Origin: Actinoallomurus purpureus
GTDB taxonomy: Bacteria; Actinomycetota; Actinomycetes; Streptosporangiales; Streptosporangiaceae
NCBI RefSeq assembly: GCF_024055795.1
Contig: NZ_JAMXMY010000009.1
Coordinates: 1 to 64,000, forward strand
Reading direction: 5' to 3'
Length of the DNA stretch: 64,000 nt
The notes under the pieces are model-generated. The model had not been told where the DNA came from. It worked only from the letters and a program-made list of their open reading frames with translations, and did not search any database. This document shows positions 1 through 64,000 of this stretch, one piece after another. How positions within the stretch are numbered: the stretch's first letter is position 1; every line of letters starts with the position of its first letter. The translations under genes were made by a program, and so were the position numbers.

Positions 1-126
1 ATCGGTGGGAAAACGGCAGGATTGCCGCTGGGCGGCCCTTGCAGTCTGCTTGAGCCGGATGCGATGAAAGTCGCCCGTCCGGTTCTGAGGGGGCCGGGGC
101 GCAGCAATGCGCTCCGGCTACCCGAC
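1..126 (+). mobile_element. 3' end of a group II intron (domains V and VI)
   Basis: Bases 52-85 form a 34-nt hairpin with all the hallmarks of group II intron domain V: a 9-bp lower helix that begins with the AGC catalytic triad (53-55), a 2-nt bulge, a 5-bp upper helix and a GAAA tetraloop. Just downstream, 95-118 folds as a 10-bp stem capped by GCAA, with an unpaired A at 120 that fits the domain VI branch point. A 3' splice site ending in AC is expected near 126. The intron-encoded reverse transcriptase would lie to the left, outside the window. The domain V match is seen directly; the exact splice site is inferred. Confidence 0.85.
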
Positions 127-366
127 AATGTCCCGTGCCATGGTGCGGGCACACCAAGCGGGCCAACCGGCCCGGCCGGGACACCTTCTGTTGTCGCCGG
201 TGTGGGTTCGCTGGCCCCGCCGACGTCATCGCCGCCACCAACATCCGCAAACGCGCGTGCGTGGCGTGGGCATTCGTCAGCATGCCCGTCCCCAACCCCG
301 ACAGGGGGAAGGGAGATGCGACCCCGGCACGACAGCCGGCCGCGACGGGGAGCGCAACAAGGCGTG
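127..366 (+). pseudogene. TnpB (IS200/IS605-type) C-terminal remnant
   Basis: Immediately after the intron, the frame through 129-410 reads a zinc-ribbon tail: a cysteine and WCGH, then CCRRCGF, then ADVIAATNIRKR. This is the usual C-terminal signature of TnpB/transposon-associated RNA-guided nucleases. Nothing of the catalytic body is present, because the sequence upstream is intron. The fragment is therefore dead, and the group II intron appears to sit inside the old tnpB gene. The right end is unclear because the following radical SAM remnant begins around 368 in another frame. Confidence 0.7.
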
Positions 367-367
367 A

Positions 368-1015
368 ACACCCGAGCCGCAAGCTCGACCGTTCACGGCC
401 GAGAAGCTGACGTCGTTCATCTGCAAGGTCGCCTCGCGGTGCAACCTCGGCTGCGACTACTGCTACGTCTACCACCACGCCGACCAGAGCTGGCGGAGCC
501 AGCCGAAGCGCATGTCACTGTCGACTGCCGCCCAGCTGGGTCGCCGGATCAACGAGCACGCCGTCGTGCACGGGCTGCCGGAGGTCGACTTCATCCTGCA
601 CGGCGGCGAGCCTCTTCTGCTCGGCGTCGACTACCTGCGCCGTCTGTGCGAGACGGTGACCCGCGGCGGGTCCGGGAGCGGCTGGCGGCGGAGGCACCCG
701 GCCGTTTGGAGGAATCCGGGTTCACCGCGGCGTACGAGGCGGTCTGCTCCGCCCCCGGCGACACGCAGCAGCGGGTGCTCGGCCACCCGAGCGCCGCCTT
801 CTGGACGGAGGGGGCCTGGGATCTGCTCCGGCGCCACGCGCATGAACGGTTCCCCGAGGTGCACCTGATCCCGCACCTGCGGGAGTCGGGCGGTTCGCCG
901 TCTCGGTCCTGCGCCTGGCGGGCCGGAACGGTCTCGTGGCGACCGTGCGCAGCGATCCGTACGGGCGCGTGGCCCTGCCGGGCGCCGGCGTCAGCCTTCG
1001 CGGCGGACTGAGGAG
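368..1015 (+). pseudogene. Broken FxsB-like radical SAM peptide maturase, possibly with HExxH-domain remnant
   Basis: From 368 to about 655, the second frame encodes a radical SAM core: CNLGCDYCYVY (CX3CX2C cluster motif), HADQSW and ILHGGEPLL. This is the pattern of FxsB-family maturases that crosslink ribosomal peptides. No start codon is visible after the in-frame stop at 365. At about 655 the reading jumps to the first frame with a segment containing HPSAAFW and EVHLIPHLRE, and a single-base slip near 890 moves it to a third frame (GRFAVSVLRL). The second part resembles the C-terminal region of FxsB/HExxH fusion proteins, but that is inference. An internal deletion plus at least two frame changes make this a pseudogene. 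No precursor peptide gene was recognised nearby. Confidence 0.7.
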
Positions 1016-1139
1016 GCCCGGCGCCGCACCCGAATGGTCGCCGCGGTGGCCTGAGGCGGCCCGGGGCCGCACCGGAATGGTCGTCGACGCGGTGGCCTGA
1101 GGCGGGGCGGCGCCTCACCGGAACGGTCGTCGTGGTTCC
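1009..1139. repeat. Three degenerate tandem repeats of about 45 bp
   Basis: Three copies start at 1009, 1052 and 1098, each opening with TGAGG-GG and containing a CACC-GAA-GGTCGTCG core. They lie directly behind the radical SAM remnant. No function is apparent. Confidence 0.6.
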
Positions 1140-1190
1140 GCGCGCGGTGCGGAAGGGCCGCCCGGCGCCGCTCCACGGCGACCGTGGCCC

Positions 1191-1361
1191 TCAGGCCGGC
1201 GCCGCGCCGGTGCCGCCGGCCGGCGCGTCCTGCTCGTCACCGGCCGGCGCCGTCCGATCGCCGCCGTCGAGGAGAACCCGCTCCAGCTTGGCCAGGGCCA
1301 GCACCAGGACCAGCGCAGCGATTGGGATCAGCACAGGTGCCACCAATGCCGCGATGAGCAT
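1191..1361 (-). CDS. Small single-pass membrane protein (56 aa)
   Basis: A 56-residue protein starts at an ATG (1361-1359) preceded on the minus strand by a GAGGGGG ribosome-binding site about 7 nt upstream. Residues 2-24 form a strongly hydrophobic segment (alternating LIAAL, VLIPIAALVLVLALA), followed by a short basic/acidic stretch and a disordered Ala/Gly/Pro-rich tail. It is a plausible inner-membrane micropeptide. No family was recognised and no function is proposed. The long frame that extends further upstream in the same phase has no codon or domain support, so the short start is preferred. Confidence 0.5.
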   Translation of the reverse strand: MLIAALVAPVLIPIAALVLVLALAKLERVLLDGGDRTAPAGDEQDAPAGGTGAAPA

Positions 1362-1533
1362 CCGGCACGCCCCCTCGGCGCCGATAAGTACGCACCAAAG
1401 GCCTTGCCCGCCCAGAAGGAGAAGTTTTTCCGTTTTGGGTAGATATCGCGTCAGATGGGCAAAACTTGCGGGTCGGCGGTCGGCTGGGCACTCGCCGGGA
1501 TCCGGTCCACGGTGACATCGGCCGGTGGGGGGA

Positions 1534-1992
1534 TCAGGCGGCCGCCGGGGGGCGGGGCAGGCGCGCGGTCCGGGTGAAGAAGCCGTTGATCTGCTGGACG
1601 GCGCTGGTGAAGGCGTCGAAGTCGACGGGTTTCGTGACGTACGCGTTGGCGTGCCGCAGGTAGGTCCCGGTGACGTCGTCGGTACTGGCGGAGGTGGTGA
1701 AGATGACCACCGGGATGGCACGCAGATCCCCGTCGCTCTTGATCTGCTCCAGCACCGCCCGCCCGTCGTACTTGGGCAGGTTCAGATCCAGCAGCACCAG
1801 ATCCGGCCGTGACGCGCCGGTGTGCGCTCCCCGGCGGTGGAGGAAGTCGAGGGCCTCCTGCCCGTCCTCGACGATGGCGAGCCGGGGCGCCGGACCGCCC
1901 TCGGGGTCGGTGAAGGCCTCCTGGATCAGCATCTGATCGCCCGGGTCGTCCTCGACCACGAGGATGCTCATGGGCCGCCGCTGGTACGTCAT
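1534..1992 (-). CDS. Single-domain response regulator (CheY-like)
   Basis: This 152-residue protein is a lone receiver domain. The acidic pair is D15/D16 (VVEDDPGD), the phosphoacceptor is D69 in LVLLDLNLP, the switch Thr lies in VIFTTSAS and the conserved Lys in VTKPVDF. There is no output domain, as in Rcp1-type regulators that act by protein contact with a partner histidine kinase or phosphorelay. Its start overlaps the stop of the upstream winged-helix gene by 4 bp (ATGA), so the two are translated together. No cognate kinase gene lies nearby. It ends in a short Pro/Ala tail. Confidence 0.9.
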   Translation of the reverse strand: MTYQRRPMSILVVEDDPGDQMLIQEAFTDPEGGPAPRLAIVEDGQEALDFLHRRGAHTGASRPDLVLLDLNLPKYDGRAVLEQIKSDGDLRAIPVVIFTTSASTDDVTGTYLRHANAYVTKPVDFDAFTSAVQQINGFFTRTARLPRPPAAA

Positions 1993-2336
1993 TCCGCGGC
2001 TCCCCGCTCGTCGGGGCCCGGTGGCCGGTCGTCGTCATGGCGGGTGAACACGGTGAGGAGTCCTTCGATGCGATGGTCGGCGTCGGCGGGGTGGCGGAAG
2101 GGACGGGTCGGGTCGACGCTGTACTGGTTGCGGCGCCCGACCCGGGTACGCGTGATGTATCCCGCCTCTTCCAGGTCGGTCACGATCGTCTGGGCGGCGC
2201 GCTCGGTGATGCCGATGACGGCGGCGATGTCACGCAGCCGCGTGCTCGGGTCGCGGGTGATCTCGACCAGCACGCGGGCATGGTTGGTCAGGAACGTCCA
2301 GGTCTTGCTGTGAGGTGTGCTGCCGGCCTGACCCAC
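1989..2336 (-). CDS. Winged-helix DNA-binding protein (MarR/ArsR-like)
   Basis: The 115-residue product is essentially one winged helix: a recognition-helix region around ITERAAQTIVTDLEEAGYI, then a basic wing (TRTRVGRRNQY). It follows the layout of small MarR/ArsR-type regulators that sense a ligand or partner. It is the first gene of a two-gene minus-strand unit with the response regulator downstream, overlapping by 4 bp. Pairing a DNA-binding protein with an output-less receiver suggests the two act in one signalling pathway, but this is inference. The family is clear; the target genes are unknown. Confidence 0.75.
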   Translation of the reverse strand: MGQAGSTPHSKTWTFLTNHARVLVEITRDPSTRLRDIAAVIGITERAAQTIVTDLEEAGYITRTRVGRRNQYSVDPTRPFRHPADADHRIEGLLTVFTRHDDDRPPGPDERGAAE

Positions 2337-2397
2337 AGGTGCCTTCTCCTCGCATGCAGGCGCCGCTCAGCCGACGACCTCCGATGTGGTTTTACAG

Positions 2398-2690
2398 AAT
2401 ATTCTTTCCTGAACCTTGACGGGGGGCTGACGGCGGGGGCACATGCTCGGGGCCTGCGCATCGCCCTGTTCGGTCACATCGACCGGGGCGGAACCACGGT
2501 GGTCATCGACATCACCGCGTTGACCTTCATCGACCGCGCCGGGCTCGCCGCGCCGCCGCACGCGTGGGTGCCGGGGGAGGGTCCCTGCGGTTGTGCGGCG
2601 CGGCGCGTCCTTCCGTTCACCGGATTCTGGAGCCGACCGGCGCCTCGGCCCTGGGCGGCCAGTGGTCACCCGGCCGAGGTGGATCAGAGA
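2398..2690 (+). pseudogene. STAS-domain (anti-anti-sigma factor) remnant
   Basis: The plus strand encodes pieces of a STAS domain: LRIALFGHID, then TTVVIDITALTFIDRAGLAA (the phospho-acceptor region of anti-sigma antagonists). After a frame change near 2560-2575 comes a segment reading LRLCGAARPSVHRILEPTG, the usual end of the fold. The stretch normally lying between the first strand and VVID is missing. A deletion plus a frameshift mark it as a decayed anti-anti-sigma factor. It lies between the winged-helix gene and snapalysin. Confidence 0.6.
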
Positions 2691-2691
2691 A

Positions 2692-3276
2692 TCAGGGCGT
2701 GTCCGCGACGACACCGCGGTCGAGGGGAGCCGCCGCCATGGCCGCCGAGCCCGCGTAGTCGGCCTCGACGGCGGAGCGCTCGGAGGCGTTCGGCGTGGCG
2801 TTCGTGCAGGAGACGCCGCCGGTCGAGCCTGACATCAGAGACGAGCACGGGCCGGGCTTGTTGTCGGGCAGGCCGAGGATGTGACCGAGTTCGTGCGCGG
2901 CGATACGGGTGGTGTTGTATCCCTCATTCACCGCCTCGCGGCCGAACCACACCGTCCCGTGCCCGCCGGTGCGGACCGGGCCGAGCGTCGACTGGGGCCA
3001 TCCGTCGAAGGCGACGATCCGGATCTGGGCGCTCGCGCCCGACGCGGCCTCGACCAGGCGGACGTTCTGTACGCTCGAGTTCCAGACCTGAGCGCTGGCG
3101 ACCACCGCGCTCTTGAACTCCGCGGCCTGGCTGTCGTCGTAGTAGAGGGTGGTCGTGGCGAGCACGGTGCGCTGGTGGGCGCTCGGAGCCGACGCGCCGG
3201 CGGCGGGGGCGACGGCGAGGGAGAGTGCGAGCGCGCCGGCACCGATGAGGATGTTCGTGGCTGTGCGGTACGACAT
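2692..3276 (-). CDS. snpA: Snapalysin-type secreted neutral metalloprotease (family M7)
   Basis: The 194-residue precursor has a Sec signal peptide (hydrophobic NILIGAGALALSLAVAP, AxA-type site near residue 30) and the M7 zinc site HELGHILGLPD: H128, E129, H132 and D138. A cysteine pair follows at about 144 and 157. This matches the short extracellular proteases of Streptomyces and relatives, which hydrolyse proteins at tyrosine/phenylalanine bonds. The start at 3276 is chosen because AGGAAGG lies 9 nt upstream; an upstream ATG at 3303 has no such site. Streptomyces snpA genes often have a divergent LysR activator, which is absent here. The gene is probably monocistronic. Confidence 0.92.
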   Translation of the reverse strand: MSYRTATNILIGAGALALSLAVAPAAGASAPSAHQRTVLATTTLYYDDSQAAEFKSAVVASAQVWNSSVQNVRLVEAASGASAQIRIVAFDGWPQSTLGPVRTGGHGTVWFGREAVNEGYNTTRIAAHELGHILGLPDNKPGPCSSLMSGSTGGVSCTNATPNASERSAVEADYAGSAAMAAAPLDRGVVADTP

Positions 3277-3337
3277 GGCGGGGGGCCTTCCTCTGCGGAA
3301 CAAACGTTGCCGCGTAGTCCCGGTTCAGGTCGGCATG

Positions 3338-3373
3338 ATCCTATTTGCGGAGACCGATCGCAACAAGACTTGT
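3338..3373 (-). promoter_or_regulatory. Putative snpA promoter and palindrome
   Basis: On the minus strand, TTGTTG (complement of 3361-3366) and TAGGAT (complement of 3338-3343) are separated by 17 nt, a good sigma-70-type arrangement about 60 bp upstream of the snapalysin start. An 11-bp palindrome, ACAAGACTTGT (3363-3373), overlaps the -35 element and could be an operator. Confidence 0.5.
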
Positions 3374-3529
3374 CATGGGCGGAAAATTTATCAGTCGCGC
3401 GATTTCCCCCGCCGCCGACGCTCCGTGATCCGGCCGCCGCGGGGCGGCCCCTCCGGCCTCGTCTCCTGGGGGTCGTCCGAACGCCGCTGCCGCGGCGCGT
3501 CTCGCGCGTCGCGGCAGCGGTCTCGTGCC

Positions 3530-3567
3530 CGGTCCGGTGGCGGGCCGGCCGGCCCGCCACCGGACCG
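3530..3567 (-). terminator. Perfect 38-bp GC-rich palindrome after the small secreted protein gene
   Basis: Two 19-bp arms without a mismatch (CGGTCCGGTGGCGGGCCGG and its complement) sit 4 bp beyond the stop of the minus-strand gene at 3572. There is no T-run, which is common for actinobacterial terminators. A cruciform or mRNA-stabilising role is an alternative. Confidence 0.6.
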
Positions 3568-3571
3568 CCGG

Positions 3572-3958
3572 TCAGCAGCCCGCGCCGTATATCCAGACGT
3601 ACGGCGACCATCCGTGGATCCGGATCGTCTGGCCGTAGCGGTACCGCTTGCCCTGGTAGGTGAGGTCACAGCCGTACGGCACGTCGAGTTCGTCGACGTC
3701 CTTCATCTCCGGATGTGCCTTGTCGGACCAGGTGTGCGGCGGAACCCAGCGCTGGCCGACGTTGCCGCGCATCCAGATGCCCTTGCTGGTGCCGTTGTAG
3801 ACCGACACGCAGAAACCGGTGCAGTGGTCGGCCATCGTCGTGGCCCCCGTGACGGCGGTCCGCGCGTTCATCGGCCGCGCGGACGCGGTTCCCGCCGTGA
3901 GCAGGAAACCGCCGATGATCGCCGCGATCACGACGGCGAAAGCCGGCATGCGTCTCAT
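3572..3958 (-). CDS. Small secreted cysteine-containing protein (128 aa)
   Basis: The precursor begins MRRMPAFAVVIAAIIGGF and has a clear Sec signal peptide ending near TASA (residue 27). The mature part of about 100 residues contains four cysteines (near 46, 50, 97 and 128) and many aromatic residues towards the end (WSPYVWIYG), a compact extracellular fold. The start is set by AGGAGG 5 nt before the ATG at 3958. No family was recognised. It resembles the small disulfide-bonded exoproteins common in actinomycetes, and no function is proposed. It lies downstream of an SDR gene but is separated by 363 bp, so it probably has its own promoter. Confidence 0.7.
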   Translation of the reverse strand: MRRMPAFAVVIAAIIGGFLLTAGTASARPMNARTAVTGATTMADHCTGFCVSVYNGTSKGIWMRGNVGQRWVPPHTWSDKAHPEMKDVDELDVPYGCDLTYQGKRYRYGQTIRIHGWSPYVWIYGAGC

Positions 3959-4321
3959 CCATTCCTCCTGATGCCCCGTCGAGGCGGCCTCCTGCCGCCC
4001 CGTGAGCGCTCTCCCCGGAGCGCGATCAAAGTGTGGGCACGGCCGGATCACGGGTTCAACGGTTCGCGGACGCCGGGACGGCCCACCCGTCATGACCTGC
4101 GTCGACCCGTCGAGGTTGGGACGTCGCGGGTGATTCCGGAACGGGCAGGCGACCCCTTGTCGGCGCCGGGCCTTCCTTCGATGAGGATCGGACGCGGGCC
4201 CGTCCGTACCGTCGCACCGGGGCGGGTCACGGCGTCCGTGCCGTCGAGCCCGCGCACCGTGGCGGCCCAGGCCGGCGCGACGGTGACCGCCCACCCCGTG
4301 ACCTTCAGGAGAGGGAGGAAG
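3959..4321. other. Intergenic region without recognised gene
   Basis: This 363-bp GC-rich stretch separates the SDR gene from the downstream secreted protein gene on the same strand. No convincing open frame, repeat or strong promoter match was seen. It presumably contains the promoter of the secreted protein. Confidence 0.5.
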
Positions 4322-5116
4322 TCAAGGCAGGATGGAGTCGACGTAGCCGCCGTCGGCGCGGACGGCGCCGCCGGTCGTGACCGAGGCGAACTCCGAGCTG
4401 AGGTAGACGACCATGGCGCCGACCTCGGCCGGCTCGATCAGCCGCTGGATGAGGGAGTTCGGGCGATGCTCGCGCATGAACCGCCGCTGCGCCTCGTCCC
4501 AGGGCAGGTCGTCGCCGACGAGCTCCCCGACGAACGTTTCGACGCCCGGCGTGTGCGTGGGTCCGACGATGACGGAGTTGACGGTGACGCCGGTTCCGGT
4601 GGCGGCCTTGGCGAATCCCCGCGTGACCGCCAGCAGCGCCGTCTTGGTCATGCCGTAGTGAACCATCTCCACCGGGATGACCACCGCCGAGTCGCTGGCG
4701 ATGTTGAGCACCCTGCCCCAGCCACGATCCATCATCCCGGGCAGGTAGATACGCGTCAGGCGGACGGCGGACAGGACGTTGACCTCGAAGTAACGGCGCC
4801 ACTCGTCGTCGTCGATCTCCAGGACCGGACGGGCACCGAAGATGCCGAGATTGTTGACGAGGATGTCCACGTCGGGCACCCGGTCGCGGAGCTCCGCCGC
4901 GCCGTCTGCCGTCGCCAGGTCGGCGGCCACGGCGGTCACGTTCGCGTCCGGCAACTGCTCGGTGATCTCGGCGGCGGCACGCTCGGTCCTGTCCTCGCCG
5001 CGCCCGTTCACGACGACGGCGGCGCCGGCACGCGCGAGCTCCGTGGCGATGGCCAGGCCGATGCCCTGGCTGGATCCGGAGACCAGCGCGCGGCGGCCAG
5101 ACAGATCGATGTTCAT
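4322..5116 (-). CDS. Short-chain dehydrogenase/reductase (264 aa)
   Basis: A classical SDR. The N-terminal NAD(P)-binding motif is SGSSQGIG, the structural motif is NNLG, the catalytic Ser lies in NIASDSA and the YxxxK pair in HYGMTK; TGGAVRADGGY closes the fold, as in FabG-like enzymes. Length is normal for the family. The substrate cannot be predicted. Start: ATG at 5116 with GGAAGGGG about 8 nt upstream. It follows the decarboxylase gene on the same strand after 184 bp and may be cotranscribed. Confidence 0.88.
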   Translation of the reverse strand: MNIDLSGRRALVSGSSQGIGLAIATELARAGAAVVVNGRGEDRTERAAAEITEQLPDANVTAVAADLATADGAAELRDRVPDVDILVNNLGIFGARPVLEIDDDEWRRYFEVNVLSAVRLTRIYLPGMMDRGWGRVLNIASDSAVVIPVEMVHYGMTKTALLAVTRGFAKAATGTGVTVNSVIVGPTHTPGVETFVGELVGDDLPWDEAQRRFMREHRPNSLIQRLIEPAEVGAMVVYLSSEFASVTTGGAVRADGGYVDSILP

Positions 5117-5300
5117 CGCCCATCCCCTTCCCCCGAGCGCTGGAGGCCACACCGCCGGTGAGACTCCGGGTGAGGCGGACGCTGATGCCACTGGCGTCCG
5201 GGTAGCTGGAGGTCCAGCCACTGGTCCGGTGGGCGCAGGACGGTGGAGGAGACCGGCTCCCGGCTGATGACCGCGGTGCGGTGCCGGTCTTCCGGCGGAT

Positions 5301-7559
5301 TCACTCGATGACGCACTCGATCCAGTAGCGGCCGTCGTCGTCGCGGTGGGCCCCGTGGATGTCCGTCGCCATGGACGGGAAGGCGCGGTCGAAGTCCTCC
5401 AGGGCGCGGAGGTAGTCCATCAGCGGTCCGTCGTCGGGGCCGGTGGACTCGCCGGGCATCAACATCGGGATGCCGGGCGGGGTGACGACGACGATCGTGG
5501 CGGAGATCCGGCCGGCCAGCTCGCTCAGCGGAACGCGCTCGGTCCTCGAACGGATCAGGGCCTGGTAGCAGTCGGCCGGGGTCACGACGGGCGCGGGCAG
5601 GTCGGTGAAGACCTCGTCGAGCAGAACGCCGAGCTTGGAATCGCGGAGCCTGCCATGGGACTGTGCGCAGAGCGTGCGCAGGCTCACCCCCGCCGGACCG
5701 AAGCCCGGCAGGACCTCCGCCAAGGGCACGTCGTCGTCGTAGGCGTTCTTGAAGTCGATGAGCGCGTCGATCAGGGTGCCCCACTTGCCCTTGGTGATGC
5801 CGATCGAGAACAACACCAGCAGGGTGTGGTCGCCGGTCTTCTCCACCACGATGCCGCGCCGTTCGAGGTAGGCGGCCACGATCCGGGCGGGTATCCCCCA
5901 CTCCGTCGTGCCGCCGGTGGCGTCGGCGCCGGGACAGGTGATCGTCACCTTGATCGGGTCGAGCATGCAGTGGCCGTCGTCCAGACCGTCGAATCCGTGC
6001 CAGGCGGCGCCGGGCTCCAGCGACCAGCAGGCGGGCTCGGTGGACAGCAGCTCCGGGTGGGCGTCCTCGAAAGCGACGGTGTCACCGGTGTGGGGATCGG
6101 TGACCCGCGGGGGCTGCCAGACGCCGAAGAACCAGTCCGGGCGGGTGCCGTCCTCCCGGATACGGGAGGCGAGCCGCACCATCGCCTGCCGGAAGCGAAC
6201 CGCCTCGATGATCGCCTCTCCGGTCAGGAAGGGCCCGGACGGGCCGTCCATCATCGCCGCCGCTACGTCCAGTGAGGCGATCATCGGGTAGAGCGGCGAG
6301 GTGCTGGCGTGCATCAGGTACGTCTCGTTGAACCGGTCGTGGTCCACCGGCGCCCGGGGCGACGGGCGTAGGTGCAGCATCGACGACTGCGATATCGCCG
6401 CCAGCAGCTTGTGCGTGGACTGGGTCGCGAACACGGTGGGGCGTGCCGGGCCGGGCAGCGTTCGTTCGTCGACGGCCATGCCGTACCGGTGCTCGTACAG
6501 CGGGTTGAACCGGGCATAGGCGAACCACGCCTCGTCGAAGTGCACACGGGGGACCGACGCGCCCAGCAGCTCCGCGACCCGGACCGCGTCGTAACACAGG
6601 CCGTCGTAGGTCGAGTTGGTGATCACCGCGTACGTGGGGTCGGGCGCGGCCGCCCCGGCGGTGAACCGATGGCCCGCCAGCCGGTCGCGTACGGACGCCG
6701 CCGACAGGGTCCCGGCCGGGATGGGCCCCGCCAGGCCCAGCCCGTTGCGTTCGGGCACCAGGTAGACCGGGCGCGCGCCGCTGATGGCGAGGGCGTGCTG
6801 GATGGACTTGTGGCAGTTGCGGTCGACCAGCGCCAACTCGTCGCGGGCGACCGCGTGATGGCCGACGATGCGGTTGGCGGTCGAGTTGCCGTTCACGACG
6901 AAGAACGTCCGCTCGGCGCCGAAGATCCGGGCGGCGTTTCGTTCGGCGTCGCCGATCGGGCCGGTGTGCTCCAGGGGCGAACCCAGCTCGGGAACCGAGA
7001 TGGACAGGTCGGTGCGCAGCAGCCGCTCGCCGTAGTAGTCGAAGAACGCCCGGCCCACCGGGGACTTCAGGAAGGCCACGCCACCGGCATGGGCGGGAGT
7101 GTGCCAGGAGTAACGATGGCGGTCGTCCAGGCGCCGCAGCGCTTCGAAGAACGGGGGCAGTATCCGCTCGGCGTACTCCTCGGCCGCGTGCGCGATGCGT
7201 CCGGCGATGAAGTCGGGGGTGTCCTCCAGCGGGAAGACGTAGCCCTGGATCACCTCGTACACCCACAGGGGAATGTCGCGTGGCTCGTGCTCGATGGTCA
7301 GCAGGAAGACCGGCAGACGGCGGAACCGCCCGGTGATCGCCTTCATGATCTCGTCGGCGCCGGGGGCGCCCCAATCGGCCAGCACCGCCGTCAGTTTGGC
7401 GTCCGAGCGGATCACCGCGAGCGCGTCGGCGCGGCGATGCGTCCAGCGGACCTGCGCTCCGTGCTGCTCTATCGCCGTGCGGAGGCGGCGTAGCTGCTCG
7501 GCGATCGCCGAGTCCGCGTCGGGCCGCTCATCGACGGCGAGGAGAATCAGTCGTTCCAT
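5301..7559 (-). CDS. Orn/Lys/Arg decarboxylase (PLP, fold type I, 752 aa)
   Basis: This is a full-length member of the large bacterial basic amino-acid decarboxylases (CadA/LdcC/SpeC/AdiA type), which release CO2 from lysine, ornithine or arginine to give the polyamine or agmatine. Residues 1 to about 130 form the receiver-like wing domain, and about 130-560 the PLP domain with the Schiff-base lysine K384 in QSTHKLLAAISQ. A C-terminal domain follows (HGRLRDSKLG, PGIPMLMPGE). Start: ATG 7559, with GGAGG 8 nt upstream. No antiporter gene is adjacent, so a biosynthetic rather than acid-resistance role is more likely (inference). The specific substrate cannot be read from the sequence. Confidence 0.9.
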   Translation of the reverse strand: MERLILLAVDERPDADSAIAEQLRRLRTAIEQHGAQVRWTHRRADALAVIRSDAKLTAVLADWGAPGADEIMKAITGRFRRLPVFLLTIEHEPRDIPLWVYEVIQGYVFPLEDTPDFIAGRIAHAAEEYAERILPPFFEALRRLDDRHRYSWHTPAHAGGVAFLKSPVGRAFFDYYGERLLRTDLSISVPELGSPLEHTGPIGDAERNAARIFGAERTFFVVNGNSTANRIVGHHAVARDELALVDRNCHKSIQHALAISGARPVYLVPERNGLGLAGPIPAGTLSAASVRDRLAGHRFTAGAAAPDPTYAVITNSTYDGLCYDAVRVAELLGASVPRVHFDEAWFAYARFNPLYEHRYGMAVDERTLPGPARPTVFATQSTHKLLAAISQSSMLHLRPSPRAPVDHDRFNETYLMHASTSPLYPMIASLDVAAAMMDGPSGPFLTGEAIIEAVRFRQAMVRLASRIREDGTRPDWFFGVWQPPRVTDPHTGDTVAFEDAHPELLSTEPACWSLEPGAAWHGFDGLDDGHCMLDPIKVTITCPGADATGGTTEWGIPARIVAAYLERRGIVVEKTGDHTLLVLFSIGITKGKWGTLIDALIDFKNAYDDDVPLAEVLPGFGPAGVSLRTLCAQSHGRLRDSKLGVLLDEVFTDLPAPVVTPADCYQALIRSRTERVPLSELAGRISATIVVVTPPGIPMLMPGESTGPDDGPLMDYLRALEDFDRAFPSMATDIHGAHRDDDGRYWIECVIE

Positions 7560-7912
7560 GGCAGGACCTCCACGTCGCTGGGGATGCCGGCCGGTGCCAC
7601 CACCCTCGCCAACGCCCACTTTCCGTAGCCGGGCTAACGCGAAGGGTAACAGGGACGAAGATCAACGTATAGTGGCGACCAAGTCGCTCAAAGTCACCGT
7701 CGCGTCGGGATCGCCGCATGCGCCCGGGATGCGCCTCAGGGGCGCCCGTCGACCCGTTCGGAGGCCTCGCCGAAGGCCGTCGGGCCGATGCTCGCCGGCT
7801 TGCCGGGGTTGAGAGGGAGGCGTCCACCGTGGGGTTCGAGGAGATCAGGGCTTCGCCCGATGGTTGGATCACTGAGGACGGCCCTGCGGGGCGGTGACGC
7901 GAAGGAGGTCCA
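7560..7912. other. Divergent intergenic region between decarboxylase and SDR genes
   Basis: No gene is supported in these 353 bp. The left part holds the decarboxylase leader (about 100 nt) and its putative promoter. The right part is GC-rich and without evident repeats. The plus-strand SDR gene has only its ribosome-binding site (GAAGGAGG, 4 nt before the ATG) as a recognisable element. Confidence 0.5.
7664..7691 (-). promoter_or_regulatory. Putative decarboxylase promoter
   Basis: Read on the minus strand, TTGAGC (complement of 7686-7691) and TACGTT (complement of 7664-7669) are spaced by 16 nt, about 105 bp upstream of the decarboxylase start. Confidence 0.35.
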
Positions 7913-8692
7913 ATGACGTTCGGACTGCGCGATCGGGCGGTCGTGGTGACGGGTGGCAGCAAGGGGTTCGGGCGGATCGTGGCGCGGCGGCTCGCCGCGG
8001 AGGGGTGTTCGATCGCGGTGTGCGCCCGGAACGCCGAGACGCTCGCCGCGACGGCGGGCGAGATCGAGGCCGACTATGGCGTCCCGGTGTTCGCGCGGTC
8101 ATGTGATGTCACCGTCCCGAGTGAGCTGGGGGCGTTCATCGACGCGGCGGCGGAGGCGCTGGGCGGGATCGACGGGCTGGTGGCCAACGCGGGGGACGCG
8201 TTCGGCGGCGGGCTGATGGACTCGACGCCGGAGGAGTGGAGCCGGACCTTCGCCCTGAACGTCGGACATTCGGCGCATGCGATCCGTGCGTGTGTGCCGC
8301 ACATGCGGACGCGCGGACGGGGCGACGTGGTCATCGTGTCGTCGATCTCGGGGTGGAAGCCGTCCCGTAACACCCAGTACGGCGCGGCCAAGGCCGCGGA
8401 GATCTACATGGCGGGCACACTCGCCCGCGAACTGGCCGCGGATCGGATCCGGGTCAACGCGGTCAGTCCGGGGTCGATGTTGATTCCCGATGGCGGGTGG
8501 GACGAGTTCCGGCGCCGCGATCCCGAGCGTTACGAGCGGTTCCTGGGCGAGTTCCCGTACGGGGAACTGCCCAGTGGTGAGGACGTGGCCGAGGTGGTGG
8601 CGTTCCTGCTGTCGGCGCACGCCAGGGCCATCAACGGCGCGAACATCCCGGTCGATGCCGCCCAGAACGCCCCCGCCGCGAGCGGGTACTGA
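7913..8692 (+). CDS. Short-chain dehydrogenase/reductase (259 aa)
   Basis: Complete SDR with TGGSKGFG cofactor motif, NAGD, catalytic Ser in VSSISGWK and YxxxK as QYGAAK; the C-terminal part reads NGANIPVDAAQN. FabG/glucose-dehydrogenase-like layout and normal length. The reaction is probably an NAD(P)-dependent alcohol/ketone interconversion of unknown substrate. Start: ATG at 7913 preceded by GAAGGAGG. It is a single gene, divergent from the decarboxylase and about 200 bp before the RlpA-like gene. It is not a close copy of the SDR at 4322-5116. Confidence 0.88.
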   Translation: MTFGLRDRAVVVTGGSKGFGRIVARRLAAEGCSIAVCARNAETLAATAGEIEADYGVPVFARSCDVTVPSELGAFIDAAAEALGGIDGLVANAGDAFGGGLMDSTPEEWSRTFALNVGHSAHAIRACVPHMRTRGRGDVVIVSSISGWKPSRNTQYGAAKAAEIYMAGTLARELAADRIRVNAVSPGSMLIPDGGWDEFRRRDPERYERFLGEFPYGELPSGEDVAEVVAFLLSAHARAINGANIPVDAAQNAPAASGY

Positions 8693-8807
8693 CCCGCGTC
8701 TTCGGGAAGCGGTGGAGCGGTGAGTCCGCCGACCGGCCGTGTCACCGCATGACGGGGAAGCCAGGACCCATTCTGCCCGGTTCCTGACAACTGTCTCATC
8801 CGCCCCA

Positions 8808-8851
8808 TTGACTCCATCTGACTCGATCTCTAACCTACAGGAAACTTTCCT
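8808..8851 (+). promoter_or_regulatory. Promoter with overlapping AGGAAAcTTTCCT palindrome
   Basis: TTGACT (8808-8813) and TAACCT (8831-8836) lie 17 nt apart upstream of the RlpA-like gene. The 13-bp palindrome AGGAAACTTTCCT (8839-8851) begins 2 bp after the -10 element, where a bound repressor would block transcription. The core GAAA-N-TTTC recurs upstream of the GH5 and GH3 genes in this window. Confidence 0.6.
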
Positions 8852-8893
8852 AAGGTTTGCGGTCCCCGCCGCAGCGATCCGAAAGGAGAGAAC

Positions 8894-9382
8894 GTGCAGG
8901 CGTTGAAGCGTTTCCGGATGCCGATAGGTGCCCTGGCCGGGGCGGCCATCCTCACGATCCTCGGGAGCGGGACGGCATTCGCCGACATCCCCTTCGGTCA
9001 GCCGATCAATGGCAAGGCGACCTGGTACAACGACGCGGGGTACGGGGCGTGTGGCACGCTCATCGACGCGTCGTCGCAGATGCTCGCCGCGGTCTCCTAC
9101 GCGTACTGGACCACGGCCAATCCCAACAACGACCCGCTGTGCAGTGGCGTCTCGGTCAAGGTGACCTACAACGGCACGACCATCACCGTGCCGGTCAAGG
9201 ACAAGTGCCCCTCCTGCGACTCCACCCACGTCGACCTGAGCGCGCCGGCGTTCCAACGGCTCGCCGGGCTCGACGTCGGGGTCATCAACCTCACCTGGCA
9301 GTTCGTGAGAAGCGGCGCGCCAGAGCGCGCGGCGGCCGTCCACCGGGCGGTCGTGCACGCCGCGCCAGGCCGGACACGGTGA
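8894..9382 (+). CDS. Secreted RlpA/expansin-like double-psi beta-barrel protein
   Basis: The 162-residue precursor has a signal peptide (GALAGAAILTILGSGTAFA, cut near residue 31). A single double-psi beta-barrel domain follows, recognised from GKATWYNDAGYGACGT, the disulfide-forming cysteines and KDKCPSC with STHVDLSAPAF, where the Asp of HVDLS is typical of the expansin/RlpA active face. Such proteins loosen or bind polysaccharides such as cellulose or peptidoglycan. Only the barrel is present; no binding module follows. It starts with GTG at 8894 behind AAAGGAGA. The palindromic element in its promoter is shared with the GH5 and GH3 genes, which favours a role in plant-polymer attack (inference). 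Confidence 0.85.
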   Translation: MQALKRFRMPIGALAGAAILTILGSGTAFADIPFGQPINGKATWYNDAGYGACGTLIDASSQMLAAVSYAYWTTANPNNDPLCSGVSVKVTYNGTTITVPVKDKCPSCDSTHVDLSAPAFQRLAGLDVGVINLTWQFVRSGAPERAAAVHRAVVHAAPGRTR

Positions 9383-9547
9383 ACCGCGCGGCCGGACGGC
9401 GAGCGTCGTTGCCTCGCCGTCCGGCCGACGGGCAGGTCCCGCGCCGGGCGGGGCCGGCGGGCACCGGTCGGCCAGGGAGGCGGCGTCCTCCGGTGAGCGA
9501 CCACGCGTTCCTGATGCGGCCCTGGGTCGCCACGTCCTCGCTCCCGC

Positions 9548-10156
9548 TCAGGGCTGCGTGCAGGGCGGCGGGTCGGCGGGCGGCTGGAAGTCCGGCGGGA
9601 ACGCGGGAAGCTCGGCGTGCTCGACCGTGTATCCCCTGCCGGAGGCGTACGTCGTGAACGGTGCGGGGGCCAGGCCCATACGGAGGCACCGGCCGTCGAC
9701 GGCACCCCAGGAAAAGCCCATCCTGTCGTACCGGTGACCGCGGGGATCGGCATAGACGCTGAACGCCATCCGTGTACCGTCCGGCTCGCCGATGACGCCC
9801 TTGCTGGTCCCCGACACGACGGCGACGGGGCCGGCGGTCATCAGGTAGTCGACCTTCACGGTGGCCCAGTGGTGCCGCACGACGCCGTCCGGATCGGACT
9901 CGGGATGATCGAACCGTACGGTGCCGCGAGCGTCCCCGACGATCATTTTCCCGCCGGTGAACCTGAACGCGTTGCCGTGGGCGTCGAAGATGAACCGCCG
10001 AAGGGGATTCTGAGGGTCGAGAGGGAACCTCACCCAGGCGTCACCGGTGACGTGCCCTTCCTTGGGGGATACGGGGGCGGCCTGCGCCGTGGCGCCGGTC
10101 AGCAGGACGATGCTGCCGACCGCGGCCGCCGCGAACCGGGCATGGGGAATCGCCAT
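9548..10156 (-). CDS. Secreted protein of unknown function (202 aa)
   Basis: The precursor begins MAIPHARFAAAAVGSIVLL and has a signal peptide cut near ATAQA-AP (residue 26). The mature part of about 175 residues has a beta-rich pattern (FDAHGNAFRFTGGKMIVGDARG, GVVRHHWATVKVDYL) with conserved-looking Gly/Asp turns and only two cysteines, and ends in a Pro-rich tail. No family was recognised. The ATG at 10156 is preceded by ACAGGAG. It is oriented towards the RlpA-like gene (convergent), with a 165-bp gap. No function is proposed. Confidence 0.65.
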   Translation of the reverse strand: MAIPHARFAAAAVGSIVLLTGATAQAAPVSPKEGHVTGDAWVRFPLDPQNPLRRFIFDAHGNAFRFTGGKMIVGDARGTVRFDHPESDPDGVVRHHWATVKVDYLMTAGPVAVVSGTSKGVIGEPDGTRMAFSVYADPRGHRYDRMGFSWGAVDGRCLRMGLAPAPFTTYASGRGYTVEHAELPAFPPDFQPPADPPPCTQP

Positions 10157-10486
10157 CGTGAGCTCCTGTCCGAGATACGGGCCGTGGTGCCCGCACCTCG
10201 AACCTCGCAGAGGGCGCGATCCCCGACCTCCCTCGGATGACCGAACTCCCTGGCCCGCCGACGGACTCCTCATTCACCCGTCCGGGGGACTCGGGCCGGA
10301 GGGTCCGCGGCGGTTCGCCACCAGGGCTCGGTCGGTGCCCGGGGGTTTTCGGCGTCCGGAAACGGGTACTTCGGATGACTGGTACCTGTCCGTCGCGGAG
10401 AACCGGGGGATTCTGCGCGACGTTCGACGGCTACCCGCCCAGGGACTGTGGCCGTGTGCACCTGTCCAGCCGGGTCTTTGGAAGGT

Positions 10487-10652
10487 GGACGCCCGCGTGC
10501 AGGCTCTTTGGGGAAGGGGCCGGAGGCCGCGGGCGTCCGCGCGTTCGGCGCTTCACGTCACCGTAGGGGGATACGCGTCGTGGCGACCACGGGCGGGGTG
10601 CGGGGGCGCACCCCGCCCGTGGGCGGGGGAAGGCTACGGGCGGGGGGCCCGT
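10487..10652. repeat. Cluster of strong GC hairpins
   Basis: Three inverted repeats occur within 170 bp: 11-bp arms at 10487-10497/10528-10538, 16-bp perfect arms at 10587-10602/10607-10622 around a GGGG loop, and 6-bp arms at 10636-10641/10647-10652 around GGGGG. Confidence 0.65.
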
Positions 10653-10952
10653 GGTGGGGGAGGGGGTCCCGGAGAGGCTCAGCCTGTCGGGGCGCAGGAA
10701 CCTTCCCGGGTGGGGGGGCTTCGCGCGTCGTGCACGGCTCGGCACCGACGCCGCAGGCCAAGGGGGGTCTCCCCGCGCGGCCTACGGCGACGTTAGGCGG
10801 CCTGTAGGGCCAGGTCAACGGCGTGCTGCCGACTATGTCGAACACGGGAAGGCGAGGCGGCGCCCGCTCGAGCAACGATCGCCGGCCGGAGCCGTGACCT
10901 CGGGTCCCTGATCCAGGCGGATACCGGAGGCTTCCGGGCCGGCGGACCCACG

Positions 10953-10963
10953 TGAAAGTTTCA
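10953..10963 (+). promoter_or_regulatory. TGAAAgTTTCA palindrome upstream of GH5
   Basis: An 11-bp perfect palindrome about 180 bp before the cellulase start. It shares the GAAA-N-TTTC core with the elements before the RlpA-like gene and the GH3 gene. Confidence 0.5.
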
Positions 10964-11139
10964 GCTGCGTTCCGAGTCTTCTCCCAGGTGGGCGGATTGC
11001 CCGCTTCCGTGCGCCGGGGCGCTCTTGCGACGCGATCAGAGGGCGAGTGATCGTTGCGAGCGTCCCCACACGCCGGAGCAGGGCCGGGTCGGGTGCTGCC
11101 TGGTCGCTTCTTTCGATCGGTTTCGCCAGGGAGAACCTC

Positions 11140-12921
11140 ATGCTGATCCACCGGGGCTCATGGTGCAGAGCCTTGATGACCGCGGTCGCCGTACTGCTCG
11201 CCGCGTTCGGGCTCGCGGGCGTCCGGACCGCCGCCGACGCCGCCGTGTCGTGTTCGGCCACCTATGCCAAGAGCTGGGACAACGGCAGCGGGTTCGGCGC
11301 CACCATCACGGTGACCAACACCGGTGACCCGTTGACCGGCTGGACGCTGAGCTTCGACTTCCCCGACAACCAGGTCATCACCCAGATGTGGGGCGGCGTG
11401 CCGACCCCCGCGACTCCCACCCCGGCCGGTGCGGCCATCAGCGTCGGCCCGGTCTCCTACAACGCCTCCCAGGGCACCGGGGCGACCTGGACCGTCGGCT
11501 TCAACGGCACTTACACCGGGGGCGTCGACAACAGTCCTCCCAGTGTCTCGTGCACCGGCCCCGGCGGGACGACGCAGCAGGCCCTGGTGGTCTCCGCCAC
11601 CAGCGTGAGCGTGCCCGAGGGCGGGACCGCCGGCTACACGGTCCGCCTGCAGTCCGCGCCGCCGGCCACCGTGACGGTCACCAGCACCGCGGGCAGCGGC
11701 GACGGCGACATCACCGTGGCCGGCGGCGCGTCCCTGACCTTCACCCCGTCCAACTGGAACACTCCGCAGACCGTGACGCTCCGCGCGGCGGAGGACGCCG
11801 ACGCCGCCAACGGCACCCGGCCGATCACCGTCGCGTCCAGCGGCCTGACGTCCGTCACGGTCAGCGCCACGGAGGCCGACAACGACGGCGGCACCGGGGG
11901 AGCGGCACCCGCTCTGCACGTCTCCGGGAACCGGCTGGTCACCGCCGGTGGCGCCACCTACCGCCTGCTGGGCGTCAACCGGTCCAGCGGCGAGTTCGCC
12001 TGCGTACAGGGCAAGGGGATGTGGGACAGCGGCCCCGTGGACCAGGCCTCGGTCGACGCGATGAAGGCCTGGAACATCCACGCGGTCCGGATCCCGTTGA
12101 ACGAGGAGTGCTGGAACGGCACCGACGGCTCGCCGAGCGGCGCGACGTACCAGCAGAACGTCAAGGAGTACGTGAACCTGCTGGTCGCGAACGGCATCAC
12201 GCCGATCGTGGAGATGCACTGGAACCACGGTCAGTACACCGGTCAGGGCGCCGGCTGCTCGGACACGACGGCGACGTGCCAGAAGCCGATGCCCGACGCG
12301 CAGTACGCTCCGACGTTCTGGACCGGCGTCGCGAGTGCTTTCAAGGGCGACGACGCGGTCGTCTTCGACCTGTTCAACGAGCCCTACCCGGACGCCGCCG
12401 CGAACTGGGACGCGACCGCCGGCTGGACCTGCTGGCGCGACGGCGGCACCTGCACCGGGATCGGCTACCAGGTGGCCGGCATGCAGTCACTCGTCACCAC
12501 GGTGCGCGCCACCGGCGCCACGAATGTGATCATGCTCGGGGGCCTGGCCTGGTCCAATGACCTGAGCCAGTGGCTGACCTACAAGCCGACGGATCCGACC
12601 GGCAACCTGATGGCCGCGTGGCACACGTACAACTTCAACACCTGCTCCAATACCTCCTGCTGGGACAGCCAGGTGGGTGCCGTCGCCGCGAAGGTGCCGG
12701 TGCAGGCCGGAGAGATCGGCCAGAACTCCTGCGCTCACGACTACATCGACCAGGTGATGGCGTGGGCCGACGCGCACGGCGTCGGGTACACGGCCTGGAC
12801 GTGGAACCCATGGGGCTGCAGCCAGGGCAACGTGCTGATCAGCGACTACAGCGGCACCCCCACCAGCACCTACGGCGAGGGCTTCAAGGCGCACCTGCTC
12901 ACCCAGAATCCGCTCTCGTAG
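11140..12921 (+). CDS. Secreted multidomain cellulase: CBM2 - Calx-beta-like - GH5
   Basis: The 593-residue precursor hydrolyses beta-1,4-glucans outside the cell. Order: signal peptide (residues 1 to about 34), family 2 carbohydrate-binding module (about 36-140; SWDNGSGFGATITVTNTGD and the typical GWTLSFDFP), a Calx-beta-like linker domain (about 155-255; TSVSVPEGGTAGYTVRL), then the GH5 catalytic barrel (about 265-590). The acid/base glutamate is E414 in DLFNEP and the nucleophile E525 in QAGEIGQ; the RIPLNE and HWNH motifs of the fold are present. The ATG at 11140 has AGGGAG upstream and opens directly into the signal peptide. The gene stands alone, convergent with the DeoR regulator. Confidence 0.93.
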   Translation: MLIHRGSWCRALMTAVAVLLAAFGLAGVRTAADAAVSCSATYAKSWDNGSGFGATITVTNTGDPLTGWTLSFDFPDNQVITQMWGGVPTPATPTPAGAAISVGPVSYNASQGTGATWTVGFNGTYTGGVDNSPPSVSCTGPGGTTQQALVVSATSVSVPEGGTAGYTVRLQSAPPATVTVTSTAGSGDGDITVAGGASLTFTPSNWNTPQTVTLRAAEDADAANGTRPITVASSGLTSVTVSATEADNDGGTGGAAPALHVSGNRLVTAGGATYRLLGVNRSSGEFACVQGKGMWDSGPVDQASVDAMKAWNIHAVRIPLNEECWNGTDGSPSGATYQQNVKEYVNLLVANGITPIVEMHWNHGQYTGQGAGCSDTTATCQKPMPDAQYAPTFWTGVASAFKGDDAVVFDLFNEPYPDAAANWDATAGWTCWRDGGTCTGIGYQVAGMQSLVTTVRATGATNVIMLGGLAWSNDLSQWLTYKPTDPTGNLMAAWHTYNFNTCSNTSCWDSQVGAVAAKVPVQAGEIGQNSCAHDYIDQVMAWADAHGVGYTAWTWNPWGCSQGNVLISDYSGTPTSTYGEGFKAHLLTQNPLS

Positions 12922-12956
12922 GACTCGAGCACGTCGCGCGGCGAGCCCGCACGACG

Positions 12957-12973
12957 GACGCCTGAGCGGCGTC
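12957..12973. terminator. Weak hairpin between convergent GH5 and DeoR genes
   Basis: GACGCC and GGCGTC are separated by 5 nt in the 56-bp gap between the two convergent genes. The short stem without a T-run gives only a weak case. Confidence 0.3.
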
Positions 12974-12977
12974 GGCG

Positions 12978-13799
12978 CTACCAGGCGGGGGGTGCGCCGG
13001 AGCCGGCGACGTGCAGGGGGACCCCGCGCGTACGCAGTGCGGCCACCTGGTCCTGGGGGGTTCCGGAGTCGACGACGACCAGGTCGAAGGCGGTGAGCGG
13101 GGCGAGCTGGTGCAGGCCGTTCTTGGCGAACTTGCTGTGGTCGACCAGCAGCACGCGACGGTCGACGGAGTCCATCAGCGCCCGCTTCACCGCCACCGTC
13201 TCCTGCGACTGGTGGTAGCAGTGGCCGTTGGTGATCGCCGTCGTCGACATGAACAGCACGTCGGCGTGCAGCGATCGGATGGTCTCGCTGGTGCGCAGGC
13301 CGAGGAAGGCGTCATAGGCCGGGTAGTAGGCGCCACCGAGCGCGATGAGGTCGATGCCGGGCTTGCCGGCGAGCAGGTTCACCGCGGCCAGGAAGTTCGT
13401 GATCACGGTGAGCGGTTCCAGCGCCGGCAGCAGTTCGGCGATGGCGAGGCCGGTGGTGCTCTCGTCGATCATGATGGACGCACCGGGGGAGACGAGGCCG
13501 GCCGCGGTGTGGGCGAGCTGCCGTTTGGCCTCGGCCATCGCCTGCAGGCGGTGCCGCACGTCGCCGTGGTACATCGCGGACGGCTGCGCGGTGGCGCCTC
13601 CGCGGATCTTGCGCAGCCAGCCCTCACTCTGGAGCGCGTCCAGGTCGCGGTGGATGGTCATCACGCTCACGTCGTACGCCTCGGCGAGGCTCTTGACGTG
13701 CACGAACCCCTCGTCGACGACGCGCCGGCGGATCTTCTCACGGCGGTCCCGCGCGCCTGCGGCGTCGCTTGTGGCCGGTTCCGGCGCGTCCTCTGCCAC
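12978..13799 (-). CDS. DeoR/GlpR-family sugar-operon repressor
   Basis: The 273-residue protein has an N-terminal DeoR helix-turn-helix (residues about 18-70; VHVKSLAEAYDVSVMTIHRD, then GWLRKIRGGA) and a C-terminal sugar-phosphate-binding domain related to phosphosugar isomerases (MIDESTTG, LIALGGAYYPAYDAFLG, VDHSKFAKNGLH). Family members repress carbohydrate operons until a phosphorylated sugar binds. The start is GTG 13799 with GGAAGGAG 6 nt upstream; longer forms have no ribosome site. It is divergent from the sugar ABC/kinase operon, its likely target. A kinase product of that operon is the likely inducer (inference). Confidence 0.9.
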   Translation of the reverse strand: MAEDAPEPATSDAAGARDRREKIRRRVVDEGFVHVKSLAEAYDVSVMTIHRDLDALQSEGWLRKIRGGATAQPSAMYHGDVRHRLQAMAEAKRQLAHTAAGLVSPGASIMIDESTTGLAIAELLPALEPLTVITNFLAAVNLLAGKPGIDLIALGGAYYPAYDAFLGLRTSETIRSLHADVLFMSTTAITNGHCYHQSQETVAVKRALMDSVDRRVLLVDHSKFAKNGLHQLAPLTAFDLVVVDSGTPQDQVAALRTRGVPLHVAGSGAPPAW

Positions 13800-13845
13800 C
13801 TGCGCTCCTTCCACCGTGGACCCCTCGTGTGATGTCGATGTGGAA

Positions 13846-13976
13846 CGTAACATACACCCGTTAGCCCGAGCGGACGCCGGAAAACGTGGCTGTGGCGCAC
13901 CGGATCGGCACCGGTGATCGGTCTTCGTAACATTGATTAACACTCATGGCCGTTAAAAACCCTCGGAATCTTGACA
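13846..13976 (+). promoter_or_regulatory. Divergent control region of the sugar operon
   Basis: Two direct copies of CGTAACAT (13846-13853 and 13926-13933) lie in the gap between the DeoR gene and the operon, the second followed by a TTAACA-type AT-rich tract. TTGACA at 13971-13976 is a possible -35 of the operon; its -10 is poor. The repeats are candidate DeoR sites. Confidence 0.45.
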
Positions 13977-14070
13977 TGGTTCGGGCTTTGGGTGTTTCGT
14001 TCGTCCCACCTCCACTGGCGGTGTCCCTGGCCGCCGTGCCTCCTCGACCCCCGAACCATCGGAGGAGAAC

Positions 14071-15156
14071 GTGAAGATGCTGCCCTTCAGAACGGCCGCC
14101 GCGGCCACGGCCGCCCTGACCGTGCTCGCCGCCGGCGCGGCCTGCTCGTCCAAGGCCTCCGGAGGCGCCGGCGGATCCGGCGACGCCAAGAACGCCAAGG
14201 TCGCCTTCCTCATGCCGGACATCGCCTCGACCCGGTACGAGCTGTACGACGCGCCGCTGTTCAAGGCCAAAATGAAGCAGCTGTGCCCGGGATGCACGGT
14301 GCTGTACCAGAACGCCGGCGCCGACGCTTCCAAGCAACAGCAGCAGGCCAACTCCGTGCTCGCCCAGGGCGTCAAGGCCATCGTCATCGACCCGGTGGAC
14401 TCCGCGGCGGCCGCATCGATCGTGCGGACCGCGCAGTCGCAGAAGGTCGCGGTTATCGCGTACGACCGGCCGATCCCGGCGACCAAGGCCGACTACTACG
14501 TGTCGTTCGACAACGAGAAGATCGGCGCGCTGATCGCCCAGTCCCTGGTCGACCACCTCAAGCAGACCAAGGCCAAGGGCGGGATCCTCGAGGTCAACGG
14601 GTCGCCGACGGACGCCGCGGCCGGTCTGATCAAGAAGGGCATTCACAGCGCCGTCGACAGCAGCGGGCTGAAGCGGCTCGCCGAGTACGACACACCCGGC
14701 TGGGAGCCGGCCAAGGCGCAGGACTGGGTGAGCGGGCAGATCAGCAAGTTCGGCGGCGGGCAGATCGCCGGCGTCGTCGCGGCCAACGACGGCACCGGTG
14801 GCGGTGCCATCGCCGCGTTCAAGGCGGCCGACTCGCCCGTGCCCCCGGTGACCGGGAACGACGCCGAGCTCGCCGCGGCCCAGCGGATCGTCGCCGGCGA
14901 CCAGTACAACACGATCTCCAAGCCGATCAAGATCGTGGCGGAGGCCGCGGCGAACGTGGCGAACCAGTTCCTGCAGGGCAAGCCGCCCGCGGGTCAGACC
15001 ACGCTGTTCAACACGCCCTCCCAGCTGTTCACCCCGACCGTGGTGACCCAGCAGAACATCGGCACGGTGCTGCTCGGGCCCGGCGGTGCCCTCAAGGTCT
15101 CCGACGTCTGTACCCAGACGTACGCGGCGGCCTGCGCGAAGCTCGGCGTCAAGTAG
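14071..15156 (+). CDS. Sugar ABC transporter substrate-binding lipoprotein
   Basis: A 361-residue periplasmic-binding protein of the ribose/xylose group (Peripla_BP_4). A signal peptide leads to C25, probably lipid-modified (AAGAACSS, an imperfect lipobox). The mature part has the family features VAFLMPDIASTRYELYD, IVIDPVDSAAAAS, VIAYDRPI and VAANDGTGGGAIAAF. It should deliver a monosaccharide or polyol to the permease encoded two genes on. GTG 14071 or ATG 14077 may be the start; both lie behind GGAGGAG. First gene of the seven-gene operon, divergent from its DeoR regulator. The ligand cannot be named from the sequence. Confidence 0.9.
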   Translation: MKMLPFRTAAAATAALTVLAAGAACSSKASGGAGGSGDAKNAKVAFLMPDIASTRYELYDAPLFKAKMKQLCPGCTVLYQNAGADASKQQQQANSVLAQGVKAIVIDPVDSAAAASIVRTAQSQKVAVIAYDRPIPATKADYYVSFDNEKIGALIAQSLVDHLKQTKAKGGILEVNGSPTDAAAGLIKKGIHSAVDSSGLKRLAEYDTPGWEPAKAQDWVSGQISKFGGGQIAGVVAANDGTGGGAIAAFKAADSPVPPVTGNDAELAAAQRIVAGDQYNTISKPIKIVAEAAANVANQFLQGKPPAGQTTLFNTPSQLFTPTVVTQQNIGTVLLGPGGALKVSDVCTQTYAAACAKLGVK

Positions 15157-15223
15157 CGGTCCGCCGGCCCCGGCCCACCGAACCGGGAGCCGGCGGCTTC
15201 GGCCGTCCCAACGAAGGATCATC

Positions 15224-16045
15224 ATGTCCCCATCGCCTTCCCGACCGAGCCCACTGCTGTCACTGCGGGGTATCAGCAAGACGTTCGGTGCCGTCGCCGC
15301 CCTCACCGACGTCGACCTCGACGTCGCGGCCGGTGAGGTCGTCGCCGTCGTCGGCGACAACGGTGCAGGAAAGTCCACCCTGGTCAAGGTGTTGTCGGGC
15401 GTCCACCAGCCCGACGCGGGAACCATCACGTTCGATTCGCACGCGGTCACCATCCCCAGCCCGGCCGCGGCGCAGCAGCTCGGCATCGCCACCGTCTTCC
15501 AGGACCTGGCGCTCTGCGAGAACCTCAACGTGATCGAGAACCTCTTCCTCGGCCGGGAACTGCGCGCGCTGCGCCTGGACGACGTCGCCATGGAGGTCCG
15601 CTCGCGGGAGCTGCTCCGACGGCTGTCGGCGAAGATCCCGAAGCTGTCGGTCCCCGTCGCCGCGCTGTCGGGCGGCCAGCGGCAGACCGTCGCGATCGCG
15701 CGTTCCCTGCTGGGCGACCCGAAGATCGTCATCCTCGACGAGCCCACCGCGGCGCTCGGCGTCGCCCAGACCGCCGAGGTCCTCAACCTGATCGACCGGC
15801 TGCGCGAAGGCGGCCACGGAGTGATCATGATCAGCCACAACATGGACGACGTGCTCTCGGTCGCCGACACGGTGGCCGTGCTGCGCCTCGGCCGCAACAA
15901 CGGGGTCTTCGACGCGGTCGAGACCTCGACCGAGCAGATCGTCACCGCGATCACCGGGGCCGCCGACAACGCGGTCACCCGGCGCGTACGACGTGCGCGC
16001 CGCGCCGTGTCGGCGGGCGTCGAGGAAGGGGCCGACCATGAGTGA
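15224..16045 (+). CDS. Sugar ABC transporter ATPase (single-domain, XylG/FrcA-like)
   Basis: The 273-residue ATPase has one nucleotide-binding domain, unlike the tandem-domain RbsA. Walker A is GDNGAGKST, the Q-loop is ATVFQDLAL, the signature LSGGQRQT and Walker B VILDEPTAALG, with the switch His in MISHNMDD. It energises uptake with the permease encoded next. Start: ATG 15224 with GAAGGA upstream. Its last 8 bases overlap the permease gene, so the two subunits are translationally coupled. Confidence 0.92.
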   Translation: MSPSPSRPSPLLSLRGISKTFGAVAALTDVDLDVAAGEVVAVVGDNGAGKSTLVKVLSGVHQPDAGTITFDSHAVTIPSPAAAQQLGIATVFQDLALCENLNVIENLFLGRELRALRLDDVAMEVRSRELLRRLSAKIPKLSVPVAALSGGQRQTVAIARSLLGDPKIVILDEPTAALGVAQTAEVLNLIDRLREGGHGVIMISHNMDDVLSVADTVAVLRLGRNNGVFDAVETSTEQIVTAITGAADNAVTRRVRRARRAVSAGVEEGADHE

Positions 16046-17273
16046 CGTGGGCACCGCGCCGCCGCTCGCCGAGCCCGAGCAGCACGAGCCGGAGGAACCC
16101 GGCGGGCTGCGCGCGCTGGCCGCGCGCTTCCGCGGCGGCGACCTCGGCGTCCTTCCGGTGGTGGCCGGCCTGGTGGTGATCTGGACGGTGATGCAGATCC
16201 TCAACCCGGTCTTCCTGTCCAGCACCAACCTGGTCAACCTCACCCTCGAGTGCGCGCCGGTCGGCGTCATCGCGCTCGGCGTCGGGCTGATGCTGCTGGT
16301 CGGGCAGATCGACCTTTCGGTCGGTTCGCTGAGCGGGCTGTCAGCGTCCGTCACCGCCATCCTGTTCGTCGGCCACGGCATGTCGCCCTGGCTGGCCGTG
16401 CCGCTCGCGGTGGCGACCGCCGCGGTCATCGGCTGGCTCTACGCGCAGGTGTTCAACCGGCTCGGCGTGCCCAGCTTCGTCATCACCCTCGCCGGCCTGC
16501 TCGGCTTCCTCGGCGTGCAACTCTGGGTGCTCGGAAAGAAGGGCGCGATCAACCTGCCGTTCGACTCCGGGCTGGTCACCTTCGCCCAGCTCGACTTCCT
16601 GCCCGCCTGGCTGTCGTACGCGCTGGCGGTCGTCGCGGCGGGCTCGCTGTTCGCCACGGGATACCTGCGGGCCGGCGCTCGACGGCGCGCCGGGCTGCCC
16701 GCCACGTCGCTGCGCGGTCTGCTGCTGCGCAGCGTCGTGCTGCTGGCCGGCCTCGGGCTGGCGGTGTGGTACCTGGGCCGGACCCGCGGCGTGGGCTGGA
16801 TGTTCGTCCTGTTCCTCGCGCTGGTGCTGGCCACGCACTACGTGCTGTCGCGCACCCGGTTCGGCAAGTCGGTCTACGCGGTGGGCGGCAATGTGGAGGC
16901 GGCCCGCCGGGCCGGCATCAACGTCAACGCGGTGTACACCTCGGCGTTCGTGCTGTGCACGACGCTCGCGGCGATTGGCGGCGTGCTGGCCGCGGCCCGC
17001 CTCGCCGCGGCGAACCAGAGCACCGGCGGTGGCGACGTCAACCTCAACGCCATCGCCGCCGCGGTGATCGGCGGCACCAGCCTGTTCGGCGGGCGCGGCA
17101 ACGCGTTCGCGGCGCTGCTGGGCATCGTGGTCATCCAGTCCATCTCCAGCGGGCTCACCCTGCTCAACCTCGACTCCTCCTTCCGCTACATGGTCACCGG
17201 AGCCGTATTGCTGCTCGCGGTGGCGCTGGACGCGGTGGCCCGGCGCTCGCGCGCCTCCCACGGCCGCGCGTGA
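16038..17273 (+). CDS. Sugar ABC transporter permease (XylH/RbsC family)
   Basis: A 411-residue integral membrane protein of the BPD_transp_2 family. After a hydrophilic Glu-rich N-terminus there are about ten or more hydrophobic segments. Family signatures include GLMLLVGQIDLSVGSL, GVPSFVITLAGLLGFLG and the cytoplasmic GGNVEAARRAGINV that contacts the ATPase, followed by AAVIGGTSLFGGRGN. Its length and the extra segment around residues 210-255 resemble XylH more than RbsC. It overlaps the ATPase gene by 8 bp; the first kinase gene follows 30 bp later with its own GGAAGGA site. Confidence 0.92.
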   Translation: MSDVGTAPPLAEPEQHEPEEPGGLRALAARFRGGDLGVLPVVAGLVVIWTVMQILNPVFLSSTNLVNLTLECAPVGVIALGVGLMLLVGQIDLSVGSLSGLSASVTAILFVGHGMSPWLAVPLAVATAAVIGWLYAQVFNRLGVPSFVITLAGLLGFLGVQLWVLGKKGAINLPFDSGLVTFAQLDFLPAWLSYALAVVAAGSLFATGYLRAGARRRAGLPATSLRGLLLRSVVLLAGLGLAVWYLGRTRGVGWMFVLFLALVLATHYVLSRTRFGKSVYAVGGNVEAARRAGINVNAVYTSAFVLCTTLAAIGGVLAAARLAAANQSTGGGDVNLNAIAAAVIGGTSLFGGRGNAFAALLGIVVIQSISSGLTLLNLDSSFRYMVTGAVLLLAVALDAVARRSRASHGRA

Positions 17274-17303
17274 GGACATGAAGAGATCAGGAAGGAAGTA
17301 GCC

Positions 17304-18794
17304 ATGGCGGTCGTCTGCGTCGACGCGGGCACCACGATGATCAAGGCGGTCGGCTACGGCGACGACGGCGCCGAACTCGCGGTGGAACGCCAGAACACCA
17401 CCGTGCGCCACCCGGCACCCGGCCACGCCGAGCAGGACCCGGCCGAGGTCTGGCAGGCCGTCGTACGCGGCGTCCGGCGGGTCATCGAGCGCCTGGACAC
17501 GCCGGTGAGTCACCTGGCCCTGACCGCCCAGGGTGACGGTGCCTGGCTGGTCGACGCGGCCGGGGCGCCGACCGGCCCGGCGATCCTGTGGAACGACGGC
17601 CGGGCCGCCGCGATCGTCGAACGCTGGGCACGCGACGGCGTCCTCGAACGGGCGTTCCGCCGCAACGGGTCACTGACCTTCGCCGGCCTGCCCAACGCGA
17701 TCCTCAGCTGGCTGCGTGAGCACGACCCGGACCGCCTGGCGCGCTCGGCCGCCTCCTTGACCTGCGGAGGCTGGATCTTCCTGCGGCTCACCGGGGAACC
17801 CGCCGCGGACGTGTCGGACGGCTCGGCGCCGTTCATGGACATCCACGAGCGCCGCTACTCCGACGAACTCCTCACCCTGTACGGGATGGAGTGGGCCCGG
17901 CCGCTGCTGCCCGAGCTGCGTGGCGACGGCCGGCGCGTCGCCCCCCTGACCGCGGACGCCGCGCGGGAGCTCGGCCTGCCCGAGGGCACGCCCGTGGTCC
18001 TCGCCCCGTACGACGTGGCGGCCACCGCGATCGGCGTCGGCGCGATCGACGTCGGTCAGGCGTGCACCATCCTGGGCACCACGCTGTGCACCGAGATCGT
18101 GCTGGACGCGCCCCGTCTCGACACCGACCCGTCCGGCCTCACCGTGGCGCTCGACGAGCGTTACCTGCGGGCCTTCCCGACGCTCGCCGGCGGCCAGGTG
18201 GTCGACTGGGCCTGCCGCATGCTGGGCCTCGGCGACGACCCGGCAGCACTGTCGCGGCTGGCCGAGGGGTGCCCGCCGGGCGCCGGCGGCCTGATCTTCC
18301 TGCCCTACCTGTCACCGGCGGGGGAGCGGGCCCCGTTCCTCGACCCGCGCGCCCGTGGATCGTTCCTCGGGCTGTCCATCGACCACGACCGTGAGCACCT
18401 GGCCCGCGCCGTCCTGGAAGGGCTGTGCCTGGTGATCCGTGACTGCCTGACCGCCTCCGGGGCACGGCCCGTGGAGCTGCGGGTCAGCGGCGGAGGATCG
18501 GCCAGCACCGCCTGGCTGCGGATGCTCGCCGACGTCACCGGCGTCCCCGTGGTGCGCACCGCGGACGCCGAGGCGGGCGCGCGCGGCGCGTTCATCGTCG
18601 GGGCCGTGGCCACCGGCCGGGCCGTCGGCGAACGCGAGGCCGCCGACGCCTACATCCGGCCCGGCGAGGTCTTCCCGCCGGACCCCGGCGACGCCGAGCG
18701 CTACACCCGCCTGTACGAGGCGTTCCTCGAGGCGCGCGCCGCGACCGCGGCGGCCTGGCCGACGCTCGCGACTCTGCGCGGTGGAGCGGCGTGA
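17304..18794 (+). CDS. FGGY-family carbohydrate kinase 1
   Basis: The 496-residue protein has the two actin-like domains of FGGY kinases: the N-terminal phosphate loop DAGTTMIKAVGY, an ALTAQGDGAW motif, ILWNDGRA in the sugar site and the C-terminal nucleotide motif LRVSGGGSASTAWLRML. It would phosphorylate an imported sugar or polyol. The family covers xylulose, ribulose, glycerol, erythritol and AI-2 kinases, and the substrate is not readable here. It ends in a GTGA overlap with a second FGGY kinase of only distant similarity, so the two are not a recent duplication. The operon position right after the importer fits the first catabolic step. Confidence 0.88.
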   Translation: MAVVCVDAGTTMIKAVGYGDDGAELAVERQNTTVRHPAPGHAEQDPAEVWQAVVRGVRRVIERLDTPVSHLALTAQGDGAWLVDAAGAPTGPAILWNDGRAAAIVERWARDGVLERAFRRNGSLTFAGLPNAILSWLREHDPDRLARSAASLTCGGWIFLRLTGEPAADVSDGSAPFMDIHERRYSDELLTLYGMEWARPLLPELRGDGRRVAPLTADAARELGLPEGTPVVLAPYDVAATAIGVGAIDVGQACTILGTTLCTEIVLDAPRLDTDPSGLTVALDERYLRAFPTLAGGQVVDWACRMLGLGDDPAALSRLAEGCPPGAGGLIFLPYLSPAGERAPFLDPRARGSFLGLSIDHDREHLARAVLEGLCLVIRDCLTASGARPVELRVSGGGSASTAWLRMLADVTGVPVVRTADAEAGARGAFIVGAVATGRAVGEREAADAYIRPGEVFPPDPGDAERYTRLYEAFLEARAATAAAWPTLATLRGGAA

Positions 18795-20293
18795 CCGGCC
18801 ACGCCGGGGTGTGGCTCGGCATCGACCTGGGGACCCAGAGCGTACGCGTCGTCGCCGTGACGGCCTCCGGCCGGATCGTCGGCGCCGGCGCGCGGCCGCT
18901 GACCGGCCGGCGCGAGGCGGGCCGCCACGAGCAGGACCCGGAGCAGTGGTGGCGGGCCACCGCCGCCGCCTGCGCCGAGGCGCTGCGGGACGTGGCGCCC
19001 GGCACGGTGCGCGCCGTCGCCGTCGACGGCACGTCCGGGACGGTCGTTCTCACCGACGACGCCGGGACGCCGCTGACCCCCGGCCTGATGTACGACGACA
19101 CGCGCGCCACCGAGGAGGCCCGCCGGGCCGACGAGGCGGGCGCGGCGGTGTGGGAGGAGCTGGGATACCGGCGGATGCAGCCGGCGTGGGCCCTGCCGAA
19201 GCTGCTGTGGCTGCTGGACCGGCACGAGGGACCCGCCCGCCTCGCCCACCAGGTCGACTTCGTCAACCGGCGGCTGGCCGGCCACGCCGTGCCCACCGAC
19301 CTCGGCAACGCGCTGAAGACGGGCGCGCACCTGATCGAGGAGGCCTGGCCGGCGGACGTCATGGACGCGCTGGGCGTGCCCGCCGGCACACTTCCGGAAC
19401 TGGTCCGTCCGGGCACGCCGATCGGCACGGTGTGCGCGGCCGCGGCCGAGGCCACCGGCATCCCCGAGGGCACCGCGATCATCGCCGGGACGACAGACGG
19501 CTGCGCCGCGCAGCTCGGCGCCGGACGGTTGACCGTCGGGTCATGGAACTGCGTGCTCGGAACCACGCTCGTGCTGAAAGGCGTCTCCACGGAGCTCGTG
19601 CACGACCCGTACGGCGCGGTGTACTCGCACCGGGCGCCGGACGGCGAATGGCTGCCCGGCGGCGCGTCGAGCACCGGCGCCGGCGTGCTCGCCCGGGACT
19701 TCGCCGGCCGTGACCTGCGCGCGCTGGACGGCCTGGCCGCGCGGCACGAGCCCGCGCGCGCCCTGGCGTACCCGCTGGTCTCCGAGGGAGAGCGGTTCCC
19801 GTTCACGGCACCGGAGGCCCGGGGCTTCCTGCTCGGGAGCACCGGCGACGAGGCTGACGACTACGCCGCGATCCTGCAGGGCGTCGCCTACATCGAACGC
19901 CTGTGCTTCGACCACCTCGACCTGCTGGGCGCGCCCACGGGCGGCGACATCGCCCTCACCGGTGGCGGGGCCCGCAGCGCGTACTGGTGCCGGCTCCGCG
20001 CCGACGTGCTCGGCCGGCCCGTGGTCGTGCCGGCCAACCCCGAACCTGCGCTCGGCGCCGCCGTACTGGCCGCGTCGCCCGGCCGCCGCGTCGCCGAAGT
20101 CGCCGCCGAGATGGTCGCGGTCCGCGACACGATCGACCCGGGCCCGCACGCCGGCCGGTTCGACGACGGGTACCTGCGCCTGGTGGGCGAGCTGGAGCGG
20201 CGCGGCTGGCTGCCCGCTCCGACGGCCGCACACGCCCGCGCCCGCACGGCGTCCGAACGGGCGGCGCCGACTCAGGAAGGAACGCCCCGATGA
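18791..20293 (+). CDS. FGGY-family carbohydrate kinase 2
   Basis: This 500-residue FGGY kinase has IDLGTQSVRVVAV at the N-terminus, AVDGTSGTVVLTD, LMYDDTRA in the substrate region, AGTTDGCAAQLG, and IALTGGGARSAYWCRLRADV near the C-terminus. The GTG start overlaps the previous kinase stop by 4 bp, and its own stop overlaps the phosphatase start (ATGA). Two different FGGY kinases in one operon suggest either two substrates brought in by one importer or two successive phosphorylations. Length is normal for the family. Confidence 0.88.
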   Translation: MTGHAGVWLGIDLGTQSVRVVAVTASGRIVGAGARPLTGRREAGRHEQDPEQWWRATAAACAEALRDVAPGTVRAVAVDGTSGTVVLTDDAGTPLTPGLMYDDTRATEEARRADEAGAAVWEELGYRRMQPAWALPKLLWLLDRHEGPARLAHQVDFVNRRLAGHAVPTDLGNALKTGAHLIEEAWPADVMDALGVPAGTLPELVRPGTPIGTVCAAAAEATGIPEGTAIIAGTTDGCAAQLGAGRLTVGSWNCVLGTTLVLKGVSTELVHDPYGAVYSHRAPDGEWLPGGASSTGAGVLARDFAGRDLRALDGLAARHEPARALAYPLVSEGERFPFTAPEARGFLLGSTGDEADDYAAILQGVAYIERLCFDHLDLLGAPTGGDIALTGGGARSAYWCRLRADVLGRPVVVPANPEPALGAAVLAASPGRRVAEVAAEMVAVRDTIDPGPHAGRFDDGYLRLVGELERRGWLPAPTAAHARARTASERAAPTQEGTPR

Positions 20294-20922
20294 CCCAGTT
20301 CGTCCTCGTCCGCCATGGAGAGACCGAGTGGCACGCGGAGAACCGCTACGCGGGCATCAGCGACATCTCCCTGACCGCCCGCGGCCTGGAACAGGCACAG
20401 CAGCTCGCCGCCTGGGCCGAGACCGCCGGGCTCGCCGCCGTGTGGACCTCCACCCTGACCCGGGCTCAGCTGACCGCGACCGCCTGCGCCGATGCCATCG
20501 GCGTACGACTTCACGTCGACGAGCGGTTGCGCGAGCTGGACTTCGGGCAGGCCGAGGGGCTGACCCGCGCCGAGATGCACGAGCAGTTCCCCGAGGCGCT
20601 GCAGGCGTTCCGCGCCGACCCGGTCACCGACCACCTCCCCGGCGGCGAGGACCCCACCGAGGCGGTACGCCGGTTCACCGGCTGCCTGTACGACCTCGTG
20701 GACCAATACCCCGACGACCGGGTCCTGGTGGTCGCGCACACCACCGCGATACGGCTCGCACTGTGCGAGCTGATCGGTGTGCCGCTCCGCGACTACCGGC
20801 GGATCTTCCCGTCGGTCGGCAACTGCGCGCTGACCGAGATACGCCTGACGCGCGAGGACGCCGCCCTGCTGGAGTTCAACACGCCTATCGAGACGATCAA
20901 CCCCGTCCAGGAGACCGCATGA
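20290..20922 (+). CDS. Histidine phosphatase (phosphoglycerate mutase-like)
   Basis: The 210-residue protein has the histidine-phosphatase core: catalytic VLVRHGETEW near the N-terminus, the second-site LRELDFGQAEG and the C-terminal VVAHTTAIR with the proton-relay His. This is the CobC/GpmB-like branch, which mostly removes phosphate from small molecules rather than moving it. Placed directly behind two kinases and translationally coupled to both neighbours (ATGA at each end), it probably acts on a sugar-phosphate intermediate or removes a dead-end ester (inference). The start is fixed by the overlap and by GGAACGC upstream. Confidence 0.88.
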   Translation: MTQFVLVRHGETEWHAENRYAGISDISLTARGLEQAQQLAAWAETAGLAAVWTSTLTRAQLTATACADAIGVRLHVDERLRELDFGQAEGLTRAEMHEQFPEALQAFRADPVTDHLPGGEDPTEAVRRFTGCLYDLVDQYPDDRVLVVAHTTAIRLALCELIGVPLRDYRRIFPSVGNCALTEIRLTREDAALLEFNTPIETINPVQETA

Positions 20923-21932
20923 CGACCCGCCTGCTCGCGGCCGGAGACCACTTCGTCCTCAACCGGCTCCTCATCGACGCCGTACGCTCGCAGGCCCCCG
21001 GCGAAGTGGAGTTCGCCGAGATCACCCTGGACTGGCCGCTGGTGCCGTTCGGCCGGGTCGCCGAGGTCGACGAGGCGTCCGGCACCGAGGACCAGCTGAT
21101 CGAGGCGCTGGGCGACGCCGAGATCTGTCTCACCCAGATGGCGCCGCTGACCCGCCGGGTCATCGAGGCCTGCCCGCGGCTGAAGCTGATCGGCATCGGC
21201 CGCGGCGGACCGGTCAACGCGAACCTCGAGGCGGCGGCCGAGCACGGAGTGACCGTCTGCTACGCGCCCGGCCGCAACGCCGGAGCCACCGCCGAACACA
21301 CCCTCGGCATGATCCTGGCCGCCGCGCGCCGCATCCCGCAGACCCATGCCGACCTGACCGCCGGCCGGTGGCGCAGCGACTACTACCGCTACGACGAGGT
21401 CGGCATCGAACTGGACGGCAGCACGGTGGGACTGGTGGGCGGGGGAGCGGTCGGCCACCGTGTCGCCCAGATGCTCGCCGCCCTCGGCGCCAAGGTGCTC
21501 ATCCACGACCCGTACCTGACCGAGACCACGGTCGGTGAGCTGGTCTCGTTGGACGAGCTGATGTCCCGCGCGCAGGTCGTCACGCTGCACGCCCGCGTCA
21601 CGCCGGAGACCACGGGGATGATCGGCGCCCCGCAGATCGCCGCCATGCCGCCCGGTGCCATCATCGTGAACTGCGCACGCGGCGCGCTGCTGGACTACGA
21701 GGCCGTCTGCGACTCGATCGACAAGGGGCAGCTGTTCGGCGCCGCGTTCGACGTCTTCCCCGAGGAGCCGATCCCGGCCGGGTCGCGGCTGCTGTCCACG
21801 CCGGGCATCGTGCTGACCCCGCACCTGGCCGGCGCGAGCCGGCAGACCGCCGCGAACGCCGCCCGCATCCTCGCCGAGGACGTCGGCCGGTACCTGCGCG
21901 GCGAGCCTCTGGCCCACACCGCGAAGGCCTGA
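20919..21932 (+). CDS. D-isomer-specific 2-hydroxyacid dehydrogenase
   Basis: The 337-residue enzyme belongs to the phosphoglycerate/2-hydroxyacid dehydrogenase family, which interconverts 2-hydroxy and 2-keto acids with NAD(P). The Rossmann motif is VGLVGGGAVGHRV, the substrate/NAD arginine lies in IVNCARGALLDYEAV, the glutamate in FPEEPIP and the catalytic histidine in TPHLAGASRQT. The N-terminal catalytic part holds GIGRGGPVNANLEAA. Last gene of the sugar operon, ATGA-coupled to the phosphatase gene. Pieces of the same gene recur at 21933-21997 and 30251-30349. Confidence 0.9.
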   Translation: MTTRLLAAGDHFVLNRLLIDAVRSQAPGEVEFAEITLDWPLVPFGRVAEVDEASGTEDQLIEALGDAEICLTQMAPLTRRVIEACPRLKLIGIGRGGPVNANLEAAAEHGVTVCYAPGRNAGATAEHTLGMILAAARRIPQTHADLTAGRWRSDYYRYDEVGIELDGSTVGLVGGGAVGHRVAQMLAALGAKVLIHDPYLTETTVGELVSLDELMSRAQVVTLHARVTPETTGMIGAPQIAAMPPGAIIVNCARGALLDYEAVCDSIDKGQLFGAAFDVFPEEPIPAGSRLLSTPGIVLTPHLAGASRQTAANAARILAEDVGRYLRGEPLAHTAKA

Positions 21933-21997
21933 GGACTGGCCGCTGGTGCCGTTCGGCCGCGTCGCCGAGGTCGACGAGGCGTCCGGCACCGAGGACC
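21933..21997 (+). repeat. 65-bp duplicate of an internal segment of the dehydrogenase gene
   Basis: Bases 21933-21997 repeat 21029-21093 (about codons 37-59 of the dehydrogenase) with one mismatch, starting directly behind the dehydrogenase stop codon. Together with the 3' fragment at 30251-30349 it looks like the left end of a partial tandem copy. Confidence 0.85.
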
Positions 21998-22184
21998 TGC
22001 CCGTGGAACATGGGCCCGCGCGCCGCCTTGATCGGTGGCGCGACGGGTGGGCTAAATGTTCGGCAAAGCAAGGCGGATATGCGGCGAATCGCGACATGGC
22101 GCAGCTGACGGGCCGCTTTCACCGAGTATTCGGCGCACCCACGTCGAAGGCCGAGAGGGCTCGGTCTAGCGGTCGGCCCCACCC

Positions 22185-22308
22185 GCACACAAAGTCGCGG
22201 TGTCGATCAGCGGTCCCTGGGGAAACGCAAGATCCGCGACCAGTTTGTGTGCAGACGGGACCGCACCCTGCCGCGACCGCATGCGGGCGGTTCTGATGTG
22301 GTCCCGTC
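22185..22308. repeat. Two interrupted inverted repeats
   Basis: GCACACAAA+GTCGCGG (22185-22200) pairs with CCGCGAC+TTTGTGTGC (22234-22252, 3-nt bulge). Directly next to it GACGGGACC (22254-22262) pairs with GGTCCCGTC (22300-22308). The rest of 21998-22429 has no gene I can support. Two adjacent stem-loops could be a small mobile-element relic or a structured RNA. Confidence 0.55.
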
Positions 22309-22429
22309 AGGTTGGCGCTGAATCGCCTGTCACGGTGGAACGTGCACGCTCCTCATATCGATGAGCGGATGTCGGGTTACAGCTGTAGATGGTGATCTTC
22401 ATGCTTGGTCGGGGCGCTGGTCAGGCACG

Positions 22430-22697
22430 GACCCCGTAGCGGAGGTGAACGACACCGCTTCGGAAGCGGTGCTCGTCCAAGAGCTCAAGCCGGCCGCGAA
22501 CGTCATCCGGCAGTGCGCGCTTTCCGCCACCGACGATGATCGGGCCGAGGAACAGGTGGCATTCGTCGACCAAGCCTGCGGCCGGCTCCCGCCGCGCGCA
22601 AGCGAGTGTCATGCGCGTGCGCCTGGTCGCGGACCGCCGCGTCGGTGCGGTCGTAACCTTCCTGGTCGCCATACCCGATGGTCACAAATCTCGCCAT
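22430..22697 (-). pseudogene. YCII-like / dihydrofolate-reductase-like fused remnants
   Basis: The minus strand starts like a YCII-domain protein (MARFVTIGYGDQEGYDRTDA, ATG 22697, GGAGGACC upstream). It then changes frame near 22620 and continues with the C-terminal end of a RibD/dihydrofolate-reductase-family protein (VDECHLFLGPIIVGGGKRAL, LLDEHRFRSGVVHLRYGV). These are two unrelated ends joined by deletion and neither protein can be complete. Both families are common as small adjacent genes in actinomycetes. Confidence 0.65.
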
Positions 22698-22928
22698 AGC
22701 AGGTCCTCCTTTGGTCCGTCCGGACTGCTCGCCAGTACTGACCTTCATCGCGCCCCGAACTCATCGGTGCGTCCGACGTTTCGCACACCGGGGTCAGCCG
22801 CGCCGAGGCGTCCTAACGCATGGGCCGGGCGGGCTTTCGGGGAGGCGCCAGCGGATGTGCGGGACGCGTCCGCCGGGTCCGTGGCACTGACGGTCAAGGC
22901 GGCACCGTCGGGTGTGTATGGTCTCGGC

Positions 22929-23891
22929 GTGCTCAAGACGCGCCTTGATCTTGACCGGATCCACGCGGCCCGCCGCGTGATCGACCCCATATTTCTGAGT
23001 ACCCCGATGTACCAGTGCGATGCACTGGGACGCCGGCTTGGCTGCACAGTGAGTATCAAACTGGAAACGGCGAACCCGGTCCGCAGCTTCAAGGCCCGGG
23101 GTACCGAGCTTGTAGCGAGCCTGCTGACCGAGCAGGGCCGGACGGCCGTGGTGTGCGCCAGCGCCGGCAACTTCGGCCAGGCGCTCAGTTGGTCAGGCCG
23201 CCGCCGTGGCCTCAACGTGACGGTCGTGGCATCGCGGCGGGCACCTGTTGCCAAGCTCGATCGGATCCGCGCGCTGGGTGCTGAGTTGGAATTGGTGGAC
23301 GGCGACTTCGAAATGGCCCGCGAGCGGGCTGCGAGTATCGCGCAATGGCGCGGCGTTCGGCTGGTCGAGGACAGTCTGGACGTTGAGACCTGCGAGGGCG
23401 CCGCGACGATCGGCCTTGAGTTGGCGGGCGAGGAATCCGCGTTCGACGCTGTTCTGATCGCCCTGGGTGGCGGCGCGATGGCTAGCGGCGTGGGATACGT
23501 CCTGAAGACCCTGGTACCCGGAGTCGAGGTGATCTGCGTGCAGCCCATGGGTGCACCAGCGATGACTCGCTCCTGGCACGAGCGCCGCGTCATCACCACC
23601 GAATCGACCGACACCATCGCCGACGGCGTCGCCGGCCGGCACCCCATCCCAGCGGTCCTGGACGACCTCCTCACGGTGGCTGACGACGCCGTCCTTGTCC
23701 ACGAGTCGTCGATCATCGCGGGCATTCAGATGCTCCTAGAGCACACGGGCCTGGTCGTCGAGCCATCAGCCGCCCTTGGCGTCGCTGCCGTCCTGGAAGA
23801 CCGTGACCGTTTCGTCGGCCGTCACGTCGTCACTGTCATCTGCGGCAGCAACGTCGACCTGGATGCTTATCGCCGCTGGGTTTATCGGTGA
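22929..23891 (+). CDS. PLP-dependent threonine/serine dehydratase-like enzyme
   Basis: The 320-residue protein is a fold-type II PLP enzyme of the threonine ammonia-lyase/serine racemase group. The Schiff-base lysine is K55 in NPVRSFKARG, the substrate loop CASAGNFGQA and the phosphate-binding glycines in ALGGGAMASGVG; the C-terminal CGSNVD matches the PLP nitrogen contact. It likely deaminates a hydroxy-amino acid, but the exact substrate is unknown. GTG 22929 gives the usual family length; no strong ribosome site is visible and a GTG 15 bp upstream is possible. It is the first intact gene of the accessory island that follows the sugar operon. Confidence 0.85.
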   Translation: MLKTRLDLDRIHAARRVIDPIFLSTPMYQCDALGRRLGCTVSIKLETANPVRSFKARGTELVASLLTEQGRTAVVCASAGNFGQALSWSGRRRGLNVTVVASRRAPVAKLDRIRALGAELELVDGDFEMARERAASIAQWRGVRLVEDSLDVETCEGAATIGLELAGEESAFDAVLIALGGGAMASGVGYVLKTLVPGVEVICVQPMGAPAMTRSWHERRVITTESTDTIADGVAGRHPIPAVLDDLLTVADDAVLVHESSIIAGIQMLLEHTGLVVEPSAALGVAAVLEDRDRFVGRHVVTVICGSNVDLDAYRRWVYR

Positions 23892-23981
23892 TCTGCGCCG
23901 ATGCACTCTCATGCCGCGGAGGGGCATACCCGGCTGCCGTTGAAAGCTCGAGCGCCGTGCGAGTCCACATACGCTTTTGAG

Positions 23982-24338
23982 GTGATCGAAATCGGCTTGA
24001 AGGCACGCAAACTGCCGGCGCCCCCGTCAGTGGTCTGGGAGTCGCTTGTGGAGCCTCGTCGGCAGGGAGCCCGGCTATGGCTGAACCTGCTCCCCGATGA
24101 AGTAGAGCCGAGGGTCTTGGAGGCCGAAAAGCCCAACCGGGTCGTATGGTCATCGCTTTGGCCAAGTAGACCCAACGACCAGGTTCACTTCGAGCTGACG
24201 GCCGTGGGCGGCGAGACCTCGCTGAAGTTCACGTTGCTCACTCCCGACGAAGCTCCCGACCAGAACAAGACCGGACACCTTCGGCGGCGACTCAACCACC
24301 TGCTCTTCGCCGACCTTCGGTTCTCTTACGGTCAGTGA
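23982..24338 (+). CDS. SRPBCC-like small protein
   Basis: The 118-residue protein has the spacing of a START/SRPBCC ligand-binding fold: LPAPPSVVWESLVEP at the start, PRVLEAEKPNRVVWSSLWP, then VHFELTAVGGETSLKFTL and a C-terminal helix ending DLRFSYGQ. GTG 23982 is preferred because the conserved part begins immediately after it; the frame stays open upstream to 23901 without family support. The ligand is unknown. It lies 90 bp behind the dehydratase-like gene. Confidence 0.65.
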   Translation: MIEIGLKARKLPAPPSVVWESLVEPRRQGARLWLNLLPDEVEPRVLEAEKPNRVVWSSLWPSRPNDQVHFELTAVGGETSLKFTLLTPDEAPDQNKTGHLRRRLNHLLFADLRFSYGQ

Positions 24339-24628
24339 CTGCACGCCACAGACGCCCGGATCTGCCGCGATGAGGACCCGGCAGGAACCATCGGTGCAGG
24401 ACATCAAGAATCGCCTGCTGGCCCTTATGGCAGCGATACCTCTGGAATGATCTTCTTCCGGAGAAGGTGGATGACCGAGCGTGCCGTGTGCTGGAACTCG
24501 GCGCCGACGGCGTCGGGCGCGGCCAGGTTGTCAAAGTCGGCCGGTATGCCCTCTCGGCCCAGCGGATTGCCCGGCCCGGCCCGTGGCGTGGCCGGATTCG
24601 ACGATGGTGATGTGCTGCGGTGGCGCAT
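24339..24628. other. Intergenic region, possible gene remnant
   Basis: No intact gene is supported. The minus strand carries a protein-like stretch ending at 24425 (GNPLGREGIPADFDNL, HTARSVIHLLRKK) with no start or family match, which may be the tail of a lost gene. Confidence 0.35.
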
Positions 24629-25069
24629 TTACAAATCGCGTCCGATGGCGGCTGCGGCTGCCGGGATGTTGACGTAGTCGCGCAGGCGTGCAACCTGCCC
24701 GTTGCGTACGGTGAGCACAACGATGTTGGGAAGCGCGAACTCGCCGGTGGAAGCGCTGGTTCCGAGGGCTTCCTGCTCGACGATGATCGTTTCTGGATCG
24801 TTGGTGTCATAGATGGCAAGAGTGCGGTAACGCTCGTACTTCAGCGGGTTGGCCTTCCAGCCTGCGGCTATCCAGTTCACGATTTTTTCCCGGCCCTCAA
24901 GCCGGGACGGCACGCCTGGGGCGGTGAACGGGAATTCATGGACCGCGTCGACTGCGTACAGACGGCTCATGCCATCGGCGGACTGGCTGACAGCGGCTTG
25001 GCGGAGACGCTCCAGGACCTCACGCGCATCAGCTTCTCGCTCGCCGAGTGCCGCTCGCTTGCCGGTCAC
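24629..25069 (-). CDS. SnoaL/NTF2-like protein, possibly frameshifted at its start
   Basis: A 146-residue NTF2-fold protein (SnoaL-like): MSRLYAVDAVHEFPFTAPG, LEGREKIVNWIAAGWKANPL and NIVVLTVRNGQVARLRDYV are typical of this cone-shaped ligand-binding or isomerase fold. The intact frame opens at GTG 25069, which has no ribosome site. A better start is ATG 25122 (GGAGGGC, 6 nt upstream), but that frame stops after 18 codons exactly at the GTG (GTGA overlap). Either an 18-codon leader is coupled to the main frame or a 1-2 base slip broke the N-terminus. It is divergent from a TetR gene, its probable regulator. Confidence 0.75.
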   Translation of the reverse strand: MTGKRAALGEREADAREVLERLRQAAVSQSADGMSRLYAVDAVHEFPFTAPGVPSRLEGREKIVNWIAAGWKANPLKYERYRTLAIYDTNDPETIIVEQEALGTSASTGEFALPNIVVLTVRNGQVARLRDYVNIPAAAAAIGRDL

Positions 25070-25199
25070 CTTGAGAAGGTCAGGTCGTTGATGTCGATCC
25101 GGTCTTGTTCCGGCAGCGCCATTGGACAGCCCTCCATGTCTTGTACGTCATGCCAGTAAGGTGAGACATAGTCCGGTTATGCGGGCACGGTAGCGGACT

Positions 25200-25835
25200 G
25201 TGTCCCCGGTTAGCAAGGGTGTGGTGATTGCGCTGGCAGGACATGATTCGCGGTCGCATGCCGGGCGTCCGAGGCGTGCCGACGCCCGACGTAACTACGG
25301 GCAGTTGGTCGAGCAGGCGCGAATCGCGTTCGCCGAGTTCGGCGTGGACGCCTCCTTGGACGAGATCGCTCGGCGGGCAGGGGTGGCCAGCGGAACGCTG
25401 TATCGGCACTTCCCCACTCGGCTGGATCTCATCGAGGCGGTGCTGGCCGAGCAGATAGCCGAGCTGGTCGGCCTTGGTCGCGAGCTGCTGACGGTAGAGG
25501 ACGAATTCGACGCGTTGTCCACTTGGTTGCGTGCTGCGCTCATGCATGCCTTGACCTATCGAGGCCTGGCGGCCGCGGTGATGAACTCGGCGCTAGACCG
25601 CGAGAACGGCCGGGTATCCACCTGGCATGCGGAGATGTTCGAGGTAGGGGCTGCGTTGCTGGCGCGGGCGCGGCGATCAGGGGTAGTGGTCGCGGATGCT
25701 GACGAAGCGGATGTGCTGAAGATGGTCGGCGCTATCGCCTGGGCCGCCCAGGACACCCCGGACAGCTCAGCTCAAGCCAACCGCCTGCTCACCCTCCTCA
25801 TGAACGGACTACGTCACGGCGGCATCCGGCGATGA
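25200..25835 (+). CDS. TetR-family regulator
   Basis: The 211-residue protein has a TetR helix-turn-helix at about residues 40-75 (DASLDEIARRAGVASGTLYRHF) and a C-terminal ligand domain with a common actinobacterial pattern (ALTYRGLAAAVMNSALD). GTG 25200 or GTG 25221 may be the start; neither has a strong ribosome site. It is divergent from the NTF2-like gene with 77 bp between the two starts. There ATGTCT and AGACAT lie about 21 bp apart on opposite arms, a possible operator. The MFS exporter gene downstream is convergent to it. Confidence 0.85.
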   Translation: MSPVSKGVVIALAGHDSRSHAGRPRRADARRNYGQLVEQARIAFAEFGVDASLDEIARRAGVASGTLYRHFPTRLDLIEAVLAEQIAELVGLGRELLTVEDEFDALSTWLRAALMHALTYRGLAAAVMNSALDRENGRVSTWHAEMFEVGAALLARARRSGVVVADADEADVLKMVGAIAWAAQDTPDSSAQANRLLTLLMNGLRHGGIRR

Positions 25836-25892
25836 CCAGGCTGTGCGTCAATCCATTCGACCCCGCCTGGTACGGATTCGTCGAACGCGCCA

Positions 25893-27464
25893 CTATCGGT
25901 TCGGCGTTTCGGTTGTGGTTGCGGCTGAGATCGGCTGTTCCTTGAGGAACATCGACAGCACCGCCGGAATGATCATGACGTAGGCGGCGATCGCGAACAC
26001 CATATGGGTCGAGGAGGTGATCGCCTGCAGTGCGGCGTGCCGCTGGTCCGGGGCCAGTGTGGGCAAGGCCGCTGTGTTCAACTGACCGTTCGCGTTGGCG
26101 GCGCCCGCTGCGCTGTTGAGCTTCGCGGCGAGCTCGCGGTTGAGTATGGTGCCGAACATCGCGAGGCCTGCGGAGGCGCCGAGTTGCTGGGCGAACCGTA
26201 CCGAGGTGGTGGCTACACCGAGATCGTCGGCATCGACGGCGCTTTGAGTGATCATCAGGCCGATGCCCAGGTTTAGACCCAGGCCCAGGCCGAGCAGGAA
26301 CAGCCCGAAGCTCAGGAACCACAGCGAGGTGTGGGTTCCGAGCGTGCTGAAGATCAGCATCGCGGCGGCGACCAGCAGGTGACCGGCGAGCAGTTGGTAT
26401 CGGTACCGGCCGGCCATCTTGACCATGGCCTTTCCGGAGAGCGCGCCTACGATGATCATGCCGACGGCCATGGGGAAGAGCAGGAGGCCGGCGCTGGTCG
26501 GGGTCATCCCCCGGGCCTCCTGGAGGTAGCCGGACATGTACGCCACCGAGCCCGCGAGACCGATACCGCCGAAGAAGCCGAGGGGCACCATGATGCGGAA
26601 GATCGGGTTGCGCAGCAGTGCCAGCGTGAAGATCGGTTCCGCCGCGGTCGTCTGGCGCCACAGGAACGCGGCCAGCAGGACCACTGCGGTGATACCCAGC
26701 CCCTCGATGGTCGGCGACGTCCAGGCGTAGTCCTTGCCGCCCCACTGGGAGATCATCAGCAGCGCGCTCGCGGCCGCGGCGATGAGGCCGGCACCCAGGA
26801 AGTCGATGCGACGCCTGATCGGCGTGACCGGGAGCCGGACCAGCAGCAGGGATGTGACGAAGGCGCCGATCCCCAGCGGGATGTTGATGTAGAAGACCCA
26901 GCGCCAGCTCAGGTGGCTGGCGACCAGTCCACCGGCGGCCGGGCCCAACACGATGCCCAGGCCCACCATGATGCCGCCCATACCGGCCTTGCCAGAGTCC
27001 TCGGGCGTCTCGGCCTGGCCCGGCCGGACCAGGAGCCCGAGGACCACCATGGTCACGGACATCAGTCCGCCACCGCCTATGCCTTGCAGGGCCCGGAAGG
27101 CGATCAGCTCGACCATGTTCTGTGCGATGCCGCACAGGGCCGATCCTGTCAGGAAGATCCCGAGCGAGAGCAGGTAGATGCGCTTGGCGCCGTAGACGTC
27201 GGCCAGTTTCCCGTACAGCGGGAGCACGATGCAGTCGGCCAAGGTATAGGCGGTCAGCAGCCAGGGCAGATGGCCTACGCCGTGCACGGGATCGAGGTCC
27301 TTGACCATCGTCCACGACACCGCGCTGACGATGTTCTGGTCGAGCAGTCCCAACAGCAGGGTGGCAAAGCAGCCTGTCACCGCGATGACCATCTGCTTCC
27401 GGCTCATGGGCGCGCGGGCTGCGCCCGCTTTCCCCGGCGGTCCCACCACGGCTGTCTCATTCAT
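25893..27464 (-). CDS. MFS drug exporter, DHA2 (EmrB/QacA) family
   Basis: The 523-residue membrane protein has the 14-helix layout of DHA2 proton antiporters. The conserved motifs are LLDQNIVSAVSWTMVKDL in helix 1, PLYGKLADVYGAKRIY (motif A), RALQGIGGGGL (motif B) and GPAAGGLVASHLSWRWVFYIN (motif C), the last specific to exporters. It would expel lipophilic drugs or a pathway metabolite. Start: ATG 27464 behind GGAGGTGGG. The divergent TetR gene at 27608 and the palindrome between them indicate inducible control. Confidence 0.92.
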   Translation of the reverse strand: MNETAVVGPPGKAGAARAPMSRKQMVIAVTGCFATLLLGLLDQNIVSAVSWTMVKDLDPVHGVGHLPWLLTAYTLADCIVLPLYGKLADVYGAKRIYLLSLGIFLTGSALCGIAQNMVELIAFRALQGIGGGGLMSVTMVVLGLLVRPGQAETPEDSGKAGMGGIMVGLGIVLGPAAGGLVASHLSWRWVFYINIPLGIGAFVTSLLLVRLPVTPIRRRIDFLGAGLIAAAASALLMISQWGGKDYAWTSPTIEGLGITAVVLLAAFLWRQTTAAEPIFTLALLRNPIFRIMVPLGFFGGIGLAGSVAYMSGYLQEARGMTPTSAGLLLFPMAVGMIIVGALSGKAMVKMAGRYRYQLLAGHLLVAAAMLIFSTLGTHTSLWFLSFGLFLLGLGLGLNLGIGLMITQSAVDADDLGVATTSVRFAQQLGASAGLAMFGTILNRELAAKLNSAAGAANANGQLNTAALPTLAPDQRHAALQAITSSTHMVFAIAAYVMIIPAVLSMFLKEQPISAATTTETPNR

Positions 27465-27538
27465 CCGATCCCACCTCCGATGCGGTCCACGCGGGCTCCG
27501 GGCATCCGGAACCCGCGTAGACCATCCTCGGCGGATTC

Positions 27539-27570
27539 TTGTACTTAGTCAATCTTAAGTCTTGGTACAA
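27539..27570. promoter_or_regulatory. Palindromic operator between MFS and TetR genes
   Basis: Nested inverted repeats: TTGTAC (27539-27544) with GTACAA (27565-27570), and inside them ACTTA with TAAGT. The region is unusually AT-rich for this genome and lies between the two divergent starts, so it is the likely TetR binding site. Confidence 0.65.
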
Positions 27571-27607
27571 ACTTATCTACGGTCAAACGTCGTGCTATGA
27601 TGCATCT

Positions 27608-28249
27608 ATGAGGGACGGGACAGGCCTGCGTGAGCGGAAGAAGCAGCAGACGCGGCGCGTCATTTCCGAAGCGGCGATCGCAATGTTCCTGGAGCGTGGC
27701 TTCGACCAGGTCTCCGTCACCGACGTGGCGGCTGCAGCGGACGTCTCGAAGATGACGGTGTTCAACTACTTCCCGACCAAGGAAGACCTGGTCCTGCACC
27801 GGTTCGAGGACCACTTCGACGATGTCGTCGCGATCGTCCTCAACCGGAAACCCGGAGAGTCCGCGTTGGGTGCGCTGCGCCGCCATTTCCTCGCTGGCCT
27901 CGACCGGCACGACGTCACCAGCGGACTCAACGACGACGAGCAGGTCCTCGCCTTCCAGCGCATGGTCATGTCCGCGCCGAGCCTGCGGTTCCGTGTCATG
28001 GAGCAGGCGGCCCGCACAGTGGATGCGCTCGCCGCCGTGCTGGCCGAACAGACCGGCGCCGAGCTCGGCGACATCACGCCACGCGTGGCGGCGAGCCAAC
28101 TGTGCTCGATTCGGATCGAACTGGTCCGGGAGAACGTCCGCCGGTTGGTCGCCGGCGAGAAGGCCGACTACGTCCACGCGGACGCCGTGACCGCGGCACA
28201 ACGGGCCTTCGCTCTGCTGGAAGACGGTCTCGGCGACTACTGCGTCTGA
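27608..28249 (+). CDS. TetR-family repressor, probable regulator of the MFS exporter
   Basis: The 213-residue protein starts MRDGTGLRERKKQQTRR, followed by a TetR helix-turn-helix (VSVTDVAAAADVSKMTVFNYF, residues about 30-52) and an all-helical ligand domain. The RERKKQQTR start and the MTVFNYFPTKEDLV element are typical of a widespread actinobacterial subgroup. ATG 27608 is preferred over the upstream in-frame start because the latter would run through the operator. It is divergent from the DHA2 exporter gene. Confidence 0.9.
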   Translation: MRDGTGLRERKKQQTRRVISEAAIAMFLERGFDQVSVTDVAAAADVSKMTVFNYFPTKEDLVLHRFEDHFDDVVAIVLNRKPGESALGALRRHFLAGLDRHDVTSGLNDDEQVLAFQRMVMSAPSLRFRVMEQAARTVDALAAVLAEQTGAELGDITPRVAASQLCSIRIELVRENVRRLVAGEKADYVHADAVTAAQRAFALLEDGLGDYCV

Positions 28250-28550
28250 CGGCCCGCCACCTCAGACTGCACGCCCCACTCGGGCCGCCGCTCGCCGATA
28301 TCGTCTCGCCCCGGCGCCACCTCCTCGCCCTGCTTCTGCTCGGCTTCGGCGGACCGATGGACATGCTCACGGAGCGGTTCGAGCAGGATCCCTACCTCGG
28401 TGGCGCATTGACCGATCTCCCGGGCTCCCGCTTCATCCTGCTCGCGAGCGCCGATCCGCCGAACCAGGACTTCGCCTTCGGCGTGCTCGAACTCGGAGGC
28501 GGCGGGGCGACGCCGCGCAGGCGGCCGGGTCGGGCCTCGGCCGGCGCGGC
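28250..28550. other. Intergenic region between TetR and NmrA-like genes
   Basis: A protein-like plus-strand frame (LLALLLLGFGGPMDMLTERF, PGSRFILLASADPPNQDFAF) lies here without a start or a recognised family. It may be the tail of a deleted gene. Nothing else was seen. Confidence 0.35.
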
Positions 28551-29456
28551 TCAGCCCAAGTAGAAGTCCCTGCGAGCGGTCACGAACGCCTCGATCGTTT
28601 GCGCGGGTAGGCCCGTGAGGCGTTCGACGTCGTCGGCGGTGCGGTCGTAGCGGTTCTCGCGGTGCAGGCGGGCCATGGTGGTGATGTGCTGTTCGGTGTG
28701 CGGCGGAAGGCCCACGTTTGCGAGTACGTCGGTCAGCCATTGGTCCAGCGGCACGTCCACATAGGACACCGGACGCTCCAACGCCCGTGAGAACTCCTCG
28801 GCCAGCTCCGTCATGTCGACCGTTCGTGGCCCGGTCAGCTCGTAGACGTGTCCGACGTGCGGAGCCGGGTCGCGGAGTACGGTGGCGACCACCCGGGCGA
28901 CGTCATCGGCGGCGACCGGCGAGGTACGCCCGGTACCGAACGGCAGCGCGATGGTGCCGTTCTCCCGAATTGACCGCGCCGCCAGCGTGGTGAACAGTGG
29001 ATTGTCCAGGAATGACGTCGGCCGGATGTGGATCACCGGCAGGCCCGACCAGTCCAGTACCTGCTCCGCCAGCCAGTGCAGCCGCTGCTGGTTCGACTCC
29101 GTGGTGCTGGTCGTGGTCATCTGCGACACCGTCATCTGTGACATGTCGACCAGGCCCGCCAGCTGCCCGTACTCCCGCGCCACGGTGGCCACCACGGTCG
29201 CCGCCAGCAGATGGTCCGGCGATACGGGCATCGCGAAGTACATCCGCCCGACGCCCTCCAGCGCGGCCGCGACACTGTCGGGCCGGGTCAGATCGCCGAG
29301 GACCACCTCCGCGCCGAGCGCGCGCAACTCGGCGGCACGCTCATCGTCGCGGCGGACCATCGCGCGCACCGGCACGTCCTGCGCGCGCAGGAGTTCGAGG
29401 ACCGTACGGCCCACGTCACCGACACCGGCGATGAGAACAAGGTTGCTGGCAACCAT
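28551..29456 (-). CDS. NmrA-like NAD(P)-binding oxidoreductase/epimerase
   Basis: The 301-residue protein has an N-terminal Rossmann motif LIAGVGDVGRTVLELL, VRAMVRR in the cofactor-discriminating loop, and AAALEGVGRMYFAMP; the C-terminal part includes IHIRPTSFLDN, as in NmrA/azoreductase-like proteins. These act as NADPH-dependent reductases or redox sensors. ATG 29456 has GAAGGAG 8 nt upstream. The frame continues upstream but there encodes an unrelated antitoxin-like remnant. It is divergent from the HxlR gene, a frequent arrangement for redox- or electrophile-responsive pairs. Confidence 0.88.
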   Translation of the reverse strand: MVASNLVLIAGVGDVGRTVLELLRAQDVPVRAMVRRDDERAAELRALGAEVVLGDLTRPDSVAAALEGVGRMYFAMPVSPDHLLAATVVATVAREYGQLAGLVDMSQMTVSQMTTTSTTESNQQRLHWLAEQVLDWSGLPVIHIRPTSFLDNPLFTTLAARSIRENGTIALPFGTGRTSPVAADDVARVVATVLRDPAPHVGHVYELTGPRTVDMTELAEEFSRALERPVSYVDVPLDQWLTDVLANVGLPPHTEQHITTMARLHRENRYDRTADDVERLTGLPAQTIEAFVTARRDFYLG

Positions 29457-29579
29457 CGGTCGATCTCCTTCTGAGTATCCGAGTGGAGGAGTGTGGCGGA
29501 ACCGGACGCGTGAGCGCGATCCAGACCGCGGTCCTGGCGCCGAACAGCGTGTCGGCACCGGCCTGGCCGGCCGAAGCGC

Positions 29580-29672
29580 CGACTCGCCCAGCGCCTCGGT
29601 CGCCTGCGCGATGAGCTGCTCCGTGGCGGCGTTGGTGCGCAGCTCGATGCGGCGGTCCGTTTTCGCGGTCAT
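29580..29672 (-). pseudogene. DUF1778 (TacA-like antitoxin) N-terminal remnant
   Basis: The minus strand from 29672 reads MTAKTDRRIELRTNAATEQL and continues LIAQATEALGES, the ribbon-helix-helix start of DUF1778 antitoxins. Homology then stops and the frame runs into unrelated sequence. The rest of the antitoxin and the GNAT toxin that normally follows are gone. Confidence 0.6.
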
Positions 29673-29704
29673 GAGCATCACTCCCACCTCCGCTCAGCTA
29701 GGGT

Positions 29705-29758
29705 GGTTTGAATGCCAAACCAGACGAAGCGTACCGCTGATAGTTTGAAAACCAAACC
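29705..29758. promoter_or_regulatory. Two HxlR operator half-palindromes, one over the start codon
   Basis: GGTTTGAATGCCAAACC (29705-29721) and GTTTGAAAACCAAAC (29743-29757) are two copies of a GTTTG-N5-CAAAC palindrome, 37 bp centre to centre. The first contains the ATG of the HxlR gene itself, so the regulator very probably represses its own gene. Confidence 0.7.
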
Positions 29759-30182
29759 AAGTCGCGACTCGCTGGCGGTCGCCCTGGACGCGATCAACGA
29801 CCGGTGGTCCTTGCACATCGTGCGAGCCGTTGCCTTCGGTGCCTCGCGCTACACCGACATCCTGCGAGCTGTCGGAGCCCCCAGAGACGTCCTGTCCGCG
29901 AGGCTTCGGAAGCTCACCGAATCCGGGATCCTGCAACCTCACTCGCCGGAAAAAGGGCGATTGGCCGGGTATGAACTCACCCAGAAGGGCCGAGACCTCG
30001 GACGGGTCATCCTGGTGCTCAAACGCTGGGGCGATGCCTACCGCGAGGACGCCGTGCCCCAGGTCGACTTCATCCACGACGTCTGCGGCGAAGTGTTCGT
30101 CGCCGAGGTCTGCTGCCAGGCGTGCGGCGAACCGATAAAATCGGGGGAGTTCTCCGTCGATCGCACATCCCCGGGATGCTGA
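29712..30182 (+). CDS. HxlR-family winged-helix regulator
   Basis: The 156-residue protein carries the HxlR winged helix (INDRWSLHIVRAVAFGASRY, DVLSARLRKLTESGILQ, GYELTQKGRDL). A C-terminal extension has cysteine pairs (VCGEVF, CCQACGE) and could bind a metal or sense thiol-reactive compounds. HxlR proteins commonly respond to aldehydes, quinones or oxidants and control a neighbouring oxidoreductase; here the divergent NmrA-like gene is the obvious target. The ATG at 29712 lies inside an operator palindrome. A downstream TTG (29745) is a less likely alternative start. Confidence 0.88.
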   Translation: MPNQTKRTADSLKTKPSRDSLAVALDAINDRWSLHIVRAVAFGASRYTDILRAVGAPRDVLSARLRKLTESGILQPHSPEKGRLAGYELTQKGRDLGRVILVLKRWGDAYREDAVPQVDFIHDVCGEVFVAEVCCQACGEPIKSGEFSVDRTSPGC

Positions 30183-30250
30183 CGAACCGCGACGCAGCTG
30201 CTCCACGTGCCCTGAGTTCTTGTGATACGAAGCAGGACGAGACGGGACGA

Positions 30251-30349
30251 TCGAGACAGCAGACCGCCGCGAACGCCGCCCGCATCCTCGCCGAGGACGT
30301 CGGCCGGTACCTGCGGGGCGAGCTCCTGGTCCACGCTGCGCAGGCGTAG
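30251..30349 (+). pseudogene. 3' fragment of a 2-hydroxyacid dehydrogenase gene
   Basis: About 33 codons (QTAANAARILAEDVGRYLRG, then a diverged end and stop) repeat the 3' end of the dehydrogenase gene at 21834-21932. The two are nearly identical over about 65 bp and diverge over the last 27 bp. With the 65-bp piece at 21933, it marks the right boundary of an inserted 8.3-kb block. Confidence 0.85.
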
Positions 30350-30392
30350 CGGTTGCGTGATTTTTGCCTTGGGCGCGGGCGGGTTGGAGGCG

Positions 30393-30779
30393 ATGGTGCG
30401 GCGGAAGGTGACGCTGGCCGGCCGGTACCGGCTGGAGGAGCCGCTGGGCCGGGGCGGGATGGGTGAGGTGTGGCGGGGGGTCGATCTGCGGCTGCGCCGT
30501 CCGGTCGCTGTCAAGATCCTTCCGTTGACGATCGGAGCGGAACCGGCCGGGATGGCCCGATTTCGGCGGGAGGCCGAGGTCGCCGCGACGTTGAATCATC
30601 CGGGTATCACCACGGTGTTCGACATCGACGAACACCCGCATGAGGACGAGCGCTGGCTGTTCTTGGTGATGGAGCTGATGGTCGGCACCGGGCGGACCCC
30701 AAGCCGCGAGGTCGGGTACGGCAACTGGCGCCGCGCCGTGGAGGGCACTTTCGACTGGATCCGGCCAACGGACGACTGA
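30393..30779 (+). pseudogene. Truncated Ser/Thr protein kinase (N-lobe only)
   Basis: The plus strand encodes the beginning of a PknB-like kinase: YRLEEPLGRGGMGEVWRG (ATP loop), VAVKIL with the catalytic lysine, and the hinge LFLVMELM. The sequence then passes within a few residues into unrelated text ending WIRPTDD. The catalytic loop, DFG and C-lobe are missing, so it cannot phosphorylate. It is not a close copy of the intact kinase that follows; the hinge and loops differ. Confidence 0.75.
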
Positions 30780-30866
30780 ACCCTTTCCCACCTTCCTTAC
30801 GTACGGTCAAATGTCCATGATGTGCCGCACCGCAATGAGTGGTGCGCGACCGTGTCAGGGAGCGCC

Positions 30867-32996
30867 ATGCCGGATCCGCGCCCACTCCGCGAGGACGAGC
30901 CTAAACGGGTGGGCTCGTACCGGCTCACGGGCTACCTCGGTGGGGGTGGCCAGGGAGCCGTCTATCGCGGCACGAACCCGTCCGGGCAGACCGTCGCGGT
31001 GAAGGTCCTGCATCGCTGGCTGGTCGGGGACAACGCGGCGCGGCGGCGGTTCGTCGAGGAGATGAGCATCGCCCGCCGGGTGGCCGAGTTCGGCATCGCT
31101 CGCGTCGTCGACGTGGGATTCGACCTTGACGTCCCCTACATCGTGAGCGAGTACGTACCCGGGGAGTCGTTGCACGCGGTGGTCGCCCGGCACGGTCCCA
31201 GGGACATCGGCGCGATCATCCGTCTCGCGTTCGGCACCGCGGCCGGGCTGGCCGCGATCCACCGGGCGGACGTCGTGCACCGTGATTTCAAGCCGCACAA
31301 TGTGCTGCTCGGCAGCGATGGTCCCCGCATGATCGATTTCGGCCTTGCCCGCGCCCTCGGGGTCTCGGTAACGGGCTCCGGCGTCGTCGGCACGCCCGCC
31401 TACGTGGCGCCGGAGCAGCTCGCCGGCCAGGACGCCGTGCCCGCCTCCGACGTGTTCGCCTGGGCGGGGACCATGGTGTTCGCCGCCACCGGGCGACCGG
31501 CGTTCGGGGACGACCACGTGCCCGCGGTGCTCTGGCGCATCGCCAATGACGAGCCGGCTCTGTCCGGCGTGCCCGACCAGCTCGTGCCGCTGCTCTCCGC
31601 CTGCCTGGACAAGTGTCCCGACCAGCGGCCGAGCGCCGGTGAACTGGTATCCGCGCTGATGGGACAGGACACCCCCGCCCGCATTGGGGCGGCCGACGAT
31701 CGGCCGGCACGTGACGGCGTCGTGCCGGCGACCGGGGCCGTACGGCCCCAGCGGCCCGTGGAGGCGGCACCCGCCCGTACCGGGCCCGCCGGCGAGGTCG
31801 CCGCGACCGCGACGGATCGCCCCGCGCCCGCTGCCCTGCCCGACCTCGGCAAACCCGTACCGGGCGAGGAGGCGTGGATCCGGCGACCGCGGCGCCGGGC
31901 ACTTCCCATGGGTATCGCGGCGTCCGGCGCCGTCCTGGCGATCGTGGCCGCGCTCCTCTTCGTCCTGTGGCCGTCCGAGCCGGCAATGCACACGGCTCAG
32001 CGCACGCGGACCGCGCCGAGTCCCAGACAGCCGATGGACGTTCCCGCCGTCGGCGCTCCGATGGGGCGGCCGCTGACCGTCGGCGCGGCCGGATCCGTTT
32101 CCGCCGTCGCACAGTCGACCCTGTACGGCAAGCCGGTTCTCGTCGCCGGCGGACAGGACGGAGACCTGCGTGTGTTCGACCGGTCGACCGGCCGGCAGAT
32201 CGGCGCGCCGCTCACCGGTCACAAGGGCAAGGTCACCGCGCTCGCCGTCGGCACGCTGAACGCCGGATCGGTCGTCGTTTCGGGCGGCGCCGACCACACG
32301 ATCAGGGTGTGGGACATCGCCGCGGGCCGTGCGGTCGGCGCCCCCTTCACCGGCGACACGGACACGATCACATCGCTGGCCACCGCGACCGTCGACGGTC
32401 GCTCCGTGGCAGTCTCCGGAAGCGCGGACTGGTCCGTGCGCCGCTGGGATATGGCCACCGGCCACCAGATCGGGCCGCCGATCATCGGCCACAAGAGCCC
32501 GATCACGTCGGTCACCACCACCACGCTGAACGGTGAGCCCGTCGTCGTGGCGGGCTGCGCGGGCAAGATGGTCCGCGCCTGGGACATCGCCTCAGGCGCG
32601 GAGATCGGCATGGGCTTCATGGGCCACACCGCGGCGCTCACCTCGGTGGCCGCCGCGACGCTGAACCGCGAGCTCGTCGTCGTCTCGGCCGACGCCGACC
32701 GGACCATGCAGGTGTCGGACCTTGCCACCTGGCATGCGAAGGGCCCCGCGTTCCCGCACCGGCCCAGCGCGGTCACCACGATGGCCACGGCCGACCTGAA
32801 CGGACGTGCCGTGGTGCTCACCGGAGAGGGCCACACCGTGCACGTGTGGGACCTGGCGACCCGGCGAGAGATCGTCCCCCCGCTCACCGGGCCGACGCGT
32901 TCGGTGATCTGGGTGACGACCGACACCGTCGACGGCGTCCCGGCCGCGGTGGCGGGAAGCGCCGACGGCACGGTGCGCATGTGGAGACTTCGGTAG
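30867..32996 (+). CDS. Membrane Ser/Thr protein kinase with extracellular WD40-like propeller
   Basis: The 709-residue protein has an intracellular kinase domain (about 18-270): glycine loop LGGGGQGAVY, K46 in VAVKVL, catalytic D140 in HRDFKPHN, D157 in DFGLA and PAYVAPEQ. A Pro/Ala-rich linker (about 270-340) precedes one membrane helix (about 347-370). Seven WD40-like repeats (about 400-709) follow, with recurring IRVWDIAAG-, VRRWDMATG- and VRAWDIASG-type strand ends. The expected topology puts the propeller outside as sensor. The Lys two residues after the catalytic Asp is present, so it should be active. ATG 30867 has AGGGAG 5 nt upstream. A CHAP hydrolase gene lies next. Confidence 0.9.
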   Translation: MPDPRPLREDEPKRVGSYRLTGYLGGGGQGAVYRGTNPSGQTVAVKVLHRWLVGDNAARRRFVEEMSIARRVAEFGIARVVDVGFDLDVPYIVSEYVPGESLHAVVARHGPRDIGAIIRLAFGTAAGLAAIHRADVVHRDFKPHNVLLGSDGPRMIDFGLARALGVSVTGSGVVGTPAYVAPEQLAGQDAVPASDVFAWAGTMVFAATGRPAFGDDHVPAVLWRIANDEPALSGVPDQLVPLLSACLDKCPDQRPSAGELVSALMGQDTPARIGAADDRPARDGVVPATGAVRPQRPVEAAPARTGPAGEVAATATDRPAPAALPDLGKPVPGEEAWIRRPRRRALPMGIAASGAVLAIVAALLFVLWPSEPAMHTAQRTRTAPSPRQPMDVPAVGAPMGRPLTVGAAGSVSAVAQSTLYGKPVLVAGGQDGDLRVFDRSTGRQIGAPLTGHKGKVTALAVGTLNAGSVVVSGGADHTIRVWDIAAGRAVGAPFTGDTDTITSLATATVDGRSVAVSGSADWSVRRWDMATGHQIGPPIIGHKSPITSVTTTTLNGEPVVVAGCAGKMVRAWDIASGAEIGMGFMGHTAALTSVAAATLNRELVVVSADADRTMQVSDLATWHAKGPAFPHRPSAVTTMATADLNGRAVVLTGEGHTVHVWDLATRREIVPPLTGPTRSVIWVTTDTVDGVPAAVAGSADGTVRMWRLR

Positions 32997-33135
32997 CGAT
33001 TCCATCCCGCTGGAGCCGGATCACGATGCGGTCCGCGAAACGACTCGCTGAGTTCTTCGACGATCTTGAGCTGGCGACGCCGGGTGCCGTGCCGTTTGCG
33101 CTTCACCAGTTCGTGCAGGTAAACCTGAAGGCCGT

Positions 33136-33156
33136 GATGCCCGAAAATCGGGCATC
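33136..33156. terminator. 9-bp hairpin with AAA loop behind the kinase gene
   Basis: GATGCCCGA (33136-33144) and TCGGGCATC (33148-33156) form a perfect stem around AAA, 140 bp behind the kinase stop and directly before the riboswitch core. It may end the kinase transcript or be part of the riboswitch leader. There is no T-run. Confidence 0.35.
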
Positions 33157-33292
33157 CGCTGAATCCGCGCGACCGCGGAGCCGGGGACCCATCGCATTAC
33201 TGGGGTGTATCGGCACATCCCCTGTGCCGTAGGGCGGCTTCCATGCCCGAACCCGTCAGCTAACCCGGTAAGCGGCATGGAAGCCGAGGAGT
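33157..33292 (+). ncRNA. c-di-AMP riboswitch (ydaO-yuaA type)
   Basis: The conserved core of actinobacterial ydaO/yuaA elements is present in order: GCTGAATCCGCGCGACCG, GGAGCCGGGGACCCA, then GGGGTGTATCGG, GTAGGGCGG, CCGAACCCGTCAGCTAACC and a final GAAGCCGAGGAG. GGCTTCCATGCC (33236-33247) pairs perfectly with GGCATGGAAGCC (33273-33284). This family binds cyclic di-AMP and usually switches off genes for cell-wall hydrolases or osmolyte/K+ uptake. It ends at the ribosome-binding site of the CHAP gene, so translational or terminator-type control of that gene is expected. Assignment is by motif order from memory. Confidence 0.85.
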
Positions 33293-33297
33293 AGTCC

Positions 33298-33906
33298 GTG
33301 TCCCCTGTTTCTCGATACCCGGTGATCCCGTTCCGGGGACGAGCCGTCAGCGCCCCCGCCGCCGTCATGACAGGCGGCGCAGCAGCGATCATTTTGATCG
33401 CGGCGGTCCTCTTGGGGCTGGGCCGGCACAAGCCGCCCACCGCCGCCGACGCGCTGAAAGTCGCCCTCTCCCAGGTCGGCGCCACCGAGAACGCCGCCGG
33501 TGGCACCAAGTTCAACCGGTGGTTCATGTCCTCGCCGTACGCTCGGATCGGCGTCGAGCGGGACGGCGGATCGATCAGCGACTACGCCAACGCCAACTGG
33601 TGCGACATGTTCGTCTCCTGGGTCGGCGTCCAGGCAGGCGTCAAGGGGATCGGCGGCGACGCCTTCACCCCGACACACGCCGAGTGGTTCCGGCGGCAAG
33701 GCCGCTGGGGCAGCGTTCCCAGACCCGGTGCGGTCGTGTTCTTCTCCTGGAACGGCGGCGGCATCGATCACGTCGGTCTGGTCGTCAAGGACAACCACAA
33801 CGGCACCGTTGAAACCGTCGAAGGCAACACCGACAACGCCGTGCGGATCCGCACCCGCAGCACCGACTACGTCGTCGGCTACGGCTACCCGAAGTACCGC
33901 CGATAG
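33298..33906 (+). CDS. Membrane-anchored CHAP-domain cell-wall hydrolase
   Basis: The 202-residue protein has an uncleaved N-terminal membrane helix (about 22-42) and a CHAP (cysteine-histidine amidohydrolase/peptidase) domain. The catalytic cysteine is C102 in NANWCDMFVSW and the histidine H158 in GGIDHVGLV, followed by VETVEGNTD with the polar third residue. Such enzymes cut peptide cross-links or the amide bond of peptidoglycan. GTG 33298 lies behind GAGGAG. The c-di-AMP riboswitch in its leader links it to the wall-stress/turgor second messenger, and the kinase upstream may belong to the same physiology (inference). Confidence 0.9.
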   Translation: MSPVSRYPVIPFRGRAVSAPAAVMTGGAAAIILIAAVLLGLGRHKPPTAADALKVALSQVGATENAAGGTKFNRWFMSSPYARIGVERDGGSISDYANANWCDMFVSWVGVQAGVKGIGGDAFTPTHAEWFRRQGRWGSVPRPGAVVFFSWNGGGIDHVGLVVKDNHNGTVETVEGNTDNAVRIRTRSTDYVVGYGYPKYRR

Positions 33907-34017
33907 CCGCGGTCGACCGCCATTGCCGGGGCGCGTACCGCCGCCCCGGCCGCGCCCCGCTGCGCCGTCTCGTCCGGTCGCCGGCTCGGCAGCTGTCCGG
34001 CCTGCCTGTTCAGCCGC

Positions 34018-34079
34018 CCGAAATTTTCGGTCTACCGCAATTTCCGCCTCTTGACGGTCGATTTACGCGAACGTACCTT
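34018..34079 (+). promoter_or_regulatory. GH3 promoter with CCGAAA-t-TTTCGG palindrome
   Basis: A perfect 13-bp palindrome (34018-34030) is followed by TTGACG (34051-34056) and TACCTT (34074-34079), 17 nt apart, a sound promoter 86 bp before the GH3 gene. The palindrome core GAAA-N-TTTC is shared with the RlpA-like and GH5 genes. Confidence 0.6.
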
Positions 34080-34164
34080 GATCGTCCACGGTAGGCCTCC
34101 TGCACTACCGACGCACCCACCTCACGGACCACTTCACAACCTCGCCAAGGATGTGCGTCGAATC

Positions 34165-37100
34165 ATGATCAGATCACGTGCCCACGGGCGTAAGCCCAGA
34201 CGCCTGTGGGCGGCGGTCGCCGGCGTGGCGATCGTCTCCGGAGGGCTGCTCCTCCCCGCACAGGCCGCGTCGGCCGATGCCGGACAGCCATGGATGAACG
34301 CGAAGCAGAGCCCGTCGACCCGGGCGAACGAACTGCTCAAGGCGATGACGCTCGCCGACAAGGTGAACATGCTGCACGGGGTCGACACCTCGCAGTCGCC
34401 GGTTCCCACGGTCGGGTACATCCCGCCGATCCCGCGATTGCACGTTCCCGGCATCACCATGACCGACGGTCCGGCCGGTGTGCGCGACCGCGTCGACAAG
34501 AGCACCGCGCTGCCGTCTCCGTCGGCCGAGGCGGCGAGCTTCGACGCCGGGATCGCCGAGGAGTACGGGTCGGTGCTCGGCGGCGACGCCCGTGCGCTCG
34601 GGCAGAACGTGGTGTTCGGCCCGGGGCAGAACATCCAGCGCGTGCCCGCCAACGGCCGTAACTTCGAGTACTACAGCGAGGATCCGTATCTGTCCGGCAC
34701 GATGGCCGGCGCCGACGTTCGCGGCATCCAGCGCCACGGCGTGATCGCCACGGTGAAGCACTACGTGGGCAACAACCAGGAGACCGACCGCAAGACCGTG
34801 TCGGCCAACATGGACGACCGTACGCTGCACGAGATCTACGAGAAGAACTTCGGCGTGGCCGTGGCCGACGGCAGGCCCGGCGCGGTGATGTGCTCCTACA
34901 ACAGGATCAACGACGTTTACGCCTGCGACAACAGCGAGACTCTCGGGTCGCTGCGCTCGCAACTGGGCTTCAAGGGCTTCGTGGTGTCCGACTACCCGGC
35001 CACGCACGCCACCACCTCGATCAAGGACGGGTTGAACGTCGAGCTGCCGACCGGGGTGTTCAACACCCTGGCCAACGTGCAGGCCGCGTTGGACAAAGGC
35101 TCGATCACGACGGCCGACATCGACGGTCGGGTTCGGGAGACGCTCACCGTGCTGTTCGCGTTCGGGCTCTTCGACCGCGACACCACCGCCCGCGGCACGA
35201 TCGACCAGGACTCCGACAACGCGGCCGCCCAGCGGATCGAAGCCCAGAGCGCGGTGCTGCTGAAGAACCAGGGGGACGTCCTGCCCCTGGGCTCCTCGAC
35301 GCATGACATCGCCGTCATCGGAGCCCCGGCGAAGACCTCCGCGCAGGGCGGGGGCAGCAGCAAGGTCAACCCGCTGTCGGCGGACAACGCCTACGACGCC
35401 ATCGTCTCCCGTGCCGGTTCGTCGGCCACCGTCTCCTACGCGGACGGCTCCAACCTCGACCAGGCCGCGGCGGCCGCGCGGTCGGCCCAGGTCGCCCTGG
35501 TGTTCGTCAAGGACAGCGAGGCCGAGGGCTCCGACCGGACCAACCTCAGCCTGCCGGGCAACCAGGACGCCCTGGTCGGCGCGGTGGCAACGGCCAATCC
35601 GCACACCGTGGTCGTCCTCCAGACCGGTTCGGCGGTGCTGATGCCCTGGCTGCAGCAGGTCGGCGGCGTGCTGCAGACCTGGTACCCGGGCGCCCGGGGC
35701 GGCGCGGCCACCGCGCAACTGCTGTGGGGCGACGTCAACCCCTCCGGCAAGCTGCCGCAGACCTGGCCCGCGAGCAGCACGCAGACGCCGGTCGGCACGA
35801 AGGCGCAGTACCCCGGCATCAACGGCGAGAGCTCCTACTCCGAGGGCGTCTACGTCGGCTACCGGTGGTACGACGAGCACGCCGAGACCCCGCTGTTCCC
35901 GTTCGGCCACGGCCTGTCCTACACCGGCTTCCGCTACAGCGACCTTCGGCTGCGGCACTCCTCGGGCGGCTCGGGCGACCCTGTGACCGCGTCGTTCAAG
36001 ATCACCAACACCGGCGACCGCGCCGGCGCCGAGGCGCCGCAGCTGTACGTCGGCAAGCCGGACACGCTTGCGCCGACCGCGCCCAGGGAACTGGGTGCCT
36101 TCGGCAAGGTCCAGCTCGCCGCCCATGAGACCAAGACGGTCAGCCTGACGGTGAACCCGCGCGAGTTGTCCTACTGGGACAGCGGCGCGCAGGCCTTCAC
36201 CGTCCAGGACGGCTCCTACACGATCGCGGTCGGCGGCTCATCGGCCTCGCTGCCGCTGCACACCACGTACCGGGTCAAGAAGACCGACGGTCCGGTCCGC
36301 ATCGAGGTCCGCGGGCTGCCCGACGTCGTCGACCCCGGGACGACCTACACGGTGACGGCCGAGGTCGGCAACCTGTCCGACTTCGCGCTCACCTCGGCCG
36401 CAATCAAGGTCTCCGCGCCGGCCGGCTGGTCGGTCACCCCACGGAACGGCGGCATCAAGACGGTCCCGGCCGGCGGGCGAGCGACGCGGACCTTCCACGT
36501 CACGGTGCCGGCCGACGCCAAGCAGGGGGCGACCGGCCTCTCCGTCACCCTCCGCGGACGCGTGGACCAGCGAAGGATGTCGGCCGTACGAACGCGGCGG
36601 GTGAACGTGCCGTACGCCTCGATGGCGGCCGTCGCCGACACCGTCGGCGTCACCGACAACAGCAACGCCAGCGCCGGCAATTTCGACGGCACCGGTTACA
36701 GCTACTCGGCACAGAGCCTCGCGGCCGACGGCGTGACCCCCGGCGGCACGGTGAAGGTGGGCACCGCCACGACCGTCTTCCCCGCACAGGCCCCCGGCAC
36801 TCCGGACGCGGTCAGCGCGTCCGGGCAGGTCGTCAGGGTCAGCGGGACCGGCAAGGCCCTGGTGATCCTCGGCGCGGCCCACAACGGAGCGGGACGCGGC
36901 ACGCTCAAGGCGACGTTCACCGACGGCACGTCGGCCGATGTGCCGGTCGGTTTCTCCGACTGGTACGGCAACGCGCCGACGGACCTGAGCTCCATCGTGT
37001 CGACCGGCCAGTGGAACCAGCCGGCCACCGGCGGCAAGGGCCCGCACGATGTCAGCCTCTACGGCGAGGTCTATCCGCTGCCGGCGGGCAAGACGCTCGC

Positions 37101-37185
37101 CTACGTCACCCTGCCGGCCGTGGGCAACATGAACCTGTTCGCCGTCGGCATCGACGACTCGGGGCCGCTGCCGACGACCCCTTGA
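34165..37185 (+). CDS. Secreted GH3 glycosidase (1006 aa, multidomain)
   Basis: The precursor has a Sec signal peptide (LWAAVAGVAIVSGGLLLPAQAASA). The GH3 N-terminal barrel follows (about 45-390; TMTDGPAGVRD, KHYVGNNQETDR, nucleophile D276 in GFVVSDYPAT), then the GH3 C-terminal domain (about 400-620; acid/base loop around FVKDSEAEGSDR) and a fibronectin-III-like module (FKITNTGDRAGAEAPQLYVG). A NEW3-type domain (about 710-810) and a C-terminal beta-sandwich (about 820-1006) complete it. It should release glucose, xylose or similar units from oligosaccharides. ATG 34165 begins directly at the signal peptide; GTG 34153 is possible. No importer is adjacent. Confidence 0.92.
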   Translation: MIRSRAHGRKPRRLWAAVAGVAIVSGGLLLPAQAASADAGQPWMNAKQSPSTRANELLKAMTLADKVNMLHGVDTSQSPVPTVGYIPPIPRLHVPGITMTDGPAGVRDRVDKSTALPSPSAEAASFDAGIAEEYGSVLGGDARALGQNVVFGPGQNIQRVPANGRNFEYYSEDPYLSGTMAGADVRGIQRHGVIATVKHYVGNNQETDRKTVSANMDDRTLHEIYEKNFGVAVADGRPGAVMCSYNRINDVYACDNSETLGSLRSQLGFKGFVVSDYPATHATTSIKDGLNVELPTGVFNTLANVQAALDKGSITTADIDGRVRETLTVLFAFGLFDRDTTARGTIDQDSDNAAAQRIEAQSAVLLKNQGDVLPLGSSTHDIAVIGAPAKTSAQGGGSSKVNPLSADNAYDAIVSRAGSSATVSYADGSNLDQAAAAARSAQVALVFVKDSEAEGSDRTNLSLPGNQDALVGAVATANPHTVVVLQTGSAVLMPWLQQVGGVLQTWYPGARGGAATAQLLWGDVNPSGKLPQTWPASSTQTPVGTKAQYPGINGESSYSEGVYVGYRWYDEHAETPLFPFGHGLSYTGFRYSDLRLRHSSGGSGDPVTASFKITNTGDRAGAEAPQLYVGKPDTLAPTAPRELGAFGKVQLAAHETKTVSLTVNPRELSYWDSGAQAFTVQDGSYTIAVGGSSASLPLHTTYRVKKTDGPVRIEVRGLPDVVDPGTTYTVTAEVGNLSDFALTSAAIKVSAPAGWSVTPRNGGIKTVPAGGRATRTFHVTVPADAKQGATGLSVTLRGRVDQRRMSAVRTRRVNVPYASMAAVADTVGVTDNSNASAGNFDGTGYSYSAQSLAADGVTPGGTVKVGTATTVFPAQAPGTPDAVSASGQVVRVSGTGKALVILGAAHNGAGRGTLKATFTDGTSADVPVGFSDWYGNAPTDLSSIVSTGQWNQPATGGKGPHDVSLYGEVYPLPAGKTLAYVTLPAVGNMNLFAVGIDDSGPLPTTP

Positions 37186-37205
37186 TCAGTAGGCGACAGG
37201 AGAAC

Positions 37206-37242
37206 CACGCCGGTACCCGCAGCTCGTCCGGGTGCCGGCGTG
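37206..37242 (+). terminator. Hairpin terminator after GH3
   Basis: CACGCCGGTACCCG (37206-37219) pairs with CGGGTGCCGGCGTG (37229-37242) with one G-T wobble, 20 bp behind the GH3 stop. The following 265 bp up to the MFS gene contain no gene. Confidence 0.65.
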
Positions 37243-37507
37243 CCTCGCTGTGCGCCCGCCGCCGCATCGACGAGCAGACTGCTTTCGCGGTGGACGGCCG
37301 ACGGTTAACCTCTGGGGAGGAAGCGAATCTTGAGGAGCTGAGGTGCCCGGTCGGCCGAGCGCGCGTTGACGTTGTGGGTCACGTTCGACCCGTCATCGCG
37401 TGCTGCCCCTGACCTGCGGCACAGCGAACCTTCCTCCGCCTGAATCGCCGGTGCGCCTCTCGTGCGCCGGGTGGCGGGCATCGTTCTCGGCGACTCAAGG
37501 AATCCCT

Positions 37508-38920
37508 GTGCCTTCTCCTGTCATCCCCGCGCGCCATCGCGTCAGTCTTTGGCGGGACGGCGACTTCCGCCGACTCTGGGTGGGGCAGACCGCGTCCCAG
37601 TTCGGGGCGCAAGCCGGTCAGGTGACCCTGCCGCTCATCGCCGTGGTGGCACTCAACGCCGGCGCTGCTCAGCTCGGCGTCCTGCGTGCGGTACAGCAGG
37701 CACCGATCCTGCTGTTCTCGCTCTTCGTCGGCGTGTGGGTGGACCGCCGGCGATCCCGCACCGTGATGGTGCTGGCGGATCTCGGCCGGGCCGCGGCACT
37801 GGCCGCCATCCCCATCACCTATCTCCTGGGCATGCTCGGCACTCCGGCGCTGCTCGTCGTCGCCTTCCTCGTCGGCGTTCTCACGGTGGCCTTCGACGTG
37901 GCCTACCAGGCCTCTCTCGTACGACTGGTGGAACGCGACCAGCTCGCGCAGGGCAACAGCGCGCTCGAGGGCAGCAGATCCGCGGCGCAGGTCGGCGGCC
38001 CCGCGCTCGGTGGCGCGATGGTGTCGCTCCTTTCGGCACCGATCGCCATCGTGGTGAGCGCGTTCTTCTTCACGTTGTCCTTCCTGACGATCCGGCGAAT
38101 CCGCCGACCCGAGCCGATACCTCAGCACGCAGAACCGCCCACTCGAGTCCTGCGGCAGATCCACGAAGGTCTCCGACTCGTCGTCGGCGACACCTCGTTG
38201 CGCGCCGTGGGCCTCGCCTCGGGCATCTTCCAGTTCTCCTTCGCGGCCCTGATGACCGTCTACCTGCTCTTCCTGCCGCGCACACTGCACCTGTCGGGGG
38301 CCGCCGTCGGCCTGGCGCTCGCGGCGATGGGGCCGGGCGCACTGGCGGGTTCACTGCTGTCCGCCGGCCTTCCAGGGCGGTTCGGCCACGGCGTGGTGCT
38401 GGTGTCCTCGGCGGCGCTCGCCGACGGGGTGATGCTCTGCGTACCCGCCCTGCACGGCTCCACTGCCGTCACGATCTCGTTGCTCATGACGATCAACTTC
38501 GTGTTCGGTGTTTTCAGCCAGATCGTCGACGTCACCGTCATGGCCGTTCGGCAGGCCATCACCCCGATGCGGATTCAGGGCCGGGTCGTTGCGACGATCA
38601 ATTTCGTCGGCATGGGGCTGACCCCGCTCGGTTCGCTCCTCGGTGGCTATCTGGCCGGCGAGTGGGGTTTGCGCACCAGTCTGCTGTTGACCGCCGTCGG
38701 TGTGTCACTGTCGCCGTTGTTCATGGCCCTCTCCCCACTCGCGCGCCTCGGAAGAACCCTGCCACCGGCACACCAGGCCACCGGCCTCGAAGAACCAGGA
38801 GCGCCGGGGCTCAGAGGGAGTCGCGGGCGAAGGCGGCCAGCCGGGACTCCCGGGAGCGGCCCAGGTGGGCCGCGAGTGCGTCGCGGGCCGCTTCGGAGTC
38901 GCGGTCGGCGATTGCGGTGA
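37508..38920 (+). CDS. MFS permease (MFS_3/enterobactin-exporter-like), with overrun C-terminus
   Basis: The 470-residue protein has 12 probable membrane helices of the MFS_3 type seen in macrolide or siderophore exporters (LWRDGDFRRLWVGQTASQFG, VGVWVDRRRSRTVMV, ARAVQQ-like helix 3, INFVGMGLTPLGSLLGGYLAG). GTG 37508 is preceded by AAGGA. After the last helix (near residue 430) the frame has lost its stop and runs about 110 bp into the convergent GntR gene, giving an Arg/Gly-rich tail (GSRGRRRPAGTP) that is plainly the antisense of GntR codons. The substrate is unknown. Confidence 0.85.
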   Translation: MPSPVIPARHRVSLWRDGDFRRLWVGQTASQFGAQAGQVTLPLIAVVALNAGAAQLGVLRAVQQAPILLFSLFVGVWVDRRRSRTVMVLADLGRAAALAAIPITYLLGMLGTPALLVVAFLVGVLTVAFDVAYQASLVRLVERDQLAQGNSALEGSRSAAQVGGPALGGAMVSLLSAPIAIVVSAFFFTLSFLTIRRIRRPEPIPQHAEPPTRVLRQIHEGLRLVVGDTSLRAVGLASGIFQFSFAALMTVYLLFLPRTLHLSGAAVGLALAAMGPGALAGSLLSAGLPGRFGHGVVLVSSAALADGVMLCVPALHGSTAVTISLLMTINFVFGVFSQIVDVTVMAVRQAITPMRIQGRVVATINFVGMGLTPLGSLLGGYLAGEWGLRTSLLLTAVGVSLSPLFMALSPLARLGRTLPPAHQATGLEEPGAPGLRGSRGRRRPAGTPGSGPGGPRVRRGPLRSRGRRLR

Positions 38921-39464
38921 GGACGCGTTCGTGTTCGTCGCGGGTGATCTCGAGGTCCTCCGCGCTCTCGTGACTTCCCCGGTCGTAGATCCGCAACTGC
39001 GCGGTGAGCCGGGTCAGGAGGGTCTGGATCGTGGTGTTGTGGCCGGCCTGCCACAGCGTGGCGTGCCACTGCGCGTTCAGTTCGCGGATCTCGGCGGGAT
39101 CGGTCCGCTCGCCGGCGGTGGCGTGGAGGTGGCGTAGCCGCGCCAGGTCGAGATCCGTCCTGCGTAGGGCGGCACTCGCCGCGGCTTGGGCCTCCAGGGC
39201 GATGCGGGCCTCGTAGATCTCCAGGACGTCTTCGGAGGTGCCGGCGCGGACCTGGTAGCCGCGGGCGGCCCGCTTGAGCAGGCCGTCCTGCTCGAGTCGG
39301 CCGAGCGCTTCTCGCACCGGCGTCCTGGACACGCCGTACCGCGCGGCGAGCGTCGTCTCCAGAAGGACGCTGCCCGCGGGGAAGCGCCCGGCGAGGACGT
39401 CGTCGCGCAGCCGCTCGTACTGTGCGGCCCCCGCCTCGGAGCGGCCGTTGCCCGCTGCTGTCAC
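38811..39464 (-). CDS. GntR/FadR-family regulator (FCD domain)
   Basis: The 217-residue protein has a GntR winged helix (LRDDVLAGRFPAGSVLLETT, RYGVSRTPVREALGRLEQDG, residues about 15-70) and an FCD all-helical ligand domain (YEARIALEAQAAASA; the metal-site pattern D-x3-H is visible in ELNAQWHATL). GTG 39464 or GTG 39470 may be the start. No ribosome site is visible, so the transcript may be leaderless, as is frequent in actinomycetes. It is divergent from the ABC/rhodanese operon, its probable target, and overlaps the tail of the MFS gene. Confidence 0.85.
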   Translation of the reverse strand: MTAAGNGRSEAGAAQYERLRDDVLAGRFPAGSVLLETTLAARYGVSRTPVREALGRLEQDGLLKRAARGYQVRAGTSEDVLEIYEARIALEAQAAASAALRRTDLDLARLRHLHATAGERTDPAEIRELNAQWHATLWQAGHNTTIQTLLTRLTAQLRIYDRGSHESAEDLEITRDEHERVLTAIADRDSEAARDALAAHLGRSRESRLAAFARDSL

Positions 39465-39512
39465 GACCACACCGTAGCAGCGTGCATGCGCTGTACGGGA
39501 TATCTCGCAGCT

Positions 39513-39563
39513 GTGTATACGCATGTATCCAAAGATTTCCTACCTGTCTTGTGTTGTATGCAT
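39513..39563. promoter_or_regulatory. Candidate GntR sites between regulator and ABC operon
   Basis: GTGTATACGCA (39513-39523) and TTGTATGCAT (39554-39563) are two related elements around TGTAT-C in the divergent region, in line with the TNGTNNNACNA-type sites of FadR-like regulators. The gap from 39465 to 39808 contains no gene. Confidence 0.45.
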
Positions 39564-39808
39564 CTCCTCGCGTACGCTGCGACGACCATCGCAGGAGGTC
39601 CAGTGCCAGGTCATCACCCATGTCGGGACGCCACGGGGTGTCCGGCTCGGCGGTCGGCGGTCGGCACCGCCGTCGCCGGCGGCTGTAGCCCGCGCCGGTG
39701 ACATTCGCGCGTATCGCGCGCCGGCACCTCCTCCACGAACCCCCGATGACCGCGATCCATGACGCCTCCGTTGCTCCCTCCGGGAACCCTCACCAAGTAG
39801 GACGAACG

Positions 39809-40873
39809 ATGAATCGACTCTCGCGCTCCCTGTCGCGCGGTACCCGGATGGTGGCCGTGGCCGCCGGTGCCCTTCTCGCGGTGACGGCCTGTGGCTCCAC
39901 GAAAGGCCACGACGCGGCGGGCACGGCCGGTTCGCCGGCCCAGGTGTCCATCGCGCTGGGATGGACGCCGAACACCGACTACACGGGGATCTACGTCGCC
40001 GACTCGCTGGGCTACTTCAAGAAGCAGGGCATCTCGCTGAAGGTGATCCCGTACGCCTCGACCGCGCCGGAGACGCTCGTCGCCCACGGAACCGCGGACT
40101 TCGGCTTCTCCTACCAGGCGGGCGTGGCGTACGCGAAGGCGGCCGGGCATGACGTGATCGGCGTCTTCGCGCCCGACCAGAAGGGCACCTACGTCATCGG
40201 CGTGCGGTCCGACCGGGCGGACATCGCCTCGCCGAAGGATCTGGACGGCAAGACCTACGCCGGCTTCGGCACCCCCGACGAGCTGCCCGAACTGCAGAGC
40301 GTCATCAGGCACGATGGCGGCAGGGGCACGTTCAACCACGTCACCCTCAACACCTCCGCGTACGACGCGGTCTACAACGGCAAGGCGGACTTCACCATCT
40401 CGGTCGCCACCTGGGAGGTGCTCCAGTCCAAGCTGGTCGGCAAGCCGATGAAGAGCTTCAAGCTGACCGACTACGGCTTCCCCGACCAGTACTCCAACCT
40501 GATCGTTTCGAGCAGCAAGTACCTGACCGCCCACGCCGACCTCGCCCGGAGGTTCCTGGCCGCCACCCAACAGGGGTACGCGTACGCGGCGGACCACCCC
40601 CAGGAGGCGGCCAAGATCCTCATCGCCGCGAACCCGTCCGTCTTCCCCAAGCCGGATCTCGTCTACCAGAGCCAGGCGGCGCTCGCCGCGGGCGGATACC
40701 TGCGCAACGCCAAGGGGCAGGTCGGCACTCAGAGCGCGAGTCTCTGGAGCTCCTACGGCGACTTCCTCTACGGCAACGGCCTGCTGGTCGACGGCGACGG
40801 CAAGAAGCTGGCCGCCAAGCCCGACTGGTCGACCTACTACACCAACGACTACCTCCCGGCGGGCAGCCGATGA
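39809..40873 (+). CDS. ABC transporter substrate-binding lipoprotein (NMT1/THI5-like)
   Basis: The 354-residue protein has a lipoprotein signal peptide with lipobox VTAC (C28) and an NMT1/THI5-like (SsuA/ThiY) binding fold: VSIALGWTPNTDYTGIYVAD, LGYFKKQGISLKVIPY, GTADFGFSYQAGVAYAKAAG and SPKDLDGKTYAGFGTP. The family binds pyrimidine thiamine precursors, sulfonates, nitrate or similar small ligands. First gene of a seven-gene coupled operon. ATG 39809 has AGGACG upstream and starts directly at the signal peptide. Confidence 0.9.
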   Translation: MNRLSRSLSRGTRMVAVAAGALLAVTACGSTKGHDAAGTAGSPAQVSIALGWTPNTDYTGIYVADSLGYFKKQGISLKVIPYASTAPETLVAHGTADFGFSYQAGVAYAKAAGHDVIGVFAPDQKGTYVIGVRSDRADIASPKDLDGKTYAGFGTPDELPELQSVIRHDGGRGTFNHVTLNTSAYDAVYNGKADFTISVATWEVLQSKLVGKPMKSFKLTDYGFPDQYSNLIVSSSKYLTAHADLARRFLAATQQGYAYAADHPQEAAKILIAANPSVFPKPDLVYQSQAALAAGGYLRNAKGQVGTQSASLWSSYGDFLYGNGLLVDGDGKKLAAKPDWSTYYTNDYLPAGSR

Positions 40874-41790
40874 GCCACGTGCGCGTGATGCTGGAGTACC
40901 TGCATCCCTGGACGAACTCGGCCGGGTTCTTCGTCGCGGCCGGTGAGGGCTGGTACCGCGACGCCGGCCTCGACGTCGAACTGTCGGTCGTCGACCCCTC
41001 CCGCGGCGACCCGCTGGATTACCTGTCCCGGCACGAGGCGACGTTCGCGGTCTTCCCGACGAACCGCCTCCTCGTCCGCCGGGAGCGCGGGCAGCGGCTG
41101 ATCGGGATCGCCTCGATCAATCATCGGGCCATGGAGACCGTCCAGACCGCCGTCACGACGGGGATCCGGCGGCCCCGCGACCTCGAGGGCCGGCGGATCG
41201 CGTTCAACCCGACGCCGCGCGGCGTCGCGATGGTCCGTCACCTCGTCGCGGCCGACGGGGGTGATCCCGACCGTGTGATCACCGTGGACAGCGGGCTGCG
41301 CGAACTGGGCATCGACGACATCCTGGCGGGGACGGCCGACGCCACCTTCGGCAACTACTGGGCCTGGGACGTGCTGTTCGGGTCCGCGCCGGCCGAGGAG
41401 CGGCTCTACTGGCCGGTCGACGAGATCGGGGCGCCGCGCTTCCACAGCTACCTGCTCGGCACCCAGGAGTCGACGCTCGACCGGAACCCCCGGCTGGTCC
41501 GCGCGTTCCTGGACGCGACCGCGCGCGGCTACCTGGCGGCGGTCGAGAGCCCCGACACGGCGCTGACCGCGTTCGAACGTCACATCCCGTACTTCCCGCG
41601 TGGCGTGCTCCGACGCTCCCTGTCGCTGATCTCGGGCACCTGGACGCACGAGGGTCGCTGGGGTGACCAGCGGGCCGAGTTGCTCGGGCCCTACGCCGAG
41701 TGGCTCTGCGCCAACGACGTGCTGGCGGACGCGGACGTCTGGCGCGAGGCCACGACCAATGAGTTCCTGCCGGAGAGGAGCCGGGTGTGA
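40870..41790 (+). CDS. NMT1/THI5-like protein without export signal
   Basis: This 306-residue protein has the same fold family (LEYLHPWTNSAGFFVAAGEG, WYRDAGLDVELSVV, TFAVFPTNRLLVRRERG, LEGRRIAFNPTPRG, TADATFGNYWAWDV) but starts immediately with the first strand; no signal peptide or lipobox is encoded. The start is fixed by the ATGA overlap with the lipoprotein gene. A cytoplasmic member could be an enzyme (yeast THI5 makes the thiamine pyrimidine from PLP and its own histidine) or a sensor. The Cys-rich CCCFC motif of THI5 is absent. Coupled on the other side to a PPOX gene. Confidence 0.82.
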   Translation: MSHVRVMLEYLHPWTNSAGFFVAAGEGWYRDAGLDVELSVVDPSRGDPLDYLSRHEATFAVFPTNRLLVRRERGQRLIGIASINHRAMETVQTAVTTGIRRPRDLEGRRIAFNPTPRGVAMVRHLVAADGGDPDRVITVDSGLRELGIDDILAGTADATFGNYWAWDVLFGSAPAEERLYWPVDEIGAPRFHSYLLGTQESTLDRNPRLVRAFLDATARGYLAAVESPDTALTAFERHIPYFPRGVLRRSLSLISGTWTHEGRWGDQRAELLGPYAEWLCANDVLADADVWREATTNEFLPERSRV

Positions 41791-42200
41791 CGAGCGGTGT
41801 CGCCCTGCCCGCCGCCGCGCGGCGGCTCATCGACACGCCGGAGTTCGCGGTGCTGGCGACCGCCGATCCCGGCGGCGGCCTGCACCAGTGCGTCATGTGG
41901 GTCGGCCGGACGGGTGATGAGCTGTACATGGTGACCAAGAGCTTCCGGCGGCAGTGCCGCAACCTCCTGGCCGACCCCCGGGTCGGCGTCCTGGTGTACT
42001 CCCGGGACCGGCCGCGGCACTACGTCCGCGTCGAGGGCACCGCCACGGTGAGCGAGGACGGCGCGACCGCGCTCGCGCACCGGCTGGCCAGGGCGTACAC
42101 CGGCAGAGACCACGAGGTGACCGACCCGGCCGAGGAGGCGCAGCGGGTGGTCGTCCGGATCAGGCCCGAGCGGGTGCACGTCTACGGGGAGGCCGCATGA
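41787..42200 (+). CDS. PPOX-family flavin/F420-binding protein
   Basis: The 137-residue protein has the split-barrel fold of pyridoxamine-5'-phosphate-oxidase-like proteins (PEFAVLATADPGGGLHQCVM, LYMVTKSFRRQCRNL, DPRVGVLVYSRDRP, HYVRVEGTATV, IRPERVHVYG). Actinobacterial members use FMN or F420 to reduce or oxidise small molecules. GTG 41787 overlaps the previous stop by 4 bp and its own stop overlaps the kinase start. Its position inside a transport operon implies that the imported compound, or a product of it, is its substrate (inference). Confidence 0.85.
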   Translation: MTSGVALPAAARRLIDTPEFAVLATADPGGGLHQCVMWVGRTGDELYMVTKSFRRQCRNLLADPRVGVLVYSRDRPRHYVRVEGTATVSEDGATALAHRLARAYTGRDHEVTDPAEEAQRVVVRIRPERVHVYGEAA

Positions 42201-42841
42201 CCTTCGCGACCGGTGACGCGCGGCCCGGCCTCGCGGCGGTACGAGACCTCGGCGCGCTGCTGCGGGCGGCGCCGCCGGGCGCCGGGCGCACCCGCGTCCT
42301 CGCGGTCGACGGGCGGTCCGGCTCGGGCAAGTCGACCGTGGCCGCCCTGCTCGGCGACGAACTGGACGCCCCGGTGGTCAGCCTCGAGTACCTCTACGGT
42401 GGCTGGGACGGCCTGGAGAACGGCGTCGACCTGCTGGTCTCGGAGGTGCTCGTTCCGCTCGCCGCCGGGCGCACGGCACGCGTCCCGCACTACGACTGGG
42501 TCAACACGGTCTGGGACGACCCGATCGAACTGCCGCCTCCGGACCTGCTCGTCGTGGAGGGCGTCGGCGCCGGAGCGCGCCGCGCCGCACGCCACACGAG
42601 CGTTCTGGTCTGGCTGGAGGCGGCGGACCGGACCCGCAGGCGGCGGGCGCTCGGTCGCGACGGCGACACGTACCTGCCGCACTGGGAACGCTGGGCGGCG
42701 CAGGAGGCCGAGATGCTCGAACGTGAGGCGACCCGCGACCGCGCCGACGCGATCCTGCGCACCGACGCGGCACCGGAGCCGTCCGGGCCGATGGCCCTCG
42801 GTCCGCTGCGGTTCGAACGACGGCCGGGAGCGGCCCGATGA
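42197..42841 (+). CDS. Uridine-kinase-like P-loop phosphotransferase
   Basis: The 214-residue protein has a Walker A motif GRSGSGKST (residues 39-47), a VVSLEYLYGGWDGL acceptor-site segment, HYDWVNTVWDD, DLLVVEGVGAG (Walker B-like) and a lid rich in arginine (RTRRRRALGRDGD). This is the layout of uridine-kinase/phosphoribulokinase-type NMP kinases used for small alcohols or nucleosides. Coupled by ATGA overlaps to the PPOX and permease genes. In the pathway it may trap the imported ligand by phosphorylation (inference). Confidence 0.82.
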   Translation: MTFATGDARPGLAAVRDLGALLRAAPPGAGRTRVLAVDGRSGSGKSTVAALLGDELDAPVVSLEYLYGGWDGLENGVDLLVSEVLVPLAAGRTARVPHYDWVNTVWDDPIELPPPDLLVVEGVGAGARRAARHTSVLVWLEAADRTRRRRALGRDGDTYLPHWERWAAQEAEMLEREATRDRADAILRTDAAPEPSGPMALGPLRFERRPGAAR

Positions 42842-43686
42842 CGGCGCAGAAGGTGGTCGGTGACCAGGCGCTCCCGGACAGCGGCGTCGCTCTTCCCCGC
42901 CGCCCCAGAGCCGTACGCCGTCTCGCCCGGGGCGTGCCCTCCCTGGTGATCGTCGCCGCGCTCCTGGCCGGGTGGCAGATCTACGCGGTCACGGGGAATC
43001 TCGGTACGGACGTGCTGCCGAGCCCGGCGAAGGTCGCCTCCGAGGGATGGGCGCACCGCGCCGAACTGTGGGACAACACCCTGCCGACGCTGCGGGCCAC
43101 GTTCGCCGGGTTCGCGCTCTCGCTCGTCGTCGGCTTCGCGCTGTCCGTGCTCATCGACGCGTCGGCGGTGGCGCGACGGGCGCTGCTGCCGCTTCTCGTG
43201 GTGACCCAGACGCTCCCGTTGATCGCCATCGCCCCGCTGGTCGTCCTGTGGTTCGGGTTCGCCCTCCTGCCGAAGGTGCTGATCGTCGCGCTCGTGACCT
43301 TCTTCCCGATCACCGTCGGGCTGGTCGAGGGCTACGCGGCCACCGACCGCGACAGCGAGGTCCTGCTGCGCACGATGGGAGCCGGACGGTGGCGGATCTT
43401 CCGCACTCTGCGGGTGCCCACCGCGCTGCCCTTCTTCTTCGCCGGCCTGCGCATCGCGATCACCTACGCCGTGGTGGCTGCGATCTTCGCGGAGTACGCC
43501 GGCGCGACGTCCGGACTCGGGATCTACATGCAGAACGCCAAGAACTCCTTCCGTACCGACCTGGTGCTCGCGACGGTCGCGGTCAGCTCCGCCCTGACCC
43601 TGGTGCTGTTCGGCCTCACCTACGTGGTCGAACGCCTGGTGACGCCGTGGGTCCATCTCGCCCGCCGACAGGGGAGGGCATCGTGA
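42838..43686 (+). CDS. ABC transporter permease (SsuC/ThiX family)
   Basis: A 282-residue permease with about six membrane helices. The cytoplasmic EAA-type loop (VEGYAATDRDSEVLLRTMGA, GRWRIFRTLRVPTALPFF) is intact, and LPSPAKVASEG near the first helix is typical of the sulfonate/nitrate/thiamine-precursor group. It partners the lipoprotein at 39809 and the ATPase that follows. Overlaps of 4 bp on both sides fix the ends. Confidence 0.9.
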   Translation: MTAQKVVGDQALPDSGVALPRRPRAVRRLARGVPSLVIVAALLAGWQIYAVTGNLGTDVLPSPAKVASEGWAHRAELWDNTLPTLRATFAGFALSLVVGFALSVLIDASAVARRALLPLLVVTQTLPLIAIAPLVVLWFGFALLPKVLIVALVTFFPITVGLVEGYAATDRDSEVLLRTMGAGRWRIFRTLRVPTALPFFFAGLRIAITYAVVAAIFAEYAGATSGLGIYMQNAKNSFRTDLVLATVAVSSALTLVLFGLTYVVERLVTPWVHLARRQGRAS

Positions 43687-44453
43687 GCACCGACGGTGCG
43701 GCGCCGGCCGCCAAGGTGGAGATCCGCTCGCTGAGCCGGTCGTTCGACGGCCTCGATGTCATCCGCGACCTGTCGCTGGAGGTCCGCGAGCACGAGTTCG
43801 TCTCCATCCTCGGCCCGAGCGGCAGCGGGAAGTCGACGACCTTCTCCGTCCTGACCGGCGCGCTCGCCCCGTCGGCCGGCGAGGTGCTCGTCGACGGGCG
43901 GCCGCTGGGGCGGCGACGCGACCAGTTCGCCTACATGCCGCAGAAGGACGCGCTGCTGCCCTGGCGGCGCATCATCGACAACCTCACCCTCGGGCTGGAG
44001 GTGATGGGCGTACGGCGGCCGGAGGCCCGCCGCCGGGTGCGCCCGCTGCTGGAGACGTTCGGCCTGGCCGGGTTCGAGCGCGCCTATCCGTTCCAGCTCT
44101 CCGGCGGCATGCGTCAGCGGGCGGCGCTGCTGCGCACCGTCGTACAGGATCGGGGAGTGCTCCTGCTCGACGAGCCGTTCGGGGCGCTCGACGCCCTGAC
44201 CCGCGCCCAGATGCAGCAGTGGATCGAGGAGGTCCGCGGTCGCCACCAGTGGACGGTGCTGCTGATCACCCACGACGTGCGAGAGGCGATCTTCCTCTCT
44301 GACCGGATCTACGTCTTCTCACCGCGACCGGCGAGTGTCCTGGCCTGCGTCGATGTTCCGCTTCCCCGGCCGAGGACGATCGAGACCCTCACCGACCCCG
44401 CCTTCACCCGCATCGAGGCCGAGCTCCTCGGCACCCTCCTGCAGAGAGGATGA
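43683..44453 (+). CDS. ABC transporter ATPase (SsuB/TauB family)
   Basis: The 256-residue ATPase has Walker A GPSGSGKST, Q-loop YMPQKDALLPWR (the LLPWR after the Q-loop is specific to the nitrate/sulfonate/thiamine-precursor group), signature LSGGMRQR, Walker B LLLDEPFGALD and switch H in LITHDVREA. It drives import with the preceding permease. GTG 43683 overlaps the permease stop (GTGA). The rhodanese gene starts 5 bp behind its stop. Confidence 0.92.
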   Translation: MSTDGAAPAAKVEIRSLSRSFDGLDVIRDLSLEVREHEFVSILGPSGSGKSTTFSVLTGALAPSAGEVLVDGRPLGRRRDQFAYMPQKDALLPWRRIIDNLTLGLEVMGVRRPEARRRVRPLLETFGLAGFERAYPFQLSGGMRQRAALLRTVVQDRGVLLLDEPFGALDALTRAQMQQWIEEVRGRHQWTVLLITHDVREAIFLSDRIYVFSPRPASVLACVDVPLPRPRTIETLTDPAFTRIEAELLGTLLQRG

Positions 44454-44457
44454 CCCG

Positions 44458-45327
44458 ATGTCGCTGCTGCCACCGCTCCTCGACGCCGGGACGTTGGCCG
44501 ACGCGCTGGGGGATCCGTCCCTGCGGGTCCTCGACGCGACGGTACGGCTGAACCGCCCGCCCGGAGGCGGTCCGTACACGCCGGAGAGCGGCCGGGACGC
44601 GTACGAGACGGAGCACGTCCCGACCGCGGGCTTCGCCGACCTCATCGTCGACCTGGCCGACCCGGACGCCCCGTGGCCCTTCGCCCTGCCGCCGGCCGCG
44701 CGGTTCGCGGCCGCGGCCGGTCGCCTGGGCATCGGGCCCGGGACGCACGTCGTCGTCTACGCCCAGGACTCCCCGATGTGGGCCACGCGGCTGTGGTGGC
44801 TGCTGCGGTACTTCGGGTTCGACGCGGTCAGCGTGCTCGACGGCGGCCTGCCCGCGTGGCGCGCGGCCGGCCTGCCGCTCACCGGCGAACCGGCTCGTCA
44901 CCCGGCCGCGCGGTTCGACGCCCGGCCGCGGGCCGGGCTTCTGGCCACCCGCGCCGACGTCGAGGCGATCGTGGCCGGCCGGTCCGCCTGCCTCGTGAAC
45001 GCGCTGTCCGACGCCGTGTTCCGGGGCGAAGGGCCCACGTCCTACAGCCGGCCGGGTCGCATCCCCGGCAGCGTCGGCGTGCCGGCGGCCGGCCTGCTCG
45101 ATCCGGCCACGAACCGTTTCCGCCCAACCGCGGAACTGACGGAGCGCCTCGACCCGGTCCTGCGCGAGCCCGCGGTCGTCCTCTACTGTGGCGGCGGCAT
45201 CTCGGCGACGATCGACGTCTTCGCCCTCTCCCTCCTCGGCCGCGACGACATCCGACTGTACGACGGCTCTCTCGCCGAGTGGTCGGCCGACCCGTCACTG
45301 CCGCTGGACACCGGAAGCCGGGCATGA
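44458..45327 (+). CDS. Tandem-rhodanese sulfurtransferase
   Basis: The 289-residue protein contains two rhodanese domains. The N-terminal one is inactive (VVVYAQDSPMWATR, no cysteine). The C-terminal one has the active C244 in VLYCGGGISAT, a six-residue loop closer to the CGSGVT pattern of 3-mercaptopyruvate sulfurtransferases than to thiosulfate-type CRxGxR. It moves sulfane sulfur to an acceptor. Its place at the end of the ABC operon, 5 bp after the ATPase stop, suggests the transported compound is sulfur-containing or receives sulfur (inference). Confidence 0.88.
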   Translation: MSLLPPLLDAGTLADALGDPSLRVLDATVRLNRPPGGGPYTPESGRDAYETEHVPTAGFADLIVDLADPDAPWPFALPPAARFAAAAGRLGIGPGTHVVVYAQDSPMWATRLWWLLRYFGFDAVSVLDGGLPAWRAAGLPLTGEPARHPAARFDARPRAGLLATRADVEAIVAGRSACLVNALSDAVFRGEGPTSYSRPGRIPGSVGVPAAGLLDPATNRFRPTAELTERLDPVLREPAVVLYCGGGISATIDVFALSLLGRDDIRLYDGSLAEWSADPSLPLDTGSRA

Positions 45328-45392
45328 GCTCTTGACTGAGCTCCCTTACCCCTTTCCGGCGATCGATCACACCGAACACGGCGTCGGCCGAC

Positions 45393-46553
45393 TTACTTCG
45401 CGGGTGCCTCGATTCTGGTGAAGAAGTCGACTATTTCCCGCGGAGATTCAGCGCTGAAGCACATCTCAAGGCCTTGGGCGGACATTTCGGCCGCCGCCGC
45501 GGCCCGGGGGAACATGGCCGTCTCGTACCGGGCCGGCGCGGTCTCGACGTCGTCTCCGTGTTCGATGATGGCCAGCGCCAGTTCGGCCGCGTCGAGCATG
45601 GCGAGGTTCGCTCCCTCGCCGGCGTACGGCGACATCACGTGCGCGGCGTCGCCCACCAGTGTCACGCCCGGGATCCGCGTCCAGGAGTGCCCGGTCGGCA
45701 GGGCGTAGATCCGGCGGGGGACGATCGTGTCGTCACAGCGGCGGATGAGATCGGTCAACTCGGTGCCCCAGTCCGCGAACTCCTCGAGCAGGCCGTCGCG
45801 GGCGGCCGGAGCATCGGACCAGTCGATGCCACAGCTGACCGCCCAGTCCTCCGGGACACGCAGCGAGACGGCGAGATCGATGTGTTCGCCGCCGTGGCCC
45901 ATCATGGCCTTGCCGTCGGAGAGGGCGAAGAAAATGCCGGGGCCGGCGAGTGCGGCCGAGTCCGGGTAGCGCTCCTTGACGTGGGAGAGGCGGAGTTCGA
46001 GGTGCGTGATCCCGCAGTACTGCGGCGTGGCGGCCGAGAGCAGCGGGCGTACCCGCGACCATGTGCCGTCCGCTCCGACCAGGAGATCGGCGACGGTGCT
46101 GCTGCCATCGGCGAACGTCAGCTCGTGCCGGCCGTCGTCGAGTCGCCTGGTGGTGGTGACCTTGTGGCCCCAGGCGATCCTGCCGGGGTCGAGTGAGGCG
46201 ACGAGCAGATCGCGCAGCACCGACCGGCCGATCTCAGGGCGGTCCCCCTCTCCACCTTCGGGTCCGGTGTCGACGTGGACCCTGCCGGTCTTGTCGAGGA
46301 CACGCTGGTGCTCGCCCTGCGGGTGTGTGAGGCGACGGAAGTCCTCGTAGAGGCCCGCTTCGCGAAGGGCGCGTTGCCCGGATTCCTCGTGCATGTCGAG
46401 GGACCCGCCCTGGCGGCGTGCGTCGGCGGAGGCGTCGCCTTCGTAGACGGTGGAGGGGATGCCGTGGTTCTGGAGGACGCGCGCGAGGACGAGGCCGGAC
46501 AGGCCCGCTCCGACGATCGCGATGGCGGGATGAGAGACGGAGTGTGAGGACAT
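45393..46553 (-). CDS. FAD-dependent monooxygenase (TetX-like)
   Basis: The 386-residue flavoprotein monooxygenase has the ADP-binding motif IVGAGLSGLVLARVL (G15-G20), the DG motif in LVGADGTWSRVRPLL and the second FAD motif LVGDAAHVMSPYAGEGAN. This set fits class A hydroxylases such as TetX, aromatic hydroxylases and polyketide-tailoring enzymes. It uses NAD(P)H and O2 to hydroxylate a small aromatic or drug molecule. It follows the TetR gene on the same strand by 9 bp, with its AGAGAG ribosome site at the TetR stop codon, so both are one operon. Tetracycline inactivation is possible but unproven. Confidence 0.88.
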   Translation of the reverse strand: MSSHSVSHPAIAIVGAGLSGLVLARVLQNHGIPSTVYEGDASADARRQGGSLDMHEESGQRALREAGLYEDFRRLTHPQGEHQRVLDKTGRVHVDTGPEGGEGDRPEIGRSVLRDLLVASLDPGRIAWGHKVTTTRRLDDGRHELTFADGSSTVADLLVGADGTWSRVRPLLSAATPQYCGITHLELRLSHVKERYPDSAALAGPGIFFALSDGKAMMGHGGEHIDLAVSLRVPEDWAVSCGIDWSDAPAARDGLLEEFADWGTELTDLIRRCDDTIVPRRIYALPTGHSWTRIPGVTLVGDAAHVMSPYAGEGANLAMLDAAELALAIIEHGDDVETAPARYETAMFPRAAAAAEMSAQGLEMCFSAESPREIVDFFTRIEAPAK

Positions 46554-46562
46554 GATGCTCTC

Positions 46563-47252
46563 TTATTCGTTGGGCGCATGAGAGCCGGCGGCGAGGATGC
46601 CGTCGAGCAGGACGTCGAAGGCCCAGTCGGAGCGGGCCGCCCCGTCTCCGGAGATGAGTTCGACACCGAGCCGGACGATGTGGGGGTATCGCACCGCGTC
46701 GGCGGTGGCGATCAGCGCGGCCAGGGCGGAGAGATCGTCAGACGGCCTCGGGGTGCTGTGTTCGACGGCGACGGCGGTGGGCTGGAGCAAGAGCAGGTCC
46801 ACGCCCCAGGCCGCCGCCCGATCCGACACGCCGCCCTCGTTGAGCAGGGCGAGGAGCGCCTCCACCAATGCCATGTAGTTCGGGCCGGCCGGCTGCGTGG
46901 ACAACGCCATCCGTGCGATCTCCGGGTAGCGGAAGAGGACGCTCTGATAGCTCCGCAGTAGGGCCTTCAACCGATCCCGCCACGTCCCGGTTCCGCCGGC
47001 GGACGGGCTGACCTCGCCCAGTAGCGCGTCGAGGATCTGCGCGTGCAGGTCCTCGGTGTTCCGGACGTAGACGTAGAGCGACGCATGCCCGGTGTCCAGA
47101 GCAGTGGCGACACGGCGCATCGTCACCTTGTCCAGGCCCTCCTCCCGCAAGATCGCCAGTGCGGCGTCGACGATGCTCTGCCTGGTCAAGGCCGGTTTCG
47201 CCGGGCGCTCTCGTCGACTGCGGGGACTCTTGGGCCGATCGGTCGGGCTCAT
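46563..47252 (-). CDS. TetR-family repressor of the monooxygenase operon
   Basis: The 229-residue protein has a basic N-terminal tail (SPRSRRERPAKPALTRQ), the TetR helix-turn-helix (KVTMRRVATALDTGHASLYVYV, residues about 42-63) and a TetR_C-type ligand domain. First gene of the operon; the start at 47252 lies only 15 bp from two identical palindromes that would be its binding sites, so negative autoregulation is very likely. The ligand is probably the monooxygenase substrate. Confidence 0.9.
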   Translation of the reverse strand: MSPTDRPKSPRSRRERPAKPALTRQSIVDAALAILREEGLDKVTMRRVATALDTGHASLYVYVRNTEDLHAQILDALLGEVSPSAGGTGTWRDRLKALLRSYQSVLFRYPEIARMALSTQPAGPNYMALVEALLALLNEGGVSDRAAAWGVDLLLLQPTAVAVEHSTPRPSDDLSALAALIATADAVRYPHIVRLGVELISGDGAARSDWAFDVLLDGILAAGSHAPNE

Positions 47253-47258
47253 GCGACG

Positions 47259-47295
47259 AAGATAGCACGACCATGGTCGTAACGACCATGGTCGT
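47259..47295 (-). promoter_or_regulatory. Tandem 14-bp TetR operators overlapping a promoter
   Basis: The perfect palindrome ACGACCATGGTCGT occurs twice (47267-47280 and 47282-47295), 15 bp centre to centre. On the minus strand a -10-like TATCTT (complement of 47259-47264) sits just downstream and the expected -35 falls inside the operators. A bound repressor would cover the promoter. Confidence 0.85.
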
Positions 47296-47438
47296 CAGGT
47301 GTATTACCCCGACTCGGCGGGGCCCTCGCCGAGTTGCGACGATGAGGTGGAAGGCCATCGACCGAGCAGTAGCGGGCCGATCCCCTTCAATCCCCCAGAC
47401 GTGGTGTCCGTCCGCACATCCCCATCTGAGGAGGCGCA

Positions 47439-49205
47439 GTGGCCGAGCTTCTGGCGGTCAACGTGGGAATGCCGAAAGAGGTCCCCTGGCAGGGCCGGAC
47501 GGTGCACACCGGCGTGTGGAAGCGGCCCGTCACCGGCCCGCGGATGGTGCGCCGGCTCAACATCGACGGGGACGGCCAGGGTGACCTGGCCGGGCACGGC
47601 GGCGAGTACCGCGCGGTGCTGGTCTATCAGCTCGCCTCCTATCGCCACTGGCAGGAGCAGCTCGGACGCGAAGACCTGACCTTCGGGCATTTCGGGGAGA
47701 ACTTCACCGTCGACGGTCTGCCGGACGACGAGGTGTGCATCGGAGACCGGTACCGCATCGGGCAGGCCGTCTTCGAGGTCACCCAGCCCCGTGTCACGTG
47801 CTACCGGGTGGGCCTGCGCCTGGGCGAGCCGCGGATGGCCGCCCTCCTGGTGTCGCATCGGCGCCCCGGCTTCTACCTTCGCGTTCTCACTGAAGGGCAC
47901 GTGGAAGCGGGAGACGAGATCACGAAGGTCGCCGACGGCCCGGAGAGAATGACCGTCGCGGAGATCGACGCCCTGCTCTATCTGCCCGGACACCCACGCG
48001 ACCAGGTGGCACGGGCGTTGCGGATCCCCGCGCTCAGCCCGGGCTGGAAGGCGTCTTTCAAGGCGCTGCTCGACCAGGCCGACCGTGCGCCGGGCGAACC
48101 GGCCGGCAACGCGGGACTGACCACGGCCGCCGGCCCGCCTCCTGCCTGGGAGGGGTTCCGGCCGCTACGGGTCACCCGTATCGACGCTGAGAGCAAGAGC
48201 GTCTTCTCCCTGACGCTCGCCGCCGAAGACGACACCCCGCTGCCGGCCGCACCGGCCGGCCAGTTCATCACCCTCCGGCTGCGCCCGGATGACGCCGGCG
48301 CACCGCTGATCCGCAGCTATTCGATGTCCGGCCCCCCGGGAGCGGCGCGCTACCGCATCAGCGTGAAACAGGAACTCCACGGTGCCGCCGGCACCTATCT
48401 CCGCGCCAATGTACGCGTCGGTGACCACCTGGACGTCGCGGCGCCACGGGGCGGCTTCACCTTGCGCGACGGACAGAACCCGATCCTGCTGGTGTCGGCC
48501 GGCATCGGTGCCACCCCCGTCCTGGCCATACTGCACGCGCTCGCCGCCGCGGACTCCACGCGCGAGGTGTGGTGGCTGTACGGTGCCCGCGACGGCTCCG
48601 AACACCCCTTCGCGCGCGAGGCCCGCGCCCTGTTGGCCGGACTCGCCCACGCGTACGAGCGGATCTGTTACAGCCGCCCGGCACCCGGCGATCGTCAGGG
48701 CGTCGACTACGGCACCGCAGGACGGCTCTCGGTCGACCTGCTCGGCCGCTTCGGCGTGCCTCGAGGCGCGGACGTCTACCTGTGCGGGCCGCCTGATTTC
48801 ATGCGGGAGTTCCCCGCCGCGCTCGCCGCCTCCGACCTGGCCCCCGGCAGTGTCCACACGGAGGTCTTCGGGGCCGGGCCCGCACTGACCCCCGGCCTCG
48901 CCGAGGCCCGCGCGCGTCCGGTGCACCCGCCCGCGGGTCCGCCCGGCTCCGGACCTGCGATCTCGTTCGCGCGCAGTGGCCTGACCGTCCCCTGGAACAC
49001 CGCCTACTCCAGCCTGCTGGAGTTCGCGGAGGCATGCGACGTTCCCGTCCGCTGGTCGTGCCGAACCGGCGTCTGCCACAACTGTGAGAGCGGTCTGCTG
49101 GCCCGCTCCGTCGCCTACTCACCCGACCCGGTCGAGCCACCGGCCGAAGGCAACATCCTGATCTGCTGTTCCCGGCCCCGCGACGATCTCATCGTCGACC
49201 TTTGA
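47439..49205 (+). CDS. MOSC - FAD/NAD reductase - 2Fe-2S ferredoxin fusion protein
   Basis: The 588-residue protein joins three parts. A MOSC domain (residues about 1-200; LAGHGGEYRAVLVYQ, HFGENFTVDGL, TQPRVTCYRVGLRLG, with the Cys expected to bind molybdenum cofactor or sulfur) is followed by a ferredoxin-NADP reductase-type module (about 230-480; LIRSYSMSGPP for FAD, LVSAGIGATPVLA for NAD). The C-terminus is a plant-type 2Fe-2S domain (about 505-588; C541, C546, C549 and C576/C577). Electrons can flow NAD(P)H-FAD-FeS-MOSC, as expected of a YiiM-like N-hydroxylated-compound reductase. GTG 47439 has GAGGAGG upstream. Confidence 0.92.
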   Translation: MAELLAVNVGMPKEVPWQGRTVHTGVWKRPVTGPRMVRRLNIDGDGQGDLAGHGGEYRAVLVYQLASYRHWQEQLGREDLTFGHFGENFTVDGLPDDEVCIGDRYRIGQAVFEVTQPRVTCYRVGLRLGEPRMAALLVSHRRPGFYLRVLTEGHVEAGDEITKVADGPERMTVAEIDALLYLPGHPRDQVARALRIPALSPGWKASFKALLDQADRAPGEPAGNAGLTTAAGPPPAWEGFRPLRVTRIDAESKSVFSLTLAAEDDTPLPAAPAGQFITLRLRPDDAGAPLIRSYSMSGPPGAARYRISVKQELHGAAGTYLRANVRVGDHLDVAAPRGGFTLRDGQNPILLVSAGIGATPVLAILHALAAADSTREVWWLYGARDGSEHPFAREARALLAGLAHAYERICYSRPAPGDRQGVDYGTAGRLSVDLLGRFGVPRGADVYLCGPPDFMREFPAALAASDLAPGSVHTEVFGAGPALTPGLAEARARPVHPPAGPPGSGPAISFARSGLTVPWNTAYSSLLEFAEACDVPVRWSCRTGVCHNCESGLLARSVAYSPDPVEPPAEGNILICCSRPRDDLIVDL

Positions 49206-49228
49206 GCATCGGCGCTCCACTGCCGAGG

Positions 49229-49744
49229 TCAGCCGGCCACCTCCGGCTTGCGTCGCGGCAGCCTCCACCCAGGGCGGATGAAATGACACGTGTAACCGTC
49301 CGGGTAGTTCTGCAGGTAGTCCTGGTGCTCCGGCTCGGCCTCCCAGAACGGGCCGACGGGGTCGACCGTGGTGACGACGCGGCCCGGCCACAGCCCCGAG
49401 GCGTCGACGTCCGCGATCGTGTCGAGCGCGATCCGCTTCTGTTCCTCATCGGTGTAGAAGATCGCTGACCGGTAGCTCAGGCCGACGTCATTGCCCTGCC
49501 GGTTGAGCGTGGTCGGATCGTGGATCTGAAAGAAGAGCTCCAGCACGTCCCGGTACGAAACGACCGCGGGGTTGTAGAGGATCTCGATCGCCTCAGCGTG
49601 GGTACCGTGGTTGCGATAGGTGGCGTGCGGCACGTCGCCGCCCGTGTAGCCGACCCGAGTGGAGATCACCCCGGGCTGCTTGCGGATCAACTCCTGCATG
49701 CCCCAGAAGCATCCGCCCGCGAGGACCGCTCTTTCTTCCGTCAC
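49229..49744 (-). CDS. msrA: Peptide methionine sulfoxide reductase A
   Basis: The 171-residue protein has the MsrA active site GGCFWG with nucleophilic C12, followed by [16 protein letters not shown] and [11 protein letters not shown], all hallmark segments. It reduces methionine-S-sulfoxide in proteins. A downstream resolving cysteine is not obvious beyond one near YTCHF, so recycling may use thioredoxin through that residue. It is convergent with the MOSC fusion gene (23 bp apart) and divergent from the PheC-like gene. Confidence 0.95.
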
Positions 49745-50021
49745 TTCGGGTTCCCTTCCTCATCGCCCAAGCCGGGCTCGCGAGCCCAGGGCCAGGGCGG
49801 GAGTAACACGGTCGACGGTAGTGGCCGACCATCTCCGCCGATTCGCCGGCCCGTTCCATGGCACGGGCTCCATCGCGCCTCCCGCAACGCGCGTGGACGT
49901 GTTCATATTCCGGAGCGGTCGAATCAAGAGGATGATGATCTTTCCGAACGCCTGCCCGGCACAGCGCAGTGCGGGTGCGCGCGGGTTGGCCCCATCCCCA
50001 CTTCGGAAGCAGGAACGACCT

Positions 50022-50837
50022 TTGCGGCGTATCACCACACTCTCCGCCCTGGCCCTCGCTCTCATCGGCTCCGTCGGCGGTGCCGTCCTCACCACCGCGC
50101 AGAACAGTTCCGCCGCGCCGAGCGGCACCCGCTCCCTGCTGGACACGGTGCCCCGGCGCGGTTTGCTGCGGGTGTGCACCACAGGTGACTACCGGCCGTT
50201 CAGCTACCTGGACCCGAAGACGAGCACCTACACCGGCATCGACATCGACATGGCGAAGAACCTGGCGAGCAGCCTGGGCGTGAAGATCAACTTCGTGTCC
50301 ACCACCTGGGCGAAGCTCGTCGACGACCTCACCGCACGCAAGTGTGACGTCAGCATGGGCGGCGTTTCGGTGACCCTGGCCAGGGCCCAGAAGGCGTACT
50401 TCAGCGCGCCGTACCTCACCGACGGCAAGGCCGCGATCGCCCGCTGCACCGACAAGGACAAATACCAGACCCTGGACGGGATCGACCAGCCCGGGGTCCG
50501 GGTGATCGTCAACCCGGGCGGCACCAACGAGAAGTTCGTCACGGCGAACATCAAAAAGGCCACGGTCATCACCCACGCCGACAACAACACCATCTTCGAC
50601 GAGATCGTGGCCGGGCGAGCCGACGTCATGATCACGGACGGGAGCGAAACGAGATATCAGGCGAAGCTCCACCCTGAGCTGTGCGCGACCAATCCCGACA
50701 AGCCGTTCACCTTTGCCGAGAAGGCATATCTGCTGCCCCGGGGTGACGAGGAGTTCAAGGAGTACGTCGACCAGTGGGTCCACCTCACGACCCACGACGG
50801 CACCTACGCGGGCTACTCCGCCGCCTGGCAGAACTGA
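50022..50837 (+). CDS. PheC-like secreted dehydratase / solute-binding protein
   Basis: The 271-residue precursor has a signal peptide (LALALIGSVGGAVLTTAQNSSA) and an SBP_bac_3 fold. Its sequence follows the cyclohexadienyl (arogenate/prephenate) dehydratase PheC branch more closely than amino-acid binders: GDYRPFSYLDP, MGGVSVTLARAQKAYFS, VNPGGTNEKFV, IVAGRADVMITDGSETRYQ and EKAYLLPRGD. PheC enzymes make phenylpyruvate or phenylalanine outside the cytoplasm. TTG 50022, with AGGAACG upstream, best fits the signal peptide; ATG starts further up give an unlikely N-terminus. No ABC permease gene is nearby, which favours the enzyme reading. 277 bp without a gene precede it. Confidence 0.75.
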   Translation: MRRITTLSALALALIGSVGGAVLTTAQNSSAAPSGTRSLLDTVPRRGLLRVCTTGDYRPFSYLDPKTSTYTGIDIDMAKNLASSLGVKINFVSTTWAKLVDDLTARKCDVSMGGVSVTLARAQKAYFSAPYLTDGKAAIARCTDKDKYQTLDGIDQPGVRVIVNPGGTNEKFVTANIKKATVITHADNNTIFDEIVAGRADVMITDGSETRYQAKLHPELCATNPDKPFTFAEKAYLLPRGDEEFKEYVDQWVHLTTHDGTYAGYSAAWQN

Positions 50838-50841
50838 CGCG

Positions 50842-50877
50842 CCGCAGGCGGGAGGGCACCCGACCTCCCGCCTGCGG
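50842..50877. terminator. Strong bidirectional hairpin between PheC-like and aldo/keto reductase genes
   Basis: CCGCAGGCGGGAGG (50842-50855) pairs perfectly with CCTCCCGCCTGCGG (50864-50877) around an 8-nt loop in the gap of two convergent genes. Confidence 0.8.
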
Positions 50878-50907
50878 GTGACGAGCGCGAGCAGAGCTGT
50901 AGCTCGA

Positions 50908-51768
50908 TCAGACGAACAGGGGCTCGGCCTGGGATCGCTGGACCAGCGCGCTCATCGCATCCTCATCGGGTGCCTGGGCGAAGCGGGAGGCGGCGTCGAG
51001 GACCAGGGGGAGCAGGTCGACGTCGCCGACGCTGTTGACGAAGATGCCGGGCCGGCTCAGCGCCCACCAGACGGCGAGATCGATGTCGTCCTGCCGTTCG
51101 AGCGGCTCGTACCAGGTCGATCGGGTGTGCGGCCGGCCCATCCATGGGCGCAGCGCGATCGACTTGATCGTCTGCATTGCCACCCGCCGTTCCCGACACG
51201 TCTGCTGCAGCGCCTCGAAGTTGCCCGCATAGTAGGGATTGCGCATGGTGATGTAGTTGTACGGGAGCAGGACCGAGTCGAAGTCGAACCTTTCCAAGCT
51301 GCGCCGGTGGGTCGCGGCGATCTGCGTGCCATGGCCGGTCACGCCGATCCAGCGCACGAGTCCTTCCTCACGGGCCGCGAGTGCCGCCTCGATCGCCCCG
51401 CCGGGGCTGAGGGCGACGTCCCACTCGATCGGGTCGGCCAGGGAGTGCAGCTGCCACAGGTCGATGTGGTCGACGCCGAGGCGGTCCAACGATCGGTGAA
51501 GCTCCTCGCGCGCACCGTGCTCCGTACGCTCGCCGGTCTTGGTCGCCAGGAAGAAGCGGTTCGGCTCCCGTCGCAGCAGGGGGCGCAGGCGCACCTCGGC
51601 CTCGCCGTAGGAGGCGGCCACGTCGATGTGGTTGATCCCGTACTGGACAAGGACGTCGAGGGTCTGGTCCGCGACACGCTGGGGCACCGCGCCCAGTGCC
51701 GCGGCTCCGAAGATGACACGGGTGCTGGTGTGGCCGGTGCGCCCGAATTCCGCCGTCTCGATCGGCAT
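50908..51768 (-). CDS. Aldo/keto reductase
   Basis: The 286-residue TIM-barrel protein has the complete catalytic tetrad of the AKR superfamily: D49 and Y54 ([12 protein letters not shown]), K77 (LATKTGE) and H108 (DLWQLHSL). The NADPH-site region contains GVTGHG and NSVGDVD. It reduces aldehydes or ketones with NAD(P)H; the substrate is unknown. It is shorter than the common AKR length of about 320. ATG 51768. Single minus-strand gene, convergent with the PheC-like gene. Confidence 0.88.
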
Positions 51769-51872
51769 CTGCGGCCCTCTCAGAGAAGCGGGCGTCCTGC
51801 GCCGACGCCTCGTCGGGGAACGGCCCGCGCGGTGAGGTCCACGCTACGCCACCAGCGGCTCTGATCAGCTGA

Positions 51873-52136
51873 GTGATCCTGAGGAATCCCCAGCCATGGC
51901 CCATCGCGCTCGCCCACTACACCGGCCGATCGCCCGCACTCGTCGCGAGCCACGTCACCGCCCGCCACCCCACCGACGCCGAAGCCGCCGCCCTGCATCT
52001 CACACACCACGACGCCGTACTCGTCCGCGACGACACCCACACCGACGCCCACGGCAACCCAATCGACCACACCCGCTCCGTATGGCCCGGCGACACAACC
52101 CGACTCACCGCTCACTACCCACTAGGTGATTCCTGA
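51873..52136 (+). pseudogene. C-terminal UTRA-domain remnant of a GntR regulator
   Basis: The frame encodes RHPTDAEAAALHLTHHDAVL and VRDDTHTDAHGNPIDHTRSV, the last third of a UTRA ligand-binding domain of HutC-type GntR regulators, ending with its natural-looking stop. The winged helix and most of the ligand domain are missing. It marks the left border of a lower-GC patch. Confidence 0.65.
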
Positions 52137-52175
52137 GAATGGCCACCGCAGCGCAAATCGCACAAACGGTGGATA

Positions 52176-52240
52176 GTGGGCGCGCTCCGCGATCCGGTAC
52201 GGATTGCCGAATCTCCGTGGCCAACAGGGAGCGCGCCCAC
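52176..52240. repeat. 13-bp inverted repeat around a 39-bp loop
   Basis: GTGGGCGCGCTCC (52176-52188) and GGAGCGCGCCCAC (52228-52240) are perfect complements, immediately behind the UTRA remnant. They may be a terminator or the ends of a tiny element. Confidence 0.55.
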
Positions 52241-52260
52241 GCCTACCTACCCTGATCAAG

Positions 52261-52448
52261 GCTTAGAGGAGTCAGACGCAGGGAGGTGGTGTTGATGCGA
52301 AGCCCCCGTTCAATAGCTTCTCCACGTTGTCACCGAAACCGAAGAGCTTCGGGCTTCCCTTGACTGGGATGTTTTAGGACAGCTTGACGTCTGGCTCCTC
52401 GCTTAGATGGAGGGAACCGAGATCAGGTGAGCGGTGTTGATGCGAGGC
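52261..52448 (+). repeat. Imperfect direct repeat with two ribosome-site-like small frames
   Basis: Two copies about 140 bp apart run from GCTTAGA (52261 and 52401) to GGTGTTGATGCGA-GC (52288-52303 and 52433-52448). Each ends in a purine-rich ribosome-site-like stretch and an ATG that opens a 22- and a 15-codon frame. The rest of 52137-52490 holds no gene. A leader-peptide or structured-RNA role is speculative. Confidence 0.4.
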
Positions 52449-52490
52449 GAAAGGTTTAATTCCTCTCCGCTCTACCTTGGAGTCTGACCT

Positions 52491-52808
52491 TCAGCTCCTC
52501 GGTGCCCTCCGCCGTACTCTGAAGGACTCGCAACACCTCAGAGTACGGAGCTTAAGCCCATGAAACGCCTTTCGCCGGCGCGCCTCCCCTCTCTTGTACA
52601 GCGGGTTGTCCTTGTTCCCTACTTCCCACAGGAGGTCGAGAGTCCATCTGTCGGGGGAATCAACCTCGGGCTGCAGGCCCAAGACTTCCAACGCCCGAGC
52701 ATGTAGAAGGTTTACGTCTGTTGCTAGGCTTCTGAAGGGAGTGACTTTGGTCCTCGCGCCGAGCGAGAACTGTGCCGAATAGCGGTTTCCTACTTCAGGA
52801 GCGTCCAT
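52491..52808 (-). CDS. Hypothetical protein (105 aa)
   Basis: The 105-residue protein starts at ATG 52808 behind GGAGGAAAGATT and overlaps the upstream ATP-binding-protein gene by 19 bp. It is basic, especially in its C-terminal third (KRGEARRRKAF, RVRRRAPRS), with a helix-like middle (LATDVNLLHARALEVLGL). Its base composition is lower in GC than most of the window, like its neighbours. No family was recognised. The overlap suggests it works with the ATP-binding protein. Confidence 0.6.
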   Translation of the reverse strand: MDAPEVGNRYSAQFSLGARTKVTPFRSLATDVNLLHARALEVLGLQPEVDSPDRWTLDLLWEVGNKDNPLYKRGEARRRKAFHGLKLRTLRCCESFRVRRRAPRS

Positions 52809-53239
52809 ACAATCTTTCCTCCTCCCATTTCTAGCTTCGGAAGCCAGTAGCCCCACTTCAAACAGAGGTCCTCAACCATGTGAAGTCCTCTTCCGGACTC
52901 CTCTAACTCGTAATTGCGTTTTTGGGGCGTCTGAAGGGACCAATCCCACACTTCGATGAGCGGAATTCCGTCCTGATTCGTGATGTCGATCCAGAATTTA
53001 GGGCGGTTGGAAAAGATTTTGATGCCCTCGTCGAGCTTGTAGCCGTAAACGTGCCTAAGAACGTTGGTCACCAGCTCGCAGCCAATGAGTTGTCCCACGA
53101 AGGCGAGATCGGGACGGCCCATGCACGTCAGTCGATGCTTAATCATGTCCCTGGCGAAGCCAGCCGCCTGAGGGATGGGCGACAGGATGATCTTGGAGGC
53201 TCCGGGAGGAGCTATCTCTCGTGCTACGACGTTCGGCAT
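52790..53239 (-). CDS. ATP-binding protein (HATPase_c_2, anti-sigma-factor kinase-like)
   Basis: The 149-residue protein is a GHKL ATPase domain of the RsbW/SpoIIAB type: N-box ELVTNVLRHVYG and G-box SGRGLHMVEDLC are clear, with ITNQDGIPLIEVWD between. Actinomycetes hold dozens of such genes next to DUF5753-HTH/DUF397 genes. They are thought to act as partner-switch kinases or regulators of the HTH protein. ATG 53239 has GAGGTGG upstream; a longer form to 53305 is less likely. It is divergent from the HTH gene. Confidence 0.82.
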   Translation of the reverse strand: MPNVVAREIAPPGASKIILSPIPQAAGFARDMIKHRLTCMGRPDLAFVGQLIGCELVTNVLRHVYGYKLDEGIKIFSNRPKFWIDITNQDGIPLIEVWDWSLQTPQKRNYELEESGRGLHMVEDLCLKWGYWLPKLEMGGGKIVWTLLK

Positions 53240-53402
53240 GGCTGGCCACCTCGTCTGTTTCCAGGCTGTTCGATCCCGTTCTGAGTCGTTCCGTGGCATC
53301 CGCATTCGTCCGGACGTATTCGGAAGCGTTGACTTGGAGTATGGACCTGTGGTGGAAGCCGAGGTACCATTCCCGGAACTAATGGAAAGGTTCGGAGGGT
53401 AG

Positions 53403-54215
53403 ATGGTGAGTGGTCAGCGCTTCGATCCGGACTCTGACCCGTGGGACTGGCTATTAGATGACCTGCGGTTTCACGTCCAGAAGTCCGGGATGTCCTATGC
53501 AGCCCTGGCGAGGCTGCTGGAACGTAGCTCTTCCAATGTTTCCAACATCATGGCCGGTAGGAGGCGCATCAAGGAGAGGGACGCAGAGCAGCTAGACCGC
53601 TGCTGGGAGCTGGGGAACCACTTCGTCCGACTGGTCCGGAACGCCAGTCGGGAGGGGAACAAGGAGCGAGAGTGGTTCAAGGCTTACCTTGATCACGAGG
53701 CGGCAGCCAACACGATCAAGACCTATGAAGCCCTGGCCGTGCCAGGACTCTTCCAACTCCCTGAGTACGCTGCTGCTCTGATCAGAGCGCTAGGTGCCCC
53801 GGACGAAGAGGATCAAGTTGAGAGGAGGATGGCCCGACAGTCCATCCTTAGCAAGAAACCTGCCCCTGCCATCTGGGTGCTGATCTCGCAGAACGCTTTG
53901 GATTGGCCCGTTGGAGGGTCGGAGGTCATGCTCAAGCAGCTTTCTCACCTGCTTGAGCTGGCTGAGCTGCCTCACGTCAGCGTCAGAGTCCTCTCGCGAT
54001 CCTCTGGGGCGCACGCTGGCTTCGATGGAAGCTTCACCCTGATCTACGGAGAGTCAGGAGACGTTGCATACACTGAGTCTCCTGGCCGTGGACGTCTAGT
54101 AGAGTCTGCCTCCGAGGTCAGAGAGTATTGGAACAGGTACGACCGAATCGGAGAGATGGCCCTGCCTGTCGCCCCCTCCCTTCAGCTGATCAGAGAGGCC
54201 ATGGAGGCTCTGTGA
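53403..54215 (+). CDS. XRE-family HTH protein with DUF5753 domain
   Basis: The 270-residue protein has an N-terminal Cro/C1 helix-turn-helix (MSYAALARLLERSSSNVSNI, residues about 28-50) and a DUF5753 domain: LEALAVPGLFQ-like YEALAVPGLFQLPEYAAALI, RRMARQSILSKKPAP, VRVLSRSSGAHAGFDGSFTL and the final REYWNRYDRIGEMAL. Members regulate differentiation or antibiotic genes in streptomycetes. Its stop overlaps a short DUF397 gene (GTGA) and it is divergent from the ATP-binding-protein gene, the canonical three-gene module. Confidence 0.9.
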   Translation: MVSGQRFDPDSDPWDWLLDDLRFHVQKSGMSYAALARLLERSSSNVSNIMAGRRRIKERDAEQLDRCWELGNHFVRLVRNASREGNKEREWFKAYLDHEAAANTIKTYEALAVPGLFQLPEYAAALIRALGAPDEEDQVERRMARQSILSKKPAPAIWVLISQNALDWPVGGSEVMLKQLSHLLELAELPHVSVRVLSRSSGAHAGFDGSFTLIYGESGDVAYTESPGRGRLVESASEVREYWNRYDRIGEMALPVAPSLQLIREAMEAL

Positions 54216-54307
54216 TGGAAACTCAAGATGGGTGGCGGAAATCCCGCCACAGCGGAAATTCTGGGAACTGCGTAGAGGTCAAAGTGGTGGACTCCGAGTC
54301 CGCCTGA
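54212..54307 (+). CDS. Short DUF397-like protein (about 30 aa, truncated)
   Basis: Starting with GTG 54212 (overlapping the HTH stop) or ATG 54215, the frame reads METQDGWRKSRHSGNSGNC and VEVKVVDSESA, then a stop. WRKSRHSG-NCVEV is the N-terminal half of DUF397, the small partner of DUF5753 regulators; normal members are 60-80 residues and end with a W-x-x-F motif that is missing here. A shortened or inactive copy is likely. Confidence 0.65.
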   Translation: MMETQDGWRKSRHSGNSGNCVEVKVVDSESA

Positions 54308-54519
54308 TTGGTCAAACTAAGAGACCCCACGGTTTGAGGGATATCCCGCCCTTGCAGAGCAATAGCCGCTGAGACGTCCGTCGGGTGGTCAGTCGGCTCT
54401 GTGAGGATTTTCCCTACAGGGTCAAGGCGCGCCACAGGCGCGCAGCCTGCGGGGACGGCGACGCCGGCAGACTCCGCTTCGCCCGCCCCTACGGGGTGGC
54501 CTACGGCGATCAACCGCCC

Positions 54520-54780
54520 TCACCTCCCGTAGTCAGGAAACGGCCGGGCGGGAAAGGGCAGGCCCGCCGGAATCCGGGCTGCGGGCGGCGCTCCACGCCG
54601 TCCTCGCCCGTCCCGGCGGCCTGCCACCCCGCCCTCCGCCCCTGCCACGAGTCGTGCCCGCGTGGCCATGCGCACCCTCCCGGAGTTAGCCGCGCGCTTG
54701 CCGTCTGGTGCGGTGACCACGAACGTATGCCGGGTGTGGTCATGCGCCAGTCGGCATACGCGGTGTCGGCACCAGAGCAT
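54520..54780 (-). CDS. Possible small Cys/His-containing protein (86 aa)
   Basis: The frame begins MLWCRHRVCRLAHDHTRHTF, then VVTAPDGKRAANSGRVRMAT, and ends Pro-rich. The spaced Cys/His residues look like a small metal-binding element of the kind found in mobile-element proteins, but no family can be named. It lies just behind an intrinsic terminator and lacks a good ribosome site, so it may not be expressed. Confidence 0.25.
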   Translation of the reverse strand: MLWCRHRVCRLAHDHTRHTFVVTAPDGKRAANSGRVRMATRARLVAGAEGGVAGRRDGRGRRGAPPAARIPAGLPFPARPFPDYGR

Positions 54781-54785
54781 CCGCG

Positions 54786-54812
54786 AAAAACGGGAGGGGT
54801 CGCCCCCTCCCG
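54786..54812 (-). terminator. Intrinsic terminator of the 69-aa gene
   Basis: On the minus strand CGGGAGGGG and CCCCTCCCG form a perfect stem around a short loop, followed by TTTTT (complement of 54786-54790), 33 nt behind the stop at 54845. Confidence 0.8.
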
Positions 54813-54844
54813 CCGTACTTTCTGAGCGCCTAGGACGGCGCGCT

Positions 54845-55054
54845 TCACCCCCCGGCCCGCTCGGTCATGGCCGTCAGTGCCCCCAAGACCGCTTCGGTTT
54901 GCGGGAGGGGAGGTACCTTTTCAGGGTCACGTGCATTGGCGACCCACCGTGCGTGAGCAGCGATTTCCAGGGCCCCTGCCCTATGCTCGCGGCTCGCCAT
55001 AGCGAGCGCTTCCGCCTTCGCCGCCACTGCCTCGAAGTGCTGCTTGAGCGACAT
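54845..55054 (-). CDS. Small helical protein (69 aa)
   Basis: The 69-residue frame starts MSLKQHFEAVAAKAEALAMA at ATG 55054 with GAGAGGCGG upstream. It is alanine- and charge-rich, predicted nearly all helical (HRAGALEIAAHARWVANARD), and ends shortly before an intrinsic terminator. Comparable short proteins occur in actinomycete integrative elements, but no function can be given. The frame stays open further upstream without support. Confidence 0.5.
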   Translation of the reverse strand: MSLKQHFEAVAAKAEALAMASREHRAGALEIAAHARWVANARDPEKVPPLPQTEAVLGALTAMTERAGG

Positions 55055-55312
55055 CGTGGCCGCCTCTCGGTTGACGTGAACGTTAGCGGCTGTTGCCGTC
55101 ACCACTGTTACTGTCCGCAGGGTCTTGTTTTGCGCCAGCAGCGTGCCAACCGACTGACGTCGCCCTGAGTAGCGCTGAAGCCGACATCCCCCGCCGTGGT
55201 GGACGCCCACCGCCGAAGCCCTCTCACCGGGGAATTTCGTGATCATCGAGAGTGACTAATAAAAGAAGTGAGCCTTCCCGGCCCGGTGGGGCGGCCTGGG
55301 GGAGAACGGCGG

Positions 55313-55343
55313 GGAGCCGCCCCCGTGGACCGGGGGCGGCTCC
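55313..55343 (-). terminator. Hairpin after the arabinofuranosidase gene
   Basis: GGAGCCGCCCCCG (55313-55325) pairs perfectly with CGGGGGCGGCTCC (55331-55343), 17 bp behind the minus-strand stop at 55361. Confidence 0.75.
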
Positions 55344-55360
55344 GCTCAGGTCGCCGGCGG

Positions 55361-56914
55361 CTATGCCCAGGGCTGTTCGACGGCCCAGCTCACGTCGTCG
55401 GCCCAGGACGTGGAGCTGTCGAAGTCGTGCGAGCCGCCGTTGCCGGCGATGTAGACGGTGTTGTTGTAGTGGCGGATGTACCGGTCCGGGTAGTTGTAGG
55501 AGGCGAGCGAGGTGCCCTGGCCGCTCTTGCCGGCCTGCGGGCAGAAGGTGGCGTCCGCGGCGAACAGGGAGCTGCCGTCGTTGTGCTGCCGGTACACCTG
55601 GTAGTTCTGGTGCCGCAGGTAGTCGCCGGGGTAGTTCTTCGACTCGAAGGACACGCAGGAGCTGTTGGCCAGGCCGCCGTGCACGATCCACGTGGCGTCG
55701 TCCTTGTCGAGAGACGAGCTCGACGAGGTGATCACCGACGTGATGGCTTGGTCGTTCTGGTGACGGATGTAGCGGTCGGTGCAGCAGGACGTCGTCGCGC
55801 GCAGCGAGACCGACGAGCCGGGGGTGAGCGTTCCGCCCGTGCCGCCACCGCTCGACGTCGAGTATCCGGCGGCGACGACGCCGGCCTGTACCGCGTTCTC
55901 GGTGGCGTCCGACGGATAGCCGGAGGTCATCACGCCTTCGTAGAAGGTACCGGCGGAACTCTTGCTGTTGTCGCCGCCGATTCCGAGGATGATGGCCCCC
56001 TCCTTGTGCATCGGGTTGTAGCCCGAGACGTTGGGGCGTACGCCGTTGTAGAAGGTCGACAGGCTGCCGGACTGCGCGTTGCCGCCGCGGATGGCCCAGT
56101 GGTTCGGCTCGCCCTTGACGATGGCGGTCAGGTACCGGTAGTTGACCGTCGGGTCGTTCGCGTTGTAACCCGCGTTCACGCCGGAGAACAGGCCGTTCTC
56201 GAGGTCGGCCATGACCCAGGGGCCGTTGCCCGATCCGTAACCCCAGACCTTGATGTTTCCGAAGTAAATGGCTTCCATGTGGCCGTTGCCGGTGTCGTTG
56301 CTGCTCGTCTCGGCGTTGCCGTAGTCGAAGCAGCAGCCGCCGTTGTAGTGCGTGCCGTCGAAGACCGCGTACATCCCTTCTGGTTGGTCTCCGGTCGCGA
56401 TGCCCGAGGTGTGGTTGTTGCGGTAGCCGGTGCCGGGAGCCACGTAGACGCCGTAGGCCTTGTGGCCGTTGATCGTGGTAGGCGCCGCGGTCGCATTCGC
56501 GAGGTTGTCAGGACCGCCGGCCGCCCCGCCCCCGGGTGCCTGGGTGAGGTGGTTACCGCGACCGGACTGGTCGTAAATGATGGTGATGAGGCAGGTCGTG
56601 CCGGAACAGAACGAATCCTGCGTGGCGGCGTTGGCGTATCCGCCGGCGCTCAGCACGCCGATGTCCCGGGTGGCGTTGTCCGAGGAGCGGCGCACCTGGT
56701 AAAGCGCCCCGTTGTAGGAGGCGTACAGGGCGCGGGTCGTGCTGTGCGCCGCCACGCACGGCGTGCCGCCGGCCGCGTAGATGTCACACGGCTGCGACGT
56801 CGCGGCACGTGACGGCGTGGAGACGCCGGCCAGCAGGCCGACGGCGAGCGCGACCGCCGCGCCCGCCGACATCAGTGCTTTTCGGGTGCGAGGAAGTCGT
56901 GACAGAACATTCAT
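55361..56914 (-). CDS. Secreted alpha-L-arabinofuranosidase (GH54 - CBM42)
   Basis: The 517-residue precursor has a signal peptide (ALMSAGAAVALAVGLLAG), then the GH54 beta-sandwich catalytic domain (about 40-370; QPCDIYAAGGTPCVAAHSTT, LITIIYDQSGRGNHLTQAP, GGCCFDYGNAE with the vicinal cysteines of the family, and TVNYRYLTAIVKGEPNHWA). After a Gly/Thr linker comes CBM42, a beta-trefoil binding arabinose side chains (about 385-517; repeated DRYIRHQN, GDYLRHQNYQV, DRYIRHYNNTV). It removes arabinose from arabinoxylan or arabinan. ATG 56914 behind GAGAGG starts at the signal peptide. Single gene. Confidence 0.92.
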   Translation of the reverse strand: MNVLSRLPRTRKALMSAGAAVALAVGLLAGVSTPSRAATSQPCDIYAAGGTPCVAAHSTTRALYASYNGALYQVRRSSDNATRDIGVLSAGGYANAATQDSFCSGTTCLITIIYDQSGRGNHLTQAPGGGAAGGPDNLANATAAPTTINGHKAYGVYVAPGTGYRNNHTSGIATGDQPEGMYAVFDGTHYNGGCCFDYGNAETSSNDTGNGHMEAIYFGNIKVWGYGSGNGPWVMADLENGLFSGVNAGYNANDPTVNYRYLTAIVKGEPNHWAIRGGNAQSGSLSTFYNGVRPNVSGYNPMHKEGAIILGIGGDNSKSSAGTFYEGVMTSGYPSDATENAVQAGVVAAGYSTSSGGGTGGTLTPGSSVSLRATTSCCTDRYIRHQNDQAITSVITSSSSSLDKDDATWIVHGGLANSSCVSFESKNYPGDYLRHQNYQVYRQHNDGSSLFAADATFCPQAGKSGQGTSLASYNYPDRYIRHYNNTVYIAGNGGSHDFDSSTSWADDVSWAVEQPWA

Positions 56915-57200
56915 GATGAGCCTCTCGTCCGCTTTCAGGCAGGAGCAGCCTGAAAGCGGCACCATCAAGAGTCGAGCGTCGAATCGAAATTGGATCGGTC
57001 CTCTTTGCCGAGGCTTATTAACACCGTCTTCGCTAGTGTTCCGCCGAAGCAATCGAGCCTGACCGGCCTGCTCAGTGCGCGCGATCGTCGGGTGCGAGGG
57101 TGTGCGTGGTCGCCACCGTCCGATGTCGGCAGCAGGACGACATTCATCTACGGCGCTCGGCTGCGCATTTTTCCGTCTCCTCCAGGACTCCGCCATTCAA

Positions 57201-57218
57201 TGTTCGGTATATCGAACA
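57201..57218. promoter_or_regulatory. Palindromic operator upstream of the arabinofuranosidase
   Basis: TGTTCG (57201-57206) and CGAACA (57213-57218) are perfect arms around a 6-bp AT-rich centre, 287 bp upstream of the GH54 start, in a locally AT-rich patch. It has the form of a LacI- or GntR-type operator. The remaining leader from 56915 has no gene. Confidence 0.5.
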
Positions 57219-57653
57219 ATATTCGGAAGCGGTCGCCTGGACGTTAAGACGCCTGTTACGGCCTGTCAACGGCCTTTCATCGATTACTTGACGGACTGCC
57301 CGACCAGAGCGTCAACACCCTCTGTCGGCGAACCGGCGATGACCAGGCCTCGATGCGGACCCGGCGCACGCCGGCGGGCCGCCGGCCACCGGTCCGTAGC
57401 GCGTCAGGAAGGCTCTCGGCGGCCGGTGTCCGTACGTAGTCGCGGGCCGGCTGGTGCCCGGTGATGAGCGCGGGGCATGAGTGCCATGGCCCGGCTCCGA
57501 CCCGCCAGTTGCCATGGCGTGCTCGCAGTCACCGAGCTCGGCTTGGTATGCCTCGTCCATCTTTTGAACAGAAAACTGGTTGAGCTGGAGTTTTGAGGTC
57601 GCCGATGCCTGCGGAGCCGTCCTTGGGGATCAACTTCACCTCACCGCCGGCGT
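57219..57653. other. Intergenic region with possible remnant
   Basis: No intact gene is supported. Near the right end the minus strand reads NPANETVNAGGEVKLIPKDG followed by a short tail; this protein-like piece has no start or family. The lipase-like gene stop lies directly next to it. Confidence 0.35.
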
Positions 57654-59930
57654 TCACCGTCTCGTTGGCTGGATTTGTACCTGCGGGTAGGGCGAGGTCT
57701 GTCCGGTGAGGAGCGGTTCGGGGCTGTTGCGCAGGGTGTGGTCGACGAACGCGCTCAGGTAGGCGTTGGTGATCTGGAGCCCGAGGTCGCCGTCGATCGT
57801 GCCCAGCGCGAGCAGGTAGCGGATGGGGGCGGCCAGGTAGTAGGCGGCGTAGTCGGTGAAGTTGAAGTGCCGGGCTCCTTCGATCTGGTAACGCCAGGCG
57901 GGTCCGGTGCCGGCGGTGAGCATCGCGCGGGCCGTGGCGAGGTCGGAGCGGTTCGCGGTATCGGTGGGCCGGCAGATTCCGGTCACGCAGGAGTCCTGGG
58001 CGGCGGTAATCATCATGGGCTTGTTCAGGCCGGTGCGCGCGACCGGTCCGTACTGAGTGCCGTCGAGGTCGGCAGCGCCCGCGCAGTGCGGGTCGGTGCG
58101 GCACGCTTCCAATGCGGCCGCGCCGCCGAAGGAATGGCCGACATAGGCGGTGCGCATCGCGTCGACGCGTCCGGCGAACCGGCCGGTCAGGCCGAGCCGC
58201 GCGACCTGGACGGCGGCGAAGCGTGCGTCGGCGGCCCAGATGCCGGCGAGCCGGTCACCGGCCTGGGTGGCGCCGGCGGTGTGCAGGTCGGCGCCGTCGA
58301 ACGCCGGGTTGCCGGAGGTGGTCGCGTGTACCGGATGGCCGTGCAGAACGGTCACGTTCGCGCTGTAGGTGGGGGTGACGCCGGCGACGAGGTAGCCGTG
58401 GCTCGCCAGGTTCTCAGCCAGCGTGGTGTACTGCGGCGCGGCGAACCCGAGGCCCGGTAGGAGCACGACGACCGGGAAGCGGCCGCCGGCCGGTGGGACG
58501 TCCTCCAGAGCGTGTGTCCGGACGGCGGCGAAGCCGGTCTCGCCCAGCCCCGGCAGGCTTGGCAGATGCAGTCGGTTCCAGGCACCCGGGGCGTACGGCG
58601 CGCGGCGGCCACGGGCGCCGGGCACTGCGGGGTACCACACCCACACGGACAGGTCCCGAGCGTTCCCGGGTGCGGGGGCGAGCGGATCGGCGCGGGTGTG
58701 GTCGGTCCAGTCGAATATCGTGCGGCCGACGTGGTACGGACCTGTCGGGGCGGGCAGTATGACCGGTTGCGCGTGCAGTGTTGCCGCGGCGGCGACGTAA
58801 CCGGTGCTCACGACCACCAGCGCGGTCGCGGTCGCCGCGATCGATTTGACCGTACGGCGCGCCCACATGCGCCATCCTCGCGGGGTTTCGCGCCGCCCGG
58901 CCGGTCGGCTGAGGATCAGGACGGTCCCGAAGACGACCAGTGTGGTGGTGGCCGCGCCGGTGAAGGTGATCGTGGTCAGCGTGACCCGTTCGGGCAGCCG
59001 GCCCCCGCCTCCGAGCATCGGCCGGATGCTGCCGCGCAGCACCGCGGACGTGGGCAGGGCCAGCGCCCCGGCGACGGCGGTGATCCGGGCCGAGCGGCGT
59101 GCTCTGCCCGGGCGCGCGGACGGCATTTCATCATTCGCTTGCGGTACGACGACCCGTAGCGCCTTGTTGCAGACCATGAACAGGGCGAAGAACCCGCCCG
59201 CGCCGATCGCGGTCGCGGTGGCGAACAACAGTGGGTCGGTCCAGTGCTCGCCGAGCGTCTCCCCAATGCTGAGCAGGAGTCCGGTGACCAGGGCGGCCGC
59301 CGCCGCGAGCATCACGACGTGCCGCCGGGCGAATCTGATCACGTCGTCACGGCCCAGCACGCCGGCGAGCCGACGTCCGGTACGGGGAAGGGGTGTTGCC
59401 GCCGCCTCGGTCAGGGCCGGGAGGTCGTCCAGCCAGTCGCCCTCCGGCCCGCGAGCGTCGCGGGGTGGCAGCCGGCGGAACGCCCGCCGCTGCGTCAGCA
59501 GTCCTGCTGCCACCGCCGCGGTGAGGGGGACCAGCGCTGCGATGAGCCAGGGCGTGCCGTGGTTCCATAGCCGGTGGTCGGCCCGTACGGTGACCGCGAG
59601 CCAGTCGGTGAGGACCGTGGCGGCGACCAGCAGGGTGCACACGAGCGCGGCCCGCAGCAGCTGCGCGACCCGGAACACCGGCTGGCAGCCGCCTCCGCGC
59701 AGCAGCCGAGCGCGCGCCACCGTCAGCACGGCCAGCGCCGGAACGATGAACTGGGTGAACGACACGACACCGTCGTAGGGGTCGTCCTGCCAGGGGCTAC
59801 CCGCGCGAACGGCGTGGACCTGGGTCGTGAGGAAGGCGAACACTGTGAAGACCGCCGCCCCCGCGACGGATACCCACAACGCCGTCACCGCGGCCGATTG
59901 TGCCCGGTGCCCGACCGGGAGGACCGTCAT
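57654..59930 (-). CDS. Membrane protein with C-terminal PAF-acetylhydrolase/lipase-like domain
   Basis: The 758-residue protein has an N-terminal half with about nine or ten hydrophobic helices (residues about 15-430) and a C-terminal alpha/beta-hydrolase domain of the platelet-activating-factor acetylhydrolase II type (about 440-750). The latter has VVLLPGLGFAAPQY, the nucleophile S600 in GHSFGGAAA, the acid in ADLDGTQYG and the likely catalytic His in GARHFNFTD. The hydrolase should face outside and cut short-chain ester lipids or similar. ATG 59930, or TTG 59945 behind AAGG. It follows the ABC permease gene by 28 bp, so it belongs to the same operon. Confidence 0.82.
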   Translation of the reverse strand: MTVLPVGHRAQSAAVTALWVSVAGAAVFTVFAFLTTQVHAVRAGSPWQDDPYDGVVSFTQFIVPALAVLTVARARLLRGGGCQPVFRVAQLLRAALVCTLLVAATVLTDWLAVTVRADHRLWNHGTPWLIAALVPLTAAVAAGLLTQRRAFRRLPPRDARGPEGDWLDDLPALTEAAATPLPRTGRRLAGVLGRDDVIRFARRHVVMLAAAAALVTGLLLSIGETLGEHWTDPLLFATATAIGAGGFFALFMVCNKALRVVVPQANDEMPSARPGRARRSARITAVAGALALPTSAVLRGSIRPMLGGGGRLPERVTLTTITFTGAATTTLVVFGTVLILSRPAGRRETPRGWRMWARRTVKSIAATATALVVVSTGYVAAAATLHAQPVILPAPTGPYHVGRTIFDWTDHTRADPLAPAPGNARDLSVWVWYPAVPGARGRRAPYAPGAWNRLHLPSLPGLGETGFAAVRTHALEDVPPAGGRFPVVVLLPGLGFAAPQYTTLAENLASHGYLVAGVTPTYSANVTVLHGHPVHATTSGNPAFDGADLHTAGATQAGDRLAGIWAADARFAAVQVARLGLTGRFAGRVDAMRTAYVGHSFGGAAALEACRTDPHCAGAADLDGTQYGPVARTGLNKPMMITAAQDSCVTGICRPTDTANRSDLATARAMLTAGTGPAWRYQIEGARHFNFTDYAAYYLAAPIRYLLALGTIDGDLGLQITNAYLSAFVDHTLRNSPEPLLTGQTSPYPQVQIQPTRR

Positions 59931-59958
59931 TTCGGAGTTTGTCAAGATCGTGACCTTT

Positions 59959-60561
59959 TTAGCTGTTGATGTCCCGGCGCAGGAAGAAGACCAGCGCGGC
60001 CGTGTCAAGCAGGACAAGCGGGAGGGTGGCATGGAACACGGCTTCGGCCGTCGTGCCGCCCGGGGCGACGTGCCCGAGGGTGAGATTGCGCAGGACAGAG
60101 CCCGGCAGCCACCTGTCGAGTTGCGCGGAGCGGCCCTGCAGGACGGCTTCGGCGGGCAGGATCCAGCCGAGGGTCACGGTCAGGGCGACGGGCACCGACC
60201 GGGTCATGACTCCCACTGCATGCCCGAAGACCGTGAGGGCCGCGCAGGCCATGGCGAGCTGCGCCGTCGCGGTCGCCATGGCGCCGACGGAGGGAACACG
60301 GCCGAACGCTCCGCTGACCAGGTAGGCGCCCAGCCCCATGATGATGGCGCTGCCCACCGCGACAGTGAGCGAGGCGGCGAGCTTTCCCAGGAACACCGGG
60401 CCTCGCGACCGGGTGGAGATGATCCACGGGCGGATGGTCCCGGTGCTGAAGTCGCCGGCCGTGATGGTCGCAGCCCGGCCCATGAACAGGGTCGCGTTGA
60501 AGATGGCGGCCTGGCGGAACCCCCACAACGGCGGCTCGTGCTGTGGCCCGGCGTTCGACAT
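59959..60561 (-). CDS. ABC-2-type permease, N-terminally truncated
   Basis: The 200-residue frame has five clear membrane helices and the conserved RAATITAGDFSTGTIRPWII, which corresponds to the EF-TGTIR element of ABC-2 exporters of the antibiotic/lantibiotic-resistance group. In the same frame, upstream of ATG 60561, lies a further helix (GCLLLLCLCLAIF, about 60562-60630) that would be the real first helix, but it runs straight into the end of the ATPase gene. The N-terminus therefore seems to be lost by a deletion that fused both genes. Function doubtful. Confidence 0.65.
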   Translation of the reverse strand: MSNAGPQHEPPLWGFRQAAIFNATLFMGRAATITAGDFSTGTIRPWIISTRSRGPVFLGKLAASLTVAVGSAIIMGLGAYLVSGAFGRVPSVGAMATATAQLAMACAALTVFGHAVGVMTRSVPVALTVTLGWILPAEAVLQGRSAQLDRWLPGSVLRNLTLGHVAPGGTTAEAVFHATLPLVLLDTAALVFFLRRDINS

Positions 60562-60631
60562 GCTGAAGATGGCCAGGCAGAGGCAGAGCAGCAGCAGGCA
60601 GCCAGTGGCTCGGCCGGCGGAACGGAGCAGT

Positions 60632-61248
60632 TCGGGGGACCTGCCCCTCGTGCAGCACGGTGAGGGTGTCGGCGACCCCTTCGAGCTCCCGGAGCATGTG
60701 CGTCGACACGATCACGCGGTGCCGCGGTCGGCGATGCGCCGGATCATCACGCGCAGGTGAGCGGTGGCCTCGGGATCAAGGGCGTTGGTCGGCTCGTCCA
60801 GCAGAAGGGCGGCGGGCGATCCCAACAGCGCTACGGCGATGGCAACTCGCTGCCGGTAGCCCTGGGACAGGGCACGGATACGGCGTGACATGACGTGCTC
60901 GATCCGGGTCAGCGCTGCGACGGATGCGACGTCGTCCGGGTCCGCGCCGGTGAGGATGCGATGAATCCGCAGGTTGTGGCGCACCGTCAACCCGGTGAAC
61001 AGCGCAGGAGCCTCGATCATCGCGGACAGCGGGCGCTGCCCCTGCTCGGCCGGCACCGTGACCGAACCCTGCGTCGGCTTGATCAGGCCGGTCATGATGC
61101 GCATGAGGGTTGATTTGCCGGCGCCGTTGAGGCCGACCAGCGCTGTCACCTCGCCGCGCCGGGGCGACCAGGAGACCGAGCGGACGGCGCTCGCGGATCT
61201 GAACTTCTTGGTCACGTCAGTCACGACCACAGGTGCTTCGTCGTTCAT
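60632..61248 (-). pseudogene. ABC exporter ATPase, frameshifted and 3'-truncated
   Basis: From ATG 61248 the minus strand encodes an exporter ATPase: LVGLNGAGKST (Walker A), LSQGYRQR (signature) and LLLDEPTNALD (Walker B). At about 60715 the frame stops (ADRGTA, then stop), but one base off it continues as VIVSTHMLRELEGVADTLTV, the normal H-switch region. A single base is missing there. The product then ends by about 60632, where sequence of the permease begins. Either the ATPase is dead or the slip is a sequencing error; the missing C-terminus argues for decay. Confidence 0.75.
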
Positions 61249-61258
61249 GGCCGCCGAT

Positions 61259-61296
61259 AGTACACACAACGTAGTACTTGTTGCGTAGTAATGTGG
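61259..61296. promoter_or_regulatory. Probable PadR operator between ABC and PadR genes
   Basis: The 67-bp divergent gap holds a locally AT-rich stretch with AGTACACACAACGTAGTACT (inverted AGTAC/GTACT), continued by a direct repeat AACGTAGTAC / TGCGTAGTAA. PadR regulators typically bind such ATGT/ACAT- or GTAC-type palindromes. Confidence 0.55.
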
Positions 61297-61315
61297 GCGG
61301 CGAGAGGAGGTGCTG

Positions 61316-61615
61316 ATGCAAGCGAACGACGCTCAGACGCTGGTGCTGTGCGTACTGGCCGAAGGGCCGCTGCACGGTTACGCCATCAACACCGCGATCG
61401 AGGAGCTGACCGGGCGGCGGCTGGGGCCCGGCAGTCTGTATGGGGCCCTGACCCGTCTGGAGACCAAAGGGCTGATCGAGTCACTCGACGAGAGCGGCCG
61501 CCAGCGTCCGGTCCGGCTGACCCCCCAGGGCCGTCACGTCCTGGAACGGGAGCTGCGGGCCATGGAGCGCGTCGCCGCCGCGGGCCTGCGCAACCTCGGG
61601 GCGCGTCCGGCGTGA
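61316..61615 (+). CDS. PadR-family transcriptional regulator
   Basis: The 99-residue protein is a short PadR winged helix: LVLCVLAEGPLHGYAINTAI, GRRLGPGSLYGALTRLETKG and LIESLDES-RPVRLTPQGRHVL. ATG 61316 is preferred (GAGGAGG 5 nt upstream); GTG 61310 is possible. It overlaps the next membrane-protein gene (GTGA) and is divergent from the ABC/lipase operon, which it likely represses. PadR/ABC exporter pairs of this build usually respond to the exported compound. Confidence 0.9.
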   Translation: MQANDAQTLVLCVLAEGPLHGYAINTAIEELTGRRLGPGSLYGALTRLETKGLIESLDESGRQRPVRLTPQGRHVLERELRAMERVAAAGLRNLGARPA

Positions 61616-62394
61616 ACATCGCTCGGATGCTGGTCAGGCTCTACCCGGCCGCCTTCCGGAGCCGGTGGGGTCCGGCCCTGGAACACGAGATACGGGCCGG
61701 CGGGTGGAGAGCCTGGCCCAACCTGCTGGCGGGGATCGCCGACATGTGGCTGCACCCGGTGGTCTGGCCCGCCGAGTCCCGCGCGCAGCGCTGCCGACGG
61801 GCCGCGACGATGGCGGTCGCGGTCTCGGCCGTCTGCTGGTTCGTCACGCACGCGGTCATGGAGTTGCACGCTCCACTGTCGGCGAGGATCGCCGGATCCT
61901 GGCCGATGAGCGTCTGCAGCCTCCTGATGCTCCTCGGACTCGCCCTCGTCGCACCTCGTCCCCGCATGACCCGCATCGCCATGATCGCGGTGGTTCGCTG
62001 CGCTGCGGCCCGATTCGCCGTCCCGGTCACGCTCGGCGCGGGCGCGGTGGTCTGCGTTCACACCGGCGCGTCCGCCGCCGCACCGACGCCGCTGCGACCG
62101 GCGCTGTTCGCCTGCTGGTGGACCGCGCTGGCGCTCGCAGCGATCCAAAGTTGCCGGATTATCGCAGCTCTCGGTCAGGCCGTGGTCGTGCCACCCCGCC
62201 CCGGAAACCTACGGCTCGGCCTGTGGATCCTGGCGGCCGCAGTGACCGCGCCCGGTCCCATTCTCCTCCGCGCTTCCACGACCAACGGGCACCTCGACCT
62301 GCTGTCCGCCGTGTCGGGTGCCGGACTACTCGTCTTGGCGCCGGCGTTCGCCGGAACCCTTCGCGACGTTCGTCACCTGACACCGGCCGACTGA
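61612..62394 (+). CDS. Multi-pass membrane protein coupled to PadR
   Basis: The 260-residue protein starts VNIARMLVRLYPAAFRSRWG, an N-terminal element common to membrane proteins encoded directly behind PadR regulators, followed by about six hydrophobic helices (ATMAVAVSAVCWFVTHAVM, VCSLLMLLGLALVAP, LFACWWTALALAAI). No catalytic motif is seen. It probably assists or senses for the PadR system. GTG 61612 overlaps the PadR stop by 4 bp. Confidence 0.75.
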   Translation: MNIARMLVRLYPAAFRSRWGPALEHEIRAGGWRAWPNLLAGIADMWLHPVVWPAESRAQRCRRAATMAVAVSAVCWFVTHAVMELHAPLSARIAGSWPMSVCSLLMLLGLALVAPRPRMTRIAMIAVVRCAAARFAVPVTLGAGAVVCVHTGASAAAPTPLRPALFACWWTALALAAIQSCRIIAALGQAVVVPPRPGNLRLGLWILAAAVTAPGPILLRASTTNGHLDLLSAVSGAGLLVLAPAFAGTLRDVRHLTPAD

Positions 62395-62453
62395 GCGACA
62401 CCCCATAGCGCCCCACGCCCGGTCGCATGTTTCCCTCACGACTCGGCGGTCGT

Positions 62454-63059
62454 TCAGTCCGGTGCCTCGGAACGTCTCGCGGCGAGCAGCAGCTGGATCA
62501 CTTGATTCAGAGTGGCCTCGGGAGCGTAGGCGGCGGGATCCAGCGTGGAGTGCAGGACGAATCCGTCACCGGCCGCGATGATCAGGGAGGCCATCGGCTC
62601 CGGATCCACCCACGCGGCGATGTAGCCGCTCTCACGCAGTTCGCGGATGCTCGTCGCGAGTGCGTCGCGGAGTTCGGCCAGCAGGCCGACGACCTGGTTG
62701 CGGACGGTCTCGTCGCGTGACGCGGTCGCCAGGGCCTCGATATAGGCGGGGAAATGCTCGCGTGCCTGGTCGAGGGCCTCCTGGAGGGCGAGTACGGTGC
62801 CGAAGAGACGGCCCAGCGGGTCGTCCGCGACGCCGGTCAGGGCGGTGCGGGCCGGCTCGATCCAGGTCCGGACGGCGTGGACCAGCGCCTGAGCCACGAG
62901 CTCGTCCTTGGAACCGAAGTGGTACGTGATCGCCTGAAGGTTCACTCCCGCCGCCGAGGCGATTTGGCGGGATGTCGCTCGTGCGGCGCCGTGGCTGCGG
63001 AGCACGTCAAGGGTGGCTTCGAGCAGGCGGCGGCGGGTCAGGTCTTGGCGCTCATTCAT
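62454..63059 (-). CDS. TetR-family repressor
   Basis: The 201-residue protein has a TetR helix-turn-helix right at its N-terminus (ATSRQIASAAGVNLQAITYHFG, residues about 27-48) and a C-terminal ligand domain (PAYIEALATASRDETVRNQVV). ATG 63059 is fixed by the family start (MNERQDLTRRRLLEA). Its start codon lies within the operator palindrome at 63056-63071, so it should repress itself and the divergent NmrA-like gene. Confidence 0.9.
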   Translation of the reverse strand: MNERQDLTRRRLLEATLDVLRSHGAARATSRQIASAAGVNLQAITYHFGSKDELVAQALVHAVRTWIEPARTALTGVADDPLGRLFGTVLALQEALDQAREHFPAYIEALATASRDETVRNQVVGLLAELRDALATSIRELRESGYIAAWVDPEPMASLIIAAGDGFVLHSTLDPAAYAPEATLNQVIQLLLAARRSEAPD

Positions 63060-63071
63060 ACGTATGTATGA
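63056..63071. promoter_or_regulatory. TetR operator palindrome over the start codon
   Basis: TCATAC (63056-63061) and GTATGA (63066-63071) surround GTAT; the left arm contains the TetR gene's own start codon. It sits between the divergent TetR and NmrA-like genes. Confidence 0.65.
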
Positions 63072-63116
63072 TTTGAGTGGTGGCCGCTGGTGGAGCGCCC
63101 ACGGAAGGGATCGGTC

Positions 63117-64000
63117 ATGAGCCAGATGGATCTTGTGACGGGTGCGTACGGATACTCCGGAACCTACCTCAGGCAGCGGCTCGAGACGGCGGGCCACACG
63201 GTCCGCACACTGACGAACCACCCGACGCCGGACGCCGACATCGAGGTGTTCCCTCTCGACTTCGGCGACCCGGAGGCATTGGCGGAGGCATTCGACGGCG
63301 TCACGACGTTCTACAACACCTACTGGTCCCGATACGCGCCGGCGGGCACCAGCCATCTGGACGCGGTCACCAATACCGCGACCCTGCTCGAGGCCGCTGC
63401 CCGAATGGGGGTCGAGCGGGTCGTGCACCTGAGCATCACCAATCCGGATTCGGCCTCTTTCTACACCTACTACCAGGGCAAAGCGGCGGTCGAGGATCTC
63501 GTCACGGCCAGCGGCATGTCCCACGCCATCGTCCGGCCGAGCGTGATCTTCGGCGGAGACGACATTCTGATCAACAACATCGCGTGGTTGCTGCGGCGGT
63601 TCCCCATGTTCGCCATTCCCGGGACGGGCCGGTACCGGCTGCGCCCGGTGCAGGTTCAGGATCTCGCCGACCTGTGCGTACGCCTGGGGGCGGAGCGGAC
63701 GAACACGGTCACCGACGCGATCGGCCCCGAGTCGTTCGGTTTCGAGGACCTGGTCGGCACGATCGCCCAGGCCATCGGAGTCCCGTTCCGGCCGGTGCAT
63801 CTCCCGGCGGCTGCCGTGTCCGTGCTACTACGCGGATTGTCGATGCTGACCCGGGACGTCGTGCTCACGCGGGACGAGATCGAGGGGCTCATGGCAGAAC
63901 TCGTCATGGTCGATGGCGAGGCCACCTGCCCCACGCTGCTGACCGGTTACCTGCACGAGAACGCCGGCCAGATCGGCCGCCGCTACCAGTCGGAACTCGC
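63117..64000 (+). CDS. NmrA-like NAD(P)-binding oxidoreductase (right end cut by window)
   Basis: At least 294 residues. It begins MSQMDLVTGAYGYSGTYL with the Rossmann glycine motif GAYGYSG; the conserved YYQGKAAVEDLV-type YxxxK element, HAIVRPSVIFGG and PVQVQDLADLCV follow, typical of atypical SDR/NmrA proteins that act on quinones or nucleotide sugars, or as redox sensors. ATG 63117 has GGAAGGG upstream. No stop is reached in the window. It is paired with the divergent TetR gene. Confidence 0.85.
   Translation, partial: MSQMDLVTGAYGYSGTYLRQRLETAGHTVRTLTNHPTPDADIEVFPLDFGDPEALAEAFDGVTTFYNTYWSRYAPAGTSHLDAVTNTATLLEAAARMGVERVVHLSITNPDSASFYTYYQGKAAVEDLVTASGMSHAIVRPSVIFGGDDILINNIAWLLRRFPMFAIPGTGRYRLRPVQVQDLADLCVRLGAERTNTVTDAIGPESFGFEDLVGTIAQAIGVPFRPVHLPAAAVSVLLRGLSMLTRDVVLTRDEIEGLMAELVMVDGEATCPTLLTGYLHENAGQIGRRYQSEL

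Follow-up and report, generated by a model that had tools for sequence, protein, structure and literature searches.

Which compound is taken up and processed by an operon that joins two NMT1-family proteins, a PPOX-class protein, a kinase, an ABC importer and a rhodanese is the question raised by the locus described in Table 1, which lies in a window of 64,000 nucleotides (the whole stretch of Actinoallomurus purpureus DNA that was analyzed). The original prediction had the seven genes forming one operon with a divergent GntR regulator, and every gene proved to be present where it had been placed, with five 4-bp overlaps and one 4-bp gap at the junctions of the operon. Profile searches upheld the family proposed for each operon gene (NMT1 twice, TIGR03618, PRK/uridine-kinase-like, ABC and rhodanese), and the status of SBP1 as a lipoprotein agrees with its N-terminus, which reads as lipoprotein-like. 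Sequence comparisons make thiamine or one of its derivatives the probable substrate, and the reading that we favor, with a probability of about 0.43, is that the operon constitutes a module for breaking down or salvaging a thiamine-type compound, where uptake would be accompanied by phosphorylation, SBP2 action on the phosphorylated form and removal of sulfur by the rhodanese.

Table 1. Coordinates in the window of the operon genes, the divergent regulator and a candidate loop of SBP2.
Feature	Coordinates	Strand	Evidence and remarks
GntR, FCD-type, divergent regulator	38811..39524	-	Pfam FCD 1.2e-23, GntR 1.8e-16; start codon uncertain
SBP1, NMT1-family lipoprotein substrate-binding protein	39809..40873	+	NMT1 1.6e-53
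SBP2, cytoplasmic NMT1/THI5-fold protein, conserved system core	40870..41790	+	NMT1 1.4e-51
SBP2 N113-G118, candidate phosphate-binding loop	41206..41223	+	N nearly invariant, P-T-P-R-G invariant
PPOX-class flavin/F420 protein, Rv1155-like	41787..42200	+	TIGR03618 2.1e-29, 102.3 bits (cut-off 79.05)
P-loop small-molecule kinase, uridine-kinase/phosphoribulokinase-like fold	42197..42841	+	PRK 8.6e-6
ABC importer permease, SsuC/TauC class	42838..43686	+	BPD_transp_1 2.8e-27
ABC importer ATPase	43683..44453	+	ABC_tran 1.1e-28
Two-domain rhodanese, loop CGGGISA, diverged from 3-mercaptopyruvate sulfurtransferase	44458..45327	+	3olh 1.3e-37

The neighborhood comparison covered 52 SBP2 loci, the window included. 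Counterparts of all these genes in unchanged order, together with one FMN monooxygenase, are found in Actinocorallia (L016 and L077) and Actinomadura (L017), and looser versions of the operon occur in Streptomyces, Kineosporia, Actinoplanes, Paenibacillus and Pseudomonas. Since the gene order recurs in Actinocorallia and Actinomadura, the operon is more than a chance assemblage, and the expectation that its genes would be kept together in other genera is borne out. The idea of seven genes as a fixed set has to be abandoned: PPOX was detected in 15/52 loci, every time with a P-loop kinase, a DmoA-like FMN monooxygenase, absent from the window, in 17/52, and both the kinase type and the importer vary. 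A rhodanese lies within 6 kb of SBP2 in 50 of the 52 loci, which suggests sulfur, and exactly one of two unrelated kinase types is present in all 49 loci with a kinase in view, the two never occurring together; a GntR homologue is close to SBP2 in 10/52 loci (window counted). The conserved core of the system is SBP2, one kinase, the rhodanese and an importer. Distribution of SBP2 is sporadic (7/297 genomes of the source organism's order), and spread by plasmids was rejected because a plasmid collection gave no SBP2 match at 1e-30. No thiamine-pathway genes figure among the neighbors conserved in at least three genera, and no description of this gene set was found in the titles and abstract openings, often those of the best hits out of many, that one open-access library gave.

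SBP1 matches 4nmy, the C. difficile 'Thiamin-bound form of Substrate-binding Protein of ABC Transporter' (PMC10586155), with an E-value of 1.2e-43 (152.9 bits), and 3ix1 (ThiY) with one of 7.6e-22. The window protein is a middling 4nmy match, the SBP1 that adjoins SBP2 in Paenibacillus reaching 3.5e-136, and shares no more than about 30% identity with its counterparts at the Paenibacillus and Actinoplanes loci. Binding of thiamine, FAMP or HMP by SBP1 is predicted from this homology. The same protein bears on the proposal that the operon serves organosulfur or sulfonate assimilation, by means of an SsuABC/TauABC-like importer, DmoA/SsuD-like C-S cleavage and a rhodanese for the released sulfur, which we deem very unlikely. 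The ABC genes of the operon do score against Ssu/Tau models, a rhodanese is present, and the monooxygenase of one relative (L022) has dimethyl-sulfide monooxygenase as its best solved match (3.1e-155). However, SBP1 yields 33.6 bits with the SsuA model, under the cut-off of 163.5 and against the much higher score with 4nmy, a kinase is found in every complete locus, and no monooxygenase was detected within 6 kb, at the cut-off used, in the window or in 28 of 29 APH-type loci. To our knowledge, no sulfonate route includes a kinase. Elsewhere in the window's genome, the search for the monooxygenase returned just a partial match (46%, 84 residues) and weaker ones. Of the two kinds of substrate first advanced for the theme of uptake, phosphorylation and sulfur transfer, the thiamine-like one stands, and the sulfonate-like one loses ground with SBP1 below the SsuA cut-off.

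A lipoprotein NMT1 binder, a permease and an ATPase are present as in ThiXYZ or the thiamin ABC importer, and correspondence with a thiamine system already described, foreseen as grounds for refutation, holds for no part of the operon but the importer. An NMT1/ThiY-type transport operon of three paenibacilli appears to carry a TPP riboswitch (PMC5627462). At gathering scores, none was found in the window and 21 relatives, both ThiC control loci being positive, and TPP riboswitch control was rejected on the basis of these 22 loci.

The claim that SBP2 lacks an export signal and is cytoplasmic is sustained: the 240 codons 5' of its ATG contain no start in frame, for which reason export via an upstream start was rejected, its N-terminus is unlike that of a lipoprotein and the predicted model opens with a strand at residue 2. 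Structure prediction of the 306-aa protein (pLDDT 93.7) likewise recovered the NMT1/THI5 fold that had been anticipated, the nearest folds being 4nmy, 3ix1 and Thi5, with a TM of 0.79 (Foldseek 1.9e-17) against the THI5 structure 4esx. SBP2 is better conserved than SBP1 at most loci; 57/306 residues are invariant in an alignment of 31 sequences, none of them a Cys, Lys or His, and identity between phyla is about 60%. Conserved residues (among them Y10, W14, N16, D42, N65-R66, PTPRG, Y163, W164 and W166) lie at loops and strand/helix ends, and N113-G118 aligns with the glycine loop of THI5/ThiY, PTPRG being a putative phosphate-binding loop.

Its THI5/ThiY fold lends some weight to the notion that SBP2 makes or rescues HMP-P in place of a missing ThiC, like yeast THI5, with rhodanese sulfur going to thiazole synthesis. 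In the window's genome ThiG is present and ThiC has no match, so that a supply or salvage role may be entertained, and ThiC occurs in 2/7 SBP2 genomes of the order as compared with 192/297 overall. Nevertheless, THI5 K62 and H66, which we take to be the PLP lysine and the substrate histidine, and the CCCFC motif of THI5 align with F62, R66 and A-P-x-Y/F-H (188-192) of SBP2, and a THI5-type HMP synthase was rejected because all three are replaced. Moreover, ThiC is present in 20 of 31 SBP2 genomes (42 minus 7 SBP2-free genomes and 4 presumed duplicates, judged by their sizes and hits), including 4/4 of pseudomonad type and 6/6 of Streptomyces, 6/7 other genomes of the same genus have neither ThiC nor SBP2, and the lack of any TPP riboswitch hit at the 22 loci also speaks against supply. 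Given such inconsistent presence of ThiC across SBP2 genomes, its replacement by SBP2 was rejected, and we regard this supply role as unlikely. It is also conceivable, albeit distinctly improbable, that SBP2 is no enzyme and senses, carries or chaperones a ligand in the cytoplasm, keeping the phosphorylated product buffered for the other enzymes. Its binding-protein fold, the absence of invariant Cys, Lys and His and the placing of conserved residues as in a ligand cleft agree with such a function, but its very high conservation and its retention without an ABC importer suit an enzyme better, and binding-fold enzymes are known in THI5 and thiaminase I, the latter described in PMC5627462 as acting on thiamine and having the fold of group II binding proteins.

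The P-loop kinase matches PRK06547 at 1.4e-42, short of the cut-off of that model, and its predicted structure (pLDDT 90.3) has PRK and uridine-cytidine kinase as nearest folds, with a TM of 0.5-0.6. Members of the family turn up in 248/297 genomes of the order, very few of which have SBP2, and hence give no pointer to the substrate; kinase specificity via co-occurrence was rejected on this account. Eight stand-alone copies show two recurrent groups of neighboring ORFs, each in 3/8. On the SBP2 tree the kinase type needs two changes, but a tree with just one split passes the AU test (p-AU 0.19), and repeated displacement is therefore not claimed. A 504-aa open frame in L058, a metagenome-assembled record, is a possible kinase-rhodanese fusion, whose linker may be a chance open frame.

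The resemblance of the PPOX protein to PNPOx in profile searches and of the L022 monooxygenase to riboflavin lyase (4.8e-87) would fit a different vitamin-like heterocycle, be it nicotinamide riboside, riboflavin/lumichrome or pyridoxine. The pseudomonad-type loci could be read likewise: they carry a TonB receptor plus a carrier of the PnuC family in place of the ABC importer, which also argues against sulfonates, and nicotinamide riboside is among the compounds carried by PnuC-family proteins; in L034, by our reading, a secreted acid-phosphatase-like gene adjoins the carrier. The PnuC-family protein is near the TonB receptor in all four such loci, and in a search of 59 Pseudomonas-family genomes each of the six that have SBP2 proved to have a PnuC-family gene at a distance of 5-6 kb from it, an arrangement that we count in favor of thiamine. 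On the other hand, SBP1 is kin to thiamin/FAMP binders, the near-constant rhodanese points to sulfur, and one Pseudomonas genome has a separate Pnu protein adjoining a NadR-like kinase. The L032 carrier is 49% identical to the copy in the same genome that in our reading adjoins a NadR-like kinase, and the Pnu proteins at SBP2 and beside this kinase are of different sequence classes. An attempt to type the carriers by riboswitch gave no Rfam match at 20 PnuC-family loci. Overall, another vitamin seems to us a very improbable substrate.

The rhodanese had been called MST-like, a term that suits its fold and not its substrate pocket, where at least one of two arginines is gone. Against the MST model the window protein scores 145.8 bits (1.3e-42), under the 250-bit cut-off. 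In an alignment of 47 of 50 rhodaneses (three were too short and were dropped), the active-site Cys is present in 45/45 readable rows, and none of the 46 rows readable at the arginine sites has Arg at the first MST position. The second has Tyr in 46/46, with Arg one residue earlier in 37/46, where the window has Ser, so that in those rows a shifted arginine may still hold a carboxylate there; this second arginine appears to be absent in the window, and its loss elsewhere is doubtful. These two arginines, for the 3-mercaptopyruvate carboxylate, are presumably human R188 and R197, respectively.

Returning to the thiamine-type module, SBP1, the permease and the ATPase would import thiamine or a thiamine-derived heterocycle, which the P-loop kinase might tag by phosphorylating a hydroxyl group. 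SBP2 could then grip the phosphorylated compound via the invariant PTPRG loop and R66, and cleave or present it, and the rhodanese would draw sulfur, in persulfide form, from some mercapto compound that is not 3-mercaptopyruvate; on chemical grounds the alpha-mercaptoketone from thiazole ring opening is a natural candidate for it. In related loci, the DmoA-like FMN monooxygenase and PPOX may supply an oxidative step. Thiamine as the ligand, the phosphate site, sulfur removal and the catabolic direction are what we infer. It is tempting, though the odds are against it, to go further and postulate that SBP2 represents a new class of cytoplasmic binding-fold enzyme cleaving thiamine in its phosphorylated form, or the thiazole half of it, and that SBP2, a dedicated rhodanese and one of two interchangeable kinases make up a bacterial pathway of B1 breakdown, the first to be defined genetically, spanning three phyla and two kinds of importer. 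If so, bacterial vitamin B1 breakdown would gain named, testable genes, candidate hosts and simple assays, and there would be a further case of a binding-protein fold made intracellular, perhaps as an enzyme, and a rhodanese with a substrate pocket unlike that of 3-mercaptopyruvate sulfurtransferase.

Several known systems resemble parts of this one. The ThiXYZ (ThiY) importer and that of 4nmy likewise combine an NMT1-family binder with a single permease and a single ATPase, and both binders are homologues of SBP1. The window operon differs in that a kinase, a rhodanese and a second NMT1 protein, which is cytoplasmic, are linked to these genes, and in that no TPP riboswitch was found. Yeast/Candida THI5, the HMP-P synthase, shares with SBP2 the NMT1 binding fold and the lack of an export signal, but not K62, H66 and CCCFC, and none of the invariant residues of SBP2 is a Lys, His or Cys. 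Thiaminase I, an extracellular enzyme, has a catalytic Cys, unlike the cytoplasmic SBP2 with no invariant Cys among 31 sequences. A TonB receptor and PnuT are a known thiamine uptake pair (PMC5613172), and the four pseudomonad-type loci are alike in having a TonB receptor near a PnuC-family carrier; OMthi-PnuT is there linked to tnr3, and these loci to SBP2, an APH kinase and the rhodanese, with no TPP riboswitch found. Riboflavin breakdown starts with the FMN monooxygenase RcaE (PMC12746152), and Rca/Lum catabolism is similar as breakdown of a vitamin and in its FMN monooxygenase class, as found in 17/52 loci, but has another gene set; SBP2 loci have a kinase and a rhodanese, and the window is without the monooxygenase. 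Finally, SseA/MPST has the two rhodanese domains and active cysteine loop in common with the SBP2-linked rhodaneses, its loop being CGSGVTA and theirs mostly CGGGISA, with the first substrate arginine replaced.

The original coordinates of the eight genes were confirmed, and Pfam and NCBIfam assign the same families as before: a divergent GntR regulator, followed by a lipoprotein NMT1-family binder (SBP1), a second NMT1/THI5-like protein (SBP2), a PPOX protein, a P-loop kinase, an ABC permease and ATPase, and a rhodanese. Of the six junctions between the seven forward genes, five are 4-bp overlaps and the sixth is a 4-bp gap; such overlaps are commonplace within actinobacterial operons, and the interest of this operon is in its conserved content, not in the overlaps. 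SBP2 had been proposed to lack export and hence to be cytoplasmic, as it should be, because no in-frame ATG, GTG or TTG lies upstream of its start over the 240 preceding codons and the first strand of its predicted structure starts at residue 2.

SBP2 is sporadic, being found in seven of the 297 genomes of the order (E <= 1e-40, with that of the window counted), and scanning a single genome for each species gave, among the matches listed, at least 52 loci, 49 of them close (48-73% identity over the best segment) and three remote. The 52 loci compared here are the 49 close ones, two further stretches and the window, and a gene was scored as present if a tblastn match over the chosen bit-score cut-off lay within 6 kb of SBP2. 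Since 22 of these loci come from Streptomyces and one other actinobacterium, tallies per group matter. The rhodanese is present in 50 loci (the exceptions being L055 and L060, the latter cut by a contig end), the ABC ATPase in 47 and an SBP1-like gene in 45, while PPOX occurs in 15, each time together with the P-loop kinase, and an NtaA/DmoA-class FMN monooxygenase in 17, 16 of which have that kinase. The window groups with Actinocorallia, Actinomadura and Kineosporia in the SBP2 tree (51 rows), and the closest relatives keep the gene order of the window with the monooxygenase placed ahead of the rhodanese. The genome of the window gave no full match to this enzyme; beside weaker hits it has a partial one, of 46% across 84 residues. 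The SBP2 module is real, conserved and built from known families, and no description of the gene combination was found in the open-access literature searched (one library).

Features of the window and of related SBP2 loci, with assignments of open reading frames (ORFs) by reading
Stretch	Position	Strand	Feature
Window	50-126	+	Match to a group II intron at the window edge (62.6 bits)
Window	33147-33290	+	c-di-AMP (ydaO/yuaA) riboswitch (85.4 bits), directly 5' of the next ORF
Window	33298-33906	+	Short ORF reading as CHAP-like hydrolase
Window	40870-41790	+	SBP2
Window	45393-46553, 46563-47252	-	ORF reading as FAD monooxygenase, adjoining TetR-like regulator; convergent with operon
Window	47439-49205	+	588-aa ORF reading as MOSC domain fused to flavin/ferredoxin reductase
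L018 (Kineosporia)	4287-5303, 11139-16538		Several ORFs near SBP2 reading as LLM-class flavin oxidoreductases; one scanned
L026 (Streptomyces)	14036-14122	-	ZMP/ZTP riboswitch 5' of ORF reading as FolD, adjoining SBP2 locus
L034 (pseudomonad-type)	13295-14131	+	ORF reading as secreted acid phosphatase, flanked by TonB receptor and PnuC-family carrier
L058 (Acidimicrobiaceae metagenome-assembled record)	3470-4984	+	Kinase and rhodanese in a single 504-aa open frame; possible fusion

The P-loop kinase is present in 20 of the 52 loci and an APH-type kinase in 29, never both together. Neither was detected in three: contig ends cut L052 and L060, and the contig of L062 starts less than 3 kb upstream, its sister L061 carrying a P-loop kinase farther upstream than that. 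Of the 17 groups defined, ten are restricted to the P-loop type and six to the APH type, with no group having both; the remaining one (Clostridiales) is truncated. On the SBP2 tree, kinase type needs two changes and a single split is not rejected. Because loci hold one kinase type each, this pattern says that a phosphorylation step is part of the module. The P-loop kinase model has a uridine-kinase/phosphoribulokinase-like fold, with TM-scores of only 0.5-0.6. Its family occurs in at least 248 of the 297 genomes (E <= 1e-25, 11 candidates scored per genome) and no neighbour recurs at more than three of eight stand-alone copies; such wide occurrence and varied neighbours count against a specific link to the SBP2 module.

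SBP1 of the window matches the C. difficile binding protein 4nmy at 1.2e-43, versus 7.6e-22 for ThiY (3ix1), and that of a Paenibacillus locus matches 4nmy at 3.5e-136. The title of the 4nmy record calls it the thiamin-bound form of a substrate-binding protein of an ABC transporter, a name that a passage of the structure paper also uses (PMC10586155). ABC genes are absent from three Pseudomonas loci and one '[Pseudomonas] boreopolis' locus, all four of which carry SBP2, an APH kinase, the rhodanese, a TonB receptor, a PnuC-family carrier and a UTRA-type GntR gene. Six of 59 genomes drawn from the family of the genome with pseudomonad-type locus L032 have SBP2, each with a PnuC-family gene 5-6 kb away. 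Compared with 20 other Pnu loci, the L032 copy is 61-66% identical to three, which come from SBP2 genomes and lie near SBP2, and 48-54% identical to 17, one of them in the L032 genome and adjoining a kinase that reads as NadR-like. In Bacteroides, a TonB receptor and PnuT are described, in a passage of PMC5613172, as an established thiamine pair. Given the homology of SBP1 to 4nmy and this TonB/PnuC-family context, thiamine or a relative is the best guess for the substrate, albeit not proof.

The solved structures nearest to the rhodanese are the 3-mercaptopyruvate sulfurtransferases 3olh and 4jgt, then 1urh, which we take to be E. coli SseA. Three of the 50 rhodaneses were too short for the alignment, and 46 of its 47 rows are readable at the two arginines whose numbering and role in substrate binding we assume from those enzymes. 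The first is replaced in all 46, the loop reading CGGGISA in most rows, and the second position is Tyr in all 46, preceded by Arg in 37 and by Ser in the window. From its placement, the shifted arginine may serve as second substrate arginine in those 37 rows. In view of these residues, the natural substrate, in the window at any rate, is probably not 3-mercaptopyruvate itself; an alpha-mercaptoketone from opening of the thiamine thiazole ring would fit.

Our best reading, to which we tentatively give a probability of about 0.43, joins a breakdown direction with thiamine or a derivative as ligand. Its main rival is salvage or supply of thiamine. In favour of this rival, the genome of the window has ThiG and gives no match to ThiC, and ThiC occurs in two of the seven SBP2 genomes of the order versus 192 of 297 overall. 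However, ThiC is present in 20 of the 31 SBP2 genomes examined (with four removed as duplicates, judged so by their size and hits), and six of seven other genomes of the genus lack it although they are also free of SBP2; salvage or supply stays the main rival because the ThiC evidence points both ways. Also against it, no TPP riboswitch was found at the Rfam threshold in the window and 21 relative loci, nor in the ThiG stretch of the same genome, the control scan detecting one at both of two ThiC loci. Given this absence, a substrate-driven route, as in breakdown, suits better than vitamin supply.

The SBP2 alignment has 57 invariant residues over 31 sequences from three phyla, identity to the window copy being 55-74% for 27 of the 30 relatives and 48% at the lowest. 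The nearest folds to its model (pLDDT 93.7) are 4nmy, ThiY and Thi5. Its invariant P-T-P-R-G (114-118) lies at the site of the THI5/ThiY glycine loop and runs into a helix, making it a putative phosphate site that would suit a binding protein or enzyme coming after the kinase. The likeness to THI5, the yeast/Candida HMP-P synthase, put forward in the original prediction holds for the fold; THI5 chemistry is unavailable to SBP2, because the residues that we take to be responsible for it are replaced. In the profile search alignment, where THI5 has K62, H66 and CCCFC, SBP2 has instead F62, an invariant R66 and A-P-x-Y/F-H.
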